A stretch of 64,000 nt of DNA, from positions 1-64,000 of the forward strand of contig CAIUSV010000021.1 in NCBI GenBank assembly GCA_903901915.1. The letters run 5' to 3'. A program made the position numbers and the translations under genes. The first letter of the stretch is position 1. Each line of letters starts with the position of its first letter. This stretch comes from an uncultured Rhodospirillaceae bacterium. GTDB lineage: Bacteria; Pseudomonadota; Alphaproteobacteria; Rhodospirillales; Magnetospirillaceae. Of this stretch, positions 1 through 64,000 are shown piece after piece. The notes under the pieces were generated by a model that saw only the letters and a list, made by a program, of their open reading frames with translations, ran no database searches and was not told the origin of the DNA.

Positions 1-260
1 AGCACGGTCAGGAAGATCACCGGCAAGGTAATCTGGGCGGCCCGCATGCGGCGCAGCACCTCGATGCCGTTGATACCCGGCATCTTCCAGTCCAGCAACA
101 GCAGATCAGGCCGCTTTTCGCTCTCCATGGCGGCCAGGAAGTCGTCGCCGCACGCCCAGGCCCGCACGCCATAGCCGGTATCGCCCAGATTGCCCGCCAA
201 GGTTTCGCGGAACAGCGGGTCGTCATCGACGATGCCGATCAGCGTGGGATCATTTTCCAT
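1..260 (-). CDS. Response regulator receiver domain, cut by window edge
   Basis: Reading the minus strand from the ATG at 258-260 gives the first 86 residues of a CheY-like receiver. The acidic pocket (IVDDDP), the phosphorylatable Asp in LLLLDWKMPG and the Thr of VIFLT are all present. The C-terminal part lies outside the window, so it may be a lone receiver or may carry an output domain. The start overlaps the stop of the upstream lipoprotein gene by 11 nt, so the two are probably co-transcribed. Confidence 0.85.
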   Translation of the reverse strand, partial: MENDPTLIGIVDDDPLFRETLAGNLGDTGYGVRAWACGDDFLAAMESEKRPDLLLLDWKMPGINGIEVLRRMRAAQITLPVIFLTV

Positions 261-663
261 TGCGGCCTCCCGCATCGCGCAGGCGCTTGAAGCAGATGCC
301 GGCATCCTTGCCTCCTTCGAATTCGTAGCTGAGGACCCGTTCGACCTCGGATTCCACCTCGGGATAAAACACCAGCGACAAGGCGCAATCGCCCCGGCGG
401 TAGTGCCAGATGGTGCCCATGGCGCGCACCGTCTCGCTGGCCGGACGGCCCAGCAAGGCGCGGGCGTCGTCGCGGCTCAGGCCGCTCAGGCTTTCGGGTG
501 AGACGGGGGAGGGAGGAGCGGAGCGGGGCGGATCGGGACGAGGCGGCGGCGGCTTGGGGATGGTCGCTGTCGGCGAGGCAATGGGGGGAGGCGGCTTAGA
601 GGAACAGGCCGCCAACCCCATCATCAGGATAATCGTCACGACCCGCCACACCACCTTCGGCAC
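250..663 (-). CDS. Small proline-rich lipoprotein, SmpA/BamE-like C-terminus
   Basis: 137 residues from a GTG start. A short hydrophobic signal ends in a lipobox (LAAC at about residues 17-20), followed by a proline-rich linker to about residue 55. The last 80 residues (LSRDDARALLGRP... then an aromatic stretch and YRRGDCALSLVFYPE) resemble the small BamE/SmpA fold, which often begins with a 'GxpxxxvxxxLGxP' helix; this is a structural guess only. It is translationally coupled to the following response regulator, suggesting an envelope-linked signalling role. A distinct function cannot be assigned. Confidence 0.7.
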   Translation of the reverse strand: MPKVVWRVVTIILMMGLAACSSKPPPPIASPTATIPKPPPPRPDPPRSAPPSPVSPESLSGLSRDDARALLGRPASETVRAMGTIWHYRRGDCALSLVFYPEVESEVERVLSYEFEGGKDAGICFKRLRDAGGRNGK

Positions 664-759
664 TCCCGTGAATGACCCGTCGGCATCCTAATCCATACAG
701 GAATACTCAGGTATGACTTGGGTCACAGAGGGCGCGGCACAACGGGGGAAACGTTCCGA

Positions 760-1329
760 TCAATGGCCATGGCCCATGGCCGCACCATTGCCGTGCTCTC
801 CCCCCTGGCCACCGGGCTTGTTTGCCGCGAGGCCACCGCCCAGGGTGGAGGAAGCGGAGGAGGCTCCGTGCGAGTTGGTCCCGGTGGTCAGGGCGGCACC
901 GCTGTTACGAGTGAAATGCCCGTTGCCGGGACTGACCACCCGCGTGACGCCGCTGGCCGTGGTCACGGTGAGTTCACGACGCGAAAAGTTGCCGCGTTGG
1001 CGATGGATGGCGGCCGGGGGATTCGCATCGCGGCGGATGACCTGTCCCAGAGACTTGTCTGAGATCAGGCCGTCGCGCTTCATTTCGTGGAAGATCTCGC
1101 CCCAACCGTCACCCGACATCTTAGCGGTGGCGATCTGGTCGCGGGTCCAGTAGGTGGGGCCGGTCTGAGCGCTGTAGAGGGACTCGGCGATGGACTTGTT
1201 ACCGGGTGGCAGGGTGTCGAAGGCGCCGGAAATGTTGGCGGGTGCGGTGGCGGCCTGCTGGGCCAGCGTGCCACTCAGGCCTAGCACCGACACGATGGCG
1301 GCGATTCCAATGGTCTTCAGGGTTTGCAT
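760..1329 (-). CDS. Secreted protein of unknown function with Gly/His-rich tail
   Basis: 189 residues starting at ATG with a Sec signal peptide (positive start, hydrophobic stretch to about residue 22, likely cleavage after TLA). The central part (IAESLYSAQ...WTRDQIATAKMSGDGWGEIFHEMKRDGLI) is compact and soluble, and resembles small periplasmic proteins of unknown function in Rhodospirillales. The C-terminal 50 residues are Gly, Ser and His rich and probably disordered. It lies 12 nt downstream of the DUF3568-type lipoprotein gene, so both are probably exported envelope proteins of one transcript. No catalytic motif is visible. Confidence 0.7.
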   Translation of the reverse strand: MQTLKTIGIAAIVSVLGLSGTLAQQAATAPANISGAFDTLPPGNKSIAESLYSAQTGPTYWTRDQIATAKMSGDGWGEIFHEMKRDGLISDKSLGQVIRRDANPPAAIHRQRGNFSRRELTVTTASGVTRVVSPGNGHFTRNSGAALTTGTNSHGASSASSTLGGGLAANKPGGQGGEHGNGAAMGHGH

Positions 1330-1341
1330 GGCGAAACCTCC

Positions 1342-1788
1342 TTAACGGCGAGCGGTGGCCGCCGTCTTGCTCTCAAGGTGGTCGGCAGTCTGAAGAATGA
1401 TTTCCGTGGCGGTGGCGCTGTCCTTGAACAGCATGTTCTCGGCGGCGACCACCCGCATGCGGGTCATACGCGGAGTAAGGCGCTCGAATTGGATCTCGAT
1501 CTCGCGGTCGGCGGCGATGGCGATGACCTGGCGTCCACTCTCGGTTTTGGCATCATCGGTGATCTTGACCGACATGTCGGCCAGAGCCATTTGGTTGGCG
1601 GCATAGACCTGATCCAGCGAAGCGGTGAAGGTCTTGTAGGCGATGCCGTTTAAGGTGTGCTCCACCCCCACATTGGCAGCGGTGCCGCCGCCGATCCCCA
1701 GCATGGTGAGGCCAACTCCACCGGCGCATCCCGGCAGGGAGAGACTGCCAACCATCAGGGTGGAAATCAAAAAAATCCTGGGGATCAT
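1342..1788 (-). CDS. DUF3568-type lipoprotein
   Basis: 148 residues. The ATG at 1786-1788 is chosen because AAGGAG lies at the right distance upstream and the frame opens with a textbook lipoprotein signal (MIPRIFLISTLMVGSLSLPGC), whereas the longer frame upstream looks non-coding. The mature part carries GVEHTLNGIAYKTF, then a predicted alternation of strands ending in 'FKDSATATEIILQTADHL', as in DUF3568 family lipoproteins. These are small periplasm-facing proteins of unknown role found in many proteobacteria. It is first of a two-gene unit with the secreted protein after it. Confidence 0.75.
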   Translation of the reverse strand: MIPRIFLISTLMVGSLSLPGCAGGVGLTMLGIGGGTAANVGVEHTLNGIAYKTFTASLDQVYAANQMALADMSVKITDDAKTESGRQVIAIAADREIEIQFERLTPRMTRMRVVAAENMLFKDSATATEIILQTADHLESKTAATARR

Positions 1789-2215
1789 GGCGAGGCTCCT
1801 TGATACATGGGAACAAGGATGCGCCGCCAGCCGTGATCTGAGGGTGAGGATGCCGTGACAAGACTGTGACTTTATAGCTCGGGGTATCGCACAAAAACGG
1901 CCAGTATGGCCTGTGTGACACGACGGTATCGTCCTGCGGGCATATCTTTGGAACACTACGGAATAGACCGAGACTCCCCCATTGCCAGATCAGAGATCAA
2001 ATGGGTATCCGCGCCTCCCAGCGGTGCCCATTTTTATCCCCATGGGGACGCCAATTCAGAGCAACGCTGATAAATCGGGCGTGTCAGACGTCCCCTGCTG
2101 TTGTAGCTTTGGCGCCAGATTAAAGTTGGGCGCCAAAATCGCAGACCCTTCCGCTTGATCGGGGCGAGGCCAGTCGGGCAGTTGCCCGCCGTCGTGTCCG
2201 GGGCCCCATCGAAAG
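1789..2215. other. Intergenic region, 427 bp, no gene seen
   Basis: No reading frame here has a convincing start, composition or family match. It should hold the promoter of the lipoprotein unit on the minus strand and the 3' end of the alcohol dehydrogenase transcript. At 1999-2033 there is an interrupted hairpin (AAATGGG and CCGC paired with GCGG and CCCATTT) followed on the plus strand by five T. It may act as a terminator, but its T-run faces away from the nearest upstream gene. Confidence 0.4.
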
Positions 2216-3268
2216 TCATTTCCCCAGCGACGCAATGTCGATGACGAAGCGGTACTTGACGTCGCTTTTCACCATACGGTCATAGGCCTTGTCGATATCC
2301 TGGGCGCGGATCATCTCGATATCGGCGACGATACCCCGCTCGGCACAGAAATCCAGCATCTCCTGGGTTTCGGGCAAGCCGCCGATCAGCGAGCCGGCGA
2401 TGGACCGGCGCTTGAAGATCAGCGGCTGGATGCTAGGTGACGGATGGGGGTGTTCCGGCACGCCCACCAGGCACATCGTGCCGTCGCGTTTCAGCAGATT
2501 GGTGTAGGCGTCCAGGTCGTGGCTTGATCCCACCGTGTCCAGGATGAAGTCGAAGCTGTCGGCATGGCGGGCCATGTCGTCCGGGTTCTTCGAGATGATC
2601 ACCACATCGGCGCCCAGTTTCAGGGCATCGGCCCGCTTGGATTCGGAGGTGGTGAAGGCGACGGTATGGGCGCCCATGGCGTGGGCAAGCTTGATGCCCA
2701 TGTGGCCCAGTCCGCCGATGCCGACAATGCCAACTTTCCTGCCCGGCCCGGCGCCCCAATGGCGCAGCGGGGAATAGGTGGTGATTCCGGCGCATAGGAG
2801 CGGCGCGACCGCCGCCAATTGCTCCTTGGGGTGGCGGATCTTCAGCACGAACCGCTCATGCACGACGATCTGTTGGGAGTAGCCGCCGAGGGTATGCCCG
2901 GGGGCGTCCGGCGTCGGCGAGTTGTAGGTGGCGGTCCAGCCGGTCTCGCAAAACTGCTCCAGGCCCTCGCCGCAGGACGGGCAGGTCTGGCAACTGTCCA
3001 CCAGGCAGCCCACGCCTACCGTATCGCCAGCCTTGTAGCGGGTGACATGGGCGCCGACGGCGCTGACATGACCGACGATCTCGTGGCCGGGAACGCATGG
3101 ATACAAGGTGCCCTCCCACTCCGAGCGCACGGTGTGCAGGTCGGAATGGCAGACGCCGCAATAGGCGATCTCGATCTGGACGTCGTGGGGGCCGGGCGCG
3201 CGGCGCCGGATGTCCATGGGCTCCAAATGCTTGTGAGCGGCGTGGGCGCCATAGGCTTTGACGGTCAT
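2216..3268 (-). CDS. Zinc-dependent alcohol dehydrogenase, NAD(P)H-linked
   Basis: 350 residues, full length for the medium-chain dehydrogenase family. Catalytic zinc ligands are visible in GVCHSDLH (Cys, His) and PGHEIVG; the structural zinc site is the four-Cys loop GCLVDSCQTCPSCGEGLEQFC. The Rossmann segment GIVGIGGLGHMGIKLA follows. The order and loops match the YahK/cinnamyl-alcohol-dehydrogenase branch, which reduces aldehydes with NADPH. It forms a minus-strand run with an aldo/keto reductase and a cupin gene, divergent from a LysR gene, which suggests an inducible aldehyde or quinone response. Substrate is not determined. Confidence 0.9.
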   Translation of the reverse strand: MTVKAYGAHAAHKHLEPMDIRRRAPGPHDVQIEIAYCGVCHSDLHTVRSEWEGTLYPCVPGHEIVGHVSAVGAHVTRYKAGDTVGVGCLVDSCQTCPSCGEGLEQFCETGWTATYNSPTPDAPGHTLGGYSQQIVVHERFVLKIRHPKEQLAAVAPLLCAGITTYSPLRHWGAGPGRKVGIVGIGGLGHMGIKLAHAMGAHTVAFTTSESKRADALKLGADVVIISKNPDDMARHADSFDFILDTVGSSHDLDAYTNLLKRDGTMCLVGVPEHPHPSPSIQPLIFKRRSIAGSLIGGLPETQEMLDFCAERGIVADIEMIRAQDIDKAYDRMVKSDVKYRFVIDIASLGK

Positions 3269-3292
3269 GGGGGCTCTCCTCGTGGTCGCTTC

Positions 3293-4703
<1,411 letters not shown>

Positions 4704-4758
4704 GGGCGGGATCTTTCCTGCCAAATGACGTTGGACGGCAATTTAGCCGTTGCGTGGT

Positions 4759-4786
4759 CATGCGATTAGATGGGTAAAATCGCATG
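4759..4786. promoter_or_regulatory. 9-bp inverted repeat, candidate LysR operator
   Basis: CATGCGATT and AATCGCATG form a perfect 9-bp inverted repeat separated by 10 bp in the divergent interval between the cupin and LysR genes. LysR proteins usually bind an interrupted dyad at exactly such a place and control both directions. That the neighbouring LysR binds here is an inference from position. Confidence 0.6.
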
Positions 4787-4808
4787 AAGTAATGAATAGG
4801 ACTCATGA

Positions 4809-7709
<2,901 letters not shown>

Positions 7710-7713
<4 letters not shown>

Positions 7714-7988
7714 TGCCGGAAAACAACCACGGCCCCCTGATCCGCGGTGTCGCCCGGCGTCGCCGCCACCAGAAAGCGGCGGCTGAAGGAGAGCGGTCGT
7801 TCTTCCGCAGTCTCGGCATCATCGGCGGGCTGGGCTGGATGATCGTGCTGCCCATGCTCGGCGGCCTGGGATTGGGGCGCTGGCTCGATGGCCGCTTTGG
7901 CAGCGGGATCATGTGGACCGGCGCCCTGTTGCTGGCGGGCCTCGGCTTTGGCTGCCGTCTCGCCTGGCGAAGGATTCATCACCCATGA
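7710..7988 (+). CDS. atpQ: N-ATPase accessory membrane protein AtpQ (AtpI-like)
   Basis: 92 residues with an Arg-rich N-terminus and two predicted membrane helices (SLGIIGGLGWMIVLPMLGGLGLG and the segment around MWTGALLLAGLGFG). This size and topology fit the AtpI-like product that follows epsilon in N-type ATPase operons. AtpI-like proteins help assemble the c-ring or supply magnesium; which applies here is not known. It overlaps both neighbours by 4 nt. Confidence 0.85.
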
Positions 7989-8221
7989 TCGCGTTCTACG
8001 CCCTGCTTGGTCTTGCTCTTGGCCTCACCTATTTCGCCCTGCTGAAGGCTGGGCTGCGCTTCGTCGACCGGCCGCTGGTGCTGGGGATGACTTCGGTGGT
8101 CCGGCTGGCCGTGGTGGCGGCGGTATTCTGGGCGGTCGCCCAGGCCGGGGCGATGCCGTTGATGGCAACCCTGGGCGGATTTGTCGCCGGCCGCTGGCTG
8201 ATGGTGTGGAGTGCCCGATGA
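7985..8221 (+). CDS. atpR: N-ATPase accessory membrane protein AtpR
   Basis: 78 residues from the ATG at 7985, which overlaps the atpQ stop. The protein is almost entirely hydrophobic with three predicted membrane helices and two buried Arg (RFVDRP, VVRLAVV). AtpR is found only in N-type ATPase operons, between AtpQ and subunit a. Its presence is therefore diagnostic for the operon type. It has been proposed to pair with AtpQ in assembly; nothing in the sequence proves this. Confidence 0.88.
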   Translation: MIAFYALLGLALGLTYFALLKAGLRFVDRPLVLGMTSVVRLAVVAAVFWAVAQAGAMPLMATLGGFVAGRWLMVWSAR

Positions 8222-8886
8222 TCGACGCCGCCCCCTTCGCCCCCCAGGTGCTGTTCCGCTTCGGTCCGGTTGCCATCGGCCGGGCGGTGGTGACCACCTG
8301 GGGCATCATGACGGCCCTGACCGTCGGTCTTGGACTGACCACATGGCGGCTGCGGCCGGGACGGGTACAGGCGGGGCTCGAACTGGTGGTCGAGGCGATC
8401 TGCGGTCAGATCGAGGAAACCATGCAGGTACCGCCTCGGCCCTATCTGCCGCTGCTCGGCACATTGTTTCTGTTCGTGCTGGTGGCCAACCTGTCGCCAT
8501 TGCTGCCGGGAGTTCAGGCCCCCACCGCCCGGCTGGAAACCACCGCCGCGCTGGCGCTGGTGGTGTTCTTCGCCGGCCACGTCTTTGGCATTCGCAGACG
8601 TGGACTGAAACGTTATCTCATCCATTACCTGGAACCCAACCCGCTGCTGCTGCCGCTGACGCTGTTGTCGGAATTCACCCGCACCTTCGCCCTGATGATC
8701 CGTCTGTTCGGCAACATCATGAGCCATGAACTGGTGATCGCCGTGGTGCTCGGCCTCGCCGGGCTGCTGGTGCCGGTGCCGATCATGGCGCTGGGCATGC
8801 TGATCGGTGCGGTTCAGGCCTATATCTTCGCCATTCTCGCCGCGGTCTTCCTGGGAGCCGCCATCGGGGCGGTGGAAGCCGCTTGA
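8218..8886 (+). CDS. atpB: N-type ATPase Fo subunit a
   Basis: 222 residues from the ATG overlapping the atpR stop (ATGA). Five to six membrane helices are predicted. The essential Arg of the ion channel is in MIRLFGNIMSHE, the equivalent of the conserved R in the RLFGN motif, and LIGAVQAYIFAIL matches the last helix. It is shorter than typical housekeeping a subunits, as expected for this operon class. The subunit forms the two half-channels that load and unload the c-ring. Confidence 0.94.
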   Translation: MIDAAPFAPQVLFRFGPVAIGRAVVTTWGIMTALTVGLGLTTWRLRPGRVQAGLELVVEAICGQIEETMQVPPRPYLPLLGTLFLFVLVANLSPLLPGVQAPTARLETTAALALVVFFAGHVFGIRRRGLKRYLIHYLEPNPLLLPLTLLSEFTRTFALMIRLFGNIMSHELVIAVVLGLAGLLVPVPIMALGMLIGAVQAYIFAILAAVFLGAAIGAVEAA

Positions 8887-8900
8887 AGGAGGAACGATCC

Positions 8901-9161
8901 ATGCCCACCGAGATCATTTCCATTTGCAGCATCATCGGCGCGGTCGTCGCCGTGGTGTTCGGTGCCATCGGTCCCGCCCTGGCCGAGGGCAAGGCGGTCG
9001 TGGCGGCGATGGAAGCCATCGCCCGTCAACCCGATTCGGCGGGGATGCTGTCTCGGACCTTGTTCGTCGGTCTGGCGATGATCGAAACCATGGCGATCTA
9101 CTGCCTGGTCATCGCCTTGCTGCTGCTCTACGCCAATCCGTTCGCCGTTCACGCGCCATGA
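8901..9161 (+). CDS. atpE: N-type ATPase Fo subunit c
   Basis: 86 residues; the ATG at 8901 follows AAGGAGGAACGATCC, the strongest ribosome-binding site of the operon, as expected for the most abundant subunit. Two membrane helices form a hairpin with the polar loop ARQPDS. Helix 1 has Glu29 (PALAEGKA) and helix 2 has Glu62 followed by Thr63 and Tyr67 (IETMAIY), the paired-carboxylate site typical of N-type c subunits. This motif was first predicted to bind sodium, but a studied N-type rotor ring binds protons, so ion choice cannot be read from sequence alone. Confidence 0.94.
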   Translation: MPTEIISICSIIGAVVAVVFGAIGPALAEGKAVVAAMEAIARQPDSAGMLSRTLFVGLAMIETMAIYCLVIALLLLYANPFAVHAP

Positions 9162-9889
9162 ACCTCGACTGGTCGACATTGGCGCTGCAGACGGTCAACT
9201 TCCTGGTGCTGGTCTGGCTGTTGCAACGTTTCCTTTACCGCCCGGTTCTGGCGGTGATCGACCGTCGCCGCGCCGAAACCCAGAGTCTTCACGATCGCGC
9301 GTTGGAGGCCGAGCACAAGGCCGAGGCTGCCGAGCGGGAGTGGCGGCGCCGCGCCGAGGCGTTGGAGATCGACGCCGCCCGCCTGCGCGGCGAGGCGGAG
9401 GACGAGGCGCGGGGCCGTGCCGAGATGGTGATGGCGCAAGCCCGGTGTCAGGCCGATCGGATTCGCGTCGAGGCGCGGGAAACCATCGATGCCGAACGGA
9501 CCGCCGCCGCCGCCGATCTCCGGACGCAGGCGGCTGGGGTTGCGACGGTGTTGGCGACACGGATGCTGGAGGTGGTGGCGCCGGGGGTGGGGGCGGCGCC
9601 GTTTCTGGCGCGGCTGATCGATCGGCTTGCCGTGATGGCGCCGGCTGACCGGGCATTGCTGGGCCAGGACATGGCGCGGGTGGAGATCGCTCCGCCGCTG
9701 CCGGCCGAAGCCCAGGAGTACTGGAGCCGCCGTCTGGCCGAATATGTTGGCGACGTAAGCTTCGTCGATGCCCCCGAACTGATCGCCGGGGTGCGGCTGG
9801 CGACGCCGTCGGCGGCGCTGGAGGTCAGTTGGGCCGACACTTTGGCGCGGGCGCGGGAAGGAATGGCGGGCGATGCCGAACCTGACTGA
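9158..9889 (+). CDS. atpF: N-type ATPase Fo subunit b, long form
   Basis: 243 residues, much longer than the 155-170 of ordinary b. One N-terminal membrane helix (LALQTVNFLVLVWLLQRFLYRPVLAVID) leads into a charged Ala/Glu/Arg coiled coil to about residue 150. The last 90 residues form a separate globular tail ending ELIAGVRLATPSAALEVSW, which recalls the C-terminal part of the delta subunit. The operon has no delta gene, so the tail probably supplies the delta function of tying the stalk to alpha. Start overlaps the atpE stop by 4 nt. Confidence 0.92.
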   Translation: MNLDWSTLALQTVNFLVLVWLLQRFLYRPVLAVIDRRRAETQSLHDRALEAEHKAEAAEREWRRRAEALEIDAARLRGEAEDEARGRAEMVMAQARCQADRIRVEARETIDAERTAAAADLRTQAAGVATVLATRMLEVVAPGVGAAPFLARLIDRLAVMAPADRALLGQDMARVEIAPPLPAEAQEYWSRRLAEYVGDVSFVDAPELIAGVRLATPSAALEVSWADTLARAREGMAGDAEPD

Positions 9890-11390
9890 CGACATCGTAC
9901 ATTGGGCCGAACAGGCGAGTGCCGACGCCGGCCGGGTGACGGTCGAGCCCGATCTGCGCGAACTGGGCGGTGTCGTGCGGATCGGCGACGGGGTTGCCAT
10001 CGTCGATGGCCTGCCGACCGCGCGTCAGGACGAGATGTTGCGCTTCGCCGGAGGCGGGTTGGGCATGGCGGTGACCCTGGACCCCGGCCGTATCGGTGTC
10101 GTGATGTTGTCGCCCTGGGACGGAATCGCCGCCGGCTCGCGGGTGGAGCGCAGCGGCGACGTGGTGCGGGTTCCGGTGGGCGATGCGTTGCTGGGGCGAG
10201 TGATCGACCCGCTGGGCCGCCCGCTCGACACTCTCGCCGCGCCGCTCTGCCACCGGACCGAGCCGGTCGAGAGGCCGGCATTGGCCATCGTCGATCGCGA
10301 CCTCGTTTCCCGGCCGCTGGCGACCGGCATCACCGCCATCGACGCCATGATCCCCATCGGTCGCGGCCAGCGCGAACTGATCATCGGCGATCGCAAGACC
10401 GGCAAAACCGCCATCGCCGCCGACGCCGTGATCAACCAGAAAACCAGCGACGTCGTTTGCGTGTGGGCGGCGATCGGCCAGAGAACCTCGTCGGTCAACC
10501 GTCTGATCGACGCCATTACCCGTCATGGCCCCCGCGAGCGCACCATCTTCGTCGTCGCCGAGGCGTCCGGACCGCCGGGGCTGGCGTGGCTGGCACCCTA
10601 TGCCGCCTGTACCATGGCCGAGTATTTCAGCGAGCAGGGCAGGGATGTCCTGCTGGTGATCGACGATCTTACCCGCCACGCCGCCACCCACCGCGAGGTG
10701 TCGCTGCTGTTGCGCCGTCCGCCCGGGCGCGAGGCCTATCCCGGAGACATCTTCTACGCCCAGTCCCGCCTGCTGGAGCGCGGCGCGCGGCGCGCCGCCA
10801 GCCTGGGCGGCGGTTCGCTGACCATCTTGCCCATCGCCGAGACCCAGGGCGGCAATTTGACCGCCTATATTCCCACCAACCTGATCTCCATCACCGACGG
10901 CCAGATCATCCTCGACCCCAAGCTGTTCTACGAAGGCCAGAAGCCGGCGGTCAATGTCGGGCTGTCGGTGTCGCGGGTGGGGGCCAAGGCGCAACCTCCC
11001 ATCCTGCAACGTCTGGCCGGGTCGCTTCGTCTCGACTACGCCCAGTTCCTCGAACTGGAGGTGTTTACCCGGTTCGGCGCCATGGCCGACGAGCACACCC
11101 GACGGGTGGTCGAGCATGGGCGGCGCATCCGTTCGTTGCTGATCCAGGGCAACACCCAGGTGCGGCCGCTGGCCGAGCAGGTCGCCGGCCTGCTGGCCCT
11201 TGGTGAAAACCTGCTTGATCCACTGCCTCCGGCAGCCGTGCTGGCCTTCAAGGACGGATTGGCCGCGTGGCTGGCCGGCGAGTGCTCCGACCTCGTCGGG
11301 CGCCTCGAGGCGGAGGGCGACCTCGACTCTGCCGCCTGCTCCGACCTGGTGGCGCGGCTCAAACGCTTTGTCGCCGGGCTGCCCAGCTGA
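9873..11390 (+). CDS. atpA: N-type ATPase F1 subunit alpha
   Basis: 505 residues. The nucleotide-binding loop is GDRKTGKTA, Walker B is VLLVIDDLTRHA and the arginine-finger loop is SVSRVGAKAQ. Alpha holds the non-catalytic nucleotide sites and contributes the Arg finger to beta. The start overlaps the atpF end by 17 nt, with GGAAGGAA upstream inside atpF. The N-terminal helix that normally binds delta is present but short (MPNLTDDIVHWAEQ), consistent with a delta-less stalk. Confidence 0.95.
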   Translation: MPNLTDDIVHWAEQASADAGRVTVEPDLRELGGVVRIGDGVAIVDGLPTARQDEMLRFAGGGLGMAVTLDPGRIGVVMLSPWDGIAAGSRVERSGDVVRVPVGDALLGRVIDPLGRPLDTLAAPLCHRTEPVERPALAIVDRDLVSRPLATGITAIDAMIPIGRGQRELIIGDRKTGKTAIAADAVINQKTSDVVCVWAAIGQRTSSVNRLIDAITRHGPRERTIFVVAEASGPPGLAWLAPYAACTMAEYFSEQGRDVLLVIDDLTRHAATHREVSLLLRRPPGREAYPGDIFYAQSRLLERGARRAASLGGGSLTILPIAETQGGNLTAYIPTNLISITDGQIILDPKLFYEGQKPAVNVGLSVSRVGAKAQPPILQRLAGSLRLDYAQFLELEVFTRFGAMADEHTRRVVEHGRRIRSLLIQGNTQVRPLAEQVAGLLALGENLLDPLPPAAVLAFKDGLAAWLAGECSDLVGRLEAEGDLDSAACSDLVARLKRFVAGLPS

Positions 11391-12247
11391 TGGAACGGCT
11401 CGGAACCATCAGGGCGCGCATCGACAGCGCCGCCCAATTGCAGGACGTGGTGGCGGCCATGCGCTCGCTGGCGGCCTTGCGTATGCAGCAGGCCGCCGAG
11501 ATACGCGGTGGTGCCCGGCGTTATGCCGATATCGTCGCCGCCGCCCTGAAGCAGGCCTTGCTGCTGGCCGGCGACGGTCCGTCCGCGCCGCCTCTCCGGC
11601 CGCGCCGCGCCCTGCTGGTGTTCTCGGCCGAGCATGGCTTTGTCGGCGGTTATGCCGAAGCCGTGACCGAGGCGGCACGGGCGGCGGCACCGGCGGTGAT
11701 GCTGGCGGTGGGGAACAGGGGGGCACAGTCGCTGATCGATGCCGGGCAATCACTCGATTGGGTGTTGCCGATGGCCTCTCATGCCGGCGGTCTGCCCGAC
11801 GTGGCCCGCCGGATCGCCGACGAGCTAGCCAGTCGCCTTGCCGCCGACGAGTTCACTCATCTCGACGTGATCCACGGACAGGTCGAGGACGGCGCCCGCT
11901 GGCGCATCGTCCGCCAGGCACTGTTTCCCCCCGACCTGGGGCGTTTTCGCAATGGCTCGGTCGCTGACGACCCGCCGATCCACCATCTGCCGGCCCCCGA
12001 GCTGCTGGCCCGGATCGTCGAGGAACATGTGCTGGCCGATCTGGTCCTGGCCGCGACCGAATCCCTGGCGGCCGAGAACGCCGCCCGGCTGGAGGCGATG
12101 ACCGCCGCCGGCGACAATATCCAGCGCAAGCTGGACGATCTGGGCAACCAGGAACGCATCTTGCGTCAGGAACAGATCACCGAGGAACTGCTTGATGTCA
12201 TCAACGGTGCCGAGCTGTTGTTCGGGACCTCCGCCCGAAGGCCATGA
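11390..12247 (+). CDS. atpG: N-type ATPase F1 subunit gamma
   Basis: 285 residues from an ATG that shares one base with the atpA stop (TGATG). The N-terminal helix (MERLGTIRARIDSAAQLQDVVAAMRSLAALRMQQA) and C-terminal helix (RLEAMTAAGDNIQRKLDDLGNQERILRQEQITEELLDVINGAE) form the coiled-coil axle of gamma, with a Rossmann-like middle. It is the last gene of the operon and completes a full set: beta, epsilon, Q, R, a, c, b, alpha, gamma. Confidence 0.94.
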   Translation: MERLGTIRARIDSAAQLQDVVAAMRSLAALRMQQAAEIRGGARRYADIVAAALKQALLLAGDGPSAPPLRPRRALLVFSAEHGFVGGYAEAVTEAARAAAPAVMLAVGNRGAQSLIDAGQSLDWVLPMASHAGGLPDVARRIADELASRLAADEFTHLDVIHGQVEDGARWRIVRQALFPPDLGRFRNGSVADDPPIHHLPAPELLARIVEEHVLADLVLAATESLAAENAARLEAMTAAGDNIQRKLDDLGNQERILRQEQITEELLDVINGAELLFGTSARRP

Positions 12248-12302
12248 CGGATGACGCGTGATATTCACGGCCCGCCCTATCCCTCCGAGTGATGTCGAAA
12301 AC

Positions 12303-12737
12303 TCACGGAAACAGGTCGGCTGAATTCTCGAATATTCTGGTCAGCATCGCGTAGAGAGTACTGATTTCTTCTTCGGAAAATCCCTTCAACGCCAGGCGCT
12401 CGAAATGCAGCGCCCAGGGGATAAGCGTCTTGGTCATTTTCCGGCCCGCCGGCGTTAGATTCACCACCACCGTGCGGGCATCCAGTTTGCTCCGCTCTCG
12501 TGTGATCAGGCCGCGATCATCCATGGTAACCAGCATGCGCGATAGCGTTGACTGCTCAATCGTCGTGTCAACAGTAATGTCGCTGACCTTCAGCTCGCCA
12601 TGGTGCCATAGCACGGCGAGAACCCGCCACATGGGCAGCGTCAGGTTAAAGCGCTCCAATTCCTTGGTGAATGCCGTGGCCAATCTGACCCCGGTTCGAT
12701 TCAGATGATATGGAAGGAAGCGATTCAGGTCGAACAT
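12303..12737 (-). CDS. MarR-family transcriptional regulator
   Basis: 144 residues, standard MarR length. The winged helix is visible as LTLPMWRVLAVLWHHGELKVSDITVDTTIEQSTLSRMLVTMDDRGLITRERSKLDARTVVVNLTPAGR. MarR proteins of this type commonly sense aromatic acids or their CoA esters. It lies after a strong terminator at the end of the ligase/oxidoreductase operon and points the same way, so it is the best local candidate to bind the dyads between that operon and the ABC transporter. Convergent with the ATPase operon. Confidence 0.88.
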   Translation of the reverse strand: MFDLNRFLPYHLNRTGVRLATAFTKELERFNLTLPMWRVLAVLWHHGELKVSDITVDTTIEQSTLSRMLVTMDDRGLITRERSKLDARTVVVNLTPAGRKMTKTLIPWALHFERLALKGFSEEEISTLYAMLTRIFENSADLFP

Positions 12738-12841
12738 GGTCCGCCACTAGGAATGAGAGAGGTTGATTTCAAAGGCTAATGCCACGCTGATCCAAGCTTT
12801 CCAAGCAGAATAGGATAAGTGGCCCGCAAGGGGAGAAATGA

Positions 12842-12863
12842 GGCCGGACCCGAAGGCCCGGCC
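12842..12863 (-). terminator. Rho-independent terminator of the ligase/oxidoreductase operon
   Basis: Read on the minus strand, a 9-bp stem (GGCCGGGCC with GGTCCGGCC, one G-U pair) closes a UUCG tetraloop and is followed by TCATTTCT. It lies about 95 nt after the stop of the zinc-ribbon gene. Confidence 0.7.
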
Positions 12864-12957
12864 GAGGTGGGCTCGGTGGGAGATACCCGCTGAAGCGTGT
12901 CGCGGGAGGATGGTTGCCGGAGAGCCAACTCGGCAACCGGGTGCCGGAAAAAGCCGC

Positions 12958-13152
12958 CTAACTCGGGATGGCGTTGACGGTGATGCCTTTTTCTTTGTGG
13001 AAATCCGCCAGAACCTGTTGATAGGCACGAATTTCCTCGGAAGAAACGGTCGCGCCGCACTCGTAACAGGTGTTGGAGTGGCGATCGAACCAACGGCATC
13101 CGCATTCATCGCAGCCCAGTTCCGGGCCGCCTCTGGGATTGTGGAAGATCAT
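12958..13152 (-). CDS. Small four-cysteine zinc-ribbon or rubredoxin-like protein
   Basis: 64 residues with GGAGG before the ATG. Four Cys in two knuckles (CDECGC and CYECG, about 12 residues apart) are followed by a helical tail (SEEIRAYQQVLADFHKEKG). The spacing fits either a structural zinc ribbon or a rubredoxin-like iron site. Because it closes an operon with a flavin/iron-sulfur oxidoreductase, an electron-carrier role is possible. It lacks the aromatic residues common to rubredoxins, so a zinc ribbon is equally likely. Confidence 0.7.
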   Translation of the reverse strand: MIFHNPRGGPELGCDECGCRWFDRHSNTCYECGATVSSEEIRAYQQVLADFHKEKGITVNAIPS

Positions 13153-13166
13153 TCAAGCCTCCTGGA

Positions 13167-13580
13167 TCAGCGGCACGCCCCGGCGAAGGCAACCCCCATG
13201 GACTGCAGGACGTCCTCGTAGCCGGCCTCGATCAGTTCGCACTGGCGCTTGAGCACGTAGCAGACGAGATTGCCGCGCCGGACCAGACGCTTGAGCACCG
13301 GCAGGGCGTCGCCCTCCAATTCCCCGGCAATCTCGGTCATCGCCTCGTCGTCGCCGACCAGCAGCACATCGACCCCGGCATCGCGGTAGCCGGGGAAGGG
13401 ACGGTCGCCCGCCACCAGGCGACCTCCCACCGCTTCCCACACCACCATCGCCGCACCGGGCTGATTGACGTCGGCCCTTCGGGCGATGCCGATGCGGCAC
13501 CCATCGTCGAGTTCGCCGAACAGGGTGCTGTGGCGATCCAGCAACCGCTGCCAACGGGACGGGGGCGGAAGCGGCGTCAT
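13167..13580 (-). CDS. Conserved hypothetical protein of the oxidoreductase operon
   Basis: 137 residues from the ATG at 13578-13580, which overlaps the stop of the upstream oxidoreductase gene (ATGA). I do not recognise the family. The sequence is mixed alpha/beta: an Arg-rich start (PPSRWQRLLDRHSTLFGELDDG), a VLLVGDDEAMTEIAGELEGDALPVLKRLVRRG segment that could be half a Rossmann fold, and three Cys in the last 35 residues (NLVCYV, KRQCEL, AGACR). Tight coupling argues that it serves the oxidoreductase, perhaps as a small partner subunit. Confidence 0.65.
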   Translation of the reverse strand: MTPLPPPSRWQRLLDRHSTLFGELDDGCRIGIARRADVNQPGAAMVVWEAVGGRLVAGDRPFPGYRDAGVDVLLVGDDEAMTEIAGELEGDALPVLKRLVRRGNLVCYVLKRQCELIEAGYEDVLQSMGVAFAGACR

Positions 13581-15547
13581 ATCCGGCACCCGAGGCGGTA
13601 GCCGTCCTGAATCGCCATGCCCAGGCCGCGCGGAGTGACGGCGTCACCGACGGGATGGACTTCGTCGACCATCCATTCAAAGGCGTGGACCAGTTCCTGG
13701 GCCGGTACCGCGCTGTGGGCGGCAATGACGGTGTCGGCGGCAATTACCCTGGCTTCGCCCTTGGAATCGACGACATGAACGCCATCGGCGGCTACCTTGG
13801 TCACCTTGGCTCCGGTCACGGCGGTGATTTCCAGTTCGTCCACCCATGAGGTATGGCGCCATTTCCACGATGGCATGACGTCTCCCGCCAGACGCTTTTC
13901 GGCCTCGACGATGGTTACCTCGTGCTTTCGTGTCGCCAGATTCTCGGCGAGGGTCAGGCCAACCTTGCCGCCGCCGAGGACCACGACCCGGCCCTTGACT
14001 TCGTGCTTGCCGGCGGCAACCGCCTTGGCGTCAAGGATGATGGCGCCATCCTCGCATTTCGGATTAGCCGTCTTGTCGAGCCGGGCGCCGGCGGCGATCA
14101 CCGCCACGTCGTAGAGGTGAAGCATCTCTCGCATCAGCTTCGGATCGACGGAGGTGTTGAGCCGGACCTCGATTCCCAGCTTCTTCGCCATCACCTCGTA
14201 GTATTTCAGCACCGACAGCATGTCGTCGCGGTTGGCGATGTCGTTGTGGGCGTAGCCGTAAAGCGAGCCGCCGATATAGGCCTCGCGGTCGAATACGGTC
14301 ACCTCGTGGCCACGCTGGACCGCGGTGATGGCGCATTCCATGCCGGCGGGACCGGCCCCCACCACCATGATCTTCTTTTTCACCGCCGCCGGGGTGATGT
14401 TGTATTCGGGCTCGACCTCATGACCCAGCGCCGGGTTCATGGTGCAGGTGTAGGGCAGATCGCGGAATAGCCGCGACAGACAGTTAAGGCTGCCGACGCA
14501 GCGGCGCACCTCGTCCATGCGGTCGTCGGCCGCCTTGTGCAGCATCTGGGGATCGGCGAGCAGCGGGCGGCAAACCTCCCAGAAGTCCATTACGCCGCCG
14601 TCCAGGCAGGCGTTGGCCTCGGCCGGATTGGGCAGGCGCTGCCCGAAGGCGATGGGGACGTTGGGGAGCAGGTCCTTGGCCCGCTTGGCGAGGTAGTTCC
14701 AATGGCCCGGCGGAATGTCGCGACCGATGGAGGATTCAGGGGCCTCCTGCCAGCCGACGGTGACGCTGATCATGTCGACGCCGCAATCGGCGGCCTGTTG
14801 CATCAGCTCGAAGCACTCGTCCTCGGTGTTGCCGCCCCACTTGTCCATCAGCTCGGTGCCGTTCAGGCGGACGATCAGCGGATGGTCGGGGGTCGCCTGC
14901 TTGATGGCGTCGATCAGTTCGCGCATGAACCGGCCGCGATTGGTCACCGAACCGCCATACTCGTCGGTGCGCTGGTTGGTGAACTTGGAATTGAAGGTCG
15001 CCAGCAGATAGCCCATGAAACTGGTGATCTCGGTGCCGTCGAACCCGGCCTTGATCGAGCGTACCGCGGCTTCCGCGTGTTCCTTGATGGTCTGCCTGAT
15101 CTGGTCCTTGGTGATCTCCCGGGGGGCGCGGAAGTGGGGCAGGGTCTGGGGGACGATCGAGGGCTGGATGCAGTAACCGAGGTCGATGCCGCCATAACGG
15201 CCGGCATGCAGGATCTGTTGGATCGCCATGCCGCCATTGTCCTTGATCATGCGGGCGATCATCTCGAACTGCGGCAGGAACTTGTCGTCGAAGATGGCGA
15301 CCTGGCGGAAATAGGCTTTGCCCTCGCCCAGGGGGTCCGGATAGGCCCCCTGGTTGGTGATGATGCCGCATCCCGTTTCGGCGATTACCCTGGTCCGGGC
15401 CAATTCACGCGGCGTGATGAAGCCGTCGCGGGTGTTGTAGTTGGAAACGCAGCAGGCCCCGTATTTGACCCGGTTCTTGATCTGCCGTCCCGCGAACGTG
15501 GTCGGTGAAAACAGGGTCTTGAGCTTCGATTCACCCGGACGGGTCAT
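13577..15547 (-). CDS. Old-yellow-enzyme/FAD fusion oxidoreductase, enoate-reductase type
   Basis: 656 residues, the full length of the 2,4-dienoyl-CoA reductase, trimethylamine dehydrogenase and BaiCD/BaiH class. Residues 1-345 form an FMN barrel (LFSPTTFAGRQIKNRVKYGA, ILHAGRYGG, RTDEYGGSVTNRGRF). A four-residue iron-sulfur site follows at 350-368, but reads Cys350-x2-Ser353-x2-Cys356-x11-Cys368, with Ser where the second Cys is expected. Two dinucleotide domains follow (IMVVGAGPAGMECA and VVVLGGGKVGLTLA). Such enzymes reduce activated C=C bonds, often in acyl-CoA thioesters. It has GGAGG before the ATG and lies 12 nt after an acyl-adenylating ligase gene, so a CoA ester is the likely substrate. 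Confidence 0.9.
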   Translation of the reverse strand: MTRPGESKLKTLFSPTTFAGRQIKNRVKYGACCVSNYNTRDGFITPRELARTRVIAETGCGIITNQGAYPDPLGEGKAYFRQVAIFDDKFLPQFEMIARMIKDNGGMAIQQILHAGRYGGIDLGYCIQPSIVPQTLPHFRAPREITKDQIRQTIKEHAEAAVRSIKAGFDGTEITSFMGYLLATFNSKFTNQRTDEYGGSVTNRGRFMRELIDAIKQATPDHPLIVRLNGTELMDKWGGNTEDECFELMQQAADCGVDMISVTVGWQEAPESSIGRDIPPGHWNYLAKRAKDLLPNVPIAFGQRLPNPAEANACLDGGVMDFWEVCRPLLADPQMLHKAADDRMDEVRRCVGSLNCLSRLFRDLPYTCTMNPALGHEVEPEYNITPAAVKKKIMVVGAGPAGMECAITAVQRGHEVTVFDREAYIGGSLYGYAHNDIANRDDMLSVLKYYEVMAKKLGIEVRLNTSVDPKLMREMLHLYDVAVIAAGARLDKTANPKCEDGAIILDAKAVAAGKHEVKGRVVVLGGGKVGLTLAENLATRKHEVTIVEAEKRLAGDVMPSWKWRHTSWVDELEITAVTGAKVTKVAADGVHVVDSKGEARVIAADTVIAAHSAVPAQELVHAFEWMVDEVHPVGDAVTPRGLGMAIQDGYRLGCRI

Positions 15548-15559
15548 GACACCAACCTC

Positions 15560-17209
15560 CTAAGCTTGATTATTTTCGGCCGCCAAATGGGCGGTGACCG
15601 TTTCACGCAAGGTGCGCCGCAGGATTTTTCCCGCCGGCGAGAGGGGAAATTCAGGCACGATTTCAAGCCGTTCCGGCAGCTTGAACTTGGCGATTCGTTG
15701 TGCCAACAGGAATTCCTTCAGACCGTCGAAGGTCAGTTTCTGGTCGGGCATCAAGGTGACGAACGCGCATGCCTTCTCGCCAAAGACCTTGTCGGGCATG
15801 GCGACGACGGCGACGCCGTGAACCGAGGGATGCTTGAGGATGTAGTTTTCCAATTCGTCGGTGCTGATCTTTTCCCCGCCCCGGTTGATCAGATCATTCT
15901 TACGCCCTTCGGTGACGACATAGCGACCAGACTTCCTGACGATGTCGCCCATGCGATAAAAGCCGTCGGGGGTGAAGGCCTTGGCGTTGACCTCGGGGGC
16001 ATTGTAGTAGCCGCGAATGGTGTAGGGGCCGCGAACGATCAGCTCGCCAGCCTCGCCATCGGGCACGTCGTTGCCTTCGGGGTCGATCACCCTGATCTCG
16101 TCGTCGTCGCAGATCGGCGCGCCCGAGCTTTCGAGGATTTTGTCATCCGGATCATCCAGGCGGGTCAGGTTGAGCAATCCCTCGGCGGTTCCGTAGACTT
16201 CTTGGAATTGGCAGCCGAGCCGCTTGCGCAGGCGGTCACGCAGTTCCGGCGACAGGCGGGCGCCGCCGTTCTGGACGACCCGCAGTGAACTCTTGTCGAA
16301 CTGGTCGAGTTTCGGATCGTTCAGCCAGTTGACGACCAGGGGGACGGCAGCGGGAATGGCGGTGACCTTCTCGCGCTCGACGAGGGTGAAGACCGTTTCG
16401 CAATCCACCTTGGGCGCGATCACCACCCGCCCGCCCCAGGCAAGCGCGCCAAAGGCGCCGGGCGAGCCAAGGGTGTAGTTGTGCGCCAGCGGCAGCGCCG
16501 CCAGCAGGACGGTATCGGGACCGAACCCCGCGATTTCCGCGCTTCGCCTGAAATTATAGATATAGTCGTTGTGCGTTCTGGGAATCAGCTTCGGCAGCGC
16601 CGTGGTGCCGCCGGACAACAGCATCAGGACGACATCTTCCGGATCGAGCACGATGGCCTGGACGGCGTCGAGATCGGCCTGGCGCGGAGGGGTCCGCAGC
16701 AGCGTGGTCAGCGAAACCTGTCCGTCCAGCGCTTCGCCCTGCACCATGATCTGCTTTAGCGATGGGACCTCGGCCTTGACGGTCTCGGCCATCGGCCGGA
16801 AATCGAAATCGCGGACTCTCTCGGGTATGAACAGTGCCGTGGCGCCGGAAAATGAGCCGAAATGAGTAAGCTCTTCCTCGCGATGCGGGGGGAGCGCCAT
16901 CACCGGAATCACGCCGATGCGCGTCAGGGCGAGAAACACGGAAAAGAAGTCGGCCCCATTGGGCATCTGAAAGACGACGCGGTCGCCCTTGCGAAGACCA
17001 AGCCCATGGAAATGGGCCGCCAATCGTTGCGTGTCATTCCAGCATTGGCCGAGAGTCAAGCGCGTGGCTCCGTCAACCACCGCCACATGGTCGGGGCGCG
17101 CCTCGGCAAGCGCCATGAAGAACTGCGGGATGGTTCGGTCACCCCAATACCCCTTGGCGCGATAGGCGCGCCCGAACTCATCCGGCCACGGGGTGCAGCC
17201 TGACAACAT
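15560..17209 (-). CDS. Acyl/aryl-adenylate-forming ligase, EntE-like
   Basis: 549 residues, full length for the ANL superfamily, with GGGAGG before the ATG. Motifs: P-loop LLSGGTTALPKLIPRT, YGTAEGL (the EntE-type form of the YGxTE motif), the hinge TEGRKNDLINRGGEKIS and the catalytic Lys in PLSPAGKILRRTL. The start, PWPDEFGRAYRAKGYWGDRT, is typical of 2,3-dihydroxybenzoate-AMP ligases. No siderophore genes or carrier protein are nearby; instead the gene heads a catabolic-looking operon divergent from an ABC importer, so a CoA ligase for an imported aromatic or alicyclic acid is more likely. Confidence 0.88.
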   Translation of the reverse strand: MLSGCTPWPDEFGRAYRAKGYWGDRTIPQFFMALAEARPDHVAVVDGATRLTLGQCWNDTQRLAAHFHGLGLRKGDRVVFQMPNGADFFSVFLALTRIGVIPVMALPPHREEELTHFGSFSGATALFIPERVRDFDFRPMAETVKAEVPSLKQIMVQGEALDGQVSLTTLLRTPPRQADLDAVQAIVLDPEDVVLMLLSGGTTALPKLIPRTHNDYIYNFRRSAEIAGFGPDTVLLAALPLAHNYTLGSPGAFGALAWGGRVVIAPKVDCETVFTLVEREKVTAIPAAVPLVVNWLNDPKLDQFDKSSLRVVQNGGARLSPELRDRLRKRLGCQFQEVYGTAEGLLNLTRLDDPDDKILESSGAPICDDDEIRVIDPEGNDVPDGEAGELIVRGPYTIRGYYNAPEVNAKAFTPDGFYRMGDIVRKSGRYVVTEGRKNDLINRGGEKISTDELENYILKHPSVHGVAVVAMPDKVFGEKACAFVTLMPDQKLTFDGLKEFLLAQRIAKFKLPERLEIVPEFPLSPAGKILRRTLRETVTAHLAAENNQA

Positions 17210-17261
17210 GACGACCTCCCTTGTTTGTATCGGCGGTCACGCCGCCCTGATTTTCCGGGAT

Positions 17262-17415
17262 TATTAAATGCAAAATCATAAAATGCAACAGCATTAAACG
17301 ACGGAAATTTTTGTGCGATGCAGCAATATTGCTGCCTGATCACGCCGGAAAACACACGATCGCCGGCCGGTTAAAAAATAAATGCCGTTGCATTAAATGC
17401 AATCTCATGAGATTG
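17262..17415. promoter_or_regulatory. Multi-dyad control region between ligase operon and ABC importer
   Basis: In the 306-bp divergent gap I see four dyads and a repeated word. AATGC-N4-GCATT occurs at 17282-17295 and 17381-17394. Perfect 16-bp palindromes are GCAGCAATATTGCTGC (17320-17335) and CAATCTCATGAGATTG (17400-17415). ATTAAATGCAAnnTCAT occurs at 17263-17279 and again, with two mismatches, at 17392-17408. The region is much richer in A+T than its surroundings. This is the layout of a regulator-controlled divergent promoter; the MarR protein encoded at 12.3-12.7 kb is the likely ligand-sensing partner. Confidence 0.75.
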
Positions 17416-17515
17416 TTGCGCCATAACGCCGCAGGGGCATGCCCTTCAAGCGGCGGCAAAATGGGGTGCCGCAAGTGGTTTGCCCCGAGGGATGCGAACG
17501 TCAAGGGAGGTCAAA

Positions 17516-18703
17516 ATGACCAGGATATCTCGCCGCGGCGCGCTGCTGGCCGGCGCTGCCGTTGCTGCTACCGGATTGATGCCGACCCGCTTTGCCATCG
17601 GTCAAACCGCGAAGGTGCGTGTCGGCCTGATGCTGCCGTATTCGGGCACCTATGCCGGGCTGGGTGAGGCGATCACCAGCGGCTTGAAGATGGCGGTGGA
17701 TGCCCGTGGTGGAAAATTGGGTGGGCGTGAGGTCGAATACATTCTTCTGGACGACGAATCCAATCCGGGAAAAGGGCCGGAGAATGCCAGCAAGCTGATC
17801 GCCGGTGACCATGTGGACTTTCTGGTCGGTACCGTCCATTCCGGGGTTGCTCTGGGCATGGCCAAGGTGGCGGCCGATACCGGCGCCATGCTGATCATTC
17901 CCAATGCTGGTGTTGGCGCCGCCACGGGACCGATGTGCGCGCCGAACATCTTCCGCACCTCGTTCAGCAACTGGCAGCCGGCCTATCCCATGGGCAAGGT
18001 CGCCTGGGATCGCGGCATGCGCAATGTCGTCACCATTTCCTGGAAGTACGGCGCCGGCGAAGAGCAGTTGGGCGGCTTCGAGGAGGGCTTCACCCAGCGG
18101 GGGGGCAAGATCGTCAAGCGGATCTTGCTGCCTTTCCCCAACGAGGAATTTCAGGCCAATTTGACGGAGATCGCCTCGCTGAGGCCCGACGGCGTATTCG
18201 CGTTCTTTGCCGGCTCGGGCGCGCTGAAGTTCGTCAAGGACTATGCCGCCGCCGGGTTGAAATCCATTCCCTTGATGGGCACGGGGTTCCTGACCGATGG
18301 TGTCCTGGCCGGGCAGGGCGAGGCGGCGGAAGGGGTGCTGACCACCCTGCATTACGCCGATGCTCTCGACACGCCTGATAACAAGAAATTCCGCGCCGAC
18401 TTCAAGGCGTTTTCCGGCAAGGAAGCCGACGTCTACGCGGTGCAGGGGTATGATGGCGGCCAGCTCCTCGCCATCGGCATGGACGCGGTCAAGGGCGACA
18501 CCACCGCCGGGTCAAGGGCCGCTCTGATCGCGGCCATGGAGGTTGCCGAGATCAAAAGCCCCCGAGGCGCCTTCACCCTGTCCAAAGCCCATAATCCGGT
18601 TCAGGACATCTATCTGCGTCAGGTCAAGAACGGGCAGGAGATCGTGCTGGGCGTCGCGCACAAGGCCTTGGCGGACCCCGCCAAGGGCTGCAAGTCGGCC
18701 TAG
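17516..18703 (+). CDS. ABC transporter substrate-binding protein, branched-chain amino acid/aromatic acid type
   Basis: 395 residues; AAGGGAGG precedes the ATG. A twin-arginine-like signal is at the start (SRRGALLAGAAVAATG). The mature protein is a type I periplasmic-binding fold (VRVGLMLPYSGTYAGLGEAI, VDFLVGTVHSGVALGMAKVA, VYAVQGYDGGQLLAIGMDA), the LivJ-like group that in soil bacteria also takes aromatic acids. It leads an importer cluster that faces a ligase/reductase operon, so the solute is more likely a carboxylic acid than an amino acid. A strong stem-loop follows the gene. Confidence 0.9.
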   Translation: MTRISRRGALLAGAAVAATGLMPTRFAIGQTAKVRVGLMLPYSGTYAGLGEAITSGLKMAVDARGGKLGGREVEYILLDDESNPGKGPENASKLIAGDHVDFLVGTVHSGVALGMAKVAADTGAMLIIPNAGVGAATGPMCAPNIFRTSFSNWQPAYPMGKVAWDRGMRNVVTISWKYGAGEEQLGGFEEGFTQRGGKIVKRILLPFPNEEFQANLTEIASLRPDGVFAFFAGSGALKFVKDYAAAGLKSIPLMGTGFLTDGVLAGQGEAAEGVLTTLHYADALDTPDNKKFRADFKAFSGKEADVYAVQGYDGGQLLAIGMDAVKGDTTAGSRAALIAAMEVAEIKSPRGAFTLSKAHNPVQDIYLRQVKNGQEIVLGVAHKALADPAKGCKSA

Positions 18704-18712
18704 TCGATGAGC

Positions 18713-18751
18713 GGAGGAAGGGCCCTGCCGGATGTGCCGGGCCCTTCCTCC
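18713..18751 (+). promoter_or_regulatory. 13-bp stem-loop between binding-protein and permease genes
   Basis: GGAGGAAGGGCCC and GGGCCCTTCCTCC form a perfect 13-bp stem around a 13-nt loop, 10 nt after the binding-protein stop and 25 nt before the permease start. No T-run follows, so it is probably an mRNA-stabilising or partial-attenuation hairpin that lets the binding protein be made in excess over the membrane subunits. A hidden Shine-Dalgarno sequence (GGAGG) lies in the left arm. Confidence 0.7.
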
Positions 18752-18776
18752 ATCGCCATGCCCCGGGGGCGCCGCA

Positions 18777-19637
18777 ATGGATATCTGGTTCTTCCTGATT
18801 CAGGTCATGAATGGGGTTCAGTACGGGCTTTTGCTGTTTCTCGTCGCCAGCGGGTTGACGTTGATTTTCGGCATCATGGGCATCATCAACCTTGCCCATG
18901 GATCGTTCTACATGCTGGGAGCCTATTTGACGTTCTGGCTTCTGCAAACCGTGGACAGCCTGTTTCTGGCGATCTTGCTGGCGCTGCCGATCTCGGCGGC
19001 GGTCGGCTATTTGATCGAGGCGTTGCTTGTCCGTGTCCTTTACCGGCGTGACCATCTGGATCAGGTGCTGCTGACCTACGGCCTGATCCTGATCTTCAAC
19101 GAGGCGCAACGTATGCTGTGGGGGGGCGACGTCCATGGCATCAAGGTGCCTGGCGGCCTCGATTGGTCGATACGGTTGACGGAGACCCTGAGCTATCCGG
19201 TTTATCGCATCGCCCTCTCGGCGGTTTGCGCCGCCTTGGCCGGCGGCATGTATCTGGTCATTCAACGCACCCGATTCGGCATGTGGATCAGGGCCGGAGC
19301 CTCGAACCGGGACATGGTCGCCGCGTTGGGCATCAACGTGAAGCTGCTGTTCGGCGCGGTCTTCGCGGTGGGGGCGGTGCTGGCGGCTCTGTCGGGCGCC
19401 ATCGCCGCTCCCATCAACTCCATCGGGCCGGGCATGGGGGATTCCATTCTGATCATCTGTTTTGTGGTGGTGGTGATCGGCGGGGTGGGCTCGATCAAGG
19501 GCGCGTTCCTCGGTGCCCTCCTCATTGGTCTGGCGGACACCTTCGGCAAGGTTCTTGCCCCGGACTTCGCCAGTTTTTCCGTCTATGGGGTGATGGCCGT
19601 CGTGCTGCTTGTCAAGCCGAGGGGGCTGTTCGCATGA
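18777..19637 (+). CDS. ABC transporter permease, LivH type
   Basis: 286 residues with eight or so predicted membrane helices. The segment LTLIFGIMGIINLAHGSFYMLGAY near the start is the LivH family signature, and the cytoplasmic coupling loop with the conserved Gly/Ala (RAGASNRDMVAALGINVKLL) is visible. LivH-type permeases pair with a LivM-type partner to form the inner-membrane channel. The start was chosen at the ATG after the stem-loop; GTG or ATG codons further up would read through the hairpin. Confidence 0.9.
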   Translation: MDIWFFLIQVMNGVQYGLLLFLVASGLTLIFGIMGIINLAHGSFYMLGAYLTFWLLQTVDSLFLAILLALPISAAVGYLIEALLVRVLYRRDHLDQVLLTYGLILIFNEAQRMLWGGDVHGIKVPGGLDWSIRLTETLSYPVYRIALSAVCAALAGGMYLVIQRTRFGMWIRAGASNRDMVAALGINVKLLFGAVFAVGAVLAALSGAIAAPINSIGPGMGDSILIICFVVVVIGGVGSIKGAFLGALLIGLADTFGKVLAPDFASFSVYGVMAVVLLVKPRGLFA

Positions 19638-20629
19638 GCCGCCTTCCTCGCTCGCTTGCCGTCGTGCTGACGCTCTCGGTTGTTCTGCTCGCCCTTTATC
19701 CCGTGTTCGGCCAAGTGGTGTTTCCGAACAAACACGCCTTCCTGATGCAAAAGCTCACCGGCATCATGATCATGGCGGTGATGGCCATGAGCCTTGACCT
19801 TCTGGTCGGGGTCGCCGGCCTCGTCAGCCTGGGACATGCGGCGTTCTTCGGTCTGGGCGGCTATATGTTGGCGATGCTCTCGCCGGAATATGCGGCGGCC
19901 AACCTGTGGCTGGTTCTGCCGGCGACACTGATCGCCGTCGCTTTCGCCGCCGCAATCGTCGGCTACCTGTCGATTCGCACCTCGGGTATCTATTTCATCA
20001 TGGTGACTCTGGCTTTTGGCCAGATGGGGTTCTACTTCTTCAATGATTCAAAGTTCGCCGGGGGATCCGACGGGGCCTACATCATGGTCAAGCCCGCGGT
20101 CGAGATCCTTGGCGTATCCGTGCTGAATCTTGGCGACAAGAGAACTCTTTATTATGTCGGGTTCGGCACCCTGGTCGGCGTCTATCTGCTGCTGCGTGTC
20201 TTGCTGGCGTCACCCTTCGGCCGGGTGGTCAGTGCCATCGGGGTCAATGAGAACCGCGTCCGCGGACTGGGCTTCGACCCGGTCGTCTATAAGCTGGTCG
20301 CTTTTACCATCGGCGGGACGATCGCCGGGCTCGCGGGGTTTCTGGCCGCGATCCAATACGGCTTCGTCAACCCGGCCACCCTGTCCTGGCACCATTCCGG
20401 CGAGGCGCTGGTCATGGTGATTCTGGGGGGTATGGGGACGTTGTTCGGGCCTGCCATCGGCGCCTTTGTCTTTGAACTGGCGCGGATGGGGTTCGAGGCC
20501 ATGACCGACCACTGGCTGTTGCCGATGGGGGCGATGATCATCGCTATCGTGCTTGTTCTGCCCAAGGGGATCGGTGGATTCCTGCTTCAAGTGTTTTCCG
20601 CGCGGTCCAAGGTGGAGGATGGGCAATGA
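19634..20629 (+). CDS. ABC transporter permease, LivM type
   Basis: 331 residues, overlapping the LivH stop by 4 nt. About ten membrane helices; family marks are MAMSLDLLVGVAGLVSLGHAAFFGLGGY and the coupling loop SAIGVNENRVRGLGFD. It forms the heterodimeric channel with the LivH-type protein. The frame extends much further upstream inside livH, but the ATGA overlap and the conserved N-terminal helix fix the start. Confidence 0.9.
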   Translation: MSRLPRSLAVVLTLSVVLLALYPVFGQVVFPNKHAFLMQKLTGIMIMAVMAMSLDLLVGVAGLVSLGHAAFFGLGGYMLAMLSPEYAAANLWLVLPATLIAVAFAAAIVGYLSIRTSGIYFIMVTLAFGQMGFYFFNDSKFAGGSDGAYIMVKPAVEILGVSVLNLGDKRTLYYVGFGTLVGVYLLLRVLLASPFGRVVSAIGVNENRVRGLGFDPVVYKLVAFTIGGTIAGLAGFLAAIQYGFVNPATLSWHHSGEALVMVILGGMGTLFGPAIGAFVFELARMGFEAMTDHWLLPMGAMIIAIVLVLPKGIGGFLLQVFSARSKVEDGQ

Positions 20630-21393
20630 CCGGCGAGCCGAAAGTGGTGCTGGAAACGCGCGGGTTGACCAAGTCCTTCGGTGGTCTGGTGGCGGTCAAC
20701 TCGGCGAACTATCGTTTCGTCGAGCGCCAGGCCCACGCGATCATCGGCCCCAACGGTGCCGGCAAGAGCACCTTCGTCAATCTGTTGACGGGACATTTTC
20801 CGCCGACCGGCGGCGAGATTCTCTTCAAGGGGCAGCAGATCACCGGCTTTCCTGCCCACAAGGTTTCCCGGCTGGGGGTGGGACGAAGCTATCAGAAGAC
20901 AAACGTCTTTCCGGTGTTCAGTTGCTTCGAGAACTGTCGATTGGCGGCGCAAGCGCAACTGCCGTCCTCGATGCGCTTCCTGCGCCCCGCCGGGAGGTAC
21001 AAGGAGGTCAATGAGCAGGCCGACCGGGCGCTGGCGCTTTGCGGGCTGGGATCGCGCCGTGACCGGGTTGCCGGCACCATGTCCTATGGAGAGCAGCGAC
21101 AGCTTGAAATCGGCATGGTTCTGGCAACCAATCCCGAAGTCCTGGTGCTCGACGAGCCGTTGGCCGGCATGGGCAAGGAGGAGTCCGAGAAAATGGTCGG
21201 ACTGCTCAAGGATCTGGCGCGCCACTTTACCCTGATCTTGATCGAGCACGACATGGACGCCGTCTTCTCCATCGCCGAGGTTCTGACCGTGATGGTCAAC
21301 GGCACCGTGCTCGAAAGTGGGCCGGTCGAGATCATCCGGGCGTCGAAGGCGGTGCAGGACGCCTATCTCGGCGATGGCGCGGAGGCCTACTGA
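20626..21393 (+). CDS. ABC transporter ATPase, LivG type
   Basis: 255 residues. Walker A is GPNGAGKST, the signature is MSYGEQRQLEIG (Tyr in place of the usual Gly of LSGGE), Walker B is VLVLDEPLAGM and the switch His is in LIEHDMD. It energises uptake together with the LivF-type ATPase. Start overlaps the LivM stop by 4 nt. Confidence 0.92.
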   Translation: MTGEPKVVLETRGLTKSFGGLVAVNSANYRFVERQAHAIIGPNGAGKSTFVNLLTGHFPPTGGEILFKGQQITGFPAHKVSRLGVGRSYQKTNVFPVFSCFENCRLAAQAQLPSSMRFLRPAGRYKEVNEQADRALALCGLGSRRDRVAGTMSYGEQRQLEIGMVLATNPEVLVLDEPLAGMGKEESEKMVGLLKDLARHFTLILIEHDMDAVFSIAEVLTVMVNGTVLESGPVEIIRASKAVQDAYLGDGAEAY

Positions 21394-22097
21394 TGACCAC
21401 GTTTATCGAAGGCGCCGGCCTCCACACCTACTACGGCTCCAGCCATGTTCTCCACGGTATCGACTTCGCGGTCCGGCGGGGCGAGACGGTGGCGTTGATG
21501 GGGCGTAACGGTATGGGCAAATCGACGTTGCTGAAAAGCCTGCTTGGCGTCGTAAGGCCCCGCCAGGGCAAGGTGAGGATCAATGGCGCCGATGTTACCG
21601 GTGCCGATACCCATGCCATCATCCGCCGGGGGATCGCCTATGTGCCCGAGGGGCGGGGGATGTTTCACAACCTGACGGTTCGCGAGCATCTCGTCATGTC
21701 GGCACGGCCGGGCGTCGACGGACGGCGGGACTGGAGTTTCGAGCGCATCCTGGAGACGTTTCCGCGATTGGCCGAGCGCCTGGGCAGTCTCGGAACCCAT
21801 CTTTCGGGGGGCGAACAGCAGATGTTGGCCGTGGGCCGGGCACTGATGACCAACCCGGATCTGTTGATCCTCGACGAGGCGACGGAAGGGTTGGCGCCCC
21901 TGATCCGGCGTGAAATCTGGTACGTCATCCGCTCGATCAAGGACACCGGCATCGCCAGCATCATCGTCGATAAGAACGTCAATGTCCTGCTCGGCCTGGC
22001 TGACCGGCACGTCATTCTGGTCAAGGGCGAGGTGGTGTATGACGGATCCGATCTGACGCCCGATTCCGAAATCCTCAAGCGCCATATCGGCGTCTGA
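21393..22097 (+). CDS. ABC transporter ATPase, LivF type
   Basis: 234 residues. Walker A is GRNGMGKST, signature LSGGEQQMLAVGRAL, Walker B LLILDEATEGLAP. As often in LivF proteins the switch position reads VDKNVN instead of EHD/EQN, with Lys where His or Gln is expected. Starts on the last base of the LivG stop (TGATG). It completes the importer: one binding protein, two permeases, two ATPases. Confidence 0.92.
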   Translation: MTTFIEGAGLHTYYGSSHVLHGIDFAVRRGETVALMGRNGMGKSTLLKSLLGVVRPRQGKVRINGADVTGADTHAIIRRGIAYVPEGRGMFHNLTVREHLVMSARPGVDGRRDWSFERILETFPRLAERLGSLGTHLSGGEQQMLAVGRALMTNPDLLILDEATEGLAPLIRREIWYVIRSIKDTGIASIIVDKNVNVLLGLADRHVILVKGEVVYDGSDLTPDSEILKRHIGV

Positions 22098-22155
22098 TCC
22101 GGTCGTGGAGGTTTGGGGAGCCGATGGATGTTGGTCTGATCAAGGCGGAGGGATA

Positions 22156-22632
22156 ATGAACACCACAAATTTCGCGACATCTGTCCAGGAACGGTATTTC
22201 GAGGACTACATTTCCGGGGTGGTTCACCGGTTCGGGTCCATCGCCGTCGATCAGGATGAAATCATCGCCTTCGCGTCAAGGTATGACCCCCAATCGATCC
22301 ATACAGATCCGGAGGCCGCGCGCCACGGTCCTTTCAAGGGCCTGATCGCCAGCGGCTGGATGACCGCCGGGCTGATGATGCGTCTTTATTGCGAGCATTA
22401 TCTGTCGGCGGTGGCCAGTCTCGCCTCGCCGGGAATCGACGAACTGCGCTGGATACAGCCGGTCCGACCGGGTGACAGTCTTTCCATCCGCATAACCGTC
22501 AAGGGTGCCCGGCGGTCACGGTCAAAGCCCGACCGAGGTCTTGTCACGTCCTTCGTCGAGGTCTTGAACCAATCTGACGCCGTCGTGATGAGCTTTACCG
22601 CCATGAACATGCTGTTATGTCGGAGCGCCTGA
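22156..22632 (+). CDS. MaoC-like hotdog hydratase
   Basis: 158 residues; GGAGGGATA precedes the ATG. The hydratase 2 motif is clear: DPQSIHTDPEAA with catalytic Asp and His, then GPFKGLIASGWMTAGLMMRL, and later RWIQPVRPGDSL. MaoC/R-specific enoyl-CoA hydratases add water across the double bond of an acyl-CoA. It follows the importer genes by 58 nt. With the ligase and reductase across the control region it supplies a plausible next step: import, CoA activation, reduction, hydration. Substrate unknown. Confidence 0.82.
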   Translation: MNTTNFATSVQERYFEDYISGVVHRFGSIAVDQDEIIAFASRYDPQSIHTDPEAARHGPFKGLIASGWMTAGLMMRLYCEHYLSAVASLASPGIDELRWIQPVRPGDSLSIRITVKGARRSRSKPDRGLVTSFVEVLNQSDAVVMSFTAMNMLLCRSA

Positions 22633-22756
22633 CGGGCCGTCGGAAATGCCGCGAATGGCGATTGATCCGTATTCTCGTGGCGCCGGCTCTAAGATAGCAT
22701 GCCTGCCGTATCAGCCCGATCCGGGGCGTTCGGATGATGGCATGGGAGAGACAGGA

Positions 22757-23257
22757 ATGAAGACCAACGAAAATCTTGCCGAGGCATTTGCCGGAGAGAG
22801 CCAAGCCAACCGGAAATATCTCGCTTATGCCGATGCCGCCGCTAAGGATGGCCTGCCCGAGGTCGCCAAATTGTTCCGGGCGGTTGCGGCGGCGGAAACC
22901 ATACACGCCCATGCCCATCTCCGTGCCATGGGTGGGGTCAAGGCGACGGCCGAAAATCTGAAGGCCGCCATTTCCGGTGAAAAGCACGAGTTCGAGACGA
23001 TGTATCCGGCTTTTGTCGCCACCGCCGAGGCCGAAGGGGCCAAGCTGGCGGCTCTGTCGATGCGGCACGCCCTGGAGGTCGAGAAAGTCCACCACGGCCT
23101 GTTCGTCGATGCCTTGGCCGCCGTGGAAGCCGGGCATGATCTGCCCGAGGGCGCCATCCATGTCTGCGCCATCTGTGGACATACGGTGATCGGCGAGGCG
23201 CCGGATCAGTGCCCGGTGTGCAAGGCCAAGGCGGAAAAGTTCACCCGGATCGCCTGA
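22757..23257 (+). CDS. rbr: Rubrerythrin
   Basis: 166 residues. An N-terminal four-helix ferritin-like domain carries the diiron ligands (Glu in AFAGESQANRKY, ETIHAHAH, then HEFETMYP and HALEVEKVHH). The C-terminal rubredoxin domain has CAICG and CPVCK, 12 residues apart. Rubrerythrins reduce hydrogen peroxide in anaerobic and microaerobic cells using electrons passed through rubredoxin or an NADH oxidoreductase. It ends the plus-strand importer cluster. The four-Cys protein across the control region could be an electron partner, but that is a guess. Confidence 0.92.
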   Translation: MKTNENLAEAFAGESQANRKYLAYADAAAKDGLPEVAKLFRAVAAAETIHAHAHLRAMGGVKATAENLKAAISGEKHEFETMYPAFVATAEAEGAKLAALSMRHALEVEKVHHGLFVDALAAVEAGHDLPEGAIHVCAICGHTVIGEAPDQCPVCKAKAEKFTRIA

Positions 23258-23441
23258 ACCTGGTGGTCAAGGGCGTCAATATTGAGATGTCGAAGAAGGG
23301 GGGCGTTTCCGTCAGGACGCCGCGAGAGACGTCCCCTCCCGTCCGAAGACCGCGCATCTGCCCGCCAAACACGGCATGCCTTAGCGGCAGGTGCGCCGGT
23401 GTACCATGCTGCGCATCCGCTTTCGAGATGAGGTTGCTGCC

Positions 23442-24500
23442 ATGCCGACGCTTTTCGATCCGATCACCATAGGTGCGCTTGACCTTCCCAACCGTGTCAT
23501 CATGGCGCCGCTGACGCGCAGCCGGGCGGGGGCCGCCCGTGTCCCCAACCGATTGATGGCGGAATACTACGTTCAGCGCGCGTCGGCGGGATTGATCATC
23601 AGCGAGGCGACGTCGGTGACCCCCATGGGCGTGGGGTACGCCGAGACCCCGGGAATCTGGTCGGAGGATCAGGTTGAAGGCTGGAAGCTGGTTACGTCGG
23701 CGGTTCATGCCGCCGGGGGTAGGATCGTTCTCCAACTCTGGCATGTGGGGCGGATATCCGATCCGGTGTTTCTTGATGGCGCCCTGCCGGTGGCGCCTTC
23801 CGCCATTGCCGCCGAAGGCCATGTCAGTCTGGTTCGCCCCGAGCGTCCCTACGTGACGCCTCGCGCCCTCGCTACCGAGGAAATCCCCGGCATCGTCGCC
23901 GATTATCGCAAGGCTGCCGAAAACGCCCTGCGTGCCGGTTTCGATGGCGTCGAGATCCATGGCGCCAACGGCTACCTGCTCGACCAGTTCCTGCAGGATC
24001 GTACCAACCACCGAACCGATCGTTACGGTGGCTCCATCGAGAATCGCGCCCGCCTGATGCTCGAAGTCACCGACGCCGCCATCGCCGTATGGGGGGGCGA
24101 TCGCGTCGGGTTGCATCTGGCACCGCGCGGGGATGCCCACAGCATGGGCGATTCCGATCCGGCGGCGACGTTCGGCTATGTGGCAAGCGAGGTGGGCCGG
24201 CGCGGTATCGCCTTCATCTTCACCCGCGAGTCATTGGGCGGGAACCGCCTCAGTCCGCAGTTGAAGGCGGCGTTCGGCGGCGTGCTCATCGCCAACGAAG
24301 GGTTCACCAAGGCAACGGCCGATGTGGAACTGCAATCCGGCCAGGCCGACGCGGTGGCCTTCGGGAAACTGTTCATCGCCAATCCCGATCTGCCTCGCCG
24401 TCTGGCACTGGATGCACCGCTGAACGAGCCTTTGCCGCAAACCTTTTTCGCCCAGGGGCCGGGCGGCTACACCGACTATCCGGCGCTGAACGGAGGATAG
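23442..24500 (+). CDS. Old yellow enzyme family NADPH:flavin reductase (NemA-like)
   Basis: 352 residues, the normal length of a single-domain FMN barrel. Motifs: LFDPITIGALDLPNRVIMAPLTRSRA at the start, QLWHVGRIS, the catalytic pair in EIHGANGYLLDQFLQD and RTDRYGGSIENRAR. These enzymes reduce nitro-esters, maleimides, quinones and enones. It lacks the iron-sulfur and FAD domains of the 656-residue enzyme at 13.6-15.5 kb and is not a recent copy of it. About 185 bp separate it from rubrerythrin, so it may be a separate stress-inducible unit. Confidence 0.92.
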   Translation: MPTLFDPITIGALDLPNRVIMAPLTRSRAGAARVPNRLMAEYYVQRASAGLIISEATSVTPMGVGYAETPGIWSEDQVEGWKLVTSAVHAAGGRIVLQLWHVGRISDPVFLDGALPVAPSAIAAEGHVSLVRPERPYVTPRALATEEIPGIVADYRKAAENALRAGFDGVEIHGANGYLLDQFLQDRTNHRTDRYGGSIENRARLMLEVTDAAIAVWGGDRVGLHLAPRGDAHSMGDSDPAATFGYVASEVGRRGIAFIFTRESLGGNRLSPQLKAAFGGVLIANEGFTKATADVELQSGQADAVAFGKLFIANPDLPRRLALDAPLNEPLPQTFFAQGPGGYTDYPALNGG

Positions 24501-24623
24501 TTTTGGTGCACGGGAGTCTACTGTTTCGTATCGATGAACAATGAGTTCCGCGCTGGGGGGATTGGAACGGGCGCCAACAGGGGCTAATTTTCTCCCCAGG
24601 AACAACCTGTAGAGGACATCGGA

Positions 24624-24860
24624 ATGGCTCCCGTCATCGCTCAGAAAGCCCCCTATGCCGTCGAGCTGGAGGCCGGCAAGACCTATTATTATTGCACATG
24701 TGGCAAAAGTGCCGGCCAGCCTTTCTGCGACGGTAGCCACAAGGGAAGCGAATTCACCCCAAAGGCATTCACCGCCCAGGAAAGCGGAACGGCATATTTG
24801 TGCGGTTGCAAGCATAGCGGCAACGAGCCGTTTTGCGACGGTCGTCACAAGACGCTGTGA
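24624..24860 (+). CDS. Tandem CDGSH iron-sulfur protein
   Basis: 78 residues holding two CDGSH sites: Cys24, Cys26, Cys35, His39 and Cys60, Cys62, Cys71, His75. Each three-Cys/one-His set binds a [2Fe-2S] cluster. The second site reads CDGRH, with Arg for Ser. Tandem CDGSH miniproteins occur in bacteria; their role is in electron or cluster transfer. The start has AGAGGACATCGGA upstream, and a terminator follows at once, so the gene ends its transcript. Confidence 0.9.
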   Translation: MAPVIAQKAPYAVELEAGKTYYYCTCGKSAGQPFCDGSHKGSEFTPKAFTAQESGTAYLCGCKHSGNEPFCDGRHKTL

Positions 24861-24868
24861 CCGTGACG

Positions 24869-24897
24869 GGCGGCGTACCGGTTGGTACGCCGCCTTT
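24869..24897 (+). terminator. Terminator after the CDGSH gene
   Basis: GGCGGCGTACC and GGTACGCCGCC form a perfect 11-bp stem around a GGTT loop, followed by TTT. It lies 8 nt after the CDGSH stop and just before the end of the convergent RND pump gene. Confidence 0.75.
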
Positions 24898-24911
24898 GGC
24901 CGCTTGGCGGT

Positions 24912-27900
24912 TCACTCGGCCGGGGCTTCTGCCCGTCCGGCAACGACGCCGCGCTCGGCGGCGATAAAGGTATAGATCACCGGCAGCACGAACAGGGTGA
25001 ACAGGGTGCCGATGCTCATGCCCGACACGATCACCACCGCGATGGAAAAGCGCGACGCCGCGCCGGCACCGCTGGCGAAGACCAGCGGGATCAGGCCGGT
25101 GACCATGGCCGCCGTGGTCATCAGGATCGGGCGCAGTCGCAGGCCGGCGGCGGCCTTGACCGCCTCCAGGCGGCTCATGCCCTGCTGTTCCTGGCACTCG
25201 CGCGCCACCTCGCAGATCAGGATGCCGTGCTTGGTGATCAGGCCGATCAGCGTGACCAGCCCCACCTGGGTATAGATGTTCATGCTGGCCGCGCCCAGCG
25301 CCAGCGGGATCAGGGCGCCGCAAATGGACAGCGGTACCGACACCATGATCACCAATGGATCGCGGAAGCTTTCAAACTGCGCCGCCAGCACCAGGAAGAT
25401 CACCACCAGGGCGAAGACGAAGGTCAACGCCAGGGCGTTGCCTTCCTGTTTGTATTGCCGCGACTGGCCGGCGTAATCGATGGTGGTGCCCTGGGACAGC
25501 ACCTCGCCGGCAAGCCGGTCTAATTGCTCCAACGCCTGTCCCAGGGTGACGCCGGGCATGGGGAATGCCTGGATGGTGAACGAATTCAACTGATTGAACT
25601 GGTTGAGCGACACCGGTCGCACCGCGTGGCCGAGGGTGACCAGCGATGACAGCGGAATGGCGGTACCGTCGGCGGCGCGCACATGGAAGCGCCCCAGCTG
25701 CGCCGGGTCGAGGCGGAATTCCCGCGGCACCTGCGGAATCACCTGATACGAGCGGCCCTGCAGACTGACCAGATTGACGTAATTGCCGCCGGTCATGGTT
25801 GCCAACGCCTCGCCGATCTGCTGCATGGAAATGCCGAAGGTGGCGGCCTTGTCGCGGTCGATGTCCACCTTGGTCTGCGGGCTCTCGAACTTGAGGTCGC
25901 CGTCGATGAAGGCGAACATCCCCGAGCCTTGGGCGCGGCGCAGGATTTCCGCCTGCATGTCCTGCAATTCGCGGTAATCGCTGGTGCCCGAGACCACGAA
26001 CTGCACCGGCAAGCCATCGACGCCGGGCAGCGACGGCGGTGGGAAAACCGAAGCCTTGACCCCCGACACCTCGTTCAACGCCATCTGGAAGGCGGCGGTC
26101 AGGGCCTTGGCGGCGCGCTTGCGTCCTTCCCAGGCGGTGAGGACCGCGCCGCCAAAGCCGTTGTTGTTGGAGCCCAGTCCGTTGATCAGGAAGACGTCGC
26201 GGGTTTCGGGGAACGACGCCAGCTTGGCGTTGATCTGGCGCGAAAAGGCTTCCATGAAGTCGAGATTGGCCGAGGCCGGACCGGTATAGGCGGTGAAGAC
26301 CACTCCCTGGTCTTCCTCGGGTGCCAGTTCGGTCGGCACCGCCAGGAACAGGAAGGGCAGGCTGCCCATTACGATGGCGGCGAACAGCAAGGTGGTCGGG
26401 CGGTCGGCCAGCGATGCCGCCAACCAGCGTTCGTAGACCGCCCGCACCCGGTCGAAGCTGCGGTCGATCAGGGCGGGCAGGCCACGTTTGTCGTTGTCGT
26501 GCCTGAGAATGCGCGAGCACATCATGGGCGAGAGGGTCAAGGCGACGATGCCCGACACCACCACCGATCCCGCCAGCGTCAACGCGAATTCCTTGAACAG
26601 CGATCCGGTCAGTCCGCCCATGAAGGCGATGGGGGCGTAGACCGCCGCCAGGGTGATGGTCATCGAGATCACCGGGCCGGAAATCTCGCGCGTCCCGACC
26701 AGGGCGGCCTGCACCGGCGATAGTCCCTCTTCGATATGGCGGTGGACGTTTTCCACCACCACGATGGCGTCGTCCACCACCAGCCCGATGGCCAGGACCA
26801 TGGCCAGCAGGGTCAGCAGGTTGATGGAAAAGCCCAGCGACAGCAGCAGCACCGCCACACCCACCAGCGACAGCGGCACGGTGATCACCGGGATGGCGAC
26901 GGAACGCACGCTGCCCATGAAGAAGAAGATCACCACCATGACGATCAACGCCGCCTCGACGATGGTGCTGGCGACCTCGTGGATGGCGGAATCGATGAAC
27001 AGGGTGGAATCATAGGCGACCTTGGCCGAAAGCCCCGGCGGCAGTTGCGCCTTGATCTGGGGCAACGTCTCTTCGCGCACCTGACGGATCACCGATAGGG
27101 GGTTGGCTTCCGGCGTGGTGTAGATGCCGACGAAGATGGCCCGCTCGCCGCTGGCGAACACGCTCATATCCTCGCTTTCCGGCCCCAATTCCACCTTGGC
27201 GACGTCGCCGAGGCGCACCAGGCGGGAACCGTCATGCTTGACCACCAGACGCCGGAATTCCTCCACCGTCTTCAGATCGGTGTCGGCCTGGGTGTTGACC
27301 ACGTCGAACGAGCCCTTGGTGGCGCCGGCGGCCGAGGTGAAATTATTGCTGGTCAACGCCCGGCTGAGATCGTCGGGTCCCATGCCGTATTGGGCCAGTT
27401 TCTCCGGATCGAGCCAGACCCGCATGGAGAACTTCTGCCCACCGAATACTTCCGGATTGGCTACGCCGGGCACCGAGGCCAGCTTGGGCTGGATCACCCG
27501 CATGACGTAATCTGTGATCTGCTGCTGACTGAGACGGTCCGACGAAAAAGCGAGGTAGGCCGAGGCGAAGGACTGGCCGGTCTCCTTCTTGATGACCGGA
27601 TCGTTGATCCCGCGCGGCAGCAGGGTGCGGACCTCGTTGGTCTTGCTCATGACCTCGGTCATGGCCGTTTCCGGGTCCTCGTTGAGGCGGATGTAGGCCT
27701 TGATCTCGCTCATGCCGGGCAAGGAGCGCGAGGTCAGGTAGTTGATGCCCTGGGCCGTGGCCACCGCCTTTTGCAGCGGCTGGGTGACAAAGCCCTGAAT
27801 CAGGTCGGAATCGGCGCCGGGATAGGTGGTGGTTATGGTGATGACCGTGTTGGTCATTTCGGGGTACTGCCGTACCGGCAGACTCATCAGCGCCCGCAGG

Positions 27901-27968
27901 CCGACGAAGAGGATCAGCAGGCTGACCACCGAGGCCAGCACCGGCCGCTTGATGAAGATGTCGAACAT
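24912..27968 (-). CDS. RND-family efflux pump, inner membrane transporter
   Basis: 1018 residues, full length for the HAE1 multidrug group. Twelve membrane helices in two repeats are predicted; the proton-relay Asp pair is D399-D400 in IGLVVDDAIVVVENVHRH. The start FIKRPVLASVVSLLILFVGLRALMSLPVRQYPE is characteristic. It works as a trimer with the periplasmic adaptor encoded just upstream and an outer membrane channel. No channel gene is in this operon, so a TolC-like protein elsewhere must be used. Confidence 0.94.
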   Translation of the reverse strand: MFDIFIKRPVLASVVSLLILFVGLRALMSLPVRQYPEMTNTVITITTTYPGADSDLIQGFVTQPLQKAVATAQGINYLTSRSLPGMSEIKAYIRLNEDPETAMTEVMSKTNEVRTLLPRGINDPVIKKETGQSFASAYLAFSSDRLSQQQITDYVMRVIQPKLASVPGVANPEVFGGQKFSMRVWLDPEKLAQYGMGPDDLSRALTSNNFTSAAGATKGSFDVVNTQADTDLKTVEEFRRLVVKHDGSRLVRLGDVAKVELGPESEDMSVFASGERAIFVGIYTTPEANPLSVIRQVREETLPQIKAQLPPGLSAKVAYDSTLFIDSAIHEVASTIVEAALIVMVVIFFFMGSVRSVAIPVITVPLSLVGVAVLLLSLGFSINLLTLLAMVLAIGLVVDDAIVVVENVHRHIEEGLSPVQAALVGTREISGPVISMTITLAAVYAPIAFMGGLTGSLFKEFALTLAGSVVVSGIVALTLSPMMCSRILRHDNDKRGLPALIDRSFDRVRAVYERWLAASLADRPTTLLFAAIVMGSLPFLFLAVPTELAPEEDQGVVFTAYTGPASANLDFMEAFSRQINAKLASFPETRDVFLINGLGSNNNGFGGAVLTAWEGRKRAAKALTAAFQMALNEVSGVKASVFPPPSLPGVDGLPVQFVVSGTSDYRELQDMQAEILRRAQGSGMFAFIDGDLKFESPQTKVDIDRDKAATFGISMQQIGEALATMTGGNYVNLVSLQGRSYQVIPQVPREFRLDPAQLGRFHVRAADGTAIPLSSLVTLGHAVRPVSLNQFNQLNSFTIQAFPMPGVTLGQALEQLDRLAGEVLSQGTTIDYAGQSRQYKQEGNALALTFVFALVVIFLVLAAQFESFRDPLVIMVSVPLSICGALIPLALGAASMNIYTQVGLVTLIGLITKHGILICEVARECQEQQGMSRLEAVKAAAGLRLRPILMTTAAMVTGLIPLVFASGAGAASRFSIAVVIVSGMSIGTLFTLFVLPVIYTFIAAERGVVAGRAEAPAE

Positions 27969-27997
27969 GATGTGGCTGTCTCCTCGACCACCAAGGG

Positions 27998-29122
27998 CTA
28001 GCGCAGCACCGTCTTGCCCGGAAGCTTGAGCGGGTCCTCGGCGGCGATCTGGACCAGGCTGCCGTTCTCCAGCTTGACCTGACCGGACGTAACCACGACG
28101 TCGCCCGCTCGGATGCCCTTCCGGACCACCACCCGGCCGCCCTGGCGTTCGCCCAGTTCGACCACCGCCCGCTCGGCCCTGAGAATCGCCTTGCCATCGG
28201 CACCGGCCTCTTCCCGCACCACGAATACCGCGTCGCCGTGCAGGGCGTAGGTAATGGCGGCGGCAGGGACCGTGATCACGGGCTCGGTCTCGGGCCGGTT
28301 GATATCGATCTTGGCGAACATGCCGGGGCGAAGGCGCCGTTCGGCGTTGGGGAAGCGGGCTTGGACCGCCAGCATGCCGGTCTTGGCTTCGACCTGCGGT
28401 TCCAGCGCGGCGATTTCACCGATGAAGGTCATGTCCGGCCAAGCGTCGGTGGTCATCCGCACGTTCTGGCCTACGGCGATGAGACCGAGATCCTTTTGCG
28501 ATACCGAAAAGTCGCACAGCATCTGCGACAGGTCCTGAAGATTGACGATGGTTTGGCCCGGCTGGATGTACTGACCGAGATCAACCTTGCGCATCCCCAG
28601 CGCCCCGTCGAAGGGGGCGAACACCGACTTCTTGGCGATCTGAGCTTGCAGACCGGCTGTCTTGGCCGCCTTGACCTTGAACTCGGCCTCGGCCTTGTCC
28701 ACCGCCGACTGGCTGACGGTGTCCGAGCGCAGCAGCGCCTTGGAGCGGTCATAGGTGATGCGGGCCAGATCCTGATCGGCCTGGGCGCTGCGCAGGTCGC
28801 TCAGTTCCACCTCGGCATCGAGGCGGACCAGCAATTGGCCGCGCCTGACCTCTTGGCCGGACTGGAAGCTGATTTCCTTGATCAGGCCGGACAACGAGGC
28901 GCTGATATCGACACCGTTCTGGGCCTGGAGGGTCCCGACCGCCGCGACCACGCCTTGCCAGTTGACCGCCTCGGCCTGGGCGGTGGTTACCGCCACCACC
29001 GGTTTGGCCAAGGTGGCGAAGTACTGCTTGATCATGTGGTTGCGGAACGCGACGAAACCGAACACGCCGCCGAACACGACGCCGCTGGCGATCAGCATGA
29101 GGATGATCCGCTTGGCCTTCAT
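27998..29122 (-). CDS. RND efflux periplasmic adaptor (membrane fusion protein)
   Basis: 374 residues from the ATG at 29120-29122; the much longer upstream frame runs through the tetR gene and is rejected. A single N-terminal anchor (RIILMLIASGVVFGGVFGFVAF), then a lipoyl half (NGVDISASLSGLIKEISFQSGQEVRRGQLLVRLD), a long coiled-coil hairpin, the second lipoyl half (VFAPFDGALGMRKVDLGQYI) and a beta-barrel domain. It joins the RND transporter to the outer membrane channel. Overlaps tetR by 4 nt. Confidence 0.93.
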   Translation of the reverse strand: MKAKRIILMLIASGVVFGGVFGFVAFRNHMIKQYFATLAKPVVAVTTAQAEAVNWQGVVAAVGTLQAQNGVDISASLSGLIKEISFQSGQEVRRGQLLVRLDAEVELSDLRSAQADQDLARITYDRSKALLRSDTVSQSAVDKAEAEFKVKAAKTAGLQAQIAKKSVFAPFDGALGMRKVDLGQYIQPGQTIVNLQDLSQMLCDFSVSQKDLGLIAVGQNVRMTTDAWPDMTFIGEIAALEPQVEAKTGMLAVQARFPNAERRLRPGMFAKIDINRPETEPVITVPAAAITYALHGDAVFVVREEAGADGKAILRAERAVVELGERQGGRVVVRKGIRAGDVVVTSGQVKLENGSLVQIAAEDPLKLPGKTVLR

Positions 29123-29670
29123 GGCGCGGCTCCCGGATTGGAGGGGGAAAGAAGGGTGAGGGCGAATTCCATCAGCCGGCGGGCATCGCCCTGGTCGCCC
29201 CTGTGGATGCCCATCAGGCGCTGGAAATAGAGGCCGTCCATGGCGGTGCAGACCAGGCCGGCGCGTACGATGTCGGGGCTGTCGCTGCTCAGGCGCTCGC
29301 GCCACTTGGCGTACATGGCGTGGATCGGCTCCATCAGCAGCGGATTGAGCGTCACCGCCGCCAGCAGCGCGCCGCCGACCGGATCGTTGGCCGGGCCGTT
29401 GGGATCGAAGCAGGCCCTTACCAGGGTGCGGGCCCAACGATAGGGGCCTTCCGGCTCCTGGGCGTAGTAGGACTGATTGATCTGGTCGCATTGGTCGGTC
29501 AGCCGCTGAACCATGCCGCGGATCAGATCGTCCTTGCTGCGGAAGTGATAGAGCACGCCGCCCTTGCTGATCCCGGCCACCGTGGCGGCCTTGTCCAGCG
29601 TCAGTTTGCCCACCCCGGCATCGCGGACGATGGTCATGGCGGCGTCAATGATTTTGTCCCTGGTGCTCAT
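29119..29670 (-). CDS. TetR-family repressor of the RND pump
   Basis: 183 residues. The DNA-binding helix-turn-helix is at the start (DKIIDAAMTIVRDAGVGKLTLDKAATVAGISKGGVLYHFRSKDDLI). The C-terminal ligand domain is of the TetR_C_6-like type seen with AcrR/efflux repressors. It is the first gene of the pump operon and lies immediately downstream of a strong dyad, so autoregulated repression of tetR, adaptor and pump is the natural reading. Confidence 0.9.
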   Translation of the reverse strand: MSTRDKIIDAAMTIVRDAGVGKLTLDKAATVAGISKGGVLYHFRSKDDLIRGMVQRLTDQCDQINQSYYAQEPEGPYRWARTLVRACFDPNGPANDPVGGALLAAVTLNPLLMEPIHAMYAKWRERLSSDSPDIVRAGLVCTAMDGLYFQRLMGIHRGDQGDARRLMEFALTLLSPSNPGAAP

Positions 29671-29675
29671 GTCCC

Positions 29676-29718
29676 GCTATACCGTCCGGACGGTTCTGTA
29701 CCGGCTGGACGGTATAGC
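29676..29718. promoter_or_regulatory. TetR operator region, nested dyads
   Basis: GCTATACCGTCC and GGACGGTATAGC (29676-29687, 29707-29718) form a perfect 12-bp inverted repeat. Within it ACCGTCCGGACGGT (29681-29694) is itself a perfect 14-bp palindrome, and a second, imperfect ACCGGCTGGACGGT half follows. This suggests two overlapping TetR-dimer sites. The region starts 6 bp before the tetR start codon, so bound repressor would block its transcription start. Confidence 0.8.
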
Positions 29719-29790
29719 CAAATGACCAGCGTTCGTCCAGCCACTCCGCAGCATGGCTGATCCGCGTCAGGTGCGGCCCCGGCCTTCGCC

Positions 29791-31224
29791 TCAGCCCGAG
29801 ACCCGGTTGGCGGGAAGGCGGACGATACGCAGCAGATTGGTCGATCCGGCGGTGCCGAACGGCATTCCGGCGATGATCACCAGCGGCTTGCCATCCCGGA
29901 CGAAGCCTTCGCGAGTGGCGATACCCGATGCCTTGGCCACCATGTCCTCGACATTGGCGGCGTCCTCGGTATGGACGGAATGGACGCCCCAGGCCAGCGA
30001 GACATGCCGGGCGGTGGCGGCATTCGGGGTCAGGCTGAGGATGGGGGCTTCCGGGCGTTCGCGGGCGATGCGCAAGGTGGTGAAGCCCGAGGTGGTGTAG
30101 GCGACGATGGCGCCGACCGACAGGATGCCGGTGACCTGGCAGACGGCGGCGCTGATGGCGTCGGCGTCGTTGGCCTCGGGTTTGGCGTCGCCGCTGCCGA
30201 TGCCGGCGTGGTAGTTGCGGTCGCTTTCCACCCGGCAGATGATGCGGCTCATCATGGCGACGGCTTCGATCGGATAGCGTCCCGAGGCCGATTCCGCCGA
30301 CAGCATCACCGCATCGGCGCCGGCGAAGACGGCGGTGGCGACGTCGGAGGCCTCGGCGCGGGTGGGGGTCGGGGCCTCGATCATGGATTCCAGCATCTGG
30401 GTGGCCACCACCACCGGCTTGCCGGCATTGCGGCAGGCGCGGATGATGCGCTTTTGCAGGCCGGGGACGTCCTCGGGCGGCAATTCGACGCCGAGATCGC
30501 CGCGCGCCACCATCACCGCGTCGGAAAGCGCCACGATCTCGTCGAGGCGGTCGATGGCCGAGGGCTTTTCCAGCTTGGACAGGATGCGGGCGCGGCCGCC
30601 GATCAGGGCGCGGGCCTCGGCGACGTCCTCGGGGCGCTGCACGAACGACAGGGCGATCCAATCGATGCCCAGGTCCAGGGCGAAGGCGAGGTCGTGGCGA
30701 TCCTTGTCGGTCAGTGGCGACAGCGGCAGCACCGCATCGGGAACGTTCACTCCCTTGCGGTCGGACAGCGGGCCGGCGACCATCACCACCGTCTGGGCAA
30801 AATCAGGGCCGCACATCTCGACCCGCAGGCGGATCTTGCCGTCGTCCAGCAGCAGATCCGAGCCGGGGGTGAGGGCGGCCAGGATCTCGGGATGGGGCAG
30901 GGGGGCGCGGGTATCGTCCCCTGGCTCGGGCGACAGATCGAGGCGGAAGGACTGACCGGGCTTCAGAACGACTTTGCCGCTCCCGAATACGCCCAGCCGC
31001 AACTTCGGCCCTTGCAGATCGGCCAGGATGGCGATGGGGCGGCCCTTTTCGGCCTCCAGGCGGCGGATCTCCTTGAAGCGTTCCAGGTGGTCGGCGTGAC
31101 TGCCATGGCTGAAATTGAGGCGAAACACGTCGGCCCCCGCCTCCCACAGCGCCCGGATCATCTCGGGGCCGGAACTGGCGGGTCCCAGGGTGGCGACGAT
31201 ACGGGTGTTGCGCTGCTGTCTCAT
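29791..31224 (-). CDS. pyk: Pyruvate kinase
   Basis: 477 residues from the ATG at 31222-31224. The barrel starts NTRIVATLGPASSGPEMIRALWEAGADVFRLNFSHG; the catalytic Lys region is ILSKLEKPSAIDRLDEIV, the signature MVARGDLGVELPPEDVP and the loop ATQMLESMIEAPTPTRAEASDVA. It makes pyruvate and ATP from phosphoenolpyruvate and ADP. It is separated from the upstream MFS gene by a terminator, so it must have its own short promoter in about 30 bp. Its nearness to a C4 sugar-acid pathway yielding dihydroxyacetone phosphate may be meaningful. Confidence 0.95.
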   Translation of the reverse strand: MRQQRNTRIVATLGPASSGPEMIRALWEAGADVFRLNFSHGSHADHLERFKEIRRLEAEKGRPIAILADLQGPKLRLGVFGSGKVVLKPGQSFRLDLSPEPGDDTRAPLPHPEILAALTPGSDLLLDDGKIRLRVEMCGPDFAQTVVMVAGPLSDRKGVNVPDAVLPLSPLTDKDRHDLAFALDLGIDWIALSFVQRPEDVAEARALIGGRARILSKLEKPSAIDRLDEIVALSDAVMVARGDLGVELPPEDVPGLQKRIIRACRNAGKPVVVATQMLESMIEAPTPTRAEASDVATAVFAGADAVMLSAESASGRYPIEAVAMMSRIICRVESDRNYHAGIGSGDAKPEANDADAISAAVCQVTGILSVGAIVAYTTSGFTTLRIARERPEAPILSLTPNAATARHVSLAWGVHSVHTEDAANVEDMVAKASGIATREGFVRDGKPLVIIAGMPFGTAGSTNLLRIVRLPANRVSG

Positions 31225-31254
31225 CGGGAGGTCTCGCTGCGGCGGAAAAGGGGG

Positions 31255-31284
31255 AAAAACCCCACGGGCGGGTCGCCCGTGGGG
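31255..31284 (-). terminator. Rho-independent terminator after the MFS gene
   Basis: Read on the minus strand, CCCCACGGGCG and CGCCCGTGGGG form a perfect 11-bp stem with a 3-nt loop, followed by TTTTTCCCCC. This is a textbook terminator lying between the MFS transporter and pyruvate kinase. Confidence 0.92.
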
Positions 31285-31334
31285 AAGGTTGCCGGAGCAG
31301 GGGAGGGAACCAACACTCTCCAGCGGGGACACCG

Positions 31335-32663
31335 TCAGCGGTTGACCAGCTTGGCCGGGACGCTAAGGATCAGGGCGACGCCTGCCACCAGGAAGCCCGC
31401 CAGAACATACATGCCGATGTCGGTGCTGGCGGTCAGATCCTTGATCCAGCCGATCAGGTAGGGAGCGGCGAAGCCGGCCAGATTACCCACCGAGTTGATG
31501 ACGGCGATTCCGGCCGCCGCCGACACGCCGGTCAGGAAGGCCGTTGGCAGGCTCCAGAACAGCGGCAGCGAGGTGATCACTCCGGCGGAAGCCAGGGACA
31601 GGAAGGCGATGGCGACCACCGTATTCTGTGCGGCCAGGGTACTGCCGATCAGGCCGACCGCTCCCAGCAGCATGGGAATGACCATGTGCCAGCGGCGCTC
31701 GCGATGCTTGTCGGCGCTGTGGCCGAAATACAGCATGGCCACCACCGCCGCGGCGTTGGGAATGGCGGTCAACAGGCCGACCTGAAGCACTCCCTTGACG
31801 CCGGCGGCCTTGATCAGGGTCGGCATCCAGAAGCTCAGGCCGTACAGGCCCATCACCGAGCTGAAGTAGATCAGGCTCATCCACCATACGCGGATATCGC
31901 CGAATACGGCACCGAGCGAGGGGTGTTCCACCTTTTCCTTGGTGTCGTGGAGAATGGCGCCCTCCAGGATCTGCTTCTCGCGCTCGTTCAGCCACTTGGC
32001 CGAACGGATGCCGTTGTCCAGGTAGGCGAGGGTGGCCACGCCCATCAGGATCGACGGAACCGCCTCAAGCAGGAACATCCATTGCCAGCCGGCCCAGCCG
32101 TTGGCGCCGGCCCAACTGTCCATGATCCAGCCGGACAGCGGGCCGCCGACGACCCCCGCCAGCGGGATGGCGGTCATGAAGGCGGCGATGATCTTGGCCC
32201 GCCGCGCCGACGGGTACCAATAGGTGAGATACAAGATGATGCCGGGGAAGAAGCCGGCCTCGGCCACGCCCAGAAGAAAGCGCATGACATAGAACATCAT
32301 CTCGCCGTTGAGGAACATGAAGGCCCCGGAAACGATGCCCCAGGTGATCATGATGCGGGCGATCCAGACCTTGGCGCCGACCCGGTGGAGGATGACGTTG
32401 CTGGGCACCTCGAAGAAGAAGTAGCCGAGAAAGAAGATACCGGCGCCAAGGCCGAAGACGGTGTCGCTGAACTTGAGGTCGCTCAGCATCTGCAATTTGG
32501 CGAAGCCGACATTGACCCGGTCAAGATAGGCGACGATGTAGCACAGCATCAGGAACGGAATGATCCGCCATGCGACCTTGCGGTAGGTGGCGGCTTCTTC
32601 GGCGGCGGATACGTCCGCCGGCGGCGCGCCGACGGCGCTGGTGGAATGATGGTTCATGGACAT
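31335..32663 (-). CDS. MFS transporter, anion:cation symporter family, likely sugar-acid permease
   Basis: 442 residues, twelve predicted membrane helices. The family signature is CYIVAYLDRVNVGFAKLQM in helix 1 and the loop FLLGVAEAGFFPGIILYLTYWYPSARRAK after helix 4. This ACS group carries tartrate, galactonate, phthalate and similar acids. It is divergent from a GntR-led operon for threonate/erythronate breakdown, so uptake of those C4 acids is the most likely task (inference from position). A terminator ends its transcript. Confidence 0.9.
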   Translation of the reverse strand: MSMNHHSTSAVGAPPADVSAAEEAATYRKVAWRIIPFLMLCYIVAYLDRVNVGFAKLQMLSDLKFSDTVFGLGAGIFFLGYFFFEVPSNVILHRVGAKVWIARIMITWGIVSGAFMFLNGEMMFYVMRFLLGVAEAGFFPGIILYLTYWYPSARRAKIIAAFMTAIPLAGVVGGPLSGWIMDSWAGANGWAGWQWMFLLEAVPSILMGVATLAYLDNGIRSAKWLNEREKQILEGAILHDTKEKVEHPSLGAVFGDIRVWWMSLIYFSSVMGLYGLSFWMPTLIKAAGVKGVLQVGLLTAIPNAAAVVAMLYFGHSADKHRERRWHMVIPMLLGAVGLIGSTLAAQNTVVAIAFLSLASAGVITSLPLFWSLPTAFLTGVSAAAGIAVINSVGNLAGFAAPYLIGWIKDLTASTDIGMYVLAGFLVAGVALILSVPAKLVNR

Positions 32664-32764
32664 TTCCTCGTTGCTGCTGGTTACGGGGAACGGCTCGTCG
32701 CCGCCGCATGTTTCCTGCTTTTTTCGGGTTCGCCGTTTTTACGGGGTTGCTTCCCCCTGTTGTC

Positions 32765-32848
32765 TGGTTGTATGATAACCATATAAAGAAGGGTCGTGGC
32801 AAGTCGATTTTGCGACCCAAAAAATGATGTATGGTTGCCCGACAACTA
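32765..32848. promoter_or_regulatory. Paired GntR-type operators in the divergent control region
   Basis: TGGTTGTATGATAACCAT (32765-32782) and ATGGTTGCCCGACAACTA (32831-32848) are related imperfect dyads of the form ATGGTT-N5-ACAAC-N-A in opposite orientation. They sit in the 237-bp gap between the MFS gene and the gntR gene. A GGGTCG/CGACCC hairpin (32791-32818) lies between them. FCD-type GntR proteins bind such short GGT/ACC dyads; binding here is inferred. Confidence 0.55.
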
Positions 32849-32900
32849 CACCCATATGCCATAGGCGCGCTTGGGGGCGGCTGAACGGGAGATCAAAGGA

Positions 32901-33698
32901 ATGGAACCCAAGGTGGGCTTCGGCTTCGGTGCGGCGGATATTGATGAAGGTGTGATGGCTGGGGCCAGTCTCTCGGCCCGGGTGGCTACCGTGCTGCTCA
33001 ACAAGATCCAAGGCGAGAATCTTCCGGCGGGGGCGCGATTGCCCACCGAGAATGCCATGGCGCAGCATTTCGGCGTCAGCCGCACGGTGATCCGCGAGGC
33101 GATCATGACGCTCAAGGCCGAGGGCGTGGTCGAAACCCACCAGGGACGGGGCGCCTTCGTCCGCCGTCCGGTCAATGACGGTTCCTTCCTGATGGATCCG
33201 CTGACCACCAAGTCGATCAGCAACCTGCTGGGATTGATCGAGGTTCGTCGCGGCATCGAATCCGAGGTGGCATCGCTGGCCGCGTTGCGCCGCGACGCGG
33301 CGCAGGTCGAAGACATCCGTCGCGCCAAGGCAAGGATCGACGAGGCGGTGGCCGCCGGAGGCGACGGCGTCGACGAGGATGTCGGCTTTCATCTCGCCAT
33401 CGCCCGCGCCACCGGCAATCACTATTGGGTGAAGCTGGTGGAGATGTTCACTCACCAGATCCGTTCGGCCATCGCCGTCACCCGGGCGAACGAGGCCCGG
33501 CGGGCCGACTTTGCCCTGGAGGTCAAGGCCGAGCACGACCGGATCGTCGATGCCATCGTCGGTCGCGACCCGGCTGCCGCCCGCGCCGCCGCCACCGACC
33601 ACATGCAGCGCGCCGCCGAGCGGGTGGCTGCCGCCGATCACGAGTTCTGGACCAGGGAAGGTGGGGAATACGCCCGCCGACTGGCCGAGAAAAGCTAA
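32901..33698 (+). CDS. GntR/FCD-family regulator of sugar-acid catabolism
   Basis: 265 residues from the ATG at 32901; an ATG 18 codons further on (MAGASLS) is a possible alternative. N-terminal winged helix: LPAGARLPTENAMAQHFGVSRTVIREAIMTLKAEGVVETHQGRGAFV. C-terminal FCD domain with metal-binding His/Asp in DVGFHLAIARATGNHYW and EHDRIVDAIVGRD. FCD regulators usually sense a small carboxylic acid. It leads the C4 acid operon and faces the MFS gene, so it most likely represses both until the substrate appears. Confidence 0.9.
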   Translation: MEPKVGFGFGAADIDEGVMAGASLSARVATVLLNKIQGENLPAGARLPTENAMAQHFGVSRTVIREAIMTLKAEGVVETHQGRGAFVRRPVNDGSFLMDPLTTKSISNLLGLIEVRRGIESEVASLAALRRDAAQVEDIRRAKARIDEAVAAGGDGVDEDVGFHLAIARATGNHYWVKLVEMFTHQIRSAIAVTRANEARRADFALEVKAEHDRIVDAIVGRDPAAARAAATDHMQRAAERVAAADHEFWTREGGEYARRLAEKS

Positions 33699-33714
33699 AC
33701 ACCAGGAGGAAAAC

Positions 33715-34620
33715 ATGGCAAAGCAGGCGCGGCGTGTGGGTGTGATCGGCTTGGGGGCGATGGGCATGGGCGTCGCCCGGTCCCTGGTTCGTGCCGGCTT
33801 GGATGTTCACGTTTGTGACGTGCGTCCCGAGGCGGTGAAGACCATCGTCGATGCCGGTGGCCATGGCCACGCCACGCCCGCCGCCCTGGCGCCGCATGTG
33901 GATGCCGTCATTATCCTGGTGGTCAATGCCCAACAGACCGAGGCGGTGCTGTTCGGCGAGAACGGCGCCGCCACCGCGCTGGCGCCCGGATCGGTGGTGA
34001 TCGCCAGCGCCACGGTATCGCCGGAATTCGCCGAGGCGCTGGGCCGGCGGCTGAACGAAGCCGGGCTGCGCTTCATCGATGCCCCGGTGTCGGGTGGCGC
34101 CGCCAAGGCCGCAGCCGGTCAGATGTCGGTGATGGCGTCCGGTCCCGACGACGCCTTCGCCGATTGCGAAGACCTGTTCAAGGCCATTGCCGCCAATCTC
34201 TACCGCCTGGGTGACAAGGCCGGACAAGGCTCCACCGTCAAGATGATCAACCAGTTGCTGGCCGGCGTGCATATCGCCGCCACCGCCGAGGCCATGGCCT
34301 TGGGCATCAAGGCCGGCGCCGATCCGGAAAAGCTTTACGAAGTGATCTGCAACAGCGCCGGTGGCTCGTGGATGTTCCAGAACCGGGGCGCCCACATCCT
34401 GGCTGGGGACTACACTCCGCTGTCGGCGGTCAACATCTTCGTCAAGGATCTGGGCATCGTGCTGGACTACGCCAAGAAAAGCGTGTTTCCGCTGCCGCTG
34501 TCGGCCACCGCCCATCAGATGTTCATGCAGGCATCGGCCGCTGGCCATGGCGGCGAGGATGATTCCGCCGTCATCAAGGTGTTTCCGGGCATCGACCTGC
34601 CTCGTCCCAAGTCGGCTTAG
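33715..34620 (+). CDS. ltnD: L-threonate dehydrogenase
   Basis: 301 residues; AGGAGGAAAAC precedes the ATG. A beta-hydroxyacid dehydrogenase: Rossmann start VGVIGLGAMGMGVARSLVRAG, substrate motif DAPVSGGAAKAAAGQMSVMASG, and the catalytic Lys in GSTVKMINQLLAG. In 3-hydroxyisobutyrate-dehydrogenase-like enzymes next to a DUF1537 kinase the reaction is oxidation of L-threonate at C2 to 2-oxo-tetronate. The assignment rests on the neighbouring otnK, otnC, otnI and denD genes. Confidence 0.88.
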   Translation: MAKQARRVGVIGLGAMGMGVARSLVRAGLDVHVCDVRPEAVKTIVDAGGHGHATPAALAPHVDAVIILVVNAQQTEAVLFGENGAATALAPGSVVIASATVSPEFAEALGRRLNEAGLRFIDAPVSGGAAKAAAGQMSVMASGPDDAFADCEDLFKAIAANLYRLGDKAGQGSTVKMINQLLAGVHIAATAEAMALGIKAGADPEKLYEVICNSAGGSWMFQNRGAHILAGDYTPLSAVNIFVKDLGIVLDYAKKSVFPLPLSATAHQMFMQASAAGHGGEDDSAVIKVFPGIDLPRPKSA

Positions 34621-34632
34621 GGGAGGGCGACC

Positions 34633-35892
34633 ATGGCTCCGTTGCTTGGTTGCATCGCCGATGACTTCACCGGCGGCACCGATCTTGCCGGCATGCTGGT
34701 CAAGGCCGGCATGCGTACCGTCCAGATGATCGGCGTACCCACCGATCCGCTGCCACCCGGTATCGACGCCGTGGTGATCGCCCTGAAGTCGCGCACCAAC
34801 CCGGTGGACGAGGCGGTGGCGGAATCCCTGGCGGCGCTGCGTTGGCTGCAAAAGGCCGGTTGCCGGCAGTTCTATTTCAAGTACTGCTCGACCTTCGACT
34901 CCACCCCCAAGGGCAATATCGGGCCGGTGGCCGAGGCGCTGATGACGGCCTTGGACACCGATTTCACCATCGCCTGCCCGGCGTTTCCCGCCAACAAGCG
35001 CACCATCTACAAGGGGCGGCTGTTCGTCGGCGATGTGCCGCTTGACGAAAGCAGCATGCAGCATCACCCGCTGACGCCGATGACCGACGCCAATCTGGTA
35101 CGGGTGCTGCAAGCCCAGACCAAGCGTAAGGTCGGGCTGGTGGATTATGACGTGGTTCACCGGGGCGCCGCCGCCATTCGTGCCCGCTTCTCCGCGCTGA
35201 AGGCTGAAGGGATCGGCTTTGCCGTGGTCGATGCCCTGTCGGACGATGATCTGATCAGCATCGGCGCCGCTTGCGCCGGGCTGCCGCTGGTCACCGCCGG
35301 GTCGGGCATCGCCCTGGGGCTGCCGCAGAACTTCCCCGAATTGGCGGCGAGCGGCTCGCGGGCGGCGGCCCTGCCACCAACTGGCGGTTTGCGCGCGGTG
35401 GTCGCCGGCAGTTGCTCGACGGCATCGTTGGGGCAGGTGGCGGCCATGCGCGCCCAGCACCCCGCCTTCACCGTCGATCCACTGGATCTTGCCAAGGGTG
35501 CCGACGTGGTCGGCGCGGCGTTGGCTTGGGCGGCACCCAAGCTGATCGATGGCCCCGTACTGGTCTATGCCACCGCCAATCCCGCCGAGGTCAAGGCGGC
35601 GCAGGCGGCGCTGGGGGTGGAAAAGGCCGGCGCCCTGGTCGAGGATGCCCTGGCCGCCATCGCCAAGGGACTGGTTGCCCTGGGGGTGGGGCGGCTGATC
35701 GTCGCCGGCGGCGAGACCTCGGGGGCGGTGGTCAAGGCGCTGGGGGTCAAGGGCCTGCGCATCGGCCCGGAAATCGATCCGGGCGTGCCGTGGACGGCGG
35801 CGTTGGGTGGAGACCGGCCGCTGGCGCTGGCGCTTAAATCCGGCAATTTCGGCACCCCCGATTTCTTCCTCAAGGCATGGGATCGTCTGTAA
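34633..35892 (+). CDS. otnK: 3-oxo-tetronate kinase (DUF1537)
   Basis: 419 residues. The N-terminal domain begins LGCIADDFTGGTDLAGMLVKAGM, the fingerprint of DUF1537 four-carbon acid sugar kinases, and contains KYCSTFDSTPKGNIGPV. The C-terminal nucleotide-binding domain carries IVAGGETSGAVVKALGVKGLRIGPEIDPGVPW. The enzyme phosphorylates 3-oxo-tetronate at O4. It sits 12 nt after ltnD and overlaps otnC by 1 base. Confidence 0.92.
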   Translation: MAPLLGCIADDFTGGTDLAGMLVKAGMRTVQMIGVPTDPLPPGIDAVVIALKSRTNPVDEAVAESLAALRWLQKAGCRQFYFKYCSTFDSTPKGNIGPVAEALMTALDTDFTIACPAFPANKRTIYKGRLFVGDVPLDESSMQHHPLTPMTDANLVRVLQAQTKRKVGLVDYDVVHRGAAAIRARFSALKAEGIGFAVVDALSDDDLISIGAACAGLPLVTAGSGIALGLPQNFPELAASGSRAAALPPTGGLRAVVAGSCSTASLGQVAAMRAQHPAFTVDPLDLAKGADVVGAALAWAAPKLIDGPVLVYATANPAEVKAAQAALGVEKAGALVEDALAAIAKGLVALGVGRLIVAGGETSGAVVKALGVKGLRIGPEIDPGVPWTAALGGDRPLALALKSGNFGTPDFFLKAWDRL

Positions 35893-36539
35893 TGAGCAAG
35901 CGTGACGAGAATCGGCTGCGGGAAGAAATCGTCCGGTTCGGCCGGTCCATCTTCGATCGCGGCCTGACCGCCGGCAGCAGCGGCAACATCAGCGTGCGTC
36001 TCGACGACGGTTGGCTGCTGACGCCGACCAACGCCTGTCTCGGTACCCTCGACCCCGCCCGTATCGCCAAGCTGGATTGGCAGGGCAACCACCTTTCCGG
36101 CGATCAGGGCTCGAAGGAAGCCTTCTTGCATCGTGCCATGTACGAGGAACGGATGGGCGCCGGCGCCATCGTCCACCTGCACTCGACCCATTCCGCGGCG
36201 GTGTCGTGCATGCATGGTCTCGACTGCCATGACTGCCTGCCGCCGCTGACCGCCTATTACGTCATGAAGATCGGCCGGCTGCCGCTGATCCCCTATTACC
36301 GGCCGGGCGATCCCGGGCTGGGTGATGCCATCCGGGGGCTGGCGGGGCGCAACAGCGCTGTGCTGTTGGCCAACCATGGTCCGGTGGTTTCGGGCACCAG
36401 CCTGGAGGCGGCGGTCTACGCCACCGAGGAGTTGGAAGAGACCGCCAAGCTGTTCCTGCTGCTGCGCGGGGTACCGGTCAGTCCGCTGACCCCGGAGCAG
36501 ATCGACGAGTTGAAGGCCGTCTTCAAGCTGGATTTCTGA
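35892..36539 (+). CDS. otnC: 3-oxo-tetronate 4-phosphate decarboxylase, class II aldolase fold
   Basis: 215 residues starting at an ATG that shares a base with the otnK stop (TAATG). Class II aldolase/adducin signature: [23 protein letters not shown], zinc ligands in [12 protein letters not shown] and LANHGPVV, and the acidic [15 protein letters not shown]. Decarboxylation gives dihydroxyacetone phosphate and CO2, which enter glycolysis. Confidence 0.9.
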
Positions 36540-36552
36540 GGGAACCCGTCCA

Positions 36553-37329
36553 ATGCCGAAATTCGCCGCCAACCTGACCATGATGTTCAACGAGGTTTCG
36601 TTTCCCGAACGCTTCGCCCGTGCCGCCAAGGCCGGCTTCAAGGCCGTGGAGTTCCTGTTTCCCTATGACCACGCTCCGGCCGAGGTTGCCGGCTGGCTGG
36701 CGGATAATGGCCTGGAGAATGCCTTGTTCAATATGCCACCGGGCGACTGGGCGGCGGGAGAACGCGGCATCGCCTCGCTGCCCGGCCGCGAGGACGAGTT
36801 CCGGGCCGGTGTCGCCAAGGCCCTGGACTATGCCCTGGCGTTGGGGACGCCCCGCATCCATGCCATGGCCGGGCTGCTGCCCGGCGGTGGCGATGCCGGG
36901 CGGCATCGGGCGGTGTTCATCGACAACCTGCGCTTCGCCGCGCGCGAGCTGGCCAAGCACGGCCGCACCCTGCTGATCGAGCCGATCAATCATCGCGACA
37001 TGCCGGGCTATTTCCTGTCCGGCCAGGCCCAGGCCCACGCCATCCGGGACGAGGTGGGAGAGGCGAACCTGAAAATTCAGATGGATTTCTACCATGTCCA
37101 GGTGAGCGAAGGGGATATCGCCATGACCTTGCGTAAATACGCGGATCATGTCGGTCACGTCCAGATCGCCGGCGTTCCCGACCGCCACGAACCGGACGAG
37201 GGCGAGGTCAACTACCGCTACCTGTTCGCCTTGCTCGACCAACTTGGCTATGCCGGGTGGGTCGGCTGCGAATACCGGCCGCGCGGACGCACCGAAGATG
37301 GCCTCGGTTGGCTGAAGGATATGGTGTGA
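36553..37329 (+). CDS. otnI: 2-oxo-tetronate isomerase (hydroxypyruvate isomerase family)
   Basis: 258 residues, a xylose-isomerase-like TIM barrel. Motifs: [36 protein letters not shown] at the start, [16 protein letters not shown] with the metal-binding Glu, and GCEYRPRG at the end. It converts 2-oxo-tetronate to 3-oxo-tetronate, the kinase substrate. The family name hydroxypyruvate isomerase (Hyi) is the older alternative call. Confidence 0.9.
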
Positions 37330-38294
37330 TGAAGGTCGTCATCACCGGTGGCGCCGGCTTCCTGGGCCGGCGTCTCGCCATCCGCCTGCTGGAAAAGGGA
37401 ACCCTGGCCGGTCCGGATGGTTCGCCTCTTCCCATTGATCAACTGATTCTGCTCGACGTGGTGGCGGCCGGCGGGCTGTCCGATCCGCGCCTGCGGGCGA
37501 TCCAGGGCGATATCGCCGATCCGGTCCTGCTGCGCCGGGTGATCGACGCCGATGTCGGTGCGGTGTTTCATCTCGCCGCCGTGGTCAGTGGACAGGCGGA
37601 AGCCGATTTCGACCTGGGCATGCGGGTCAATCTCGACGCCTCGCGCCATCTGCTGGAGGCGTGTCGCGCCGCCGGCCATTGTCCCCGGGTGATATTCACC
37701 AGCTCGGTGGCGGTTTACGGCGGCGAACTGCCCGCCCTGGTGCGCGACGACACCGCACTTACCCCCCGGTCGTCCTATGGCGTGCAGAAGGCCATGGGCG
37801 AGTTGCTGCTGTCCGACTATACCCGCAAGGGCTATGTCGATGGCCGGGTGCTGCGGTTGCCCACCATCGTCGTGCGGCCGGGCAAGCCCAACAAGGCGAC
37901 GTCTTCCTTTGCCAGCGGCATCATTCGCGAACCGCTGAATGGCGAGGAGGCGGTCTGCCCGGTGCCGCTCGACACCAGACTGTGGCTATTGTCGCCGCGC
38001 CGGGCGGTGGCGGCCCTGCTCACCGGGCACGACCTCGCCGGCGCCGCCCTGGGCGATGATCGGGCGGTCAACCTGCCGGGTCTGTCGGTGACGGTCAGGG
38101 AGATGATCGACGCCCTCTCGCGGGTGGCCGGCGCCGAGGTGGCCGCGCGTATCCGACACGAACCCGACGCCACCATCACCCGCATCGTCGGCGGTTGGCC
38201 GGGCGGCTGGGATACCGCGCGGGCCGAGGCGCTGGGCTTTAGGGGTGACGGCGAATTCGACGCGGTGATCCGGGCCTATCTCGAAGATCGGTAG
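37329..38294 (+). CDS. denD: D-erythronate dehydrogenase, SDR/epimerase fold
   Basis: 321 residues, overlapping the otnI stop (TGATG). An extended SDR: ITGGAGFLGRRLAIRLLEKG, the catalytic Tyr and Lys in SYGVQKAMGELLLSDY, and the substrate loop LRLPTIVVRPGKPNKATSSFASGIIREPL typical of the DenD group. It oxidises D-erythronate at C2, giving the same 2-oxo-tetronate branch point as LtnD. Having both dehydrogenases means the locus can use two C4 acids. It ends the operon. Confidence 0.9.
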   Translation: MKVVITGGAGFLGRRLAIRLLEKGTLAGPDGSPLPIDQLILLDVVAAGGLSDPRLRAIQGDIADPVLLRRVIDADVGAVFHLAAVVSGQAEADFDLGMRVNLDASRHLLEACRAAGHCPRVIFTSSVAVYGGELPALVRDDTALTPRSSYGVQKAMGELLLSDYTRKGYVDGRVLRLPTIVVRPGKPNKATSSFASGIIREPLNGEEAVCPVPLDTRLWLLSPRRAVAALLTGHDLAGAALGDDRAVNLPGLSVTVREMIDALSRVAGAEVAARIRHEPDATITRIVGGWPGGWDTARAEALGFRGDGEFDAVIRAYLEDR

Positions 38295-38351
38295 CGCCGC
38301 CTTTTCCTTTGCCGCATTGCCAATCGGCGCCCGGAATGCCATGATTCCGCC

Positions 38352-38852
38352 ATGGCGAAGAAACCCGTATCGGCGGTGGAGCAGGCCCGGGCCGCCGCGG
38401 CGGCCAAGAAGGCCGGAGGCGGACCCGGCGTCAACAAGGCGGTGGTCCTGGTGATCATCGCCGCTTTGGTGCCGTTCTCGTTGCCGACGGTGGTGGTGGT
38501 CTTCTTCACCATGCTGCCGACCCTGGTCTCATGGGCGACCGAGAAGGGCCCCAACAAGTACGCTTTCCTGTGCGTCGGCGGGCTTAACTTCGCCGGGGTG
38601 TTTCCCTACCTGTTCGGTCTGTGGTTCGGGGTTCATACCCTGGACGAGGCATTTCGCATGCTGACCGATCCGATCATGCTGATGACCGCCTACGGTTGTG
38701 CCGCCATCGGCTATGGCCTCTATACCGTCATGCCTCCGGCGGTGGCGAATTTTCTTGCCGCCAGCAGCCAGCGCCGGGTCAATGCCCTGAAGTCGGTGCA
38801 GAAGAAGCTGATCGAGGATTGGGGCGACGAGGTCGCCAAGAAGGGCGGCTGA
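38352..38852 (+). CDS. Membrane protein of unknown function
   Basis: 166 residues. A basic Ala/Lys-rich N-terminus (about 30 residues) is followed by three predicted membrane helices (VVLVIIAALVPFSLPTVVVVFF, YAFLCVGGLNFAGVFPYLFGLWFG, and the stretch around LMTAYGCAAIGYGLYTV) and an amphipathic basic C-terminal tail (RVNALKSVQKKLIEDWGDEVAKKGG). I do not recognise a named family. It lies between the C4 acid operon and the beta-oxidation operon with its own spacing on both sides. Confidence 0.75.
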   Translation: MAKKPVSAVEQARAAAAAKKAGGGPGVNKAVVLVIIAALVPFSLPTVVVVFFTMLPTLVSWATEKGPNKYAFLCVGGLNFAGVFPYLFGLWFGVHTLDEAFRMLTDPIMLMTAYGCAAIGYGLYTVMPPAVANFLAASSQRRVNALKSVQKKLIEDWGDEVAKKGG

Positions 38853-38946
38853 CGATTACTCGACCGGCTGCCGACGTGAAGGTTGTGCCGGTTAATCCGC
38901 TATCCGCGATGCCCTTTTTTTTGGTCGAGCCATGGTCTTGCGACGC

Positions 38947-38999
38947 TTGACTCGCTCCCCAAAATGAATGAACATTCAGTCAGGTTGAATGCTCATTCA
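38947..38999 (+). promoter_or_regulatory. Promoter with two TetR-type palindromes, beta-oxidation operon
   Basis: Two perfect-arm palindromes, TGAATGAACATTCA (38965-38978) and TGAATGCTCATTCA (38986-38999), start 21 bp apart, two helical turns. A TTGACT hexamer at 38947-38952 is a possible -35 box, which would put the first palindrome over the -10 region. The same palindrome stands before the CoA ligase gene at 44.7 kb. The TetR protein at the end of this operon is the obvious ligand. Confidence 0.8.
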
Positions 39000-39012
39000 G
39001 TCAGAGGTGTCG

Positions 39013-39786
39013 ATGTCGCATCAGGTTCTGTCCGTCGTCCGGGAGGGCGCCGTTGTCGTTCTGACCCTCGACAGTCCGCCGGTCAACGCTCTCAGCCGCG
39101 CGCTGATCGCCGCCCTGCACGCCGCCATGGATGTGGTCGAGGCCGACAAGGGCATCCGGGTGGCGCTGCTGCGGGCCAACGGCAAGGCGTTCTGCGCCGG
39201 TGCCGATCTGGCCGAGATGCGCGAGAATCTGCGCGATCCCGACTCGGTCGAGACCCAGATTTCCTTCGTCCGCGACCTTCAGAACGTGCTGAAGCGCATC
39301 GAGACCCTGCCGCTGGCCACCGTGGCCGAAATCGGCGGTGCCGCCATGGGTGGCGGTCTGGAACTGGCGCTGGCCTGCGATTTTCGCATTGCCGCCAACG
39401 AGGCCAAGCTGGCACTGCCCGAGGTCAACCTGGGCCTGATCCCCGGTGCCGGCGGCACCCAGCGGCTGACCCGGCTGTGTGGTCCGGCGGTGGCGCGGCG
39501 GCTGATCCTGGGGGCGGAGATCCTGGACGGCGCTTCGGCGGCGGCGCTTGGCATCGTTCACTGGTCGGCGCCGCGCGCCGAGCTTGCCGACAAGGCGCGG
39601 TCGTTGGCCGAGCGGCTGGGCGGCCTGCCGCGTGCCGCCGTCGCCGCCTCGAAATCCTGTATCGCCGCCGCGATCGATCCATCGCGCGACGGCTACGAGG
39701 AAGAACTGTCGGCCACTCGCGATCTGCTTTTGCACGAACCCGAGACCCGTAGCCGGGTCGAGGCGTTCCTTTCCGGTCAACGCTAA
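39013..39786 (+). CDS. Enoyl-CoA hydratase/isomerase family protein
   Basis: 257 residues from the ATG at 39013 (AGAGGTGTCG upstream); an earlier start would lie inside the operator. Crotonase fold: oxyanion-hole segment GKAFCAGADLAEM, then AAMGGGLELALACDFRIA and the catalytic Glu pair in ALPEVNLGLIPGAGGTQRL (both catalytic Glu positions are present or nearly so), as in true hydratases. It probably hydrates the 2,3-unsaturated CoA ester in the pathway encoded by this operon. Confidence 0.88.
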   Translation: MSHQVLSVVREGAVVVLTLDSPPVNALSRALIAALHAAMDVVEADKGIRVALLRANGKAFCAGADLAEMRENLRDPDSVETQISFVRDLQNVLKRIETLPLATVAEIGGAAMGGGLELALACDFRIAANEAKLALPEVNLGLIPGAGGTQRLTRLCGPAVARRLILGAEILDGASAAALGIVHWSAPRAELADKARSLAERLGGLPRAAVAASKSCIAAAIDPSRDGYEEELSATRDLLLHEPETRSRVEAFLSGQR

Positions 39787-39812
39787 GTCATCAAGTCAAG
39801 GAGCCTGGAATC

Positions 39813-40559
39813 ATGAATTTCGCGGACAAAGTCGCCCTGGTCACCGGCGGAGCCTCCGGCATCGGTCTGGCCACGGCCCAAACCATGGCCGGATTCGGCG
39901 CCGACGTGCTGATCGCCGACATCAACGCCGACGCCGGCGAGAAGGCGGCGGCCGAGATCCGCGCCAAGGGCGGCAAGGCCGAATTCGTCCGGTTGGACGT
40001 TACCGACAAGGCGTCGATCAAGTCGGTGCGCGACCATGTGCTGGGCACCAAGGGCCGTCTCGACGTGCTGTGCAACGTCGCCGGCTGGGGCCACATCCAG
40101 CCTTTCGTCGATAATGACGACGCCTTCATCGCCAAGGTGATGGCGCTGAACCTCAACGGTCCGATTGAACTGATCCGCGCCTTCTTCCCCTCGATGATCG
40201 AGAAGAAGACCGGCAAGATCGTCAACGTCGCCTCGGACGCCGGCCGCGTCGGCTCGCTGGGCGAAAGCGTCTATTCGGCGGCCAAGGGCGGCCTGATCGC
40301 CTTTACCAAGGCGCTGGCCCGCGAGGGTGCCCGCTTCAACATCAACGTCAACGCGATCTGCCCCGGCCCGACCGACACCCCGCTGCTCAAGTCCGAGCCG
40401 GAAAAGTTCCTGGAAGCCTTCCTCAAGGTCATTCCCATGCGCCGCTTCGGCAAGGCCCAGGAAGTGGCCGACGGCATCGTGTTCATGGCCAGCAACCGCG
40501 CCGACTACATCACCGGTCAGGTGTTGAGCGTCAACGGCGGCATCACCATGGTGGGCTGA
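39813..40559 (+). CDS. SDR dehydrogenase, 2-hydroxycyclohexanecarboxyl-CoA dehydrogenase (BadH)-like
   Basis: 248 residues; AAGGAGCCTGGAATC precedes the ATG. Classical [17 protein letters not shown], catalytic Ser in [19 protein letters not shown] with Tyr and Lys. The stretch around [21 protein letters not shown] and [14 protein letters not shown] closely resembles BadH of Rhodopseudomonas palustris, which oxidises the hydroxyl on a cyclohexane-carboxyl-CoA ring. The match is from memory; the substrate here could be another cyclic or linear 3-hydroxyacyl-CoA. Confidence 0.85.
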
Positions 40560-40603
40560 TCGCCCATTCCTTCCATTCCACTCGCTTTGAAGAGGATAGA
40601 GAC

Positions 40604-41422
40604 ATGAGAAAGTTCCTGGCGGCCGACTACAAGGCCGAACATTTCGGTTGGGCGGTCGACGGCAAGGTGGCGACCCTTACCCTGAACCGGCCGGAAAAGA
40701 AGAACCCGCTGACGTTCGATTCGTATGGCGAACTGCGCGATCTGTTCAACAATCTGGTCTACGCCACCGACGTCAAGGCGGTGGTCATCACCGGCGAGGG
40801 CGGCAATTTCTGTTCGGGCGGCGACGTTCACGACATCATCGGGCCGCTGACCAAGATGGACATGCCTGAATTGCTTGAATTCACCCGCATGACCGGCGAT
40901 GCGGTCAAGGCCATGCGCATGTGTCCGCAGCCGGTGATCTCCGCCATCGACGGCATCTGCGCCGGCGCCGGTACCATGCTGGCCTCGGCGTCGGACATCC
41001 GTCTCGGTACCGCCCGGTCCAAGGTGGCGTTCCTGTTCGTCCGCGTCGGTCTCGCCGGTGCCGACATGGGCGCCTGCACCCTGCTGCCGCGTCTGATCGG
41101 CCTGTCGCGCGCCGCCGAACTGCTGTTCACCGGCCGCGCCATGCCCGGCGAGGAAGCCGAGCGCTGGGGCTTCTACAACTCGCTGCACGCCCCGGAAGAG
41201 GTGCTTGCCGCCGCCACCAAGCTGGCTCATTCCCTGGCCGACGGCCCCACCTTCGGCCATGCCATGACCAAGAAGATGCTGTGGCAGGAATGGAACCACG
41301 GCCTTGGCGAATGCATCGAGGCCGAGGCCCAGGCCCAGTCCATCTGCATGCAGACCAAGGACTTCGAGCGCGCCTACATCGCGTTCGCCAACAAGCAGTC
41401 TCCGAAGTTTGAAGGAAACTGA
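40604..41422 (+). CDS. Enoyl-CoA hydratase-family protein of aminobenzoate-type clusters
   Basis: 272 residues. Crotonase fold with [15 protein letters not shown] (oxyanion hole), [50 protein letters not shown]. The usual catalytic Glu pair is altered: [13 protein letters not shown] holds Gly/Ala and Asp where hydratases have Glu, so it may be a ring hydrolase, a thioesterase or an isomerase rather than a hydratase. This subfamily typically sits beside 2-aminobenzoate-CoA ligase genes. Confidence 0.82.
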
Positions 41423-41425
41423 CCC

Positions 41426-42604
41426 GTGGATACCTCGTTTCTCGGCTGGCCCTTTTTCGACGAGTCGCACCGCAGCTTTGCCGCGGCGCTGGAGGATTGG
41501 GCCAACACCAAGCTTCCCTCGGTGTGTCCCGAGGACGAGGTGCACGGTGCCGCCATGGACCAGATCGCCCGCGATCTGGTCCGGGAACTGGGGCGGGCGG
41601 GGTTTCTCTCCGCCTGCATCCCGGCGGCCCATGGTGGGCGGGCCAAAGATTTCGACGTGCGCGGGCTGTGTCTGGCGCGTGAAATCCTCGGCCGTCACGC
41701 CGGGCTGGCCGATTTCGCCTTCGCCATGCAGGGTCTGGGCAGCGCCGCCATCACCCTGTTCGGCAATGCCGAGCAGCAGGCCCGTTACCTGCCCAGGGTC
41801 GGCCGGGGCGAGGCCATCGCCGCCTTCGCCATCTCCGAGGCCGATGCCGGTTCGGACGTCGGCAACATGAGCACAAAGGCGGTGCTGGACGGCGACCACT
41901 ACGTTATCGATGGCGCCAAGACCTGGATTTCCAATGCCGGGCTGGCCGATTTCTACACCGTGTTCGCCCGCATCGGCGACGAATCCGGCACCAAGACCCT
42001 GGCGGCCTTCGTGGTCGACGCCGATACCCCCGGCCTGAGCGTTTCCGAGCGTATCGACGTCATCGCCCCCCATCCCCTGGGGTCGCTGAAATTCGAGGGT
42101 TGCCGGGTGCCGGCCGCCAACATGCTGGGCAAACCCGGCGAGGGCTTCAAGGTGGCGATGTCGGTGCTGGACGTGTTTCGCTCCACCGTCGGCGCCGCCG
42201 CCCTGGGCTTCGCGCGGCGCGCCATGGACGAGGCGATGGCCCGTGCCGCCAAGCGCGTCATCTTCGGCGCCCGTCTCGCCGACTGCCAATTGACCCAGGC
42301 CAAGATCGCCGACATGGCGGTGGCCATCGATACCTCGGCGCTGCTGATCTATCGCGCCGCCTGGACCAAGGACGTCAGGGGCGGCCGCGTCACCCGCGAA
42401 GCCTCCATGGCCAAGTTGCACGCCACCGAGCAAGCCCAGGTGGTGATCGATCAGGCCTTGCAGATCTTCGGCGGCCTGGGCGTGGTCAGCGGCATGACGG
42501 TGGAAAAGCTCTACCGCGAGATCCGCGCGTTGCGCATCTATGAAGGCGCCAGCGAGGTGCAAAAGCTGGTGATCGCCGGCAAGGTGATGGAAGGGCCGAC
42601 ATGA
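41426..42604 (+). CDS. Acyl-CoA dehydrogenase
   Basis: 392 residues from a GTG 3 nt after the previous stop. FAD-binding motifs [40 protein letters not shown] and, at the end, [34 protein letters not shown] with the catalytic Glu in YEGAS. It introduces a 2,3 double bond in a CoA thioester and passes electrons to ETF. In alicyclic acid pathways this would be the AliB-type step. Overlaps the next gene by 4 nt. Confidence 0.9.
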
Positions 42605-43386
42605 TCGGCGACGCCAAGCCGCTTGCCGGTCGTCATGCCCTGGTCACCGGCGGCGGCCGGGGCATCGGCGCCGCCATCGCGGCGCAACTGGCCGCGCTTG
42701 GCGCCGACGTCACCATCACCGGGCGCGACCCCGCCCGTCTCGGTGTCACCGCCGAGGGATTGACCCATCTCGGGCGGGTGAACGGCATCGCCATCGACGT
42801 CACCGATCCCGCCGCCATCGAGTCCGGCTTTGCCCGGGCGGCCGAGCGGTCCGGCCCCATTACCATCCTGGTCAACAATGCCGGCATCGCCAAGGCGGCG
42901 CCGTTCGCCCGCACCGATCTTGCCCTGTGGGACGACATCTTGCGCACCGACCTGACCGGCGCCTTTCTCTGCGCCAAGGCGGCGGTACCCGGCATGGTGA
43001 CCGCGGGGTGGGGGCGGGTGGTCAACGTCGCTTCCACCGCCGGCCTGACCGGATTGGCCTATTGCTCCGCCTATTGCGCCGCCAAGCACGGACTGATCGG
43101 CCTGACACGGGCACTGGCCATGGAGTTGGCTGGCAAGCCGGTGACGGTCAACGCCGTCTGCCCCGGCTATACCGAGACCGATATCGTCGAGACCACCCTC
43201 GACAACATCGTCGCCAAAACCGGGCGGACGCGCGAAGATGCGCTGGCCGAACTGGTGGCGCACAATCCCCAGAAACGTCTCGTCAAGCCGGAAGAGGTGG
43301 CCGAGGCGGTGGGGTGGCTGTGCCTGCCGGGCTCGGCCTCGATCACCGGGCAGAGCATCGCGGTGGCGGGTGGTGAGTTGATGTGA
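42601..43386 (+). CDS. SDR-family 3-hydroxyacyl-CoA dehydrogenase
   Basis: 261 residues. [23 protein letters not shown] for cofactor, [12 protein letters not shown] and [16 protein letters not shown] with the catalytic triad, and [14 protein letters not shown]. It resembles the beta-hydroxyacyl-CoA dehydrogenases found in aromatic CoA clusters. Two SDR enzymes in one operon suggest two hydroxyl oxidations, for example before and after ring opening. Overlaps the acyl-CoA dehydrogenase by 4 nt and touches tetR. Confidence 0.88.
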
Positions 43387-44060
43387 TGGAGGGGAGCCCG
43401 CGCGTGGTTCACGACGTCAAGGCCCAGGTATCCGACGAAGCGCTTGTCCAACGTCGCCGCGCCCAGATCGTGGCCGCGGCGGTCGAGCTGTTCTCGCACC
43501 AGGGCTTCTACCGCACCACCATTCAGGACGTGGCCCGTAAGGCCGGCGTCAGCGCCGGTCTGATCTATCAGTACGTCACCGACAAGGAGGATGTGCTGCT
43601 GCTGGCCCTGCTCAGCGTGCTGGAGTCTTACAAGCGCGAAATTCCGGCGGCGCTGGCCGGGCTTAGCGATCCGCTGGAGCGGTTCTGGGCCGCCAACCGC
43701 GCCTACTGCCGGGTGGTGGATCAGTGGCGCGAAGCCACCGTGCTGGCCTATCGCTCGACCAAGTCGCTGCCCGAGGATCGCCGCCGGTTGATCAAGGAAA
43801 CCGAGATCGAAACCAACGGCATGATCGCCGCCTGTCTCAGGGATTGCATCGACGCCGGTCTGATGCGTGACGTCAACGTCGATCTGGCGGCCTATCAGCT
43901 GGTGACCTTCGCCCATAGTTGGGCGCTCAAACATTGGCGGCTGAAAGAGTTGTGCAACTTGGAGGAATACATCCGCCAGGGCTTCGATTTCTTCGCCCAG
44001 GCTCTGCTCACCCCCAAGGGGTGGCGCCATCAGGGCCGGATCGAGGGCAAGGCCGAGTAG
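43386..44060 (+). CDS. TetR-family regulator of the beta-oxidation operon
   Basis: 224 residues from the ATG sharing a base with the previous stop (TGATG). DNA-binding part: RRAQIVAAAVELFSHQGFYRTTIQDVARKAGVSAGLIYQYVTDKEDVLLLALL. The C-terminal domain (TetR_C_17/FadR-like) fits an acyl-CoA ligand. As last gene of the operon it would be autoregulated through the TGAATG-N2-CATTCA sites, and would also control the ligase gene 0.7 kb downstream, which has the same sites. Confidence 0.9.
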   Translation: MEGSPRVVHDVKAQVSDEALVQRRRAQIVAAAVELFSHQGFYRTTIQDVARKAGVSAGLIYQYVTDKEDVLLLALLSVLESYKREIPAALAGLSDPLERFWAANRAYCRVVDQWREATVLAYRSTKSLPEDRRRLIKETEIETNGMIAACLRDCIDAGLMRDVNVDLAAYQLVTFAHSWALKHWRLKELCNLEEYIRQGFDFFAQALLTPKGWRHQGRIEGKAE

Positions 44061-44259
44061 GGGGCGCCCGCCGGATCAACCGAGGGGATGGGGCTTGTCC
44101 GCTTCTGTCTCGAATCAGTCCATCCGCCATGATGCCCTGGAATTTTCGGAGACGGAGTCCGAAGAAGGATATCCGCACGGACGGCCTCGGCCGGGGCTTT
44201 CATTCTGTATACTTTTCCCTTCAGCAGCTGTCCCGCCGGTTTGGGGCTTGGAGGGCAAG

Positions 44260-44724
44260 ATGCGTCTCACCGACATGCGGAAGGCCGTCATCGTCAGGGA
44301 CAACGCCCAATTCGGCGCGTTGGTCAGGATCGTGTTGGGCTCGTTCGGTGTCGCCGACGTCCGTGAGGCCGGGGATGGAGGGGAGGCACTGGATCTGCTG
44401 GGGGCGTTCGATGCCGACGTCGTGGTGATGGATTGGAAGACCCACGGCATGAGCTATCTCGACTGCGCCCACCGGATTCGGCGTGCCGTCGTCAACGCCG
44501 GCAATCCGAAACATCCCATCGTCGTCGTCACCGGCTATGGCTGTGACGACAATCCCGATATCGCTCGTGCGGCCGGGGTCGATGTCTATCTGGACGAGCC
44601 GATTTCGATCCGGCGGCTGTATGCCGGCTTGGTCGGCGCCAAGGAGCGATGCGATCGGGACGCCGTGGCCGGAGAGCGGAGTTTCCCCCGGCCACAGCGA
44701 CGGTATCCCAGCCATTCCTCTTGA
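44260..44724 (+). CDS. Degenerate response-regulator receiver protein
   Basis: 154 residues from the ATG at 44260 (GGAGGGCAAG upstream); a TATACT box at 44208-44213 may be its -10. The fold is a receiver (phospho-Asp position Asp58 in VVVMDWKTHGM, Thr91 in VVVTGYG), but the acidic pair is reduced to Arg13-Asp14 and the invariant Lys before Pro is Glu113 (LDEPIS). Such pseudo-receivers usually cannot be switched by phosphorylation in the normal way. The C-terminal 30 residues are basic and may be disordered. It lies between the TetR gene and the CoA ligase. Confidence 0.75.
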   Translation: MRLTDMRKAVIVRDNAQFGALVRIVLGSFGVADVREAGDGGEALDLLGAFDADVVVMDWKTHGMSYLDCAHRIRRAVVNAGNPKHPIVVVTGYGCDDNPDIARAAGVDVYLDEPISIRRLYAGLVGAKERCDRDAVAGERSFPRPQRRYPSHSS

Positions 44725-44768
44725 CCATGCCGCACTGAATGAATAATCATTCAGTGAATGATCATTCA
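44721..44768 (+). promoter_or_regulatory. Promoter with two TetR-type palindromes, CoA ligase gene
   Basis: TGAATGAATAATCATTCA (44736-44753, 7-bp arms) and TGAATGATCATTCA (44755-44768, a perfect 14-bp palindrome) lie side by side just before the ribosome-binding site. TTGACC at 44721-44726 may be the -35 and AATAAT at 44742-44747 the -10. The arms match those before the operon at 39.0 kb, which ties the two transcripts to one regulator. Confidence 0.8.
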
Positions 44769-44783
44769 GTCTGGAGGGCGAGC

Positions 44784-46427
44784 ATGCATCTTCCCGGTGG
44801 GGTTCCCAGCGGCCACGTCGATACATTCGCCCGCCGGCTGTTGCCGCCGCCGGAGCTGTGGCCGGTGTTCGACTACTCCGCCCCGCATCTGAGCCGCTAT
44901 CCCGACCGCATCAACGCCGCCACCGCCCTGATCGATGCCGCGGTGGCCGCTGGGGTCGGAGCCAAGCCGGTGTTTCATTACGGCGACGGCACCTGGAGCT
45001 ATGCCCACCTGCTCGACCGCGCTGAACGCATCGCCCGGGTGCTGATCGAGGATTTCGGGCTGGTGCCGGGCAACCGGGTGCTGCTGCGGTCGGGCAATAC
45101 CCCCATGGTGGCGGCCTGTTGGCTGGCGGTGCTGAAGGCCGGCGGCATCTGCGTCACCACCATGCCGCTGCTGCGGGCCAAGGAACTCAGCTACATGATC
45201 GGCAAGGCGCAGATCCGCATCGCGCTGTGCGATATCGATCTGGCCGAGGAAATGGAACTGACCCGCCGGCAGATGCCGGATCTCGCCCATGTTTCCTACT
45301 TCACCGCGCTGGGGAACCGCGCCAACGACGATGCCGATCTTGATCGCCGCGCCGAAACCAAGTCCGCCGGCTATATCAGTGTCGATACCGCTGCCGATGA
45401 CGTGGCGCTGATCACCTTTACCTCGGGCACCACCGGCAATCCCAAGGGGGCGATGCATTTCCATCGCGATATCCTGGCGGTGTGCGATTGCTGGCCACGC
45501 ACCCATACGGTCGAGGAAAGCGACGTCATCACCGGTTCGCCGTCCTTCGCCTTCACCTATGGCAAGGCGGCGTTCCTGATGTATCCGTTGCGCTATCGCG
45601 CCACCGTCGCCCTGCCGGTCAAGCCGACACCGGACCTGATCCTGGAGGCGATTCAGCGTCACCGCGTCACCAGCCTCTATGCGGTGCCGACTGCCTTCAA
45701 CGCCATGCTGCAACAGATCGATCGCTGGGACGTCAGCAGTCTGCGCAAGGCCTCGTCGGCCGGCGAACACCTGCGGCTCAAGCTGTGGGAGGATTGGCGC
45801 GACGCCACCGGCATCAAACTGATCAACGGCATCGGCATGACCGAGATGCTGACCCATTTCATCGCCGAAGTGGCGGGACAGGAGCGGGTGGGGTCCACCG
45901 GGCGGCCGGTGGAGGGGTATTCCGCCTGCATTCTCGACGACGATTTCAATCCTCTGCCGGCGGGCAGCCGGGGGCGGCTGGCGGTGCGGGGGCCGACCGG
46001 TTGCCGCTATCTCGAAGATCCCGAGCGTCAGGCCGCCTTCGTCAGGAACGGCTGGAACGTCACCGGCGATATCATGGAACAGGATGCCGACGGCTGGTTC
46101 TGGTACGTCGATCGCTCCGACGACATGATCGTGTCGTCGGGCTACAACATCTCGGCGCAGGAGGTGGAGCGGGTCATCCTGGAACATCCCAAGGTGGCCG
46201 AGTGCGCCGTGGTCGGGGTTCCCGACGAGGCGCGGGGCAAGATCGTGCGGGCCTGCATCGTGCTGGTCGATCCGGCCGGAGCCTGCGAGGCGCTGGCCGA
46301 GGAAATCCAGAACTTCGTCAAGGCGGCCATCGCCCCATACAAGTATCCCCGCGACATCAAGTTTCTGGAGGTTCTGCCCCGCACCCAGACCGGTAAGATC
46401 CAGCGATTCCGTTTGCGGGACGCATAG
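44784..46427 (+). CDS. Benzoate/2-aminobenzoate-CoA ligase family protein
   Basis: 547 residues from the ATG at 44784 (GGAGGGCGAGC upstream); an in-frame ATG at 44739 is inside the operator. ANL motifs: P-loop TFTSGTTGNPKG at 211-222, GIGMTEML, the hinge DRSDDMIVSSGYNIS and the catalytic Lys in RTQTGKIQR. The N-terminal DTFARRLLPPPELWPVFDYSAP is typical of the 2-aminobenzoate-CoA ligase branch of benzoate-CoA ligases. It would activate the acid degraded by the operon upstream. No 2-aminobenzoyl-CoA monooxygenase/reductase is present nearby, so the substrate is uncertain. Confidence 0.88.
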   Translation: MHLPGGVPSGHVDTFARRLLPPPELWPVFDYSAPHLSRYPDRINAATALIDAAVAAGVGAKPVFHYGDGTWSYAHLLDRAERIARVLIEDFGLVPGNRVLLRSGNTPMVAACWLAVLKAGGICVTTMPLLRAKELSYMIGKAQIRIALCDIDLAEEMELTRRQMPDLAHVSYFTALGNRANDDADLDRRAETKSAGYISVDTAADDVALITFTSGTTGNPKGAMHFHRDILAVCDCWPRTHTVEESDVITGSPSFAFTYGKAAFLMYPLRYRATVALPVKPTPDLILEAIQRHRVTSLYAVPTAFNAMLQQIDRWDVSSLRKASSAGEHLRLKLWEDWRDATGIKLINGIGMTEMLTHFIAEVAGQERVGSTGRPVEGYSACILDDDFNPLPAGSRGRLAVRGPTGCRYLEDPERQAAFVRNGWNVTGDIMEQDADGWFWYVDRSDDMIVSSGYNISAQEVERVILEHPKVAECAVVGVPDEARGKIVRACIVLVDPAGACEALAEEIQNFVKAAIAPYKYPRDIKFLEVLPRTQTGKIQRFRLRDA

Positions 46428-46429
46428 AC

Positions 46430-46447
46430 GGGGCGGGGGAGCGCCCC
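46430..46447 (+). terminator. Weak hairpin after the CoA ligase gene
   Basis: GGGGCG and CGCCCC form a 6-bp GC stem with a 6-nt loop directly after the stop codon, followed by TCGTT. It may end the ligase transcript, but the stem is short and the T-run poor. Confidence 0.35.
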
Positions 46448-46531
46448 TCGTTCCCCCGGCGCTTGCCGGATTGTGGCGGTGTGGGCATGATGACGCCGCT
46501 CCGTTCCCGACTTTTCAGGTCTGATCCGCCG

Positions 46532-47050
46532 ATGTCAACCCAGCCCAAGGTCTATCTTGCCGGCCCCGCGGTATTTCATCCGGCAGCCAAGGCATTGCTT
46601 GAATACCTGATAGAGGTGTGTGCCGCCCACGGTCTGGACGGCATCCGTCCGTTCGAGCCCGATCCGGCGCAGGCCGAATTGCCGCCCGCCGAACGGGCGG
46701 CGCTGATTCGCCAGGGCAATATCGACCGGATTCGCGGCTGCGACATGGTGATTGCCTGTATTTCGCCATTCCGCGGGCCGGGGGCCTGCCCCGGTACCAC
46801 TTGGGAAATGGGCTACGCCGAGGCGCTGGGCAAGCCGGTGGTGGCGTGGTGCGAGGAGACTACGCCCTATATCGCCCGGGTTCCCCACGACCGCGACGAC
46901 GACGGCCGGGTGTTCTGCCTGCAACACGGCATGCAGGTGGAGGATTTCGGGCTGAGCGATAATCTGATGTTCACCGCCGGTGGCGTGGCGGTGCAGCCGG
47001 ACTTCGAGGCTGCCGTCCGGCTGGCCCGCAAACTGGCCGACGGGCCATGA
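46532..47050 (+). CDS. Nucleoside 2-deoxyribosyltransferase family protein
   Basis: 172 residues from the ATG at 46532; no good ribosome-binding site is near it, and an ATG at 46487 is an alternative. Motifs: KVYLAGPAVFHP at the start, RQGNIDRIRGCDMVIACISPFRGP and GTTWEMGYAEALGKPVVAW, with the Glu in this last motif as the likely nucleophile. The family exchanges or hydrolyses bases on deoxyribonucleosides in salvage. It lies between the CoA ligase and the sulfur locus without obvious functional link to either. Confidence 0.85.
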   Translation: MSTQPKVYLAGPAVFHPAAKALLEYLIEVCAAHGLDGIRPFEPDPAQAELPPAERAALIRQGNIDRIRGCDMVIACISPFRGPGACPGTTWEMGYAEALGKPVVAWCEETTPYIARVPHDRDDDGRVFCLQHGMQVEDFGLSDNLMFTAGGVAVQPDFEAAVRLARKLADGP

Positions 47051-47059
47051 TTGCAATAG

Positions 47060-47112
47060 TCTAGTAGAAATATAGATAAATTAATTGACATGGCGCCCGC
47101 CTCTGCTAGGCT
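47060..47112 (+). promoter_or_regulatory. AT-rich control element and promoter, plus-strand side of encapsulin locus
   Basis: TCTAGTAG at 47060-47067 begins a 28-bp AT-rich stretch. TTGACA (47085-47090) with TAGGCT (47107-47112), 16 bp apart, makes a plausible promoter 47 bp before the small-protein gene. The same 8-bp word stands in the cysE promoter on the far side of the locus. Confidence 0.55.
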
Positions 47113-47158
47113 GCCCTCAGCCGGTCCTGTTTCGACCGGCGAGGCTCCGGTGGAGGCG

Positions 47159-47392
47159 ATGGACATGACGATTCTGGTTCGGGTTTCCGAAGGCCCCCGA
47201 TTGATCAGCCGGCGGGTCAATGATCCCTGGCGGTACGGCGAACCCGATATCGCCGATGTGATGGCCGACCCCATCGTCCATCTGCTGATGCGGCGCGATG
47301 GGTTGGTGCCCGACGCGGTCTGGCCGGTGGTGCGTGACGCCCAGGCGAGACTTGGAGGCCGTCTTTGCCGGTTGAACGCCCAGGCGGCATGA
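47159..47392 (+). CDS. Small protein of unknown function in the encapsulin locus
   Basis: 77 residues; GGTGGAGGCG precedes the ATG, and an ATG two codons later (MTILV) is also possible. No signal, membrane helix or metal motif. The sequence (ILVRVSEGPRLISRRVNDPWRYGEPDIADVMADPIVHLLMRRDGL) has an amphipathic middle and ends basic. Its stop overlaps the start of the XRE-cupin gene by 4 nt, so the two are translationally coupled. I do not recognise the family; the context suggests a role in sulfur regulation or compartment function. Confidence 0.65.
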   Translation: MDMTILVRVSEGPRLISRRVNDPWRYGEPDIADVMADPIVHLLMRRDGLVPDAVWPVVRDAQARLGGRLCRLNAQAA

Positions 47393-47997
47393 CGATGGAT
47401 GCGTCGGCCGCGGCGCTGCCCGGTTTGGACGCCGCCGCTATTATCCCGCTGGTGGGCGAGAACCTGCGTCGGCTGCGCACCCGCAACGGCCTGTCGCTCG
47501 ACCGGTTGGCCAAGGCGTCCGGTGTCAGCCGCGCCATGCTGGGGCAGATCGAACTGGGGCGGTCGTCGCCGACCATAGCCGTTCTCTGGAAGGTCGCGCG
47601 CAGCCTGGACGTGCCGCTGTCGGCCTTTACCGCGACGACCGGCGGAGATGACGTGGCGGTGTTGCGCGCTCACCGCGGCAAGGTTCTGACGTCGCGCAAC
47701 GGCCGCTATTCCCTGCGCGCCCTGTTTCCGTTTCCCTCGCGCAGCCGGGTGGAGTTCTACGAGGTGCGGCTGGCCTCCAAGACCGTCGAGGAGGCCGAGC
47801 CGCACCCGGCCGGCACCGTCGAGAATCTGGTGGTGGCGCAGGGAAGGGTGGAAATCCAGGTCGGCGGCGATCGCCACCAGTTGGAGTGGGGCGACGCCAT
47901 CCGCTTCAACGCCGATTTGCCCCACGCCTATCGCAACGATGGGCCGGTCGAGGCGCTGATCTATCTGGTGATGATCGCGCCCGAAAGCGGGGCGTGA
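47389..47997 (+). CDS. XRE-cupin transcriptional regulator
   Basis: 202 residues; ATG at 47389 overlaps the previous stop, and the ATG two codons on is an alternative. Residues about 20-75 form the helix-turn-helix (VGENLRRLRTRNGLSLDRLAKASGVSRAMLGQIELGRSSPTIAVLWKVARSLDVP). The C-terminal cupin (EAEPHPAGTVENLVVAQGRVEIQVGG...LEWGDAIRFNADLPHAYRN) would bind a small ligand. Regulators of this kind often control cysteine or amino-acid sulfur genes. It converges on the desulfurase gene with 7 bp between stops, and is the likely reader of the TCTAGTAG boxes. Confidence 0.88.
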   Translation: MTMDASAAALPGLDAAAIIPLVGENLRRLRTRNGLSLDRLAKASGVSRAMLGQIELGRSSPTIAVLWKVARSLDVPLSAFTATTGGDDVAVLRAHRGKVLTSRNGRYSLRALFPFPSRSRVEFYEVRLASKTVEEAEPHPAGTVENLVVAQGRVEIQVGGDRHQLEWGDAIRFNADLPHAYRNDGPVEALIYLVMIAPESGA

Positions 47998-48004
47998 CCG
48001 CGTC

Positions 48005-49861
48005 TTATCCCCGCTTTCCCCGCCCGCCCTGGAAGCGCAGCAGGGCATTCACCAGGGCATCGATATCCTCGAAGGTGTTGTAGAGCGCCAGCGACGGCCG
48101 TACCGTCGCCTCGACGCCGAAGCGGCGCAGGATCGGCTGGGCGCAATGATGGCCCGAGCGCACGGCGATGCCTTCGCGATCGAGTGCCTTGCCGATGTCC
48201 TCGGTGCGGCAGTCGTCGATGACGAAGGACAGCACGCCGGCCTTTTCCCTGGCGGTGCCGATCAGGCGCAGCCCCGGCACGGTCAGAAGTCCGCGCGTGC
48301 CGTAGGCCAGCAGTTCGTGCTCCCAGGCGGCGATGTTGCCCATGCCGATTCTCTCGACATAATCCAGCGCGGCCCCCAATCCGACCGCGTCGGCGATGTT
48401 GCCGGTGCCGGCCTCGAAGCGGGCGGGGGCGGGTTGGAACGCCGTCTTCTCGAAAGTGACGTCGGCGATCATGTTGCCGCCGCCCTGCCATGGCGGCATG
48501 GCCTCCAGCACCGACGTCTTGCCATAGACCGCGCCGATGCCGGTCGGGCCGAACACCTTGTGGCCGGAAAAGACGTAGAAGTCGCAGTCCAGCGCCTGGA
48601 CGTCCACCGCCATGTGTGACACCGCCTGGGCGCCGTCGACCAGCACGATGGCGCCGTGTCGATGGGCGATGGCGACCATCTCCGCCGCCGGGGTGACGGT
48701 GCCCAGCGCATTGGATACCTGGGTGATGGCGACGATGCGGGTGCGAGGGTTCAGAAGCCTTTCGTACTCGTCGAGGATGATCTGGCCGCTGTCGTCCACC
48801 GGCGCCACCCGCAACTTGGCTCCGACCTGGGCGCACAACTGCTGCCAGGGAACGATGTTGGCGTGATGTTCCAGCCACGAGACGACGATTTCGTCGCCTT
48901 CCCTGACGTTGCGGCCACCCCACGCCTTGGCGATCAGGTTGATGCCCTCGGTGGCGCCGCGCACGAAGACGATTTCCTCGGTCGAACCGGCGTTGAGGAA
49001 CCGCCGGGTCTTCTCGCGGGCGGCCTCGTAGGCGTCGGTGGCGCGCGCCGCCAGGGCGTGGGCGGCGCGATGGATGTTGGAATTCTCGTGCTCGTAGAAA
49101 TAGGCCAACCGCTCGATGACATGGCGTGGCTTCTGGGTGGTCGCGGCGTTGTCCAGCCAGATCAGCGGCTTGCCGTGTACCGTCTCTTGAAGAATGGGGA
49201 AGTCACGCCGGAACGAGGCGGCGTCGAACGGTCTGGTGCCATGGGCGGCGCCGCCGAGGTCGGGAACCAGATCGGGCCGCAATTCGATATCGAAGATGCC
49301 GGAGCCGGGGGTGGCCGACGGGGATGGTGCCGGCGATCGCGCGCCTTCGATGAAGGAAAAGTCCTGGTCGGGGTGGAGCCGGGGTGGTCCTTGCGGTGGT
49401 GGCGGCAGATCGGGGACGGCGCTATCGGGCACTTCGGGAGTTCCCGGCCGCACCGAAAGGGCGGTGGCATGGTCGGGCGGCACCAACCGCACCACGCTGC
49501 CCAGCAGGTTGGCGATGTTGCGCAGGTCGGTCTCGCCCGGAACGACCGTAGGCGGGAAGGCGGCGGGATTACCGGGGGGCGCCGCCGGCGCGGCGGCCAG
49601 CGGCCCTACCTGGGGCACCTGCGGTACCGGGGTGACGTTGCCCATCGAGGGCGGCGCCGGCATGCCCGGCGGCACCAGTCCGCCGGTGGGCGCCGCCTCG
49701 ATCACCGGAACCGAGGGGGGCGCGACGCCGATGGACGGCATTGCGTGCCCAGGCCCCGCCGAGAACAGGGCATTGGCCATCTGGGCGATCAGCCTTGCGT
49801 CGGGGGCTCCGGCGAAGCCGCCCGCCGGTTCCCCCCAGGTCTCGATGCCGCGCTCGCTCAT
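48005..49861 (-). CDS. Cysteine desulfurase with long disordered N-terminus, encapsulin cargo
   Basis: 618 residues from the ATG at 49859-49861, which overlaps the encapsulin stop. Residues about 210-618 are a SufS-type desulfurase: PLP Lys435 in FSGHKVFGPTG, catalytic Cys573 in RSGHHCAQP, His in EHHANIVPW. Residues 1-205 are rich in Pro and Ala and look disordered, broken by short conserved-looking islands (ARLIAQMANALFSA, DLRNIANLLGSVVRLVPPD, HPDQDFSFIEGA). In family 2 encapsulin systems the desulfurase N-terminus directs packaging into the shell. The enzyme removes sulfur from cysteine, giving alanine and a persulfide. Confidence 0.95.
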   Translation of the reverse strand: MSERGIETWGEPAGGFAGAPDARLIAQMANALFSAGPGHAMPSIGVAPPSVPVIEAAPTGGLVPPGMPAPPSMGNVTPVPQVPQVGPLAAAPAAPPGNPAAFPPTVVPGETDLRNIANLLGSVVRLVPPDHATALSVRPGTPEVPDSAVPDLPPPPQGPPRLHPDQDFSFIEGARSPAPSPSATPGSGIFDIELRPDLVPDLGGAAHGTRPFDAASFRRDFPILQETVHGKPLIWLDNAATTQKPRHVIERLAYFYEHENSNIHRAAHALAARATDAYEAAREKTRRFLNAGSTEEIVFVRGATEGINLIAKAWGGRNVREGDEIVVSWLEHHANIVPWQQLCAQVGAKLRVAPVDDSGQIILDEYERLLNPRTRIVAITQVSNALGTVTPAAEMVAIAHRHGAIVLVDGAQAVSHMAVDVQALDCDFYVFSGHKVFGPTGIGAVYGKTSVLEAMPPWQGGGNMIADVTFEKTAFQPAPARFEAGTGNIADAVGLGAALDYVERIGMGNIAAWEHELLAYGTRGLLTVPGLRLIGTAREKAGVLSFVIDDCRTEDIGKALDREGIAVRSGHHCAQPILRRFGVEATVRPSLALYNTFEDIDALVNALLRFQGGRGKRG

Positions 49862-50799
49862 GCGAACTTCTTGTCGTAGTCGAAGTAGCGGTCGACCTCG
49901 ACATCCTCCAGCACGCCCAGGGCGTCCTCGGTCAGTACCGCCGACGAGCAATAGAGCGAGATCAGGTAAGAGGCGATGGCCTTGCGGTTGATGCCCATGA
50001 ACCGCACCGACAGCGACGGCGATACCTCGCCGGGAACGCCGGGCTGGAACAGGCCGACCACGCCCTGCTTCTTTTCGCCGGTGCGCAACAGCAAGATGTT
50101 GGTCTTGCCATTGCCGGAAATTGTCAGCTTGTCGCTGGGCACCAGCGGTAGGCCGCGCCAGGTCAGGAATGGGGTGCCGAACAGATTGACGGTGGGCGGC
50201 GGCACGCCGCGCTTGGTGCATTCGCGGCCGAAGGCGGCGATCGCCTTGGGATGGGCCAGGAAGAAGGCGGGTTCCTTCCATACCTTGGTGATCAGCTCGT
50301 CAAGATCGTCGGGAGTTGGCGCTCCGCCGCGGGTCTTGATGCGCTGGCCCTTGGCGGCGTTGGTCAGCAGGCCGTATTCGGCATTGTTGATCAGCTCGTA
50401 TTCCTGCTTTTCCTTCACCTTTTCGATCAGCAGGCGAAGCTGTTCCTGAATCTGGTCGATGGGGTGGGAATAGAGGTCGGAGACGCGGGTCTGGACGTCG
50501 AGCACGGTGGTGACCGCGTTCAGCGAGTATTCGCGCGGGTTCTCTTCGTAGGCGACGAAGGTTTCGGGCAGATCGGCATCGTTGCGCGGGCTGCACCGCA
50601 CCTCGGTCGAAGCGTCGATGGCGGCTTCCTTGACCCGATTCAGGCGATAGATGCCCGCCTCGACCGGGGTCCACGGCAGGAACGACACCAGCCAGCGCGG
50701 CGTGATTCCTGACCACTGGGCGCGGGTCTTGGTGGCGTTGGCAAGCTGCCGTGCCGCCTGTTCGTTCAAAGTGCGGCGGATCTCGGTGTCCTCGGACAT
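49858..50799 (-). CDS. Family 2 encapsulin shell protein
   Basis: 313 residues; AAGGAGACGACCAT precedes the ATG. The protein has the family 2 N-terminal arm (SEDTEIRRTLNEQAARQLANATKTRAQWSGITPRWL then LSFLPWTPVEAGIYRLNRV-like text), an HK97-like P-domain with YELINNAEYGLLTNAAKG, and an end SPSLSVRFMGINRKAIASYLISLYCSS...LGVLEDVEVDRYF. SrpI-like shells of this family self-assemble into icosahedra around a cysteine desulfurase. The desulfurase gene follows with a 4-nt overlap, fixing the pairing. No cyclic-nucleotide domain is inserted, so it is the 2A rather than 2B type. Confidence 0.95.
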   Translation of the reverse strand: MSEDTEIRRTLNEQAARQLANATKTRAQWSGITPRWLVSFLPWTPVEAGIYRLNRVKEAAIDASTEVRCSPRNDADLPETFVAYEENPREYSLNAVTTVLDVQTRVSDLYSHPIDQIQEQLRLLIEKVKEKQEYELINNAEYGLLTNAAKGQRIKTRGGAPTPDDLDELITKVWKEPAFFLAHPKAIAAFGRECTKRGVPPPTVNLFGTPFLTWRGLPLVPSDKLTISGNGKTNILLLRTGEKKQGVVGLFQPGVPGEVSPSLSVRFMGINRKAIASYLISLYCSSAVLTEDALGVLEDVEVDRYFDYDKKFA

Positions 50800-50891
50800 A
50801 TGGTCGTCTCCTTGGGGGAGGTGGAAAGCCAGTTGCGGCGATCATAGGCGCCGCCGCCGGGATGCCGAGGGCGGCCCGATGGAGTGATGCG

Positions 50892-50917
50892 CTTTCCTCC
50901 GTTATGACGGAGGAAAG
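50892..50917 (-). promoter_or_regulatory. 11-bp stem-loop between DUF2325 and encapsulin genes
   Basis: CTTTCCTCCGT and ACGGAGGAAAG form a perfect 11-bp stem with a 4-nt loop that spans the DUF2325 stop codon. No T-run follows on the minus strand. It probably protects the upstream mRNA end or marks a processing site, so shell and cargo may be expressed at a different level from cysE. Confidence 0.65.
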
Positions 50918-51270
50918 GTGGGCATATTGGAGGCGACCGCCGCCAGCGCCTGGACCACGGCGCCGATTCCGGTGCTGCGCAACGGCTTGAACGGCTTGTC
51001 GAAGCGGCGGCACAGGCTTTTCACCTTGCTTTGCGCCTGATGGCTGACGCAGCCCACCGGGAACAGCACCGCATCGGCGCGTTCCAGGTGATTGGACAGT
51101 TTGGTCATGCTTTGCTCGACGCCGCCGTCGTGATGGACGAAGGCGCCGCCACGCTCCTCGACCATGCGGCGCAGATGGGCGACATGCTGGTGGCGGCCCC
51201 CGACATAGAGGATCAGCCGTCCGGCAAGGTCGAGGGTATCGGCGGCGGCTAGGGGAGGCGACATGGTCAT
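50902..51270 (-). CDS. DUF2325 protein
   Basis: 122 residues; GGAGACA precedes the ATG, with a second ATG two codons later. The DUF2325 pattern is clear: LILYVGGRHQHVAHLRRMVEERGGAFVHHDGGVEQSMTKLSNHLERADAVLFPVGCVSHQAQSKVKSLCRRFDKPFKPLRSTG. The fold is a small Rossmann-like domain with a conserved Cys in PVGC and His/Lys-rich loop; function is not established. It lies 9 nt after cysE and before the encapsulin, so it belongs to the sulfur operon. The conserved Cys makes sulfur or redox binding an attractive guess. Confidence 0.85.
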   Translation of the reverse strand: MTMSPPLAAADTLDLAGRLILYVGGRHQHVAHLRRMVEERGGAFVHHDGGVEQSMTKLSNHLERADAVLFPVGCVSHQAQSKVKSLCRRFDKPFKPLRSTGIGAVVQALAAVASNMPTFPPS

Positions 51271-51279
51271 TGTCTCCGG

Positions 51280-52149
51280 TCAGATGGAGTAGTCGAAGGC
51301 CTCATAGGCCAGGGTGTGGAGCAGTTGTTCCGTCCGGCGCGGGTCCTCGTCCTCGCCGGCACTTCGGATGACCTTGGCAGGAATGCCGGCGACGGTGGAA
51401 CAGGGGGCGACCGAGCGCAGCACCACCGATCCGGCGGCGATGCGCGAATGGGCGCCGATCTCGATATTGCCCAGGATCTTGGCACCGGCACCGATCATGG
51501 CGCCCCGGCGCACCTTGGGGTGACGGTCGCCGCTTTGTTTGCCGGTGCCGCCCAGGGTGACGTTTTGCAACAGGGATACGTCATCCTCGATGACGGCGGT
51601 CTCGCCGACCACCAGCCCGGTGGCGTGGTCGAGAAAAACCCCGATTCCTATCCGCGCGGCCGGATGGATGTCGGTCTGGAACACATCCGACGACCGGCTT
51701 TGCAGGTAAAGGGCGAAGTCGCGTTCACCGGCGCCCCACAGCCAGTGGGCCAGGCGATGGGTCTGAATGGCGTGGAAGCCCTTGAAATAGAGGAACGGTT
51801 CGATGAAACGCTCGGTGGCGGGATCGCGCTCGACCACCGCGCCGATGTCGGCACGCAGCGCCAGGGCGATGCCGTTATCCGCCTTGGCGGCGCGGGCAAA
51901 GGTTTCGGTCAGCAGCGGCAGCGACACCACGTCGGTCTTCAGCCGGGCCGAGATGCGATGGAACACCGCAGCCTCGAACGAGGGCTGGTTCAGGATCGAT
52001 TCGATGAACAGCGAGGCCAGCATCGGTGCCCTGGCCAGGGCGTCTTCGGCTTCCTTGCGCAGTTCCGACCACACCGTGTCGGCGAAATGACCAAGGTCGC
52101 GCGCCCGGGCTGAAATCAGGGTCAAGCGTCCCGCCGCTGATCGGGCCAT
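51280..52149 (-). CDS. cysE: Serine O-acetyltransferase
   Basis: 289 residues; GAGGAAACGAAC precedes the ATG. The N-terminal helical part (WSELRKEAEDALARAPMLASLFIESILNQPSFEAAVFHRISARL) and the left-handed beta-helix (DIHPAARIGIGVFLDHATGLVVGETAVIEDDVSLLQNVTLGGTGK...RHPKVRRGAMIGAGAKILGNIEIG) are typical. It acetylates L-serine with acetyl-CoA, the committing step of cysteine synthesis. As first gene of the encapsulin operon it supplies cysteine precursor for the desulfurase cargo. CysE-desulfurase-shell clustering is known for family 2 encapsulins. Confidence 0.93.
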   Translation of the reverse strand: MARSAAGRLTLISARARDLGHFADTVWSELRKEAEDALARAPMLASLFIESILNQPSFEAAVFHRISARLKTDVVSLPLLTETFARAAKADNGIALALRADIGAVVERDPATERFIEPFLYFKGFHAIQTHRLAHWLWGAGERDFALYLQSRSSDVFQTDIHPAARIGIGVFLDHATGLVVGETAVIEDDVSLLQNVTLGGTGKQSGDRHPKVRRGAMIGAGAKILGNIEIGAHSRIAAGSVVLRSVAPCSTVAGIPAKVIRSAGEDEDPRRTEQLLHTLAYEAFDYSI

Positions 52150-52172
52150 GTTCGTTTCCTCGTCGCAGAAAT

Positions 52173-52222
52173 ATATAAAACTACTAGATAATTATAGTGG
52201 TTGATTGGTTGGCCGGCGTCAA
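52173..52222 (-). promoter_or_regulatory. cysE-encapsulin operon promoter with AT-rich operator
   Basis: On the minus strand a perfect TATAAT (52196 to 52191) stands 20 bp after TTGACG (52222 to 52217), a long spacer. Directly after it comes TATCTAGTAGTTTTATATA, where a repressor would cover the start of transcription. The core TCTAGTAG (CTACTAGA on the plus strand, 52181-52188) is shared with the control element at 47060. The rest of the interval up to 52445 holds nothing else I can support. Confidence 0.6.
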
Positions 52223-52445
52223 TGCCTTTCCGACGGTGCCGCCGCCAGTGCGCAACCGAGGCAGCCGATTTCGCGGCTGAATGGCTTTGACCGGCTGATA
52301 TCGTAATCGTTCCCGGAAGGTTGGCGCCCAGCTAAGGCTTGCCAATTTCCAATCCGGTGACGGCACCCGAAACGACTTTCCGGAGGCCCCGAGTTGATCT
52401 TACACTACCGCTGTGATGGGGTTGATTGTAAGCGAGGCGAAAATC

Positions 52446-54548
52446 ATGGGCCGGATACTCAGGCATATTGCCGGTGCCGCAGAAATTCGTAGGGAATTCA
52501 GCCTTGTCGAAGTGGGGGTAATGGCGCTGGCCCTGGCGGCCATGCACCTGTCCACGCACCACTACAGCTACCTGTTGTTCCACAGTATCGTGGAGATGTT
52601 CAGCATCTTCATCGCGATAACCGTCTTCATCATTGTTGTAAATACTGCGCATTTGGTAAAAAACGAATATATTATTGTTATTGGTGTTTCGTACCTGTTT
52701 GTTGGTGTTTTGGATTTTGTGCATACTATTGCATTCAAGGGTATGCCGATTTTTACTGACTATGATTATTATGCGCCACAACTGTGGATCGCCGCAAGAT
52801 ACATGGAATCCATCAGCATGCTCGGCGCCTTCCTTTTCCTGGGAAGCCGGCGACGCTTCAACATCGCGTTGCTGTCGGTGGTGTATTTTGCCGTGACCGC
52901 AACGGTCCTCGCCTCGATCCTTCACTACAAGACCTTTCCGATTTGCTTCGTGCCGGGGAAGGGACTCACTTCCTTCAAGATGTACAGCGAGTTTGTGATT
53001 TGCGGGATCGTTGCCGTTGGCCTTACGGTTCTGTACCTCCGCCGGCACCTGTTCGATCCGAGGGTGTACAGGCTGATCAGCACGTCGATGGTTCTGATGA
53101 TCGCCATGGAGCTGTGCTTCACGTTCTATATGTCGGCCACGATGAGCGATGTCTTCAACGAAATCGGGCACCTGCTCAAGATCTGCGTGTTTTATCTGGT
53201 CTACAAGGCCGTGGTGGTGACCGGATTACGCGATCCCATCGGCCTACTGTTTCGCGACCTCAAGGCGCGGGAGGAAAGCTTGGGCACAGCCAATGCCCGC
53301 CTCGCCGACGTGGCCGACGAAATGCTGGCGTCGCGAAGCCGCCTCAAGGCGATCACCGACAGCCTGTTCGAGGGGGTGTTGGTGGTCGACGGGGCGGGAA
53401 TCATCACGTTTTCCAATCCTTCCGCCGCCCGTATGCTGGAGTGCGGCGCCGATCGGCGCGACCTCGAGGGGGTTGCCATCGATCAGGTCGCCCAGTTGGC
53501 CCCGGTCGGCGGCGAGACGGTTCCGGCGGGGCGGTCGTGGTGGTGCAGCGCGGCGGACGGCAGAACCCAGCGGTGGGACGATGCCCGGCTGGTGGTTCAG
53601 TCTGGCGGCGAACTGGATGTGGCCGTTGCCTGTTCGCCGCTGGAGGGCGACGGGGCTAGCCGCGATACCGTCATATCGTTCCGCGACATGGGGGATGGCG
53701 ACGACGGCCGGGGGCCGTCCGCTTCGGTGATTTCCTTCCGCGACATCGGCGCGGTGAAGCAGGCGCAGCGCGAGGCGCTACAGACCTCGCGGCTGGCCAG
53801 TGTCGGGCAGCTGGCGGCGGGGATCGCCCACGAGATCAACACCCCGGCCCAATACATCAGCGACAATCTCGGTTACATCGAGGACGGTCTGGGGACGCTG
53901 TGCGCGGTGGTCCAGGCCGGCGGCGCGGCGACGGACAAGAAGATCGCCCGCCTGCTGCAAGAGATGCCGCAGGCGGTGGCGGAATCGCGGGAAGGCGTGG
54001 CCCAGATCGCCCGTATCGTACTGTCGATGAAGGAGTTCTCGCATCCCGGTACCACGACCAAGACCGCCACCGACATCAATCGGGCCATCGACAATACCCT
54101 GACGGTGTCCCGTAACGCCTGGAAGCATGTCACCGAGGTCGAATGTCGCTTCGATCCGATGCTGCCGCCGGTGCAGTGCCATACCGGCGAAATGAATCAG
54201 GTCTTTCTCAACCTGATCCTGAACGCCGCCCAGGCCATCGAATCCTCGGGCAAGCAACTGCCCGGCCGCATCGTCATCACCACCAGCCATTGCAGCGATC
54301 AGGTCGAAATCCGCATCGAGGACAGCGGCACGGGAATCCCCGCTTCCATCCGGGAACGGATCTTCGATCCATTCTTCACCACCAAGGCGGTGGGTAAGGG
54401 CACCGGCCAGGGACTTGCCATCTGCCGCGACGTGGTGGTGGTCAAGCACGGTGGTTCCCTGACGGTGGGCGGGGTCGAGGGCGAAGGTGCCGTCTTTACC
54501 GTCCGGCTGCCCATCGACGGCGGCCACGACGCGGCGGTCGAGACCTGA
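52446..54548 (+). CDS. MASE3-PAS sensor histidine kinase
   Basis: 700 residues from the ATG at 52446, which has GAGGCGAAAATC upstream; GTG/ATG at 52413-52418 are less well placed. Residues 1-265 form a MASE3 membrane sensor of about eight helices ([41 protein letters not shown]). A coiled coil and PAS domain follow ([32 protein letters not shown]), then the kinase: His462 in [15 protein letters not shown]-box [19 protein letters not shown] and [13 protein letters not shown]. It overlaps the next gene by 1 base. The stimulus is unknown. The stretch 52620-52780, in the membrane part, is markedly AT-rich. Confidence 0.92.
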
Positions 54549-56095
54549 TGGCCGCCCGGATTCTGGTGGTCGATGACGAGCCGCTGATCCGGACTTCGCT
54601 GTCGCGGCGACTGAGCGAGCGTTTCGATCTGACCACCGCCGGCAGCGGCCCGGAAGCGTTGGCGGCGGTCGCCGCGGCGGTGGAGGCGGGACGGGGATTC
54701 GCCGCCGTGCTGTGCGACATGCACATGCCGGGCATGAACGGCCTGGACACCTTGGCGCGAATCAGGACGCTGTCCCCCGAGACCGTCGCCATCATGCTGA
54801 CCGGCGACGGTGACCGCCAGACGGCGATTGCCGCCATCAATCAGGGCAACATCTTCCGTTTCTACAACAAGCCGTTCGACGGCGCCGAATTGGGTGATGG
54901 CCTTGCCGCCGCGGTGCATCAGCACGATCTGCTGTGCTCGGAACGCCGGCTGGCCGAGAACGAGGAGCGGTGGCGGCTGGCGCTGGAAGCGGTCGGCGAC
55001 GGCGTGTGGGACTGGACGGTGCCGTCGGATACCGCGATCTATTCCGAAAGCTGGCATCGGATGCTGGGAGTGCCGCCGCCGCCGGTTTCCCTGCGCGCCT
55101 CGTATTGGTGGGACCGGGTTCATCCCCAGGATGCCGGTATGGTCGCCGCCCAGATCGCCCGGATGCTGCGCGGCGAGGATCGCATGTTCCAATGCGAACA
55201 CCGTCTGCGATGCAGCGACGGCTCGTACCGTTGGTTTCTGGGCCGGGGGGTGGTGCTGTACCGTGGCGAGGACGGAGCGGCGCAACGGGTGATCGGCACC
55301 CACGCCGACGTCACCGACCGTCGTCTGAAGATGGCGTCTCTGGGGCGCATGGCGGCCGGCTTCGCCCACGAGATCAATACCCCGATCGGCGTCGCCGTGA
55401 CGGCGATTTCCGACGAGTTGGACACCCTGAGGAAGATCGGGTCGATGTTGGCGCAAGATAATGTCAGCGAAGCCGATCTGCGCTCGGAACTGGGCGCGAT
55501 CGAGGGCGCCGACCGGCTGGCCCTGGCCAATCTTCATCGCTGTGTCGACATGGTGCAGCGGTTCAAGCGATCGTTCGTCGATCAGGCGTCGGAACAGCCC
55601 CGGATATTCGACATGGCCGAGGTGATCGAGGACGTGCGTTTCTGTCTGCACGATCAGTTGAAGACCCTGCCGATTACCGTCGAGATCGACTGTCCGTCCG
55701 ACATCCGGATCGACGGTGTGCCCGGCCGTATCGAACAGATCCTGACCAACCTGATTCTCAACGCCGTCAGGCACGGATTCGCCGATGGCCAGCGCGGCGG
55801 GACCATCCGGGTCGTCGCCGCTCTTGACTGCGGCCGCCTGCGGATCGCGTTTTCCGACGACGGATGCGGCATGGCGCCGGAGGTGGCGGAACATGCCTTC
55901 GAGCCGTTCTTTACCACCGCGCGCGGCACCGGCGGCACTGGGCTTGGGCTGTTTCTGTGCTATAACATCGTGACCGTGGAGTTGGGGGGCGCCATCGTCT
56001 GCCGGAGTGCGCCCGACGAGGGAACGCGCTTCGAGATCGAGTTTCCGGTGACGCTGGCCGATGCCGGCGCCGCCACGAGCGAAGGTCCGCCATGA
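54548..56095 (+). CDS. Receiver-PAS-histidine kinase hybrid
   Basis: 515 residues. An N-terminal receiver (VVDDEP, phospho-Asp57 in [11 protein letters not shown], Lys in FYNKPFD) is followed by a PAS/PAC domain of the PAS_3 type ([22 protein letters not shown]...[30 protein letters not shown]) and a kinase core with His274 in [20 protein letters not shown] and [13 protein letters not shown]. With its receiver in front, it can take phosphate from the MASE3 kinase and answer with its own kinase. Its receiver and PAS start are near copies of those in the GGDEF protein of this operon. Overlaps the HD-GYP gene by 4 nt. Confidence 0.92.
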
Positions 56096-57633
56096 AGAAG
56101 CTGGTTCGCGACAGGGATACCGGCGTCGCGGGGGCCTCCACGTCCCGGCTGGCGTGGAAGGTGCTGCTGGTCGATGACGAACCGGACGTCCGCGCGGTGA
56201 CGCGGCTTTGCCTGCGCGATTTCGTCTTCGCCTCGCGTGGGCTTGAAATCCTCGAAGCCGGATCGGCGGCCGAGGCGCGCCAAGTCCTTGCCGCCCATCC
56301 CGATATCGCGATGGCGCTGATCGACGTGGTGATGGAGACCGACGACGCCGGTCTCAAGCTGGTCGAGTACATCCGCGACGAACAGCGCAACGCCATGATC
56401 CGGCTGATCATCCGCACCGGCCAGCCGGGCATGGCGCCGGAACGCTGGGTCATCGATCACTACGATATCGACGACTACAAGGATAAGAGCGAGCTTTCCG
56501 CCACCCGGCTGTACACCACGGTGCGCACGGCGATCAAGGCGTTCCGCGATCTTCAGGCCATCGACCTCAACCGGGCGGGGCTGGCCCAGCTGCTGCGCGT
56601 CGCCCCGGAAATCTATCGTCTCGGCGACCATTCGGTTGCCGAGTTCTTCCAGGGCGTGCTGACCCAGGTGGTCGGCCTGTGCAACCTGTCCGAGGCGGGC
56701 ATCCTTTCTACCATCGACGGGCTGGTCGCCACCATCGACGAAGCCGACGTCACCGTCCAGGCCGCCTTGGGGGGGATCGACAATTCGCCCCGCTTCGAGG
56801 AGATCAAGCGGCAATGTCTCGATGTGGTGCTGAATCGCCAGGAGGCCGAACGGCTGCGCAATGATTCCCTGGTGGTGCCCCTGACCAACGAGGGCGCGCC
56901 GGCCGGATACATCTATCTCGAATCGACGAGGCCGCTGTCACCCGAGGATATGGCGTTGATCCGCCTGATGGGGCAGCAATGTTCCAGCGCCTTCGAGAAT
57001 CTTCGGCTGCACGCCGATCTCCGGGAATCGTTCGGCCACGCCATCGACATGCTGGCCGAGGTCGCCGAGTTCAAGGACAAGACCACCGGCGATCACGTCG
57101 CGCGCATCGGCGAGTACACCCGGCTGCTGGCGGTCGAGATGGGAATTCCCGAGGACGAGGCCGCCGTCTACGGCGAGGCCAGCCGCCTGCATGATGTCGG
57201 CAAGGTCGGCATCGCCGACGATATCTTGCACAAGCCCGGTCCGCTGGTTGGTCCCGAGGTCGATGCCATTCGTTCGCATCCCGAGATCGGCGCCGCCGTG
57301 CTTGGTCATGACAAGTCGTTCGATCTGGCGCGCGAAATCGCCCTGGGGCACCACGAGCGCTGGGATGGCAAGGGATATCCGCGCGAGATGCCGTCGCGCC
57401 TGCTTCCCCTGGCGGCCCGCATCGTCACCGTGGTCGATGTGTTCGACGCCCTGGTCAGTGTCCGCCCCTATAAGAAGTCCTGGACCCCGGACCGCGCGGC
57501 GCAAGCCATCGAGCAGGGGGCGGGCAGCCAGTTCGACCCCGACGTGGTTCAGGCATTCATGGCTCTTTATCGGCGCGGCGTGTTTGCCCCCCTGATCCAA
57601 CGATGCATGATGGAAGCGCAGGTGGACCGGTGA
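56092..57633 (+). CDS. Receiver-DUF3369-HD-GYP phosphodiesterase
   Basis: 513 residues. Receiver at 22-150 (LLVDDEP, phospho-Asp78 in ALIDVVM), then DUF3369, a GAF-like sensory domain ([23 protein letters not shown]...[19 protein letters not shown]), then HD-GYP at about 340-500: His367-Asp368 in [30 protein letters not shown], His420-His421 and GYP at 428-430. All residues needed for cyclic di-GMP hydrolysis to GMP are present. A phosphorylated receiver would gate the activity. Confidence 0.94.
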
Positions 57634-58952
57634 CCGCCCGGGTACTGCTGATCGATGACGAACCGCTGGTGTTGACCTCGTTGTCGCGACGGTTGGGCGA
57701 TCGCTTCAACCTGGCGACGGCGGGCGGTGGTCCGGAAGCGGTGGCGGCGGTGGCGGCGGCGGTCGAGGCGGGACGGGACTTCGCCGCCGTGATGTGCGAC
57801 ATGCACATGCCGGGCATGAATGGTCTGGAAACCCTGGCGCGAATCAAGGCGCTGTCGCCGGAGACCGTCGCCATCATGCTGACCGGCGACAGCGACCGCC
57901 AGACCGCGATTTCCGCCATCAACCAGGGCGACATCTTCCGCTTCTACGTCAAGCCGTTCGACAGCGCCGAGCTTGGCGAGGGGATTGCCGCCGCCGTGCG
58001 CCAGCACGAATTGTTGCGCGCGGAACGTCGTCTCGCCGAGAACGAGGAACGGTTGCGGTTGGCGCTTGAGGCGGTGGGTGATGCCGCCTGGGACTGGAAT
58101 ACCATTACCGGCGAGTTGATCTGCTCGGAAGGCTGGCGGCGGATGCTGGGCCTGTCGGGGGGCGAGCCGACGACGGTGGAGGCGCAGTGGTTGTCGTTGA
58201 TCCTTCCCGACGACGCGGCGGCGGTCGCGGACGAAATCCGCCGCGTGCTGGACGGAAAAGGCGCGTTGCTGTCTTGCGAACATCGGTTGCGCCGTTCCGA
58301 TGGTGGCGAGCGGTGGGTTCTGGCGCGCGGCTCGGTATTGCGGCAAGGGCGCGACGGGTGTCCCGAGCGGCTGATCGGCACCTTTACCGATATCACCGAG
58401 CGTCGCCTGATGGAGGAAACCGTGCGTCGCCAGGCCGAAGAGCTGCGGATTCTGGCGGCCACCGATCCGTTGACCGGGTTGTGGAACCGCCGGAGCTTTC
58501 TCGAGAAAGCCGAGCACGAGGTTCAGCGGGCGCGGCGCTATGGCCGGGCGCTTTCGGTGGTCATGGTGGACATCGACTTCTTCAAGAAGGTCAACGACAC
58601 CCACGGTCATGATGGTGGTGATGCCGTGCTCCGGCGATTTTCCCAGGTTCTCAAGAGCGGCGTGCGGCAAAGCGATGTCGTCGGGCGTTGGGGGGGGGAG
58701 GAATTCGTCCTGCTGCTGCCCGAGACCGACATTGCGGCGGCGGGGGCGGTGGCCGATACCCTGAGACGGCAGGTCGCGGCCGCGCCGGCCGATTTGCCCG
58801 ACGGCGCCACCCTGGCGATTACCGCCAGCTTCGGTGTGTCTACCTTGTCCGGAGAGGGCGACGAGGTGACCGACATGCTGCGGCGGGCGGACGAGGCGTT
58901 GTACGAGGCCAAGCATTCCGGCCGTGATCGGGTGGCGTGCCGGGTGGCATGA
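57630..58952 (+). CDS. Receiver-PAS-GGDEF diguanylate cyclase
   Basis: 440 residues from the GTG at 57630, which overlaps the previous stop by 4 nt (GTGA) and puts the phospho-Asp at residue 57, exactly as in the paralogue at 54.5 kb; an ATG at 57603 is possible. Receiver, PAS_3 domain (AWDWNTITGELICSEGWRRMLGL), then GGDEF with the active site RWGGEEF and an upstream RQSD inhibitory site five residues before it. It makes cyclic di-GMP from GTP with product feedback. Together with the HD-GYP protein, the operon can set cyclic di-GMP up or down. Confidence 0.93.
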   Translation: MTARVLLIDDEPLVLTSLSRRLGDRFNLATAGGGPEAVAAVAAAVEAGRDFAAVMCDMHMPGMNGLETLARIKALSPETVAIMLTGDSDRQTAISAINQGDIFRFYVKPFDSAELGEGIAAAVRQHELLRAERRLAENEERLRLALEAVGDAAWDWNTITGELICSEGWRRMLGLSGGEPTTVEAQWLSLILPDDAAAVADEIRRVLDGKGALLSCEHRLRRSDGGERWVLARGSVLRQGRDGCPERLIGTFTDITERRLMEETVRRQAEELRILAATDPLTGLWNRRSFLEKAEHEVQRARRYGRALSVVMVDIDFFKKVNDTHGHDGGDAVLRRFSQVLKSGVRQSDVVGRWGGEEFVLLLPETDIAAAGAVADTLRRQVAAAPADLPDGATLAITASFGVSTLSGEGDEVTDMLRRADEALYEAKHSGRDRVACRVA

Positions 58953-59050
58953 CTGCCGTCGCCACCATTCGCAAATAAGAATACATCGCAACATCCCGGA
59001 GCGATTAGGCGCCGACGTCGCTATATTGTCGTCATTATTCCTGCGCGATA

Positions 59051-59056
59051 TTGACA
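59051..59056 (+). promoter_or_regulatory. Possible -35 box before mms6
   Basis: The 168-bp gap before mms6 holds TTGACA at 59051-59056, but no good -10 stands 16-18 bp after it; CATACA at 59102-59107 is another weak candidate. The gap is long enough for an own promoter, so mms6 need not be co-transcribed with the signalling operon. Confidence 0.3.
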
Positions 59057-59120
59057 CTTGTGGCGACATAGGGTTTGTTGGTTCCCGTCTTGTACTTTTT
59101 GCATACAGGGGAGGATCAAG

Positions 59121-59567
59121 GTGGCTGCTGCTCAAGTCGCGAACGGGGCTATTCCGTCCATGGTGGCTCCGGCCGGTGCCAATGCCGCCGCGGCGGCGGG
59201 GGAAGTCGAGCGCGAGGTTGCCGCCGCCAAGGCCGGCACCGCCAAGACCGGCGCGGCCAAGGCTGCCGCCGTCAAGGCTGCTCCGGCGGCTCAGGCCAAG
59301 GTCGCGGCATTACCGGGGGCCGGGGCCAAGGTGGCTGCCGGCGCGGGCAAGGCGGGGCTTGGCGGCGGTGCAGGGGCCAAGGTGGTTGGCGGGTCGCTGT
59401 GGACCGGCAAGGGCCTTGGTCTCGGCCTTGGTCTCGGCCTGGGGGCCTGGGGGCCGGTGATCATCGGTGTCGTCGGTGCGGCGGCCGTCTATGCCTACAT
59501 GAAGAGTCGCGATATCGAGGCCCTGCAGAACGACGAGGAAGTCGAGCTGCGCGAGGCTCTGGCCTGA
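59121..59567 (+). CDS. mms6: Magnetosome membrane protein Mms6
   Basis: 148 residues from the GTG at 59121, which follows GGGGAGGATCAAG; longer frames upstream have no ribosome-binding site. The N-terminal half is Ala/Lys rich and low complexity. Then come [17 protein letters not shown] (Leu-Gly repeat, 97-112), a membrane helix (to about 127) and the acidic tail [20 protein letters not shown], with seven Asp/Glu that bind iron and guide magnetite crystal shape. The match to Magnetospirillum Mms6 is unmistakable, though the tail differs at several positions from the version I recall. Confidence 0.96.
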
Positions 59568-59583
59568 ATTGGGGGAGAGGAAA

Positions 59584-59907
59584 ATGGCTGAAGCTGTCGT
59601 TCGCAGCACGCTTGGTTCACGCAGCACGGTGATGGCGGCGCTGTCCTATCTCAGCGTGTTGTGTTTCGTCCCCCTGCTGATGGATCGGGACGACGAGTTT
59701 GTCTATTTCCATGCCAAGCAGGGATTGGTGATCTGGATGGTCGGGGTGCTGGCGCTGTTCGTGCTGCATGTCCCGATGATCGGCAAGTGGGTGTTCGGTT
59801 CGGTTTCCATGGTGGTGGTGGTCTTTTCCATCCTGGGCTTGGTGTCGGTGCTGTTCCAGCGCGCCTGGAAGCTGCCGCTGGTCAGTTGGCTGGCCGACCG
59901 CATCTGA
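59584..59907 (+). CDS. mmsF: Magnetosome protein MmsF
   Basis: 107 residues; GGGGGAGAGGAAA precedes the ATG. Three membrane helices of the DUF4870 fold ([63 protein letters not shown]). The [15 protein letters not shown] loop and the end [17 protein letters not shown] match MmsF of Magnetospirillum. MmsF controls the growth and shape of magnetite crystals in the magnetosome. It follows mms6 by 16 nt. Confidence 0.96.
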
Positions 59908-59924
59908 CGGTGTGGATATTGGCG

Positions 59925-59965
59925 GGGGCGGCGGGCGGCGACGCCTGCCGCCCCTGTCTTTTCCC
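59925..59965 (+). terminator. Terminator-like hairpin between mmsF and mms36
   Basis: GGGGCGGCGGGCG and CGCCTGCCGCCCC pair over 13 bp with one G-U wobble and a GCGA loop, followed by TGTCTTTTCCC. It would at least weaken read-through from mms6-mmsF into mms36-mms48. No other regulatory site is clear in the 154-bp gap. Confidence 0.65.
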
Positions 59966-60061
59966 TTCCTTTCAGTAAGTTCTTGCCAAACGGGCGGACG
60001 ATCGGGAAGATCGCCCCGGCCGGTGCCCCGTGCCCGGTTATAGGCCGCGTGGCCGGCGGAA

Positions 60062-61126
60062 ATGGAGCCGATGGACAGTCAGCAGGAAGTGCGGTCGTCC
60101 GGCGCAGGCCGGCGCGTTCGGCAGCCACGAGGTGGTGGTGGCGGCACCTCCACGATGCTCGTGGTTCTGGCGCTGGTGGTCGGCGGCGTGGCGGCGTGGC
60201 CGTGGCTTCAGCCCCGGCTGGCGGGGCTTCCCGGTCCCTGGGCGGCGTGGCTGGGCGATCGTGGCGCGGCGGTTTCCGCCAACTCCTCTCAACCGATGCC
60301 GACCCTGGCCGAGCGGGTCGAGATGCTGGAAGCCTCGTTGGCGCCGTTGGCGATACGTTTCGAATATATCGAACAACGCCTCACCCAGCTTGAAGCCGTC
60401 GCGCGCAAGCCGGCTGCGACCGAACCGCGCCGCGACGCCGGGGTAGATCCGGCCCAGCTGGCCAAGCTGGCCGAGGATGTCGCCAAGTTGAGAACCGACT
60501 TGGATACCGTCCGCAAGTTCTCGGGCGAGGATGGTGGTGCCGCCAAGTTGTCCGGTGCGGTGGAAAAGGCCGAGGCCGCCTTCCGCCGCATGGCCGAGCG
60601 ACGCGATCAAGCGCCCCTGTTCCTGACGGCGCTGGGTCAGTTGCGCGAAGCGGTGGATCGTGGTGGCCCCTATCAAGTCGAGCTGCGGGCGGCGGCGGCG
60701 TTGGCCGACAAGGCCGCCATCGGCCGGCTTGCCCCCCTGGGCGGCGGCGCCGCGACCGGCATCGTCACCCGCGTCGGTCTGGCCGAGGGTTTTCGCTCCG
60801 CCGCCGCGTCGGCCCGGCGGGCGGACGCTCTGGCCGGTACCGACTGGGCGATGGCGACGCTGCGGCACTGGCTGGGCGCGGCGGTGACCGTCCGGCGGGC
60901 CGATGGCAGCGAGGACGGCCTGGAGGGGGCCCTGTCCGGCGCTGGCCGACTTCTGGCCGGTGGCGATCTTGCCGGCGCCGTGGTGGTGCTGCGTCATGCC
61001 GAGGGAGCGGGGGCGGCGATGCTGGCGCCCTGGCTGGAAGCGGCGGAGCAGCGTCTGGCGGCCGATGCCGCCCTGTCCGAACTGTCGGCGGCGGCGTTGG
61101 CCACCGCCGCTCACCGGGACGAATGA
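60062..61126 (+). CDS. mms36: Magnetosome-associated protein Mms36 (mitofilin-like)
   Basis: 354 residues; ATG at 60062, with another in-frame ATG three codons on. One membrane helix near residues 28-48 (TSTMLVVLALVVGGVAAWPWL), then a coiled coil (LAERVEMLEASLAPLAIRFEYIEQRLTQLEAVA, LAEDVAKLRTDLDTVRKF) and a helical domain to the end (LGGGAATGIVTRVGLAEGF...WLEAAEQRLAADAALSELSAAAL). This is the COG4223/mitofilin layout seen beside heme genes in alphaproteobacteria. Order after mmsF and before the HemY-like gene identifies it as Mms36, whose loss alters crystal size. Confidence 0.88.
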   Translation: MEPMDSQQEVRSSGAGRRVRQPRGGGGGTSTMLVVLALVVGGVAAWPWLQPRLAGLPGPWAAWLGDRGAAVSANSSQPMPTLAERVEMLEASLAPLAIRFEYIEQRLTQLEAVARKPAATEPRRDAGVDPAQLAKLAEDVAKLRTDLDTVRKFSGEDGGAAKLSGAVEKAEAAFRRMAERRDQAPLFLTALGQLREAVDRGGPYQVELRAAAALADKAAIGRLAPLGGGAATGIVTRVGLAEGFRSAAASARRADALAGTDWAMATLRHWLGAAVTVRRADGSEDGLEGALSGAGRLLAGGDLAGAVVVLRHAEGAGAAMLAPWLEAAEQRLAADAALSELSAAALATAAHRDE

Positions 61127-61129
61127 GCC

Positions 61130-62548
61130 ATGGTACTGCGCCTGATCGTCCTTCTCGTCCTGGTTTCGCCGGTGGTGATCGCCACCTTGTGGTTCTCCGA
61201 CAATCCCGGCACCGTCCAGGTGGAATGGCTGGGATGGCGGGTGGATACCAACATGCCGATCCTGCTGGCCGGCCTGCTGGTGGTGTTTCTGTTGCTGTCG
61301 GCGCTCGGTCGGCTATCGGGCCTGTTGGCGGATCTGCCGGCCCGGCTGGGGCATTCGCGGCAGGCCAAGGGACGGGAAAAAGGCATGGTGGCGTTGCTGG
61401 CCGCCCTGGACGCCGCCGAATCCGGGGATAACGGCGAGGGCCGCCGCCTGGGCGCCGAAGCGGCCCGGCTGCTCGGCAGTCCCGCCCTGGCGGCGCGGCT
61501 GGACCGGCTGATGCCGCGTGCGGCGACGCCGCCGGTCGAGGCGGCCCGGCCGGAGCCGACCCGGAAACGTTCGTTCCTGTCGCCGAAGGCTCCCTTGGCC
61601 AAGCCATCCCCGCAGCCTAAGCCATCCCCACCCAAAGCCGCGCCGCCGCCCTCCACCGCGGTGGAGGAGACGCCGCCGCCGCCCGTTGCCGTCACCGTGC
61701 GCGACGAGGATCGCGCCGCTTTCGCCGAGCGAGTGCGCAACCGGGCGTGGGATGCCGCCCTGGCCGGACTGGAAGAGGCGGTGGTGGCCGCGCTGCTGCC
61801 GCCGTCGGTGGCGGCGCACTGGCGGGCGGTGGTGCTGGCGGCCCAGGCGGTCGAGGCCGCCGACAGTGATGCCGGGCGGGCGCTGCATCTGGCGCGAGAC
61901 GCGGTGGTGGCCGATCCCGGCTTTTTGCCGGCGGCACTGCAGCTGATACGCCTGGAGGTGGCGGCTGGTCGTCCCGCCGAAGCCGAAGCCGCTTTGAAGT
62001 CGGCATGGCGCAAGGTTCCGGCGCGTCCGTTGCTCGATGCCTGCGCCGTCCTGTGGGCGGATGACGATGCCGCTGCCCACCTGGCGCGGATGGAGGCGTT
62101 GGCGGAAAGCAATCCCGGCCATCGCGAGGGCCACCTTGCCGCCGGCGAGGCGGCGGTGGCTGCGGCCAAATGGGGGGTGGCGCGGCGCCACCTGATGGCG
62201 GCGATCAAGATCGCCCCGGATATTCTCGCCTGCCGGCTGATGGCCGAAGTCGAGGAAAAGGAATCCGGCGGTTCCGTCAACGCCGCCGATATCTGGCGGC
62301 GCAAGGAGCGCGAGGCCTTGCCGCCACCGGCGTGGCATTGCTCGGTCTGCGGCACGGTTCAGCCGGAGTGGGTGGAGTGCTGCCCGTCGTGCGGCGGTGT
62401 CGCCACGGTGGAGTGGACGCAGCGGGCCGAGGACCCGAGGGATGCCGTTTCAATTCCGGTGGTTTCCGATCCGGTTCTTTCCGAGCCGGTCAGGGACGAT
62501 AACATTGCCGTCGAGCCGGAAAGTACTACCGCCCCGCCAGTGTTGTAA
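61130..62548 (+). CDS. mms48: Magnetosome-associated protein Mms48 (HemY-N/TPR, zinc ribbon)
   Basis: 472 residues, starting 3 nt after the mms36 stop. Two membrane helices (LIVLLVLVSPVVIATLWFS and ILLAGLLVVFLLLSALG) make a HemY N-terminal domain. A Pro-rich linker (about 135-190) leads to helical TPR-like repeats (LHLARDAVVADPGFLPAALQLIRLEVAAGRPAEAEAALKSAW). The C-terminal part has a four-Cys knuckle, CSVCG and CPSCG 16-17 residues apart, and an acidic end. In Magnetospirillum Mms48 acts with Mms36 in limiting crystal size. Its end overlaps the convergent DUF445 gene by 23 nt. Confidence 0.88.
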   Translation: MVLRLIVLLVLVSPVVIATLWFSDNPGTVQVEWLGWRVDTNMPILLAGLLVVFLLLSALGRLSGLLADLPARLGHSRQAKGREKGMVALLAALDAAESGDNGEGRRLGAEAARLLGSPALAARLDRLMPRAATPPVEAARPEPTRKRSFLSPKAPLAKPSPQPKPSPPKAAPPPSTAVEETPPPPVAVTVRDEDRAAFAERVRNRAWDAALAGLEEAVVAALLPPSVAAHWRAVVLAAQAVEAADSDAGRALHLARDAVVADPGFLPAALQLIRLEVAAGRPAEAEAALKSAWRKVPARPLLDACAVLWADDDAAAHLARMEALAESNPGHREGHLAAGEAAVAAAKWGVARRHLMAAIKIAPDILACRLMAEVEEKESGGSVNAADIWRRKEREALPPPAWHCSVCGTVQPEWVECCPSCGGVATVEWTQRAEDPRDAVSIPVVSDPVLSEPVRDDNIAVEPESTTAPPVL

Positions 62549-63803
62549 CCGCATAGATCAACAGTCCGACCAGACCACCCACCACGGTGCCGTTGATCCG
62601 GATGTATTGCAGATCCTTGCCGACGTGGCTTTCCAATTTTTCGATCAGAACCTCGGTGCGCCAGCGCAATACCAGATCGGTGATCAGCGCGCCGATCATC
62701 TCGCGCCGGGGCACCAGCAGTGCCTCGGTGGCATCGCGCAGCCAGCGGTTGAGGGCGGCGCGCATGACGGTGTCGTGCTCCAGCCGTTGACCGGCCTCGC
62801 GCAGGGTATGCTCGATCATCGTCTGGATCGAGGCTTCGCCTTCGATCAGACGGGTATAGGCGTCGGCTCCCACTTGTCGCAGATATCCGTCTACCGCCGG
62901 ATCGTCCAGAATCTGGCCCTTGATATCATCAACCCGGCCGGCGAATTCGTGCGAGGTCGCCAGCTTGTCGATGGTTCCGCTGACGAAGGTCTCGAATTTC
63001 TGTCGCCAGGGGTGGTCGTGCGCCGTCAGTTCCGCCAACGAGCCGTCGATGCCGTGGGTCACGCTTTGGGCGATCTGGGTTTCCACCCACAGTGGCAGCC
63101 ATTCCGGACATTCCTTGGCGACCTTGGCGCGGATGAACTTGCGGTTGCCGGCGACGAAGCTCCGCGCTTCGCCGACCAGATGGTCGAGTATGGCGTGGTG
63201 GTAGCCGTGGCCGACCATGTAAGACAGGATTTCCGCCATGCGTGGCGCGGTGATGACGGTATCGACCGCCTTGCGCAAGCCGACGCCGATGGTGTCGCGC
63301 CAGCGCTGCTCGCCGATGGTCAGCACGATGGGCGGCAGCGAGCCGGCGATTCTGGTGGCCAATGCCGCCGCCGTATCCGGTCGCGCCAGCCAGCGGCCCA
63401 GCCGGCCGGCGGTGTCCAGTTCCTCCAGGCGTTGGGCCAGCGCTTGCGACGCCAGCAGATTGCCGGCGACGAAACGGCCGATGGCGGCGGCGATACGGCC
63501 GTGATTGCGCGGAATGACCGCGGTATGCGGGATCGGCAGCCCGAAGGGATGGCGGAACAGGGCGGTGACGGCGAACCAATCGGCGACTCCACCGACCATG
63601 GCGGCTTCGGCGAAGGCCCGCAGCGGCGCCAGCCACGGCCATCGGTCCCGTCCCCATTCGGCGAAGGCGAAGACGACGGTGGACAGCGCCAGCAGGGCGG
63701 AGGCATAGGCCCGCATCCGCCGGAGTCCCTTCGCGGCTGCCAAAGCGGCGTTATCAACCGGAAGATGGGAAGGGACCGGTTCCCGGGGGCTGTCGGCACT
63801 CAT
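62526..63803 (-). CDS. DUF445 membrane protein
   Basis: 425 residues from the ATG at 63801-63803. Two membrane helices near the start (AYASALLALSTVVFAFAEW; AFAEAAMVGGVADWFAVTALFRHPFGLPIPHTAVIPRNHGRI is the family signature) and one at the very end (INGTVVGGLVGLLIYAVTTLAG), with long amphipathic helices between. DUF445/YjiN proteins are inner-membrane proteins of unknown function. It is convergent with mms48 and not part of the magnetosome set. Confidence 0.9.
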   Translation of the reverse strand: MSADSPREPVPSHLPVDNAALAAAKGLRRMRAYASALLALSTVVFAFAEWGRDRWPWLAPLRAFAEAAMVGGVADWFAVTALFRHPFGLPIPHTAVIPRNHGRIAAAIGRFVAGNLLASQALAQRLEELDTAGRLGRWLARPDTAAALATRIAGSLPPIVLTIGEQRWRDTIGVGLRKAVDTVITAPRMAEILSYMVGHGYHHAILDHLVGEARSFVAGNRKFIRAKVAKECPEWLPLWVETQIAQSVTHGIDGSLAELTAHDHPWRQKFETFVSGTIDKLATSHEFAGRVDDIKGQILDDPAVDGYLRQVGADAYTRLIEGEASIQTMIEHTLREAGQRLEHDTVMRAALNRWLRDATEALLVPRREMIGALITDLVLRWRTEVLIEKLESHVGKDLQYIRINGTVVGGLVGLLIYAVTTLAGR

Positions 63804-63905
63804 CGCAAAGGCTCCAATTCCCGAGACCTCGCCCGGGCCGATCCTTTGAATGTGCCTGGGATGGCGGCGGGTCAATGGCTTTCGTATGCACAGTGGATTT
63901 AGAAG

Positions 63906-63936
63906 TTGTCAATTCCCTGGGGGGGGCTGTTATAGT
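63906..63936 (+). promoter_or_regulatory. Extended -10 promoter near window end
   Basis: TGTTATAGT (63928-63936) is an extended -10 box (TG-N-TATAGT), with TTGTCA at 63906-63911 as a -35 at a 19-bp spacing. It points to the right, towards a gene starting at or beyond the window edge. Confidence 0.5.
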
Positions 63937-63951
63937 CCGCTCGGCCCTCCC

Positions 63952-63967
63952 GGGGGGGGGGGGGGGG
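63952..63967 (+). repeat. Homopolymer run of 16 G
   Basis: Sixteen consecutive G follow CCTCCC, between the promoter-like boxes and an ATG at 63988. Such tracts slip in replication and in sequencing, so the length may be variable or wrong. Confidence 0.9.
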
Positions 63968-63987
63968 TACGGAGAGTTAACCCGGAC

Positions 63988-64000
63988 ATGGCGCCTACCG
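63988..64000 (+). CDS. Possible start of a gene running out of the window
   Basis: ATGGCGCCTACC at 63988 opens a frame after GGAGAG (63971-63976), 11 nt upstream. Only four codons are visible. It is proposed solely because a promoter-like region precedes it. Confidence 0.3.

Follow-up and report, generated by a model that had tools for sequence, protein, structure and literature searches.

A family 2A encapsulin operon with a DUF2325 gene and a predicted operator near magnetosome genes in the Paramagnetospirillum lineage

What does an encapsulin–cysteine desulfurase operon do in a bacterium of the Paramagnetospirillum lineage, with which partners, under what control, and does it matter that magnetosome genes lie a few kilobases away? 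We consider it likely that the locus is a family 2A sulfur compartment governed by a sulfur-limitation operator, with a DUF2325 protein as a lineage-specific accessory.

The shell–desulfurase operon and its relatives

The window (the whole 64,000-nucleotide stretch of DNA analysed) carries every gene that the first-pass annotation had named at this locus: cysE, DUF2325, shell, cysteine desulfurase (CyD), a small orphan and an XRE-cupin regulator. The first four form, in that order, a tight minus-strand operon, with 9 nt between cysE and DUF2325, 102 nt between DUF2325 and the shell gene and an ATGA overlap of shell and CyD. The small orphan and XRE-cupin genes, joined by an ATGA overlap of their own, are convergent with the operon, not divergent from it, and 7 nt separate it from the XRE-cupin gene.

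52175..52189, minus strand: predicted operator ATCTAGTAGTTTTAT, upstream of cysE, conserved in a six-genome upstream alignment
51280..52149, minus strand: cysE, serine O-acetyltransferase, first gene of the operon (TIGR01172, 225.6 bits against a cut-off of 210.65; SATase_N, Hexapep)
50902..51270, minus strand: DUF2325 protein, 122 aa (PF10087, 83.4 bits against 33.6)
49858..50799, minus strand: family 2A encapsulin shell protein, 313 aa (NF041162, 523 against 380; PF19307, 360 against 23)
48005..49861, minus strand: CyD, SufS-like cysteine desulfurase, predicted cargo, 618 aa (NF041166, 859 bits against 800)
47389..47997, plus strand: XRE-cupin transcription factor gene, start at 47389 probable (HTH_3, Cupin_2)
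47090..47392, plus strand: small orphan protein of at most 100 aa (no Pfam or NCBIfam match)
47059..47073, plus strand: second predicted operator GTCTAGTAGAAATAT, upstream of the small orphan–XRE-cupin pair, two mismatches to ATCTAGTAGNNTNAT

Judged by its sequence, the locus encodes a protein shell of a type already described in bacteria, whose predicted cargo is an enzyme that releases sulfur. Shell and cargo both score above the cut-offs of the NCBI family 2A models, bearing out the original assignment to that family. The shell passes the family 2B model too (439 against 400), its best stretch covering only positions 209-449 of the 450-position profile, and the internal cyclic-nucleotide-binding domain is absent, PF19307 being the sole Pfam match in 313 aa. 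The protein is 67.6% identical to SrpI of Synechococcus elongatus in an alignment spanning all 306 SrpI residues; its relatives of solved structure are SrpI (6x8m) and chains named 'major membrane protein I'. The fivefold-pore Gly and Pro are conserved, and SrpI Arg192 and Arg304 are replaced by Lys.

The catalytic part of CyD is 72% identical to that of S. elongatus CyD and keeps the catalytic motifs; a motif search placed their residues at Lys435 and Cys573, which we take to be the PLP lysine and the catalytic cysteine. Residues 1-212 (about 212 in all) are of low complexity (21% Pro; 52% Pro, Ala, Gly and Ser together) and are predicted from their sequence to be the cargo-loading region. 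Within the N-terminus, IAQMANALFS resembles the published motif LARLANEFFS, none of 200 shuffles being as good (p 0.005), in a test that reached p≤0.05 in 51 of 77 CyD N-termini and gave only 0.09 for the S. elongatus control. The second published cargo motif (AASPYYFLDG-like), which reached p≤0.05 in 36 of the 77 N-termini, was not found in the window's CyD, the best match having p 0.46. This type of motif occurs in most, not all, family 2A cargo members according to PMC8049743, and is not strictly defining.

The closest known system is like ours in shell, catalytic domain and low-complexity N-terminus, and also in having a serine acetyltransferase gene upstream and a sulfur-starvation setting: in S. 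elongatus, sulfate starvation raises SrpI and CyD is loaded via its N-terminus (PMC8049743). The gene order differs: the S. elongatus record (NC_007595) reads cysK-epsC-srpI-cyd-rhodanese, with cysK and epsC before srpI and a rhodanese gene after cyd, whereas in the window the shell gene follows DUF2325 and a cysE of the SATase_N type, and a rhodanese profile search of window positions 43001-58000 gave no match. In our clustering of 88 loci, in which the picking of open reading frames retained the shell itself in only 82, CyD was found in 81, serine acetyltransferase in 60 and cysteine synthase in 28. The sulfur-storing family 2A encapsulin of Benisch reportedly comes from Acinetobacter. As cited for sulfur storage in PMC12407261, Benisch 2024 describes a desulfurase-loaded family 2A shell, in which our locus resembles it; and a survey of family 2A operons, which counts 1281 operons, 813 of them in Proteobacteria, describes the same combination of shell and desulfurase with a serine acetyltransferase accessory gene (PMC8346489).

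The DUF2325 protein

Recurrence of the order cysE-DUF2325-shell-CyD in the genus had been put forward as a check, and it recurs: DUF2325 lies inside the operon in 10/10 shell-bearing genus genomes, and its short type is absent from the seven shell-less ones, counts that, like all genus counts here, ignore shared ancestry. Outside the genus, DUF2325 was beside the shell in none of the five shell-bearing family genomes and none of 74 named shell loci. Its place in the shell operon only in the Paramagnetospirillum lineage is modestly new; among the matches listed in the literature searched, none describes DUF2325 as part of a family 2A operon, and neither PMC8346489 nor PMC8049743 mentions it in its main text. 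For a different, anammox encapsulin, PMC6934571 lists DUF2325 among possible secondary cargo.

Across an alignment of 14 short sequences, H47, D48, G49, G50, C74, S76, H77, K84 and C87 are invariant. The structure model (mean pLDDT 77) predicts a Rossmann-like fold, and fold comparison returned general Rossmann-like matches, with no rhodanese among the matches listed. A sequence search of solved structures gave nothing convincing (best E 0.83), and no relatives were confirmed in viral contigs. We rejected DUF2325 as a replacement for rhodanese. Apart from the S. elongatus control, 14 of 90 loci matched the rhodanese profile and DUF2325 was absent from all 14, but at the majority of loci both genes are missing, so this mutual exclusion has no evidential value.

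It is possible, though we incline away from it, that DUF2325 is encoded by a small passenger gene that landed in the operon and contributes nothing to the compartment. Its absence beside the shell everywhere we looked outside the genus fits that idea, as does a related short, Cys-bearing protein, Campylobacter Cj1384; its expression is stress-linked, but its gene adjoins katA and the link is with oxidative stress rather than with any encapsulin (PMC9426514). Against a passenger stand its retention with the shell throughout the genus and the company of its unlinked short copies: the predicted operator dyad lies upstream of 4/8 of those examined (control mean 0.28, largest 1) and of 0/7 long paralogues, and three of the unlinked short genes, only one of these with the dyad, lie near metN/metI-type genes.

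A predicted operator and two types of regulator

The dyad ATCTAGTAGAT or a near copy of it stands before the operon, before the small orphan–XRE-cupin pair and before some sulfate/sulfonate uptake genes of relatives, where it occurs near genes for a sulfate-binding protein, the SsuA family and metN-type proteins. Within two mismatches of ATCTAGTAGNNTNAT the window holds two matches, against a shuffle mean of 0.32, with at least two in 4 of 100 shuffles. The exact pattern CTAGTAGNNTNAT occurs once in the organism's own genome, in six of the ten shell-bearing genus genomes, always upstream of cysE in those six, and in 0/7 shell-less ones; one further exact site, in G047, precedes cysK. The dyad core was found at 12 sites across 11 genus sources, where 29 permuted dyads averaged 0.72 and reached 7 at most, and another exact core in the organism's own genome precedes an uncharacterised frame (region L200).

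The signal has bounds. No site was found at the operons of G036 and G042, two of the ten shell-bearing genomes. The dyad showed no enrichment beyond the genus, where 74 loci held 2 sites and controls averaged 3.9. Allowing three mismatches, the extended dyad matched in all 17 genus genomes, and in several of them the reversed-pattern controls were comparable in size. Among ten M. fulvum regions picked by dyad match, a clear sulfur-uptake gene adjoins the site in two and a weak one in one. Region L164 was dropped as the site of a candidate taurine gene when a scan identified an amino-acid permease there, together with a class III aminotransferase. A simple scan of the two upstream regions (52120-52420 and 46990-47160) found no canonical promoter. 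One terminator-like match, at 47109-47122, appeared in that scan.

Which protein might read the dyad? One reading, which we regard as unlikely, makes the XRE-cupin protein a switch dedicated to this module that would bind the dyads on both flanks, with no wider sulfur regulon. Close orthologues (65-70% identical) occur only at the encapsulin locus, in 6/10 shell-bearing genus genomes (the organism's own included) and 0/7 shell-less ones, and the two dyads of the window flank exactly the two transcription units. However, in G037, G039 and G047 an Rrf2 gene takes the place of XRE-cupin with the dyad unchanged, so that the dyad is found with both regulator types, which weakens XRE-cupin as sole regulator; the dyad also precedes an Rrf2 gene in G037, besides the uptake genes, and a close Rrf2 relative is present in 17/17 genus genomes. 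The Rrf2 protein at the G039 locus has CymR as its best NCBIfam model after the superfamily model, among CymR/IscR-type regulators, but its score of 88 bits falls below the CymR cut-off (195), so it is not CymR by that model. The small orphan has homologues in the 17-genome search, with pairwise alignments in which the conserved part begins near residue 24. Together, two little-studied proteins and a common DNA control site suggest a sulfur-shortage response.

The magnetosome neighbourhood and the proposed function

The first-pass annotation placed the locus 7 kb from mms6 and asked whether stored sulfur bears on magnetite formation. The distance (~7 kb) was confirmed: genes named mms6-mmsF-mms36-mms48 from their reading frames lie at 59058-62548. 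On the same contig, which runs on to 68,566, frames beyond the window read as mamH (~12 kb from the locus), mamI, mamE and mamJ; mamE has magnetochrome matches, and the others are presumably mamH, mamI and mamJ. With these and Mms6 matches (the latter in 11/17 genus genomes), the locus does sit in a genome with magnetosome genes.

That the compartment serves magnetosome formation as a source or buffer of sulfur and iron-sulfur clusters, its position beside mms6 and mamAB reflecting that, is nevertheless very unlikely. Such linkage has parallels in G040, a marker-bearing genome that keeps the shell, where a truncated CyD abuts frames interpreted as mamXY and feoAB, and in G039, where a decayed duplicate of CyD lies ~30 kb past the final Mms-type gene that was matched; but these linked copies are broken. 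Shell and magnetochrome occur independently, contrary to a tie with magnetite formation: both, shell only, magnetochrome only and neither number 6, 4, 5 and 2 among the 17 genus genomes (Fisher p=1.0) and 7, 8, 15 and 25 among 55 family genomes (p=0.55). Two species with the full operon, Magnetospirillum fulvum and M. molischianum, have genomes without a magnetochrome or Mms6 match, five magnetochrome-bearing genus members are without a shell, and in the closed 4.97 Mb genome of a relative about 0.9 Mb separates the shell gene from the main magnetosome cluster. In G037, G039, G041 and G049, the 20-kb stretch surrounding the intact operon was free of MamH, MamE and Mms matches. On this occurrence pattern and the broken linked copies we rejected the link; the proximity looks coincidental, and the neighbouring magnetosome genes have no place in the mechanism we propose. 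It is hardly credible that the locus is a relic whose shell and cargo persist with function lost, as decay in relatives might hint (G040; the broken duplicate of G039; G034, marker-bearing with only a CyD scrap), for the window's four frames are open and the catalytic Lys/Cys motifs, pore residues and operator are retained.

We return to the sulfur compartment. By analogy with its relatives, CysE would provide O-acetylserine for cysteine synthesis, the low-complexity N-terminus would pack CyD into an assembled shell of the 49858-50799 protein, and cysteine would enter via the fivefold pore for CyD to remove its sulfur, which may be retained inside or handed on, the whole presumably under control by sulfur. 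We take DUF2325 to belong to the same sulfur response as a soluble, Rossmann-like protein; our guess at its biochemistry is that the conserved Cys and His would suit persulfide or metal handling outside the shell. A bolder version, which we hold doubtful, has the short DUF2325 proteins as unrecognised sulfur-response factors, in this lineage working directly with the encapsulin by accepting, binding or releasing the sulfur that CyD liberates, and the 100-aa protein as a second unrecognised member.

A sulfur compartment beside magnetosome genes makes a striking neighbourhood, but not one from which a functional link should be concluded. What matters are the partners by which sulfur enters and leaves family 2A encapsulins, and this lineage supplies named candidates, DUF2325 and the small orphan, and a predicted switch, all testable by deletion in a cultivable magnetic strain.

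The encapsulin locus

The locus consists of four closely spaced genes on the minus strand, with an ATGA overlap between the shell gene and the gene for its cargo, the cysteine desulfurase CyD:

51280-52149, minus strand, cysE, open frame
50902-51270, minus strand, DUF2325 gene, open frame
49858-50799, minus strand, shell gene, open frame, passes the NCBI family 2A model
48005-49861, minus strand, CyD gene, open frame, passes the NCBI family 2A cargo model

Both the family 2A assignment and the single operon proposed in the first-pass annotation are supported by these data. The shell scores 523 bits (cut-off 380) and CyD 859 bits (cut-off 800). The shell is above cut-off for the 2B model as well (439 vs 400 bits), but has no 2B cyclic-nucleotide domain. 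It aligns end to end with SrpI of Synechococcus elongatus at 67.6% identity, sharing the pore glycine and proline, whereas two SrpI pore arginines are replaced by lysine. The lysine and cysteine motifs of SufS are retained in CyD, whose catalytic part is 72% identical to that of S. elongatus CyD. The long N-terminus noted earlier is real, with Pro, Ala, Gly and Ser making up 52% of residues 1–212; it contains the first published cargo-loading motif, and the second was not found in it. As first described, genes for a small orphan protein (up to 100 residues) and an XRE-cupin protein lie opposite the operon, on the plus strand with an ATGA overlap and convergent with CyD. A nucleoside 2-deoxyribosyltransferase gene (46463-47050) is directly upstream of this small-XRE pair. 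We regard the locus as a true and well-conserved representative of an already known system.

Sulfonate-type ABC transporter-like frames adjoin the encapsulin operon of G039, a genome which we take to be AMB-1 (L104:13746-19967); the only frame scanned matches an SsuA-family model below cut-off (135.7 vs 163.5).

Relation to magnetosome genes

The operon lies 7 kb from mms6, the distance originally reported, and roughly 12 kb separate it from the beginning of a mamAB-type cluster. The contig extends 4,566 bases beyond the window (L101, 64001-68566), with frames interpreted as mamH, mamI, mamE and mamJ, the mamE frame carrying magnetochrome motifs, so that the window ends where this cluster starts. 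Seven magnetochrome matches are among the matches listed for this genome. Between cysE and mms6 (52413-58952) are a MASE3 sensor kinase (Pfam) and three proteins interpreted as receiver-domain proteins.

This proximity had raised the possibility of a tie between the predicted sulfur compartment and magnetite formation. Among the 17 genomes of the genus, 10 encode the shell and 11 magnetochrome (both in 6, shell only in 4, magnetochrome only in 5, neither in 2, one of these being 79% complete), and the two occur independently (Fisher p=1.0), as they do across the 55 genomes of the family (7/8/15/25 in the same order, p=0.55). Mms6 matches fall in the same 11 genus genomes as magnetochrome. The four shell-bearing genomes free of both markers are two taken as Magnetospirillum fulvum, M. 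molischianum and a Phaeospirillum bin. The magnetosome angle, the most striking aspect at first sight, does not hold up.

Several genomes carry remnants of the operon. In G040 the shell is full length, and CyD ends near residue 255, joined directly to an mmsF fragment (L102:18416-19721) that is followed by genes interpreted as ftsZ-like, mamZ, mamX, mamY and feoAB; this join may be an assembly error, and the rest of the genome yielded no intact CyD copy. In G039, on a contig of 4,967,148 bases, the intact operon and the main magnetosome cluster are about 0.9 Mb apart. A decayed second CyD (L124:9131-11128) lies past the last matched Mms-type gene, at a distance of about 30 kb, together with a 1,474-base duplication (99.3% identical) that covers part of cysK and rrf2. 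G034, which has the markers and no shell, keeps a 31-residue CyD scrap adjoining small-protein and rrf2 genes. The 20-kb stretches surrounding the operons of G037, G039, G041 and G049 gave no MamH, MamE or Mms match. The flank of the magnetosome cluster looks like a place where the operon was rearranged and lost in some strains rather than kept.

A lineage-specific DUF2325 gene

Recurrence of the operon's gene order in the lineage had been proposed as a check, and DUF2325 lies between cysE and the shell gene in all ten shell-bearing genus genomes. Five of the seven shell-less genomes have only a long DUF2325 protein and two have none. Outside the genus, DUF2325 adjoins the shell in none of the five shell-bearing family genomes, and no relative adjoins it at 74 named shell loci, some ended early by contig ends. 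In the shell tree the genus sequences fall into a single, well-supported group with 12 members, among them the family genome G004, whose DUF2325 and shell genes are on separate contigs. G027 has two shell matches (L087, L096), one of them a 41-residue piece near the end of a contig that also carries DUF2325 about 12 kb away.

In an alignment of 14 short DUF2325 proteins, H47, D48, G49, G50, C74, S76, H77, K84 and C87 are invariant; the C74 position is serine in one long paralogue. An AlphaFold2 model built from seven close sequences is Rossmann-like (mean pLDDT 77, pTM 0.68), and the matches listed from fold comparison are general ones. Three short DUF2325 genes unlinked to a shell (L142, L144, L148) have metN-type and metI genes within about 3 kb, the metN matches (433–458 bits) falling under the cut-off of 499.7 and metI above cut-off in both loci scanned. 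In G004 (L145), an unlinked short gene is divergent from a frame that by eye resembles the small protein, and an Rrf2 gene comes after that frame.

A predicted sulfur operator and its candidate binder

When the DNA upstream of cysE was aligned for six of the ten genomes with a shell (G000, G037, G039, G040, G041, G049), the only conserved block in otherwise poorly aligning surroundings was CTAGTAG (in G037, CTAGTGG) with an AT-rich stretch after it. The exact dyad, CTAGTAGNNTNAT, occurs in 6/17 genus genomes, all shell-bearing, each time upstream of cysE; in G047 a further site precedes a convergent cysK-rrf2 pair. A second site in the window, with two mismatches, precedes the small-XRE pair, and 4/100 shuffles of the window reach two such matches. 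In G037 the core before cysE has two mismatches and those before DUF2325 and rrf2 are exact, and G035 has a one-mismatch core upstream of its XRE-cupin frame; none was found in the G036 and G042 operons. Across 11 genus sources, two of them parts of one genome and the sites of related genomes not being independent, 12 sites have one mismatch or none; 29 permuted dyads give 0.72 sites on average and 7 at most. The 74 loci outside the genus show no enrichment (2 sites, against 3.9 on average for the controls); a one-mismatch site lies upstream of the G004 shell gene and none upstream of three other family shells.

The dyad also occurs away from encapsulin loci. It lies within 160 bases upstream of 4/8 unlinked short DUF2325 genes (two mismatches at most; 29 control dyads, mean 0.28, largest 1), a start codon inside the first ORF being used for L142 and L145, and upstream of 0/7 long paralogues; L142 alone has it among the three metN-adjacent genes. 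The fulvum genomes gave 20 and 23 relaxed strand-matches, from which ten places were selected and fetched. An SsuA-family sulfonate-binding protein (above cut-off) is encoded 41 bases downstream of the site at L163; at L171 a sulfate-binding protein (above cut-off) lies on one side of a site, divergent from a small-protein gene, with a metN-type gene (below cut-off) at a second site; at L165 an SsuA-like protein (below cut-off) is the second frame downstream. The other seven places showed no clear sulfur gene at the site (L164 and L170 scanned, five by eye). Two of these seven, L168 and L170, have NifH-like genes over 1 kb downstream of the dyad match, reminiscent of a nitrogenase-like sulfur-scavenging system. 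At L162 of G037, chosen for its Rrf2 gene, a site with two mismatches lies before the gene for a sulfate-binding protein. The places inspected in the window's own genome were the two in the window, L200, where an exact core precedes a frame without assigned identity, and L201, with no clear sulfur gene. Specificity is lost at three mismatches (17/17 genomes match, with sizeable reversed-pattern controls). For the own genome, 17 strand-matches are listed at this setting vs 0 for the control. The same dyad-like sequence within a magnetosome-region ORF of two genomes (L173:1831, L174:2269) is probably conserved coding sequence.

Close XRE-cupin orthologues are present in 6/10 shell-bearing and 0/7 shell-less genus genomes, always at the encapsulin locus. 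SutR of E. coli is an XRE-cupin protein. A reference title in PMC8464067 names SutR (YdcN) as a sulfur-utilisation regulator. A close Rrf2 relative is found in 17/17 genus genomes, and G037, G039 and G047 carry additional ones at the locus. Because XRE-cupin loci and Rrf2 loci carry the same dyad, we infer that the genome-wide Rrf2 is the better candidate binder; the own genome's Rrf2 gene has no site within the stretch examined (L161). Small-protein homologues (E <1e-15) occur in 8/10 shell-bearing genomes, lying away from the encapsulin locus in the fulvum and molischianum genomes, and in 1/7 shell-less genomes, adjoining the CyD scrap. Given this distribution, the gene for the small protein is probably genuine and belongs to the same response as the operon.

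Overall, the family 2A locus is likely best explained as a sulfur compartment under a predicted sulfur-limitation operator, with DUF2325 as an accessory particular to this lineage.
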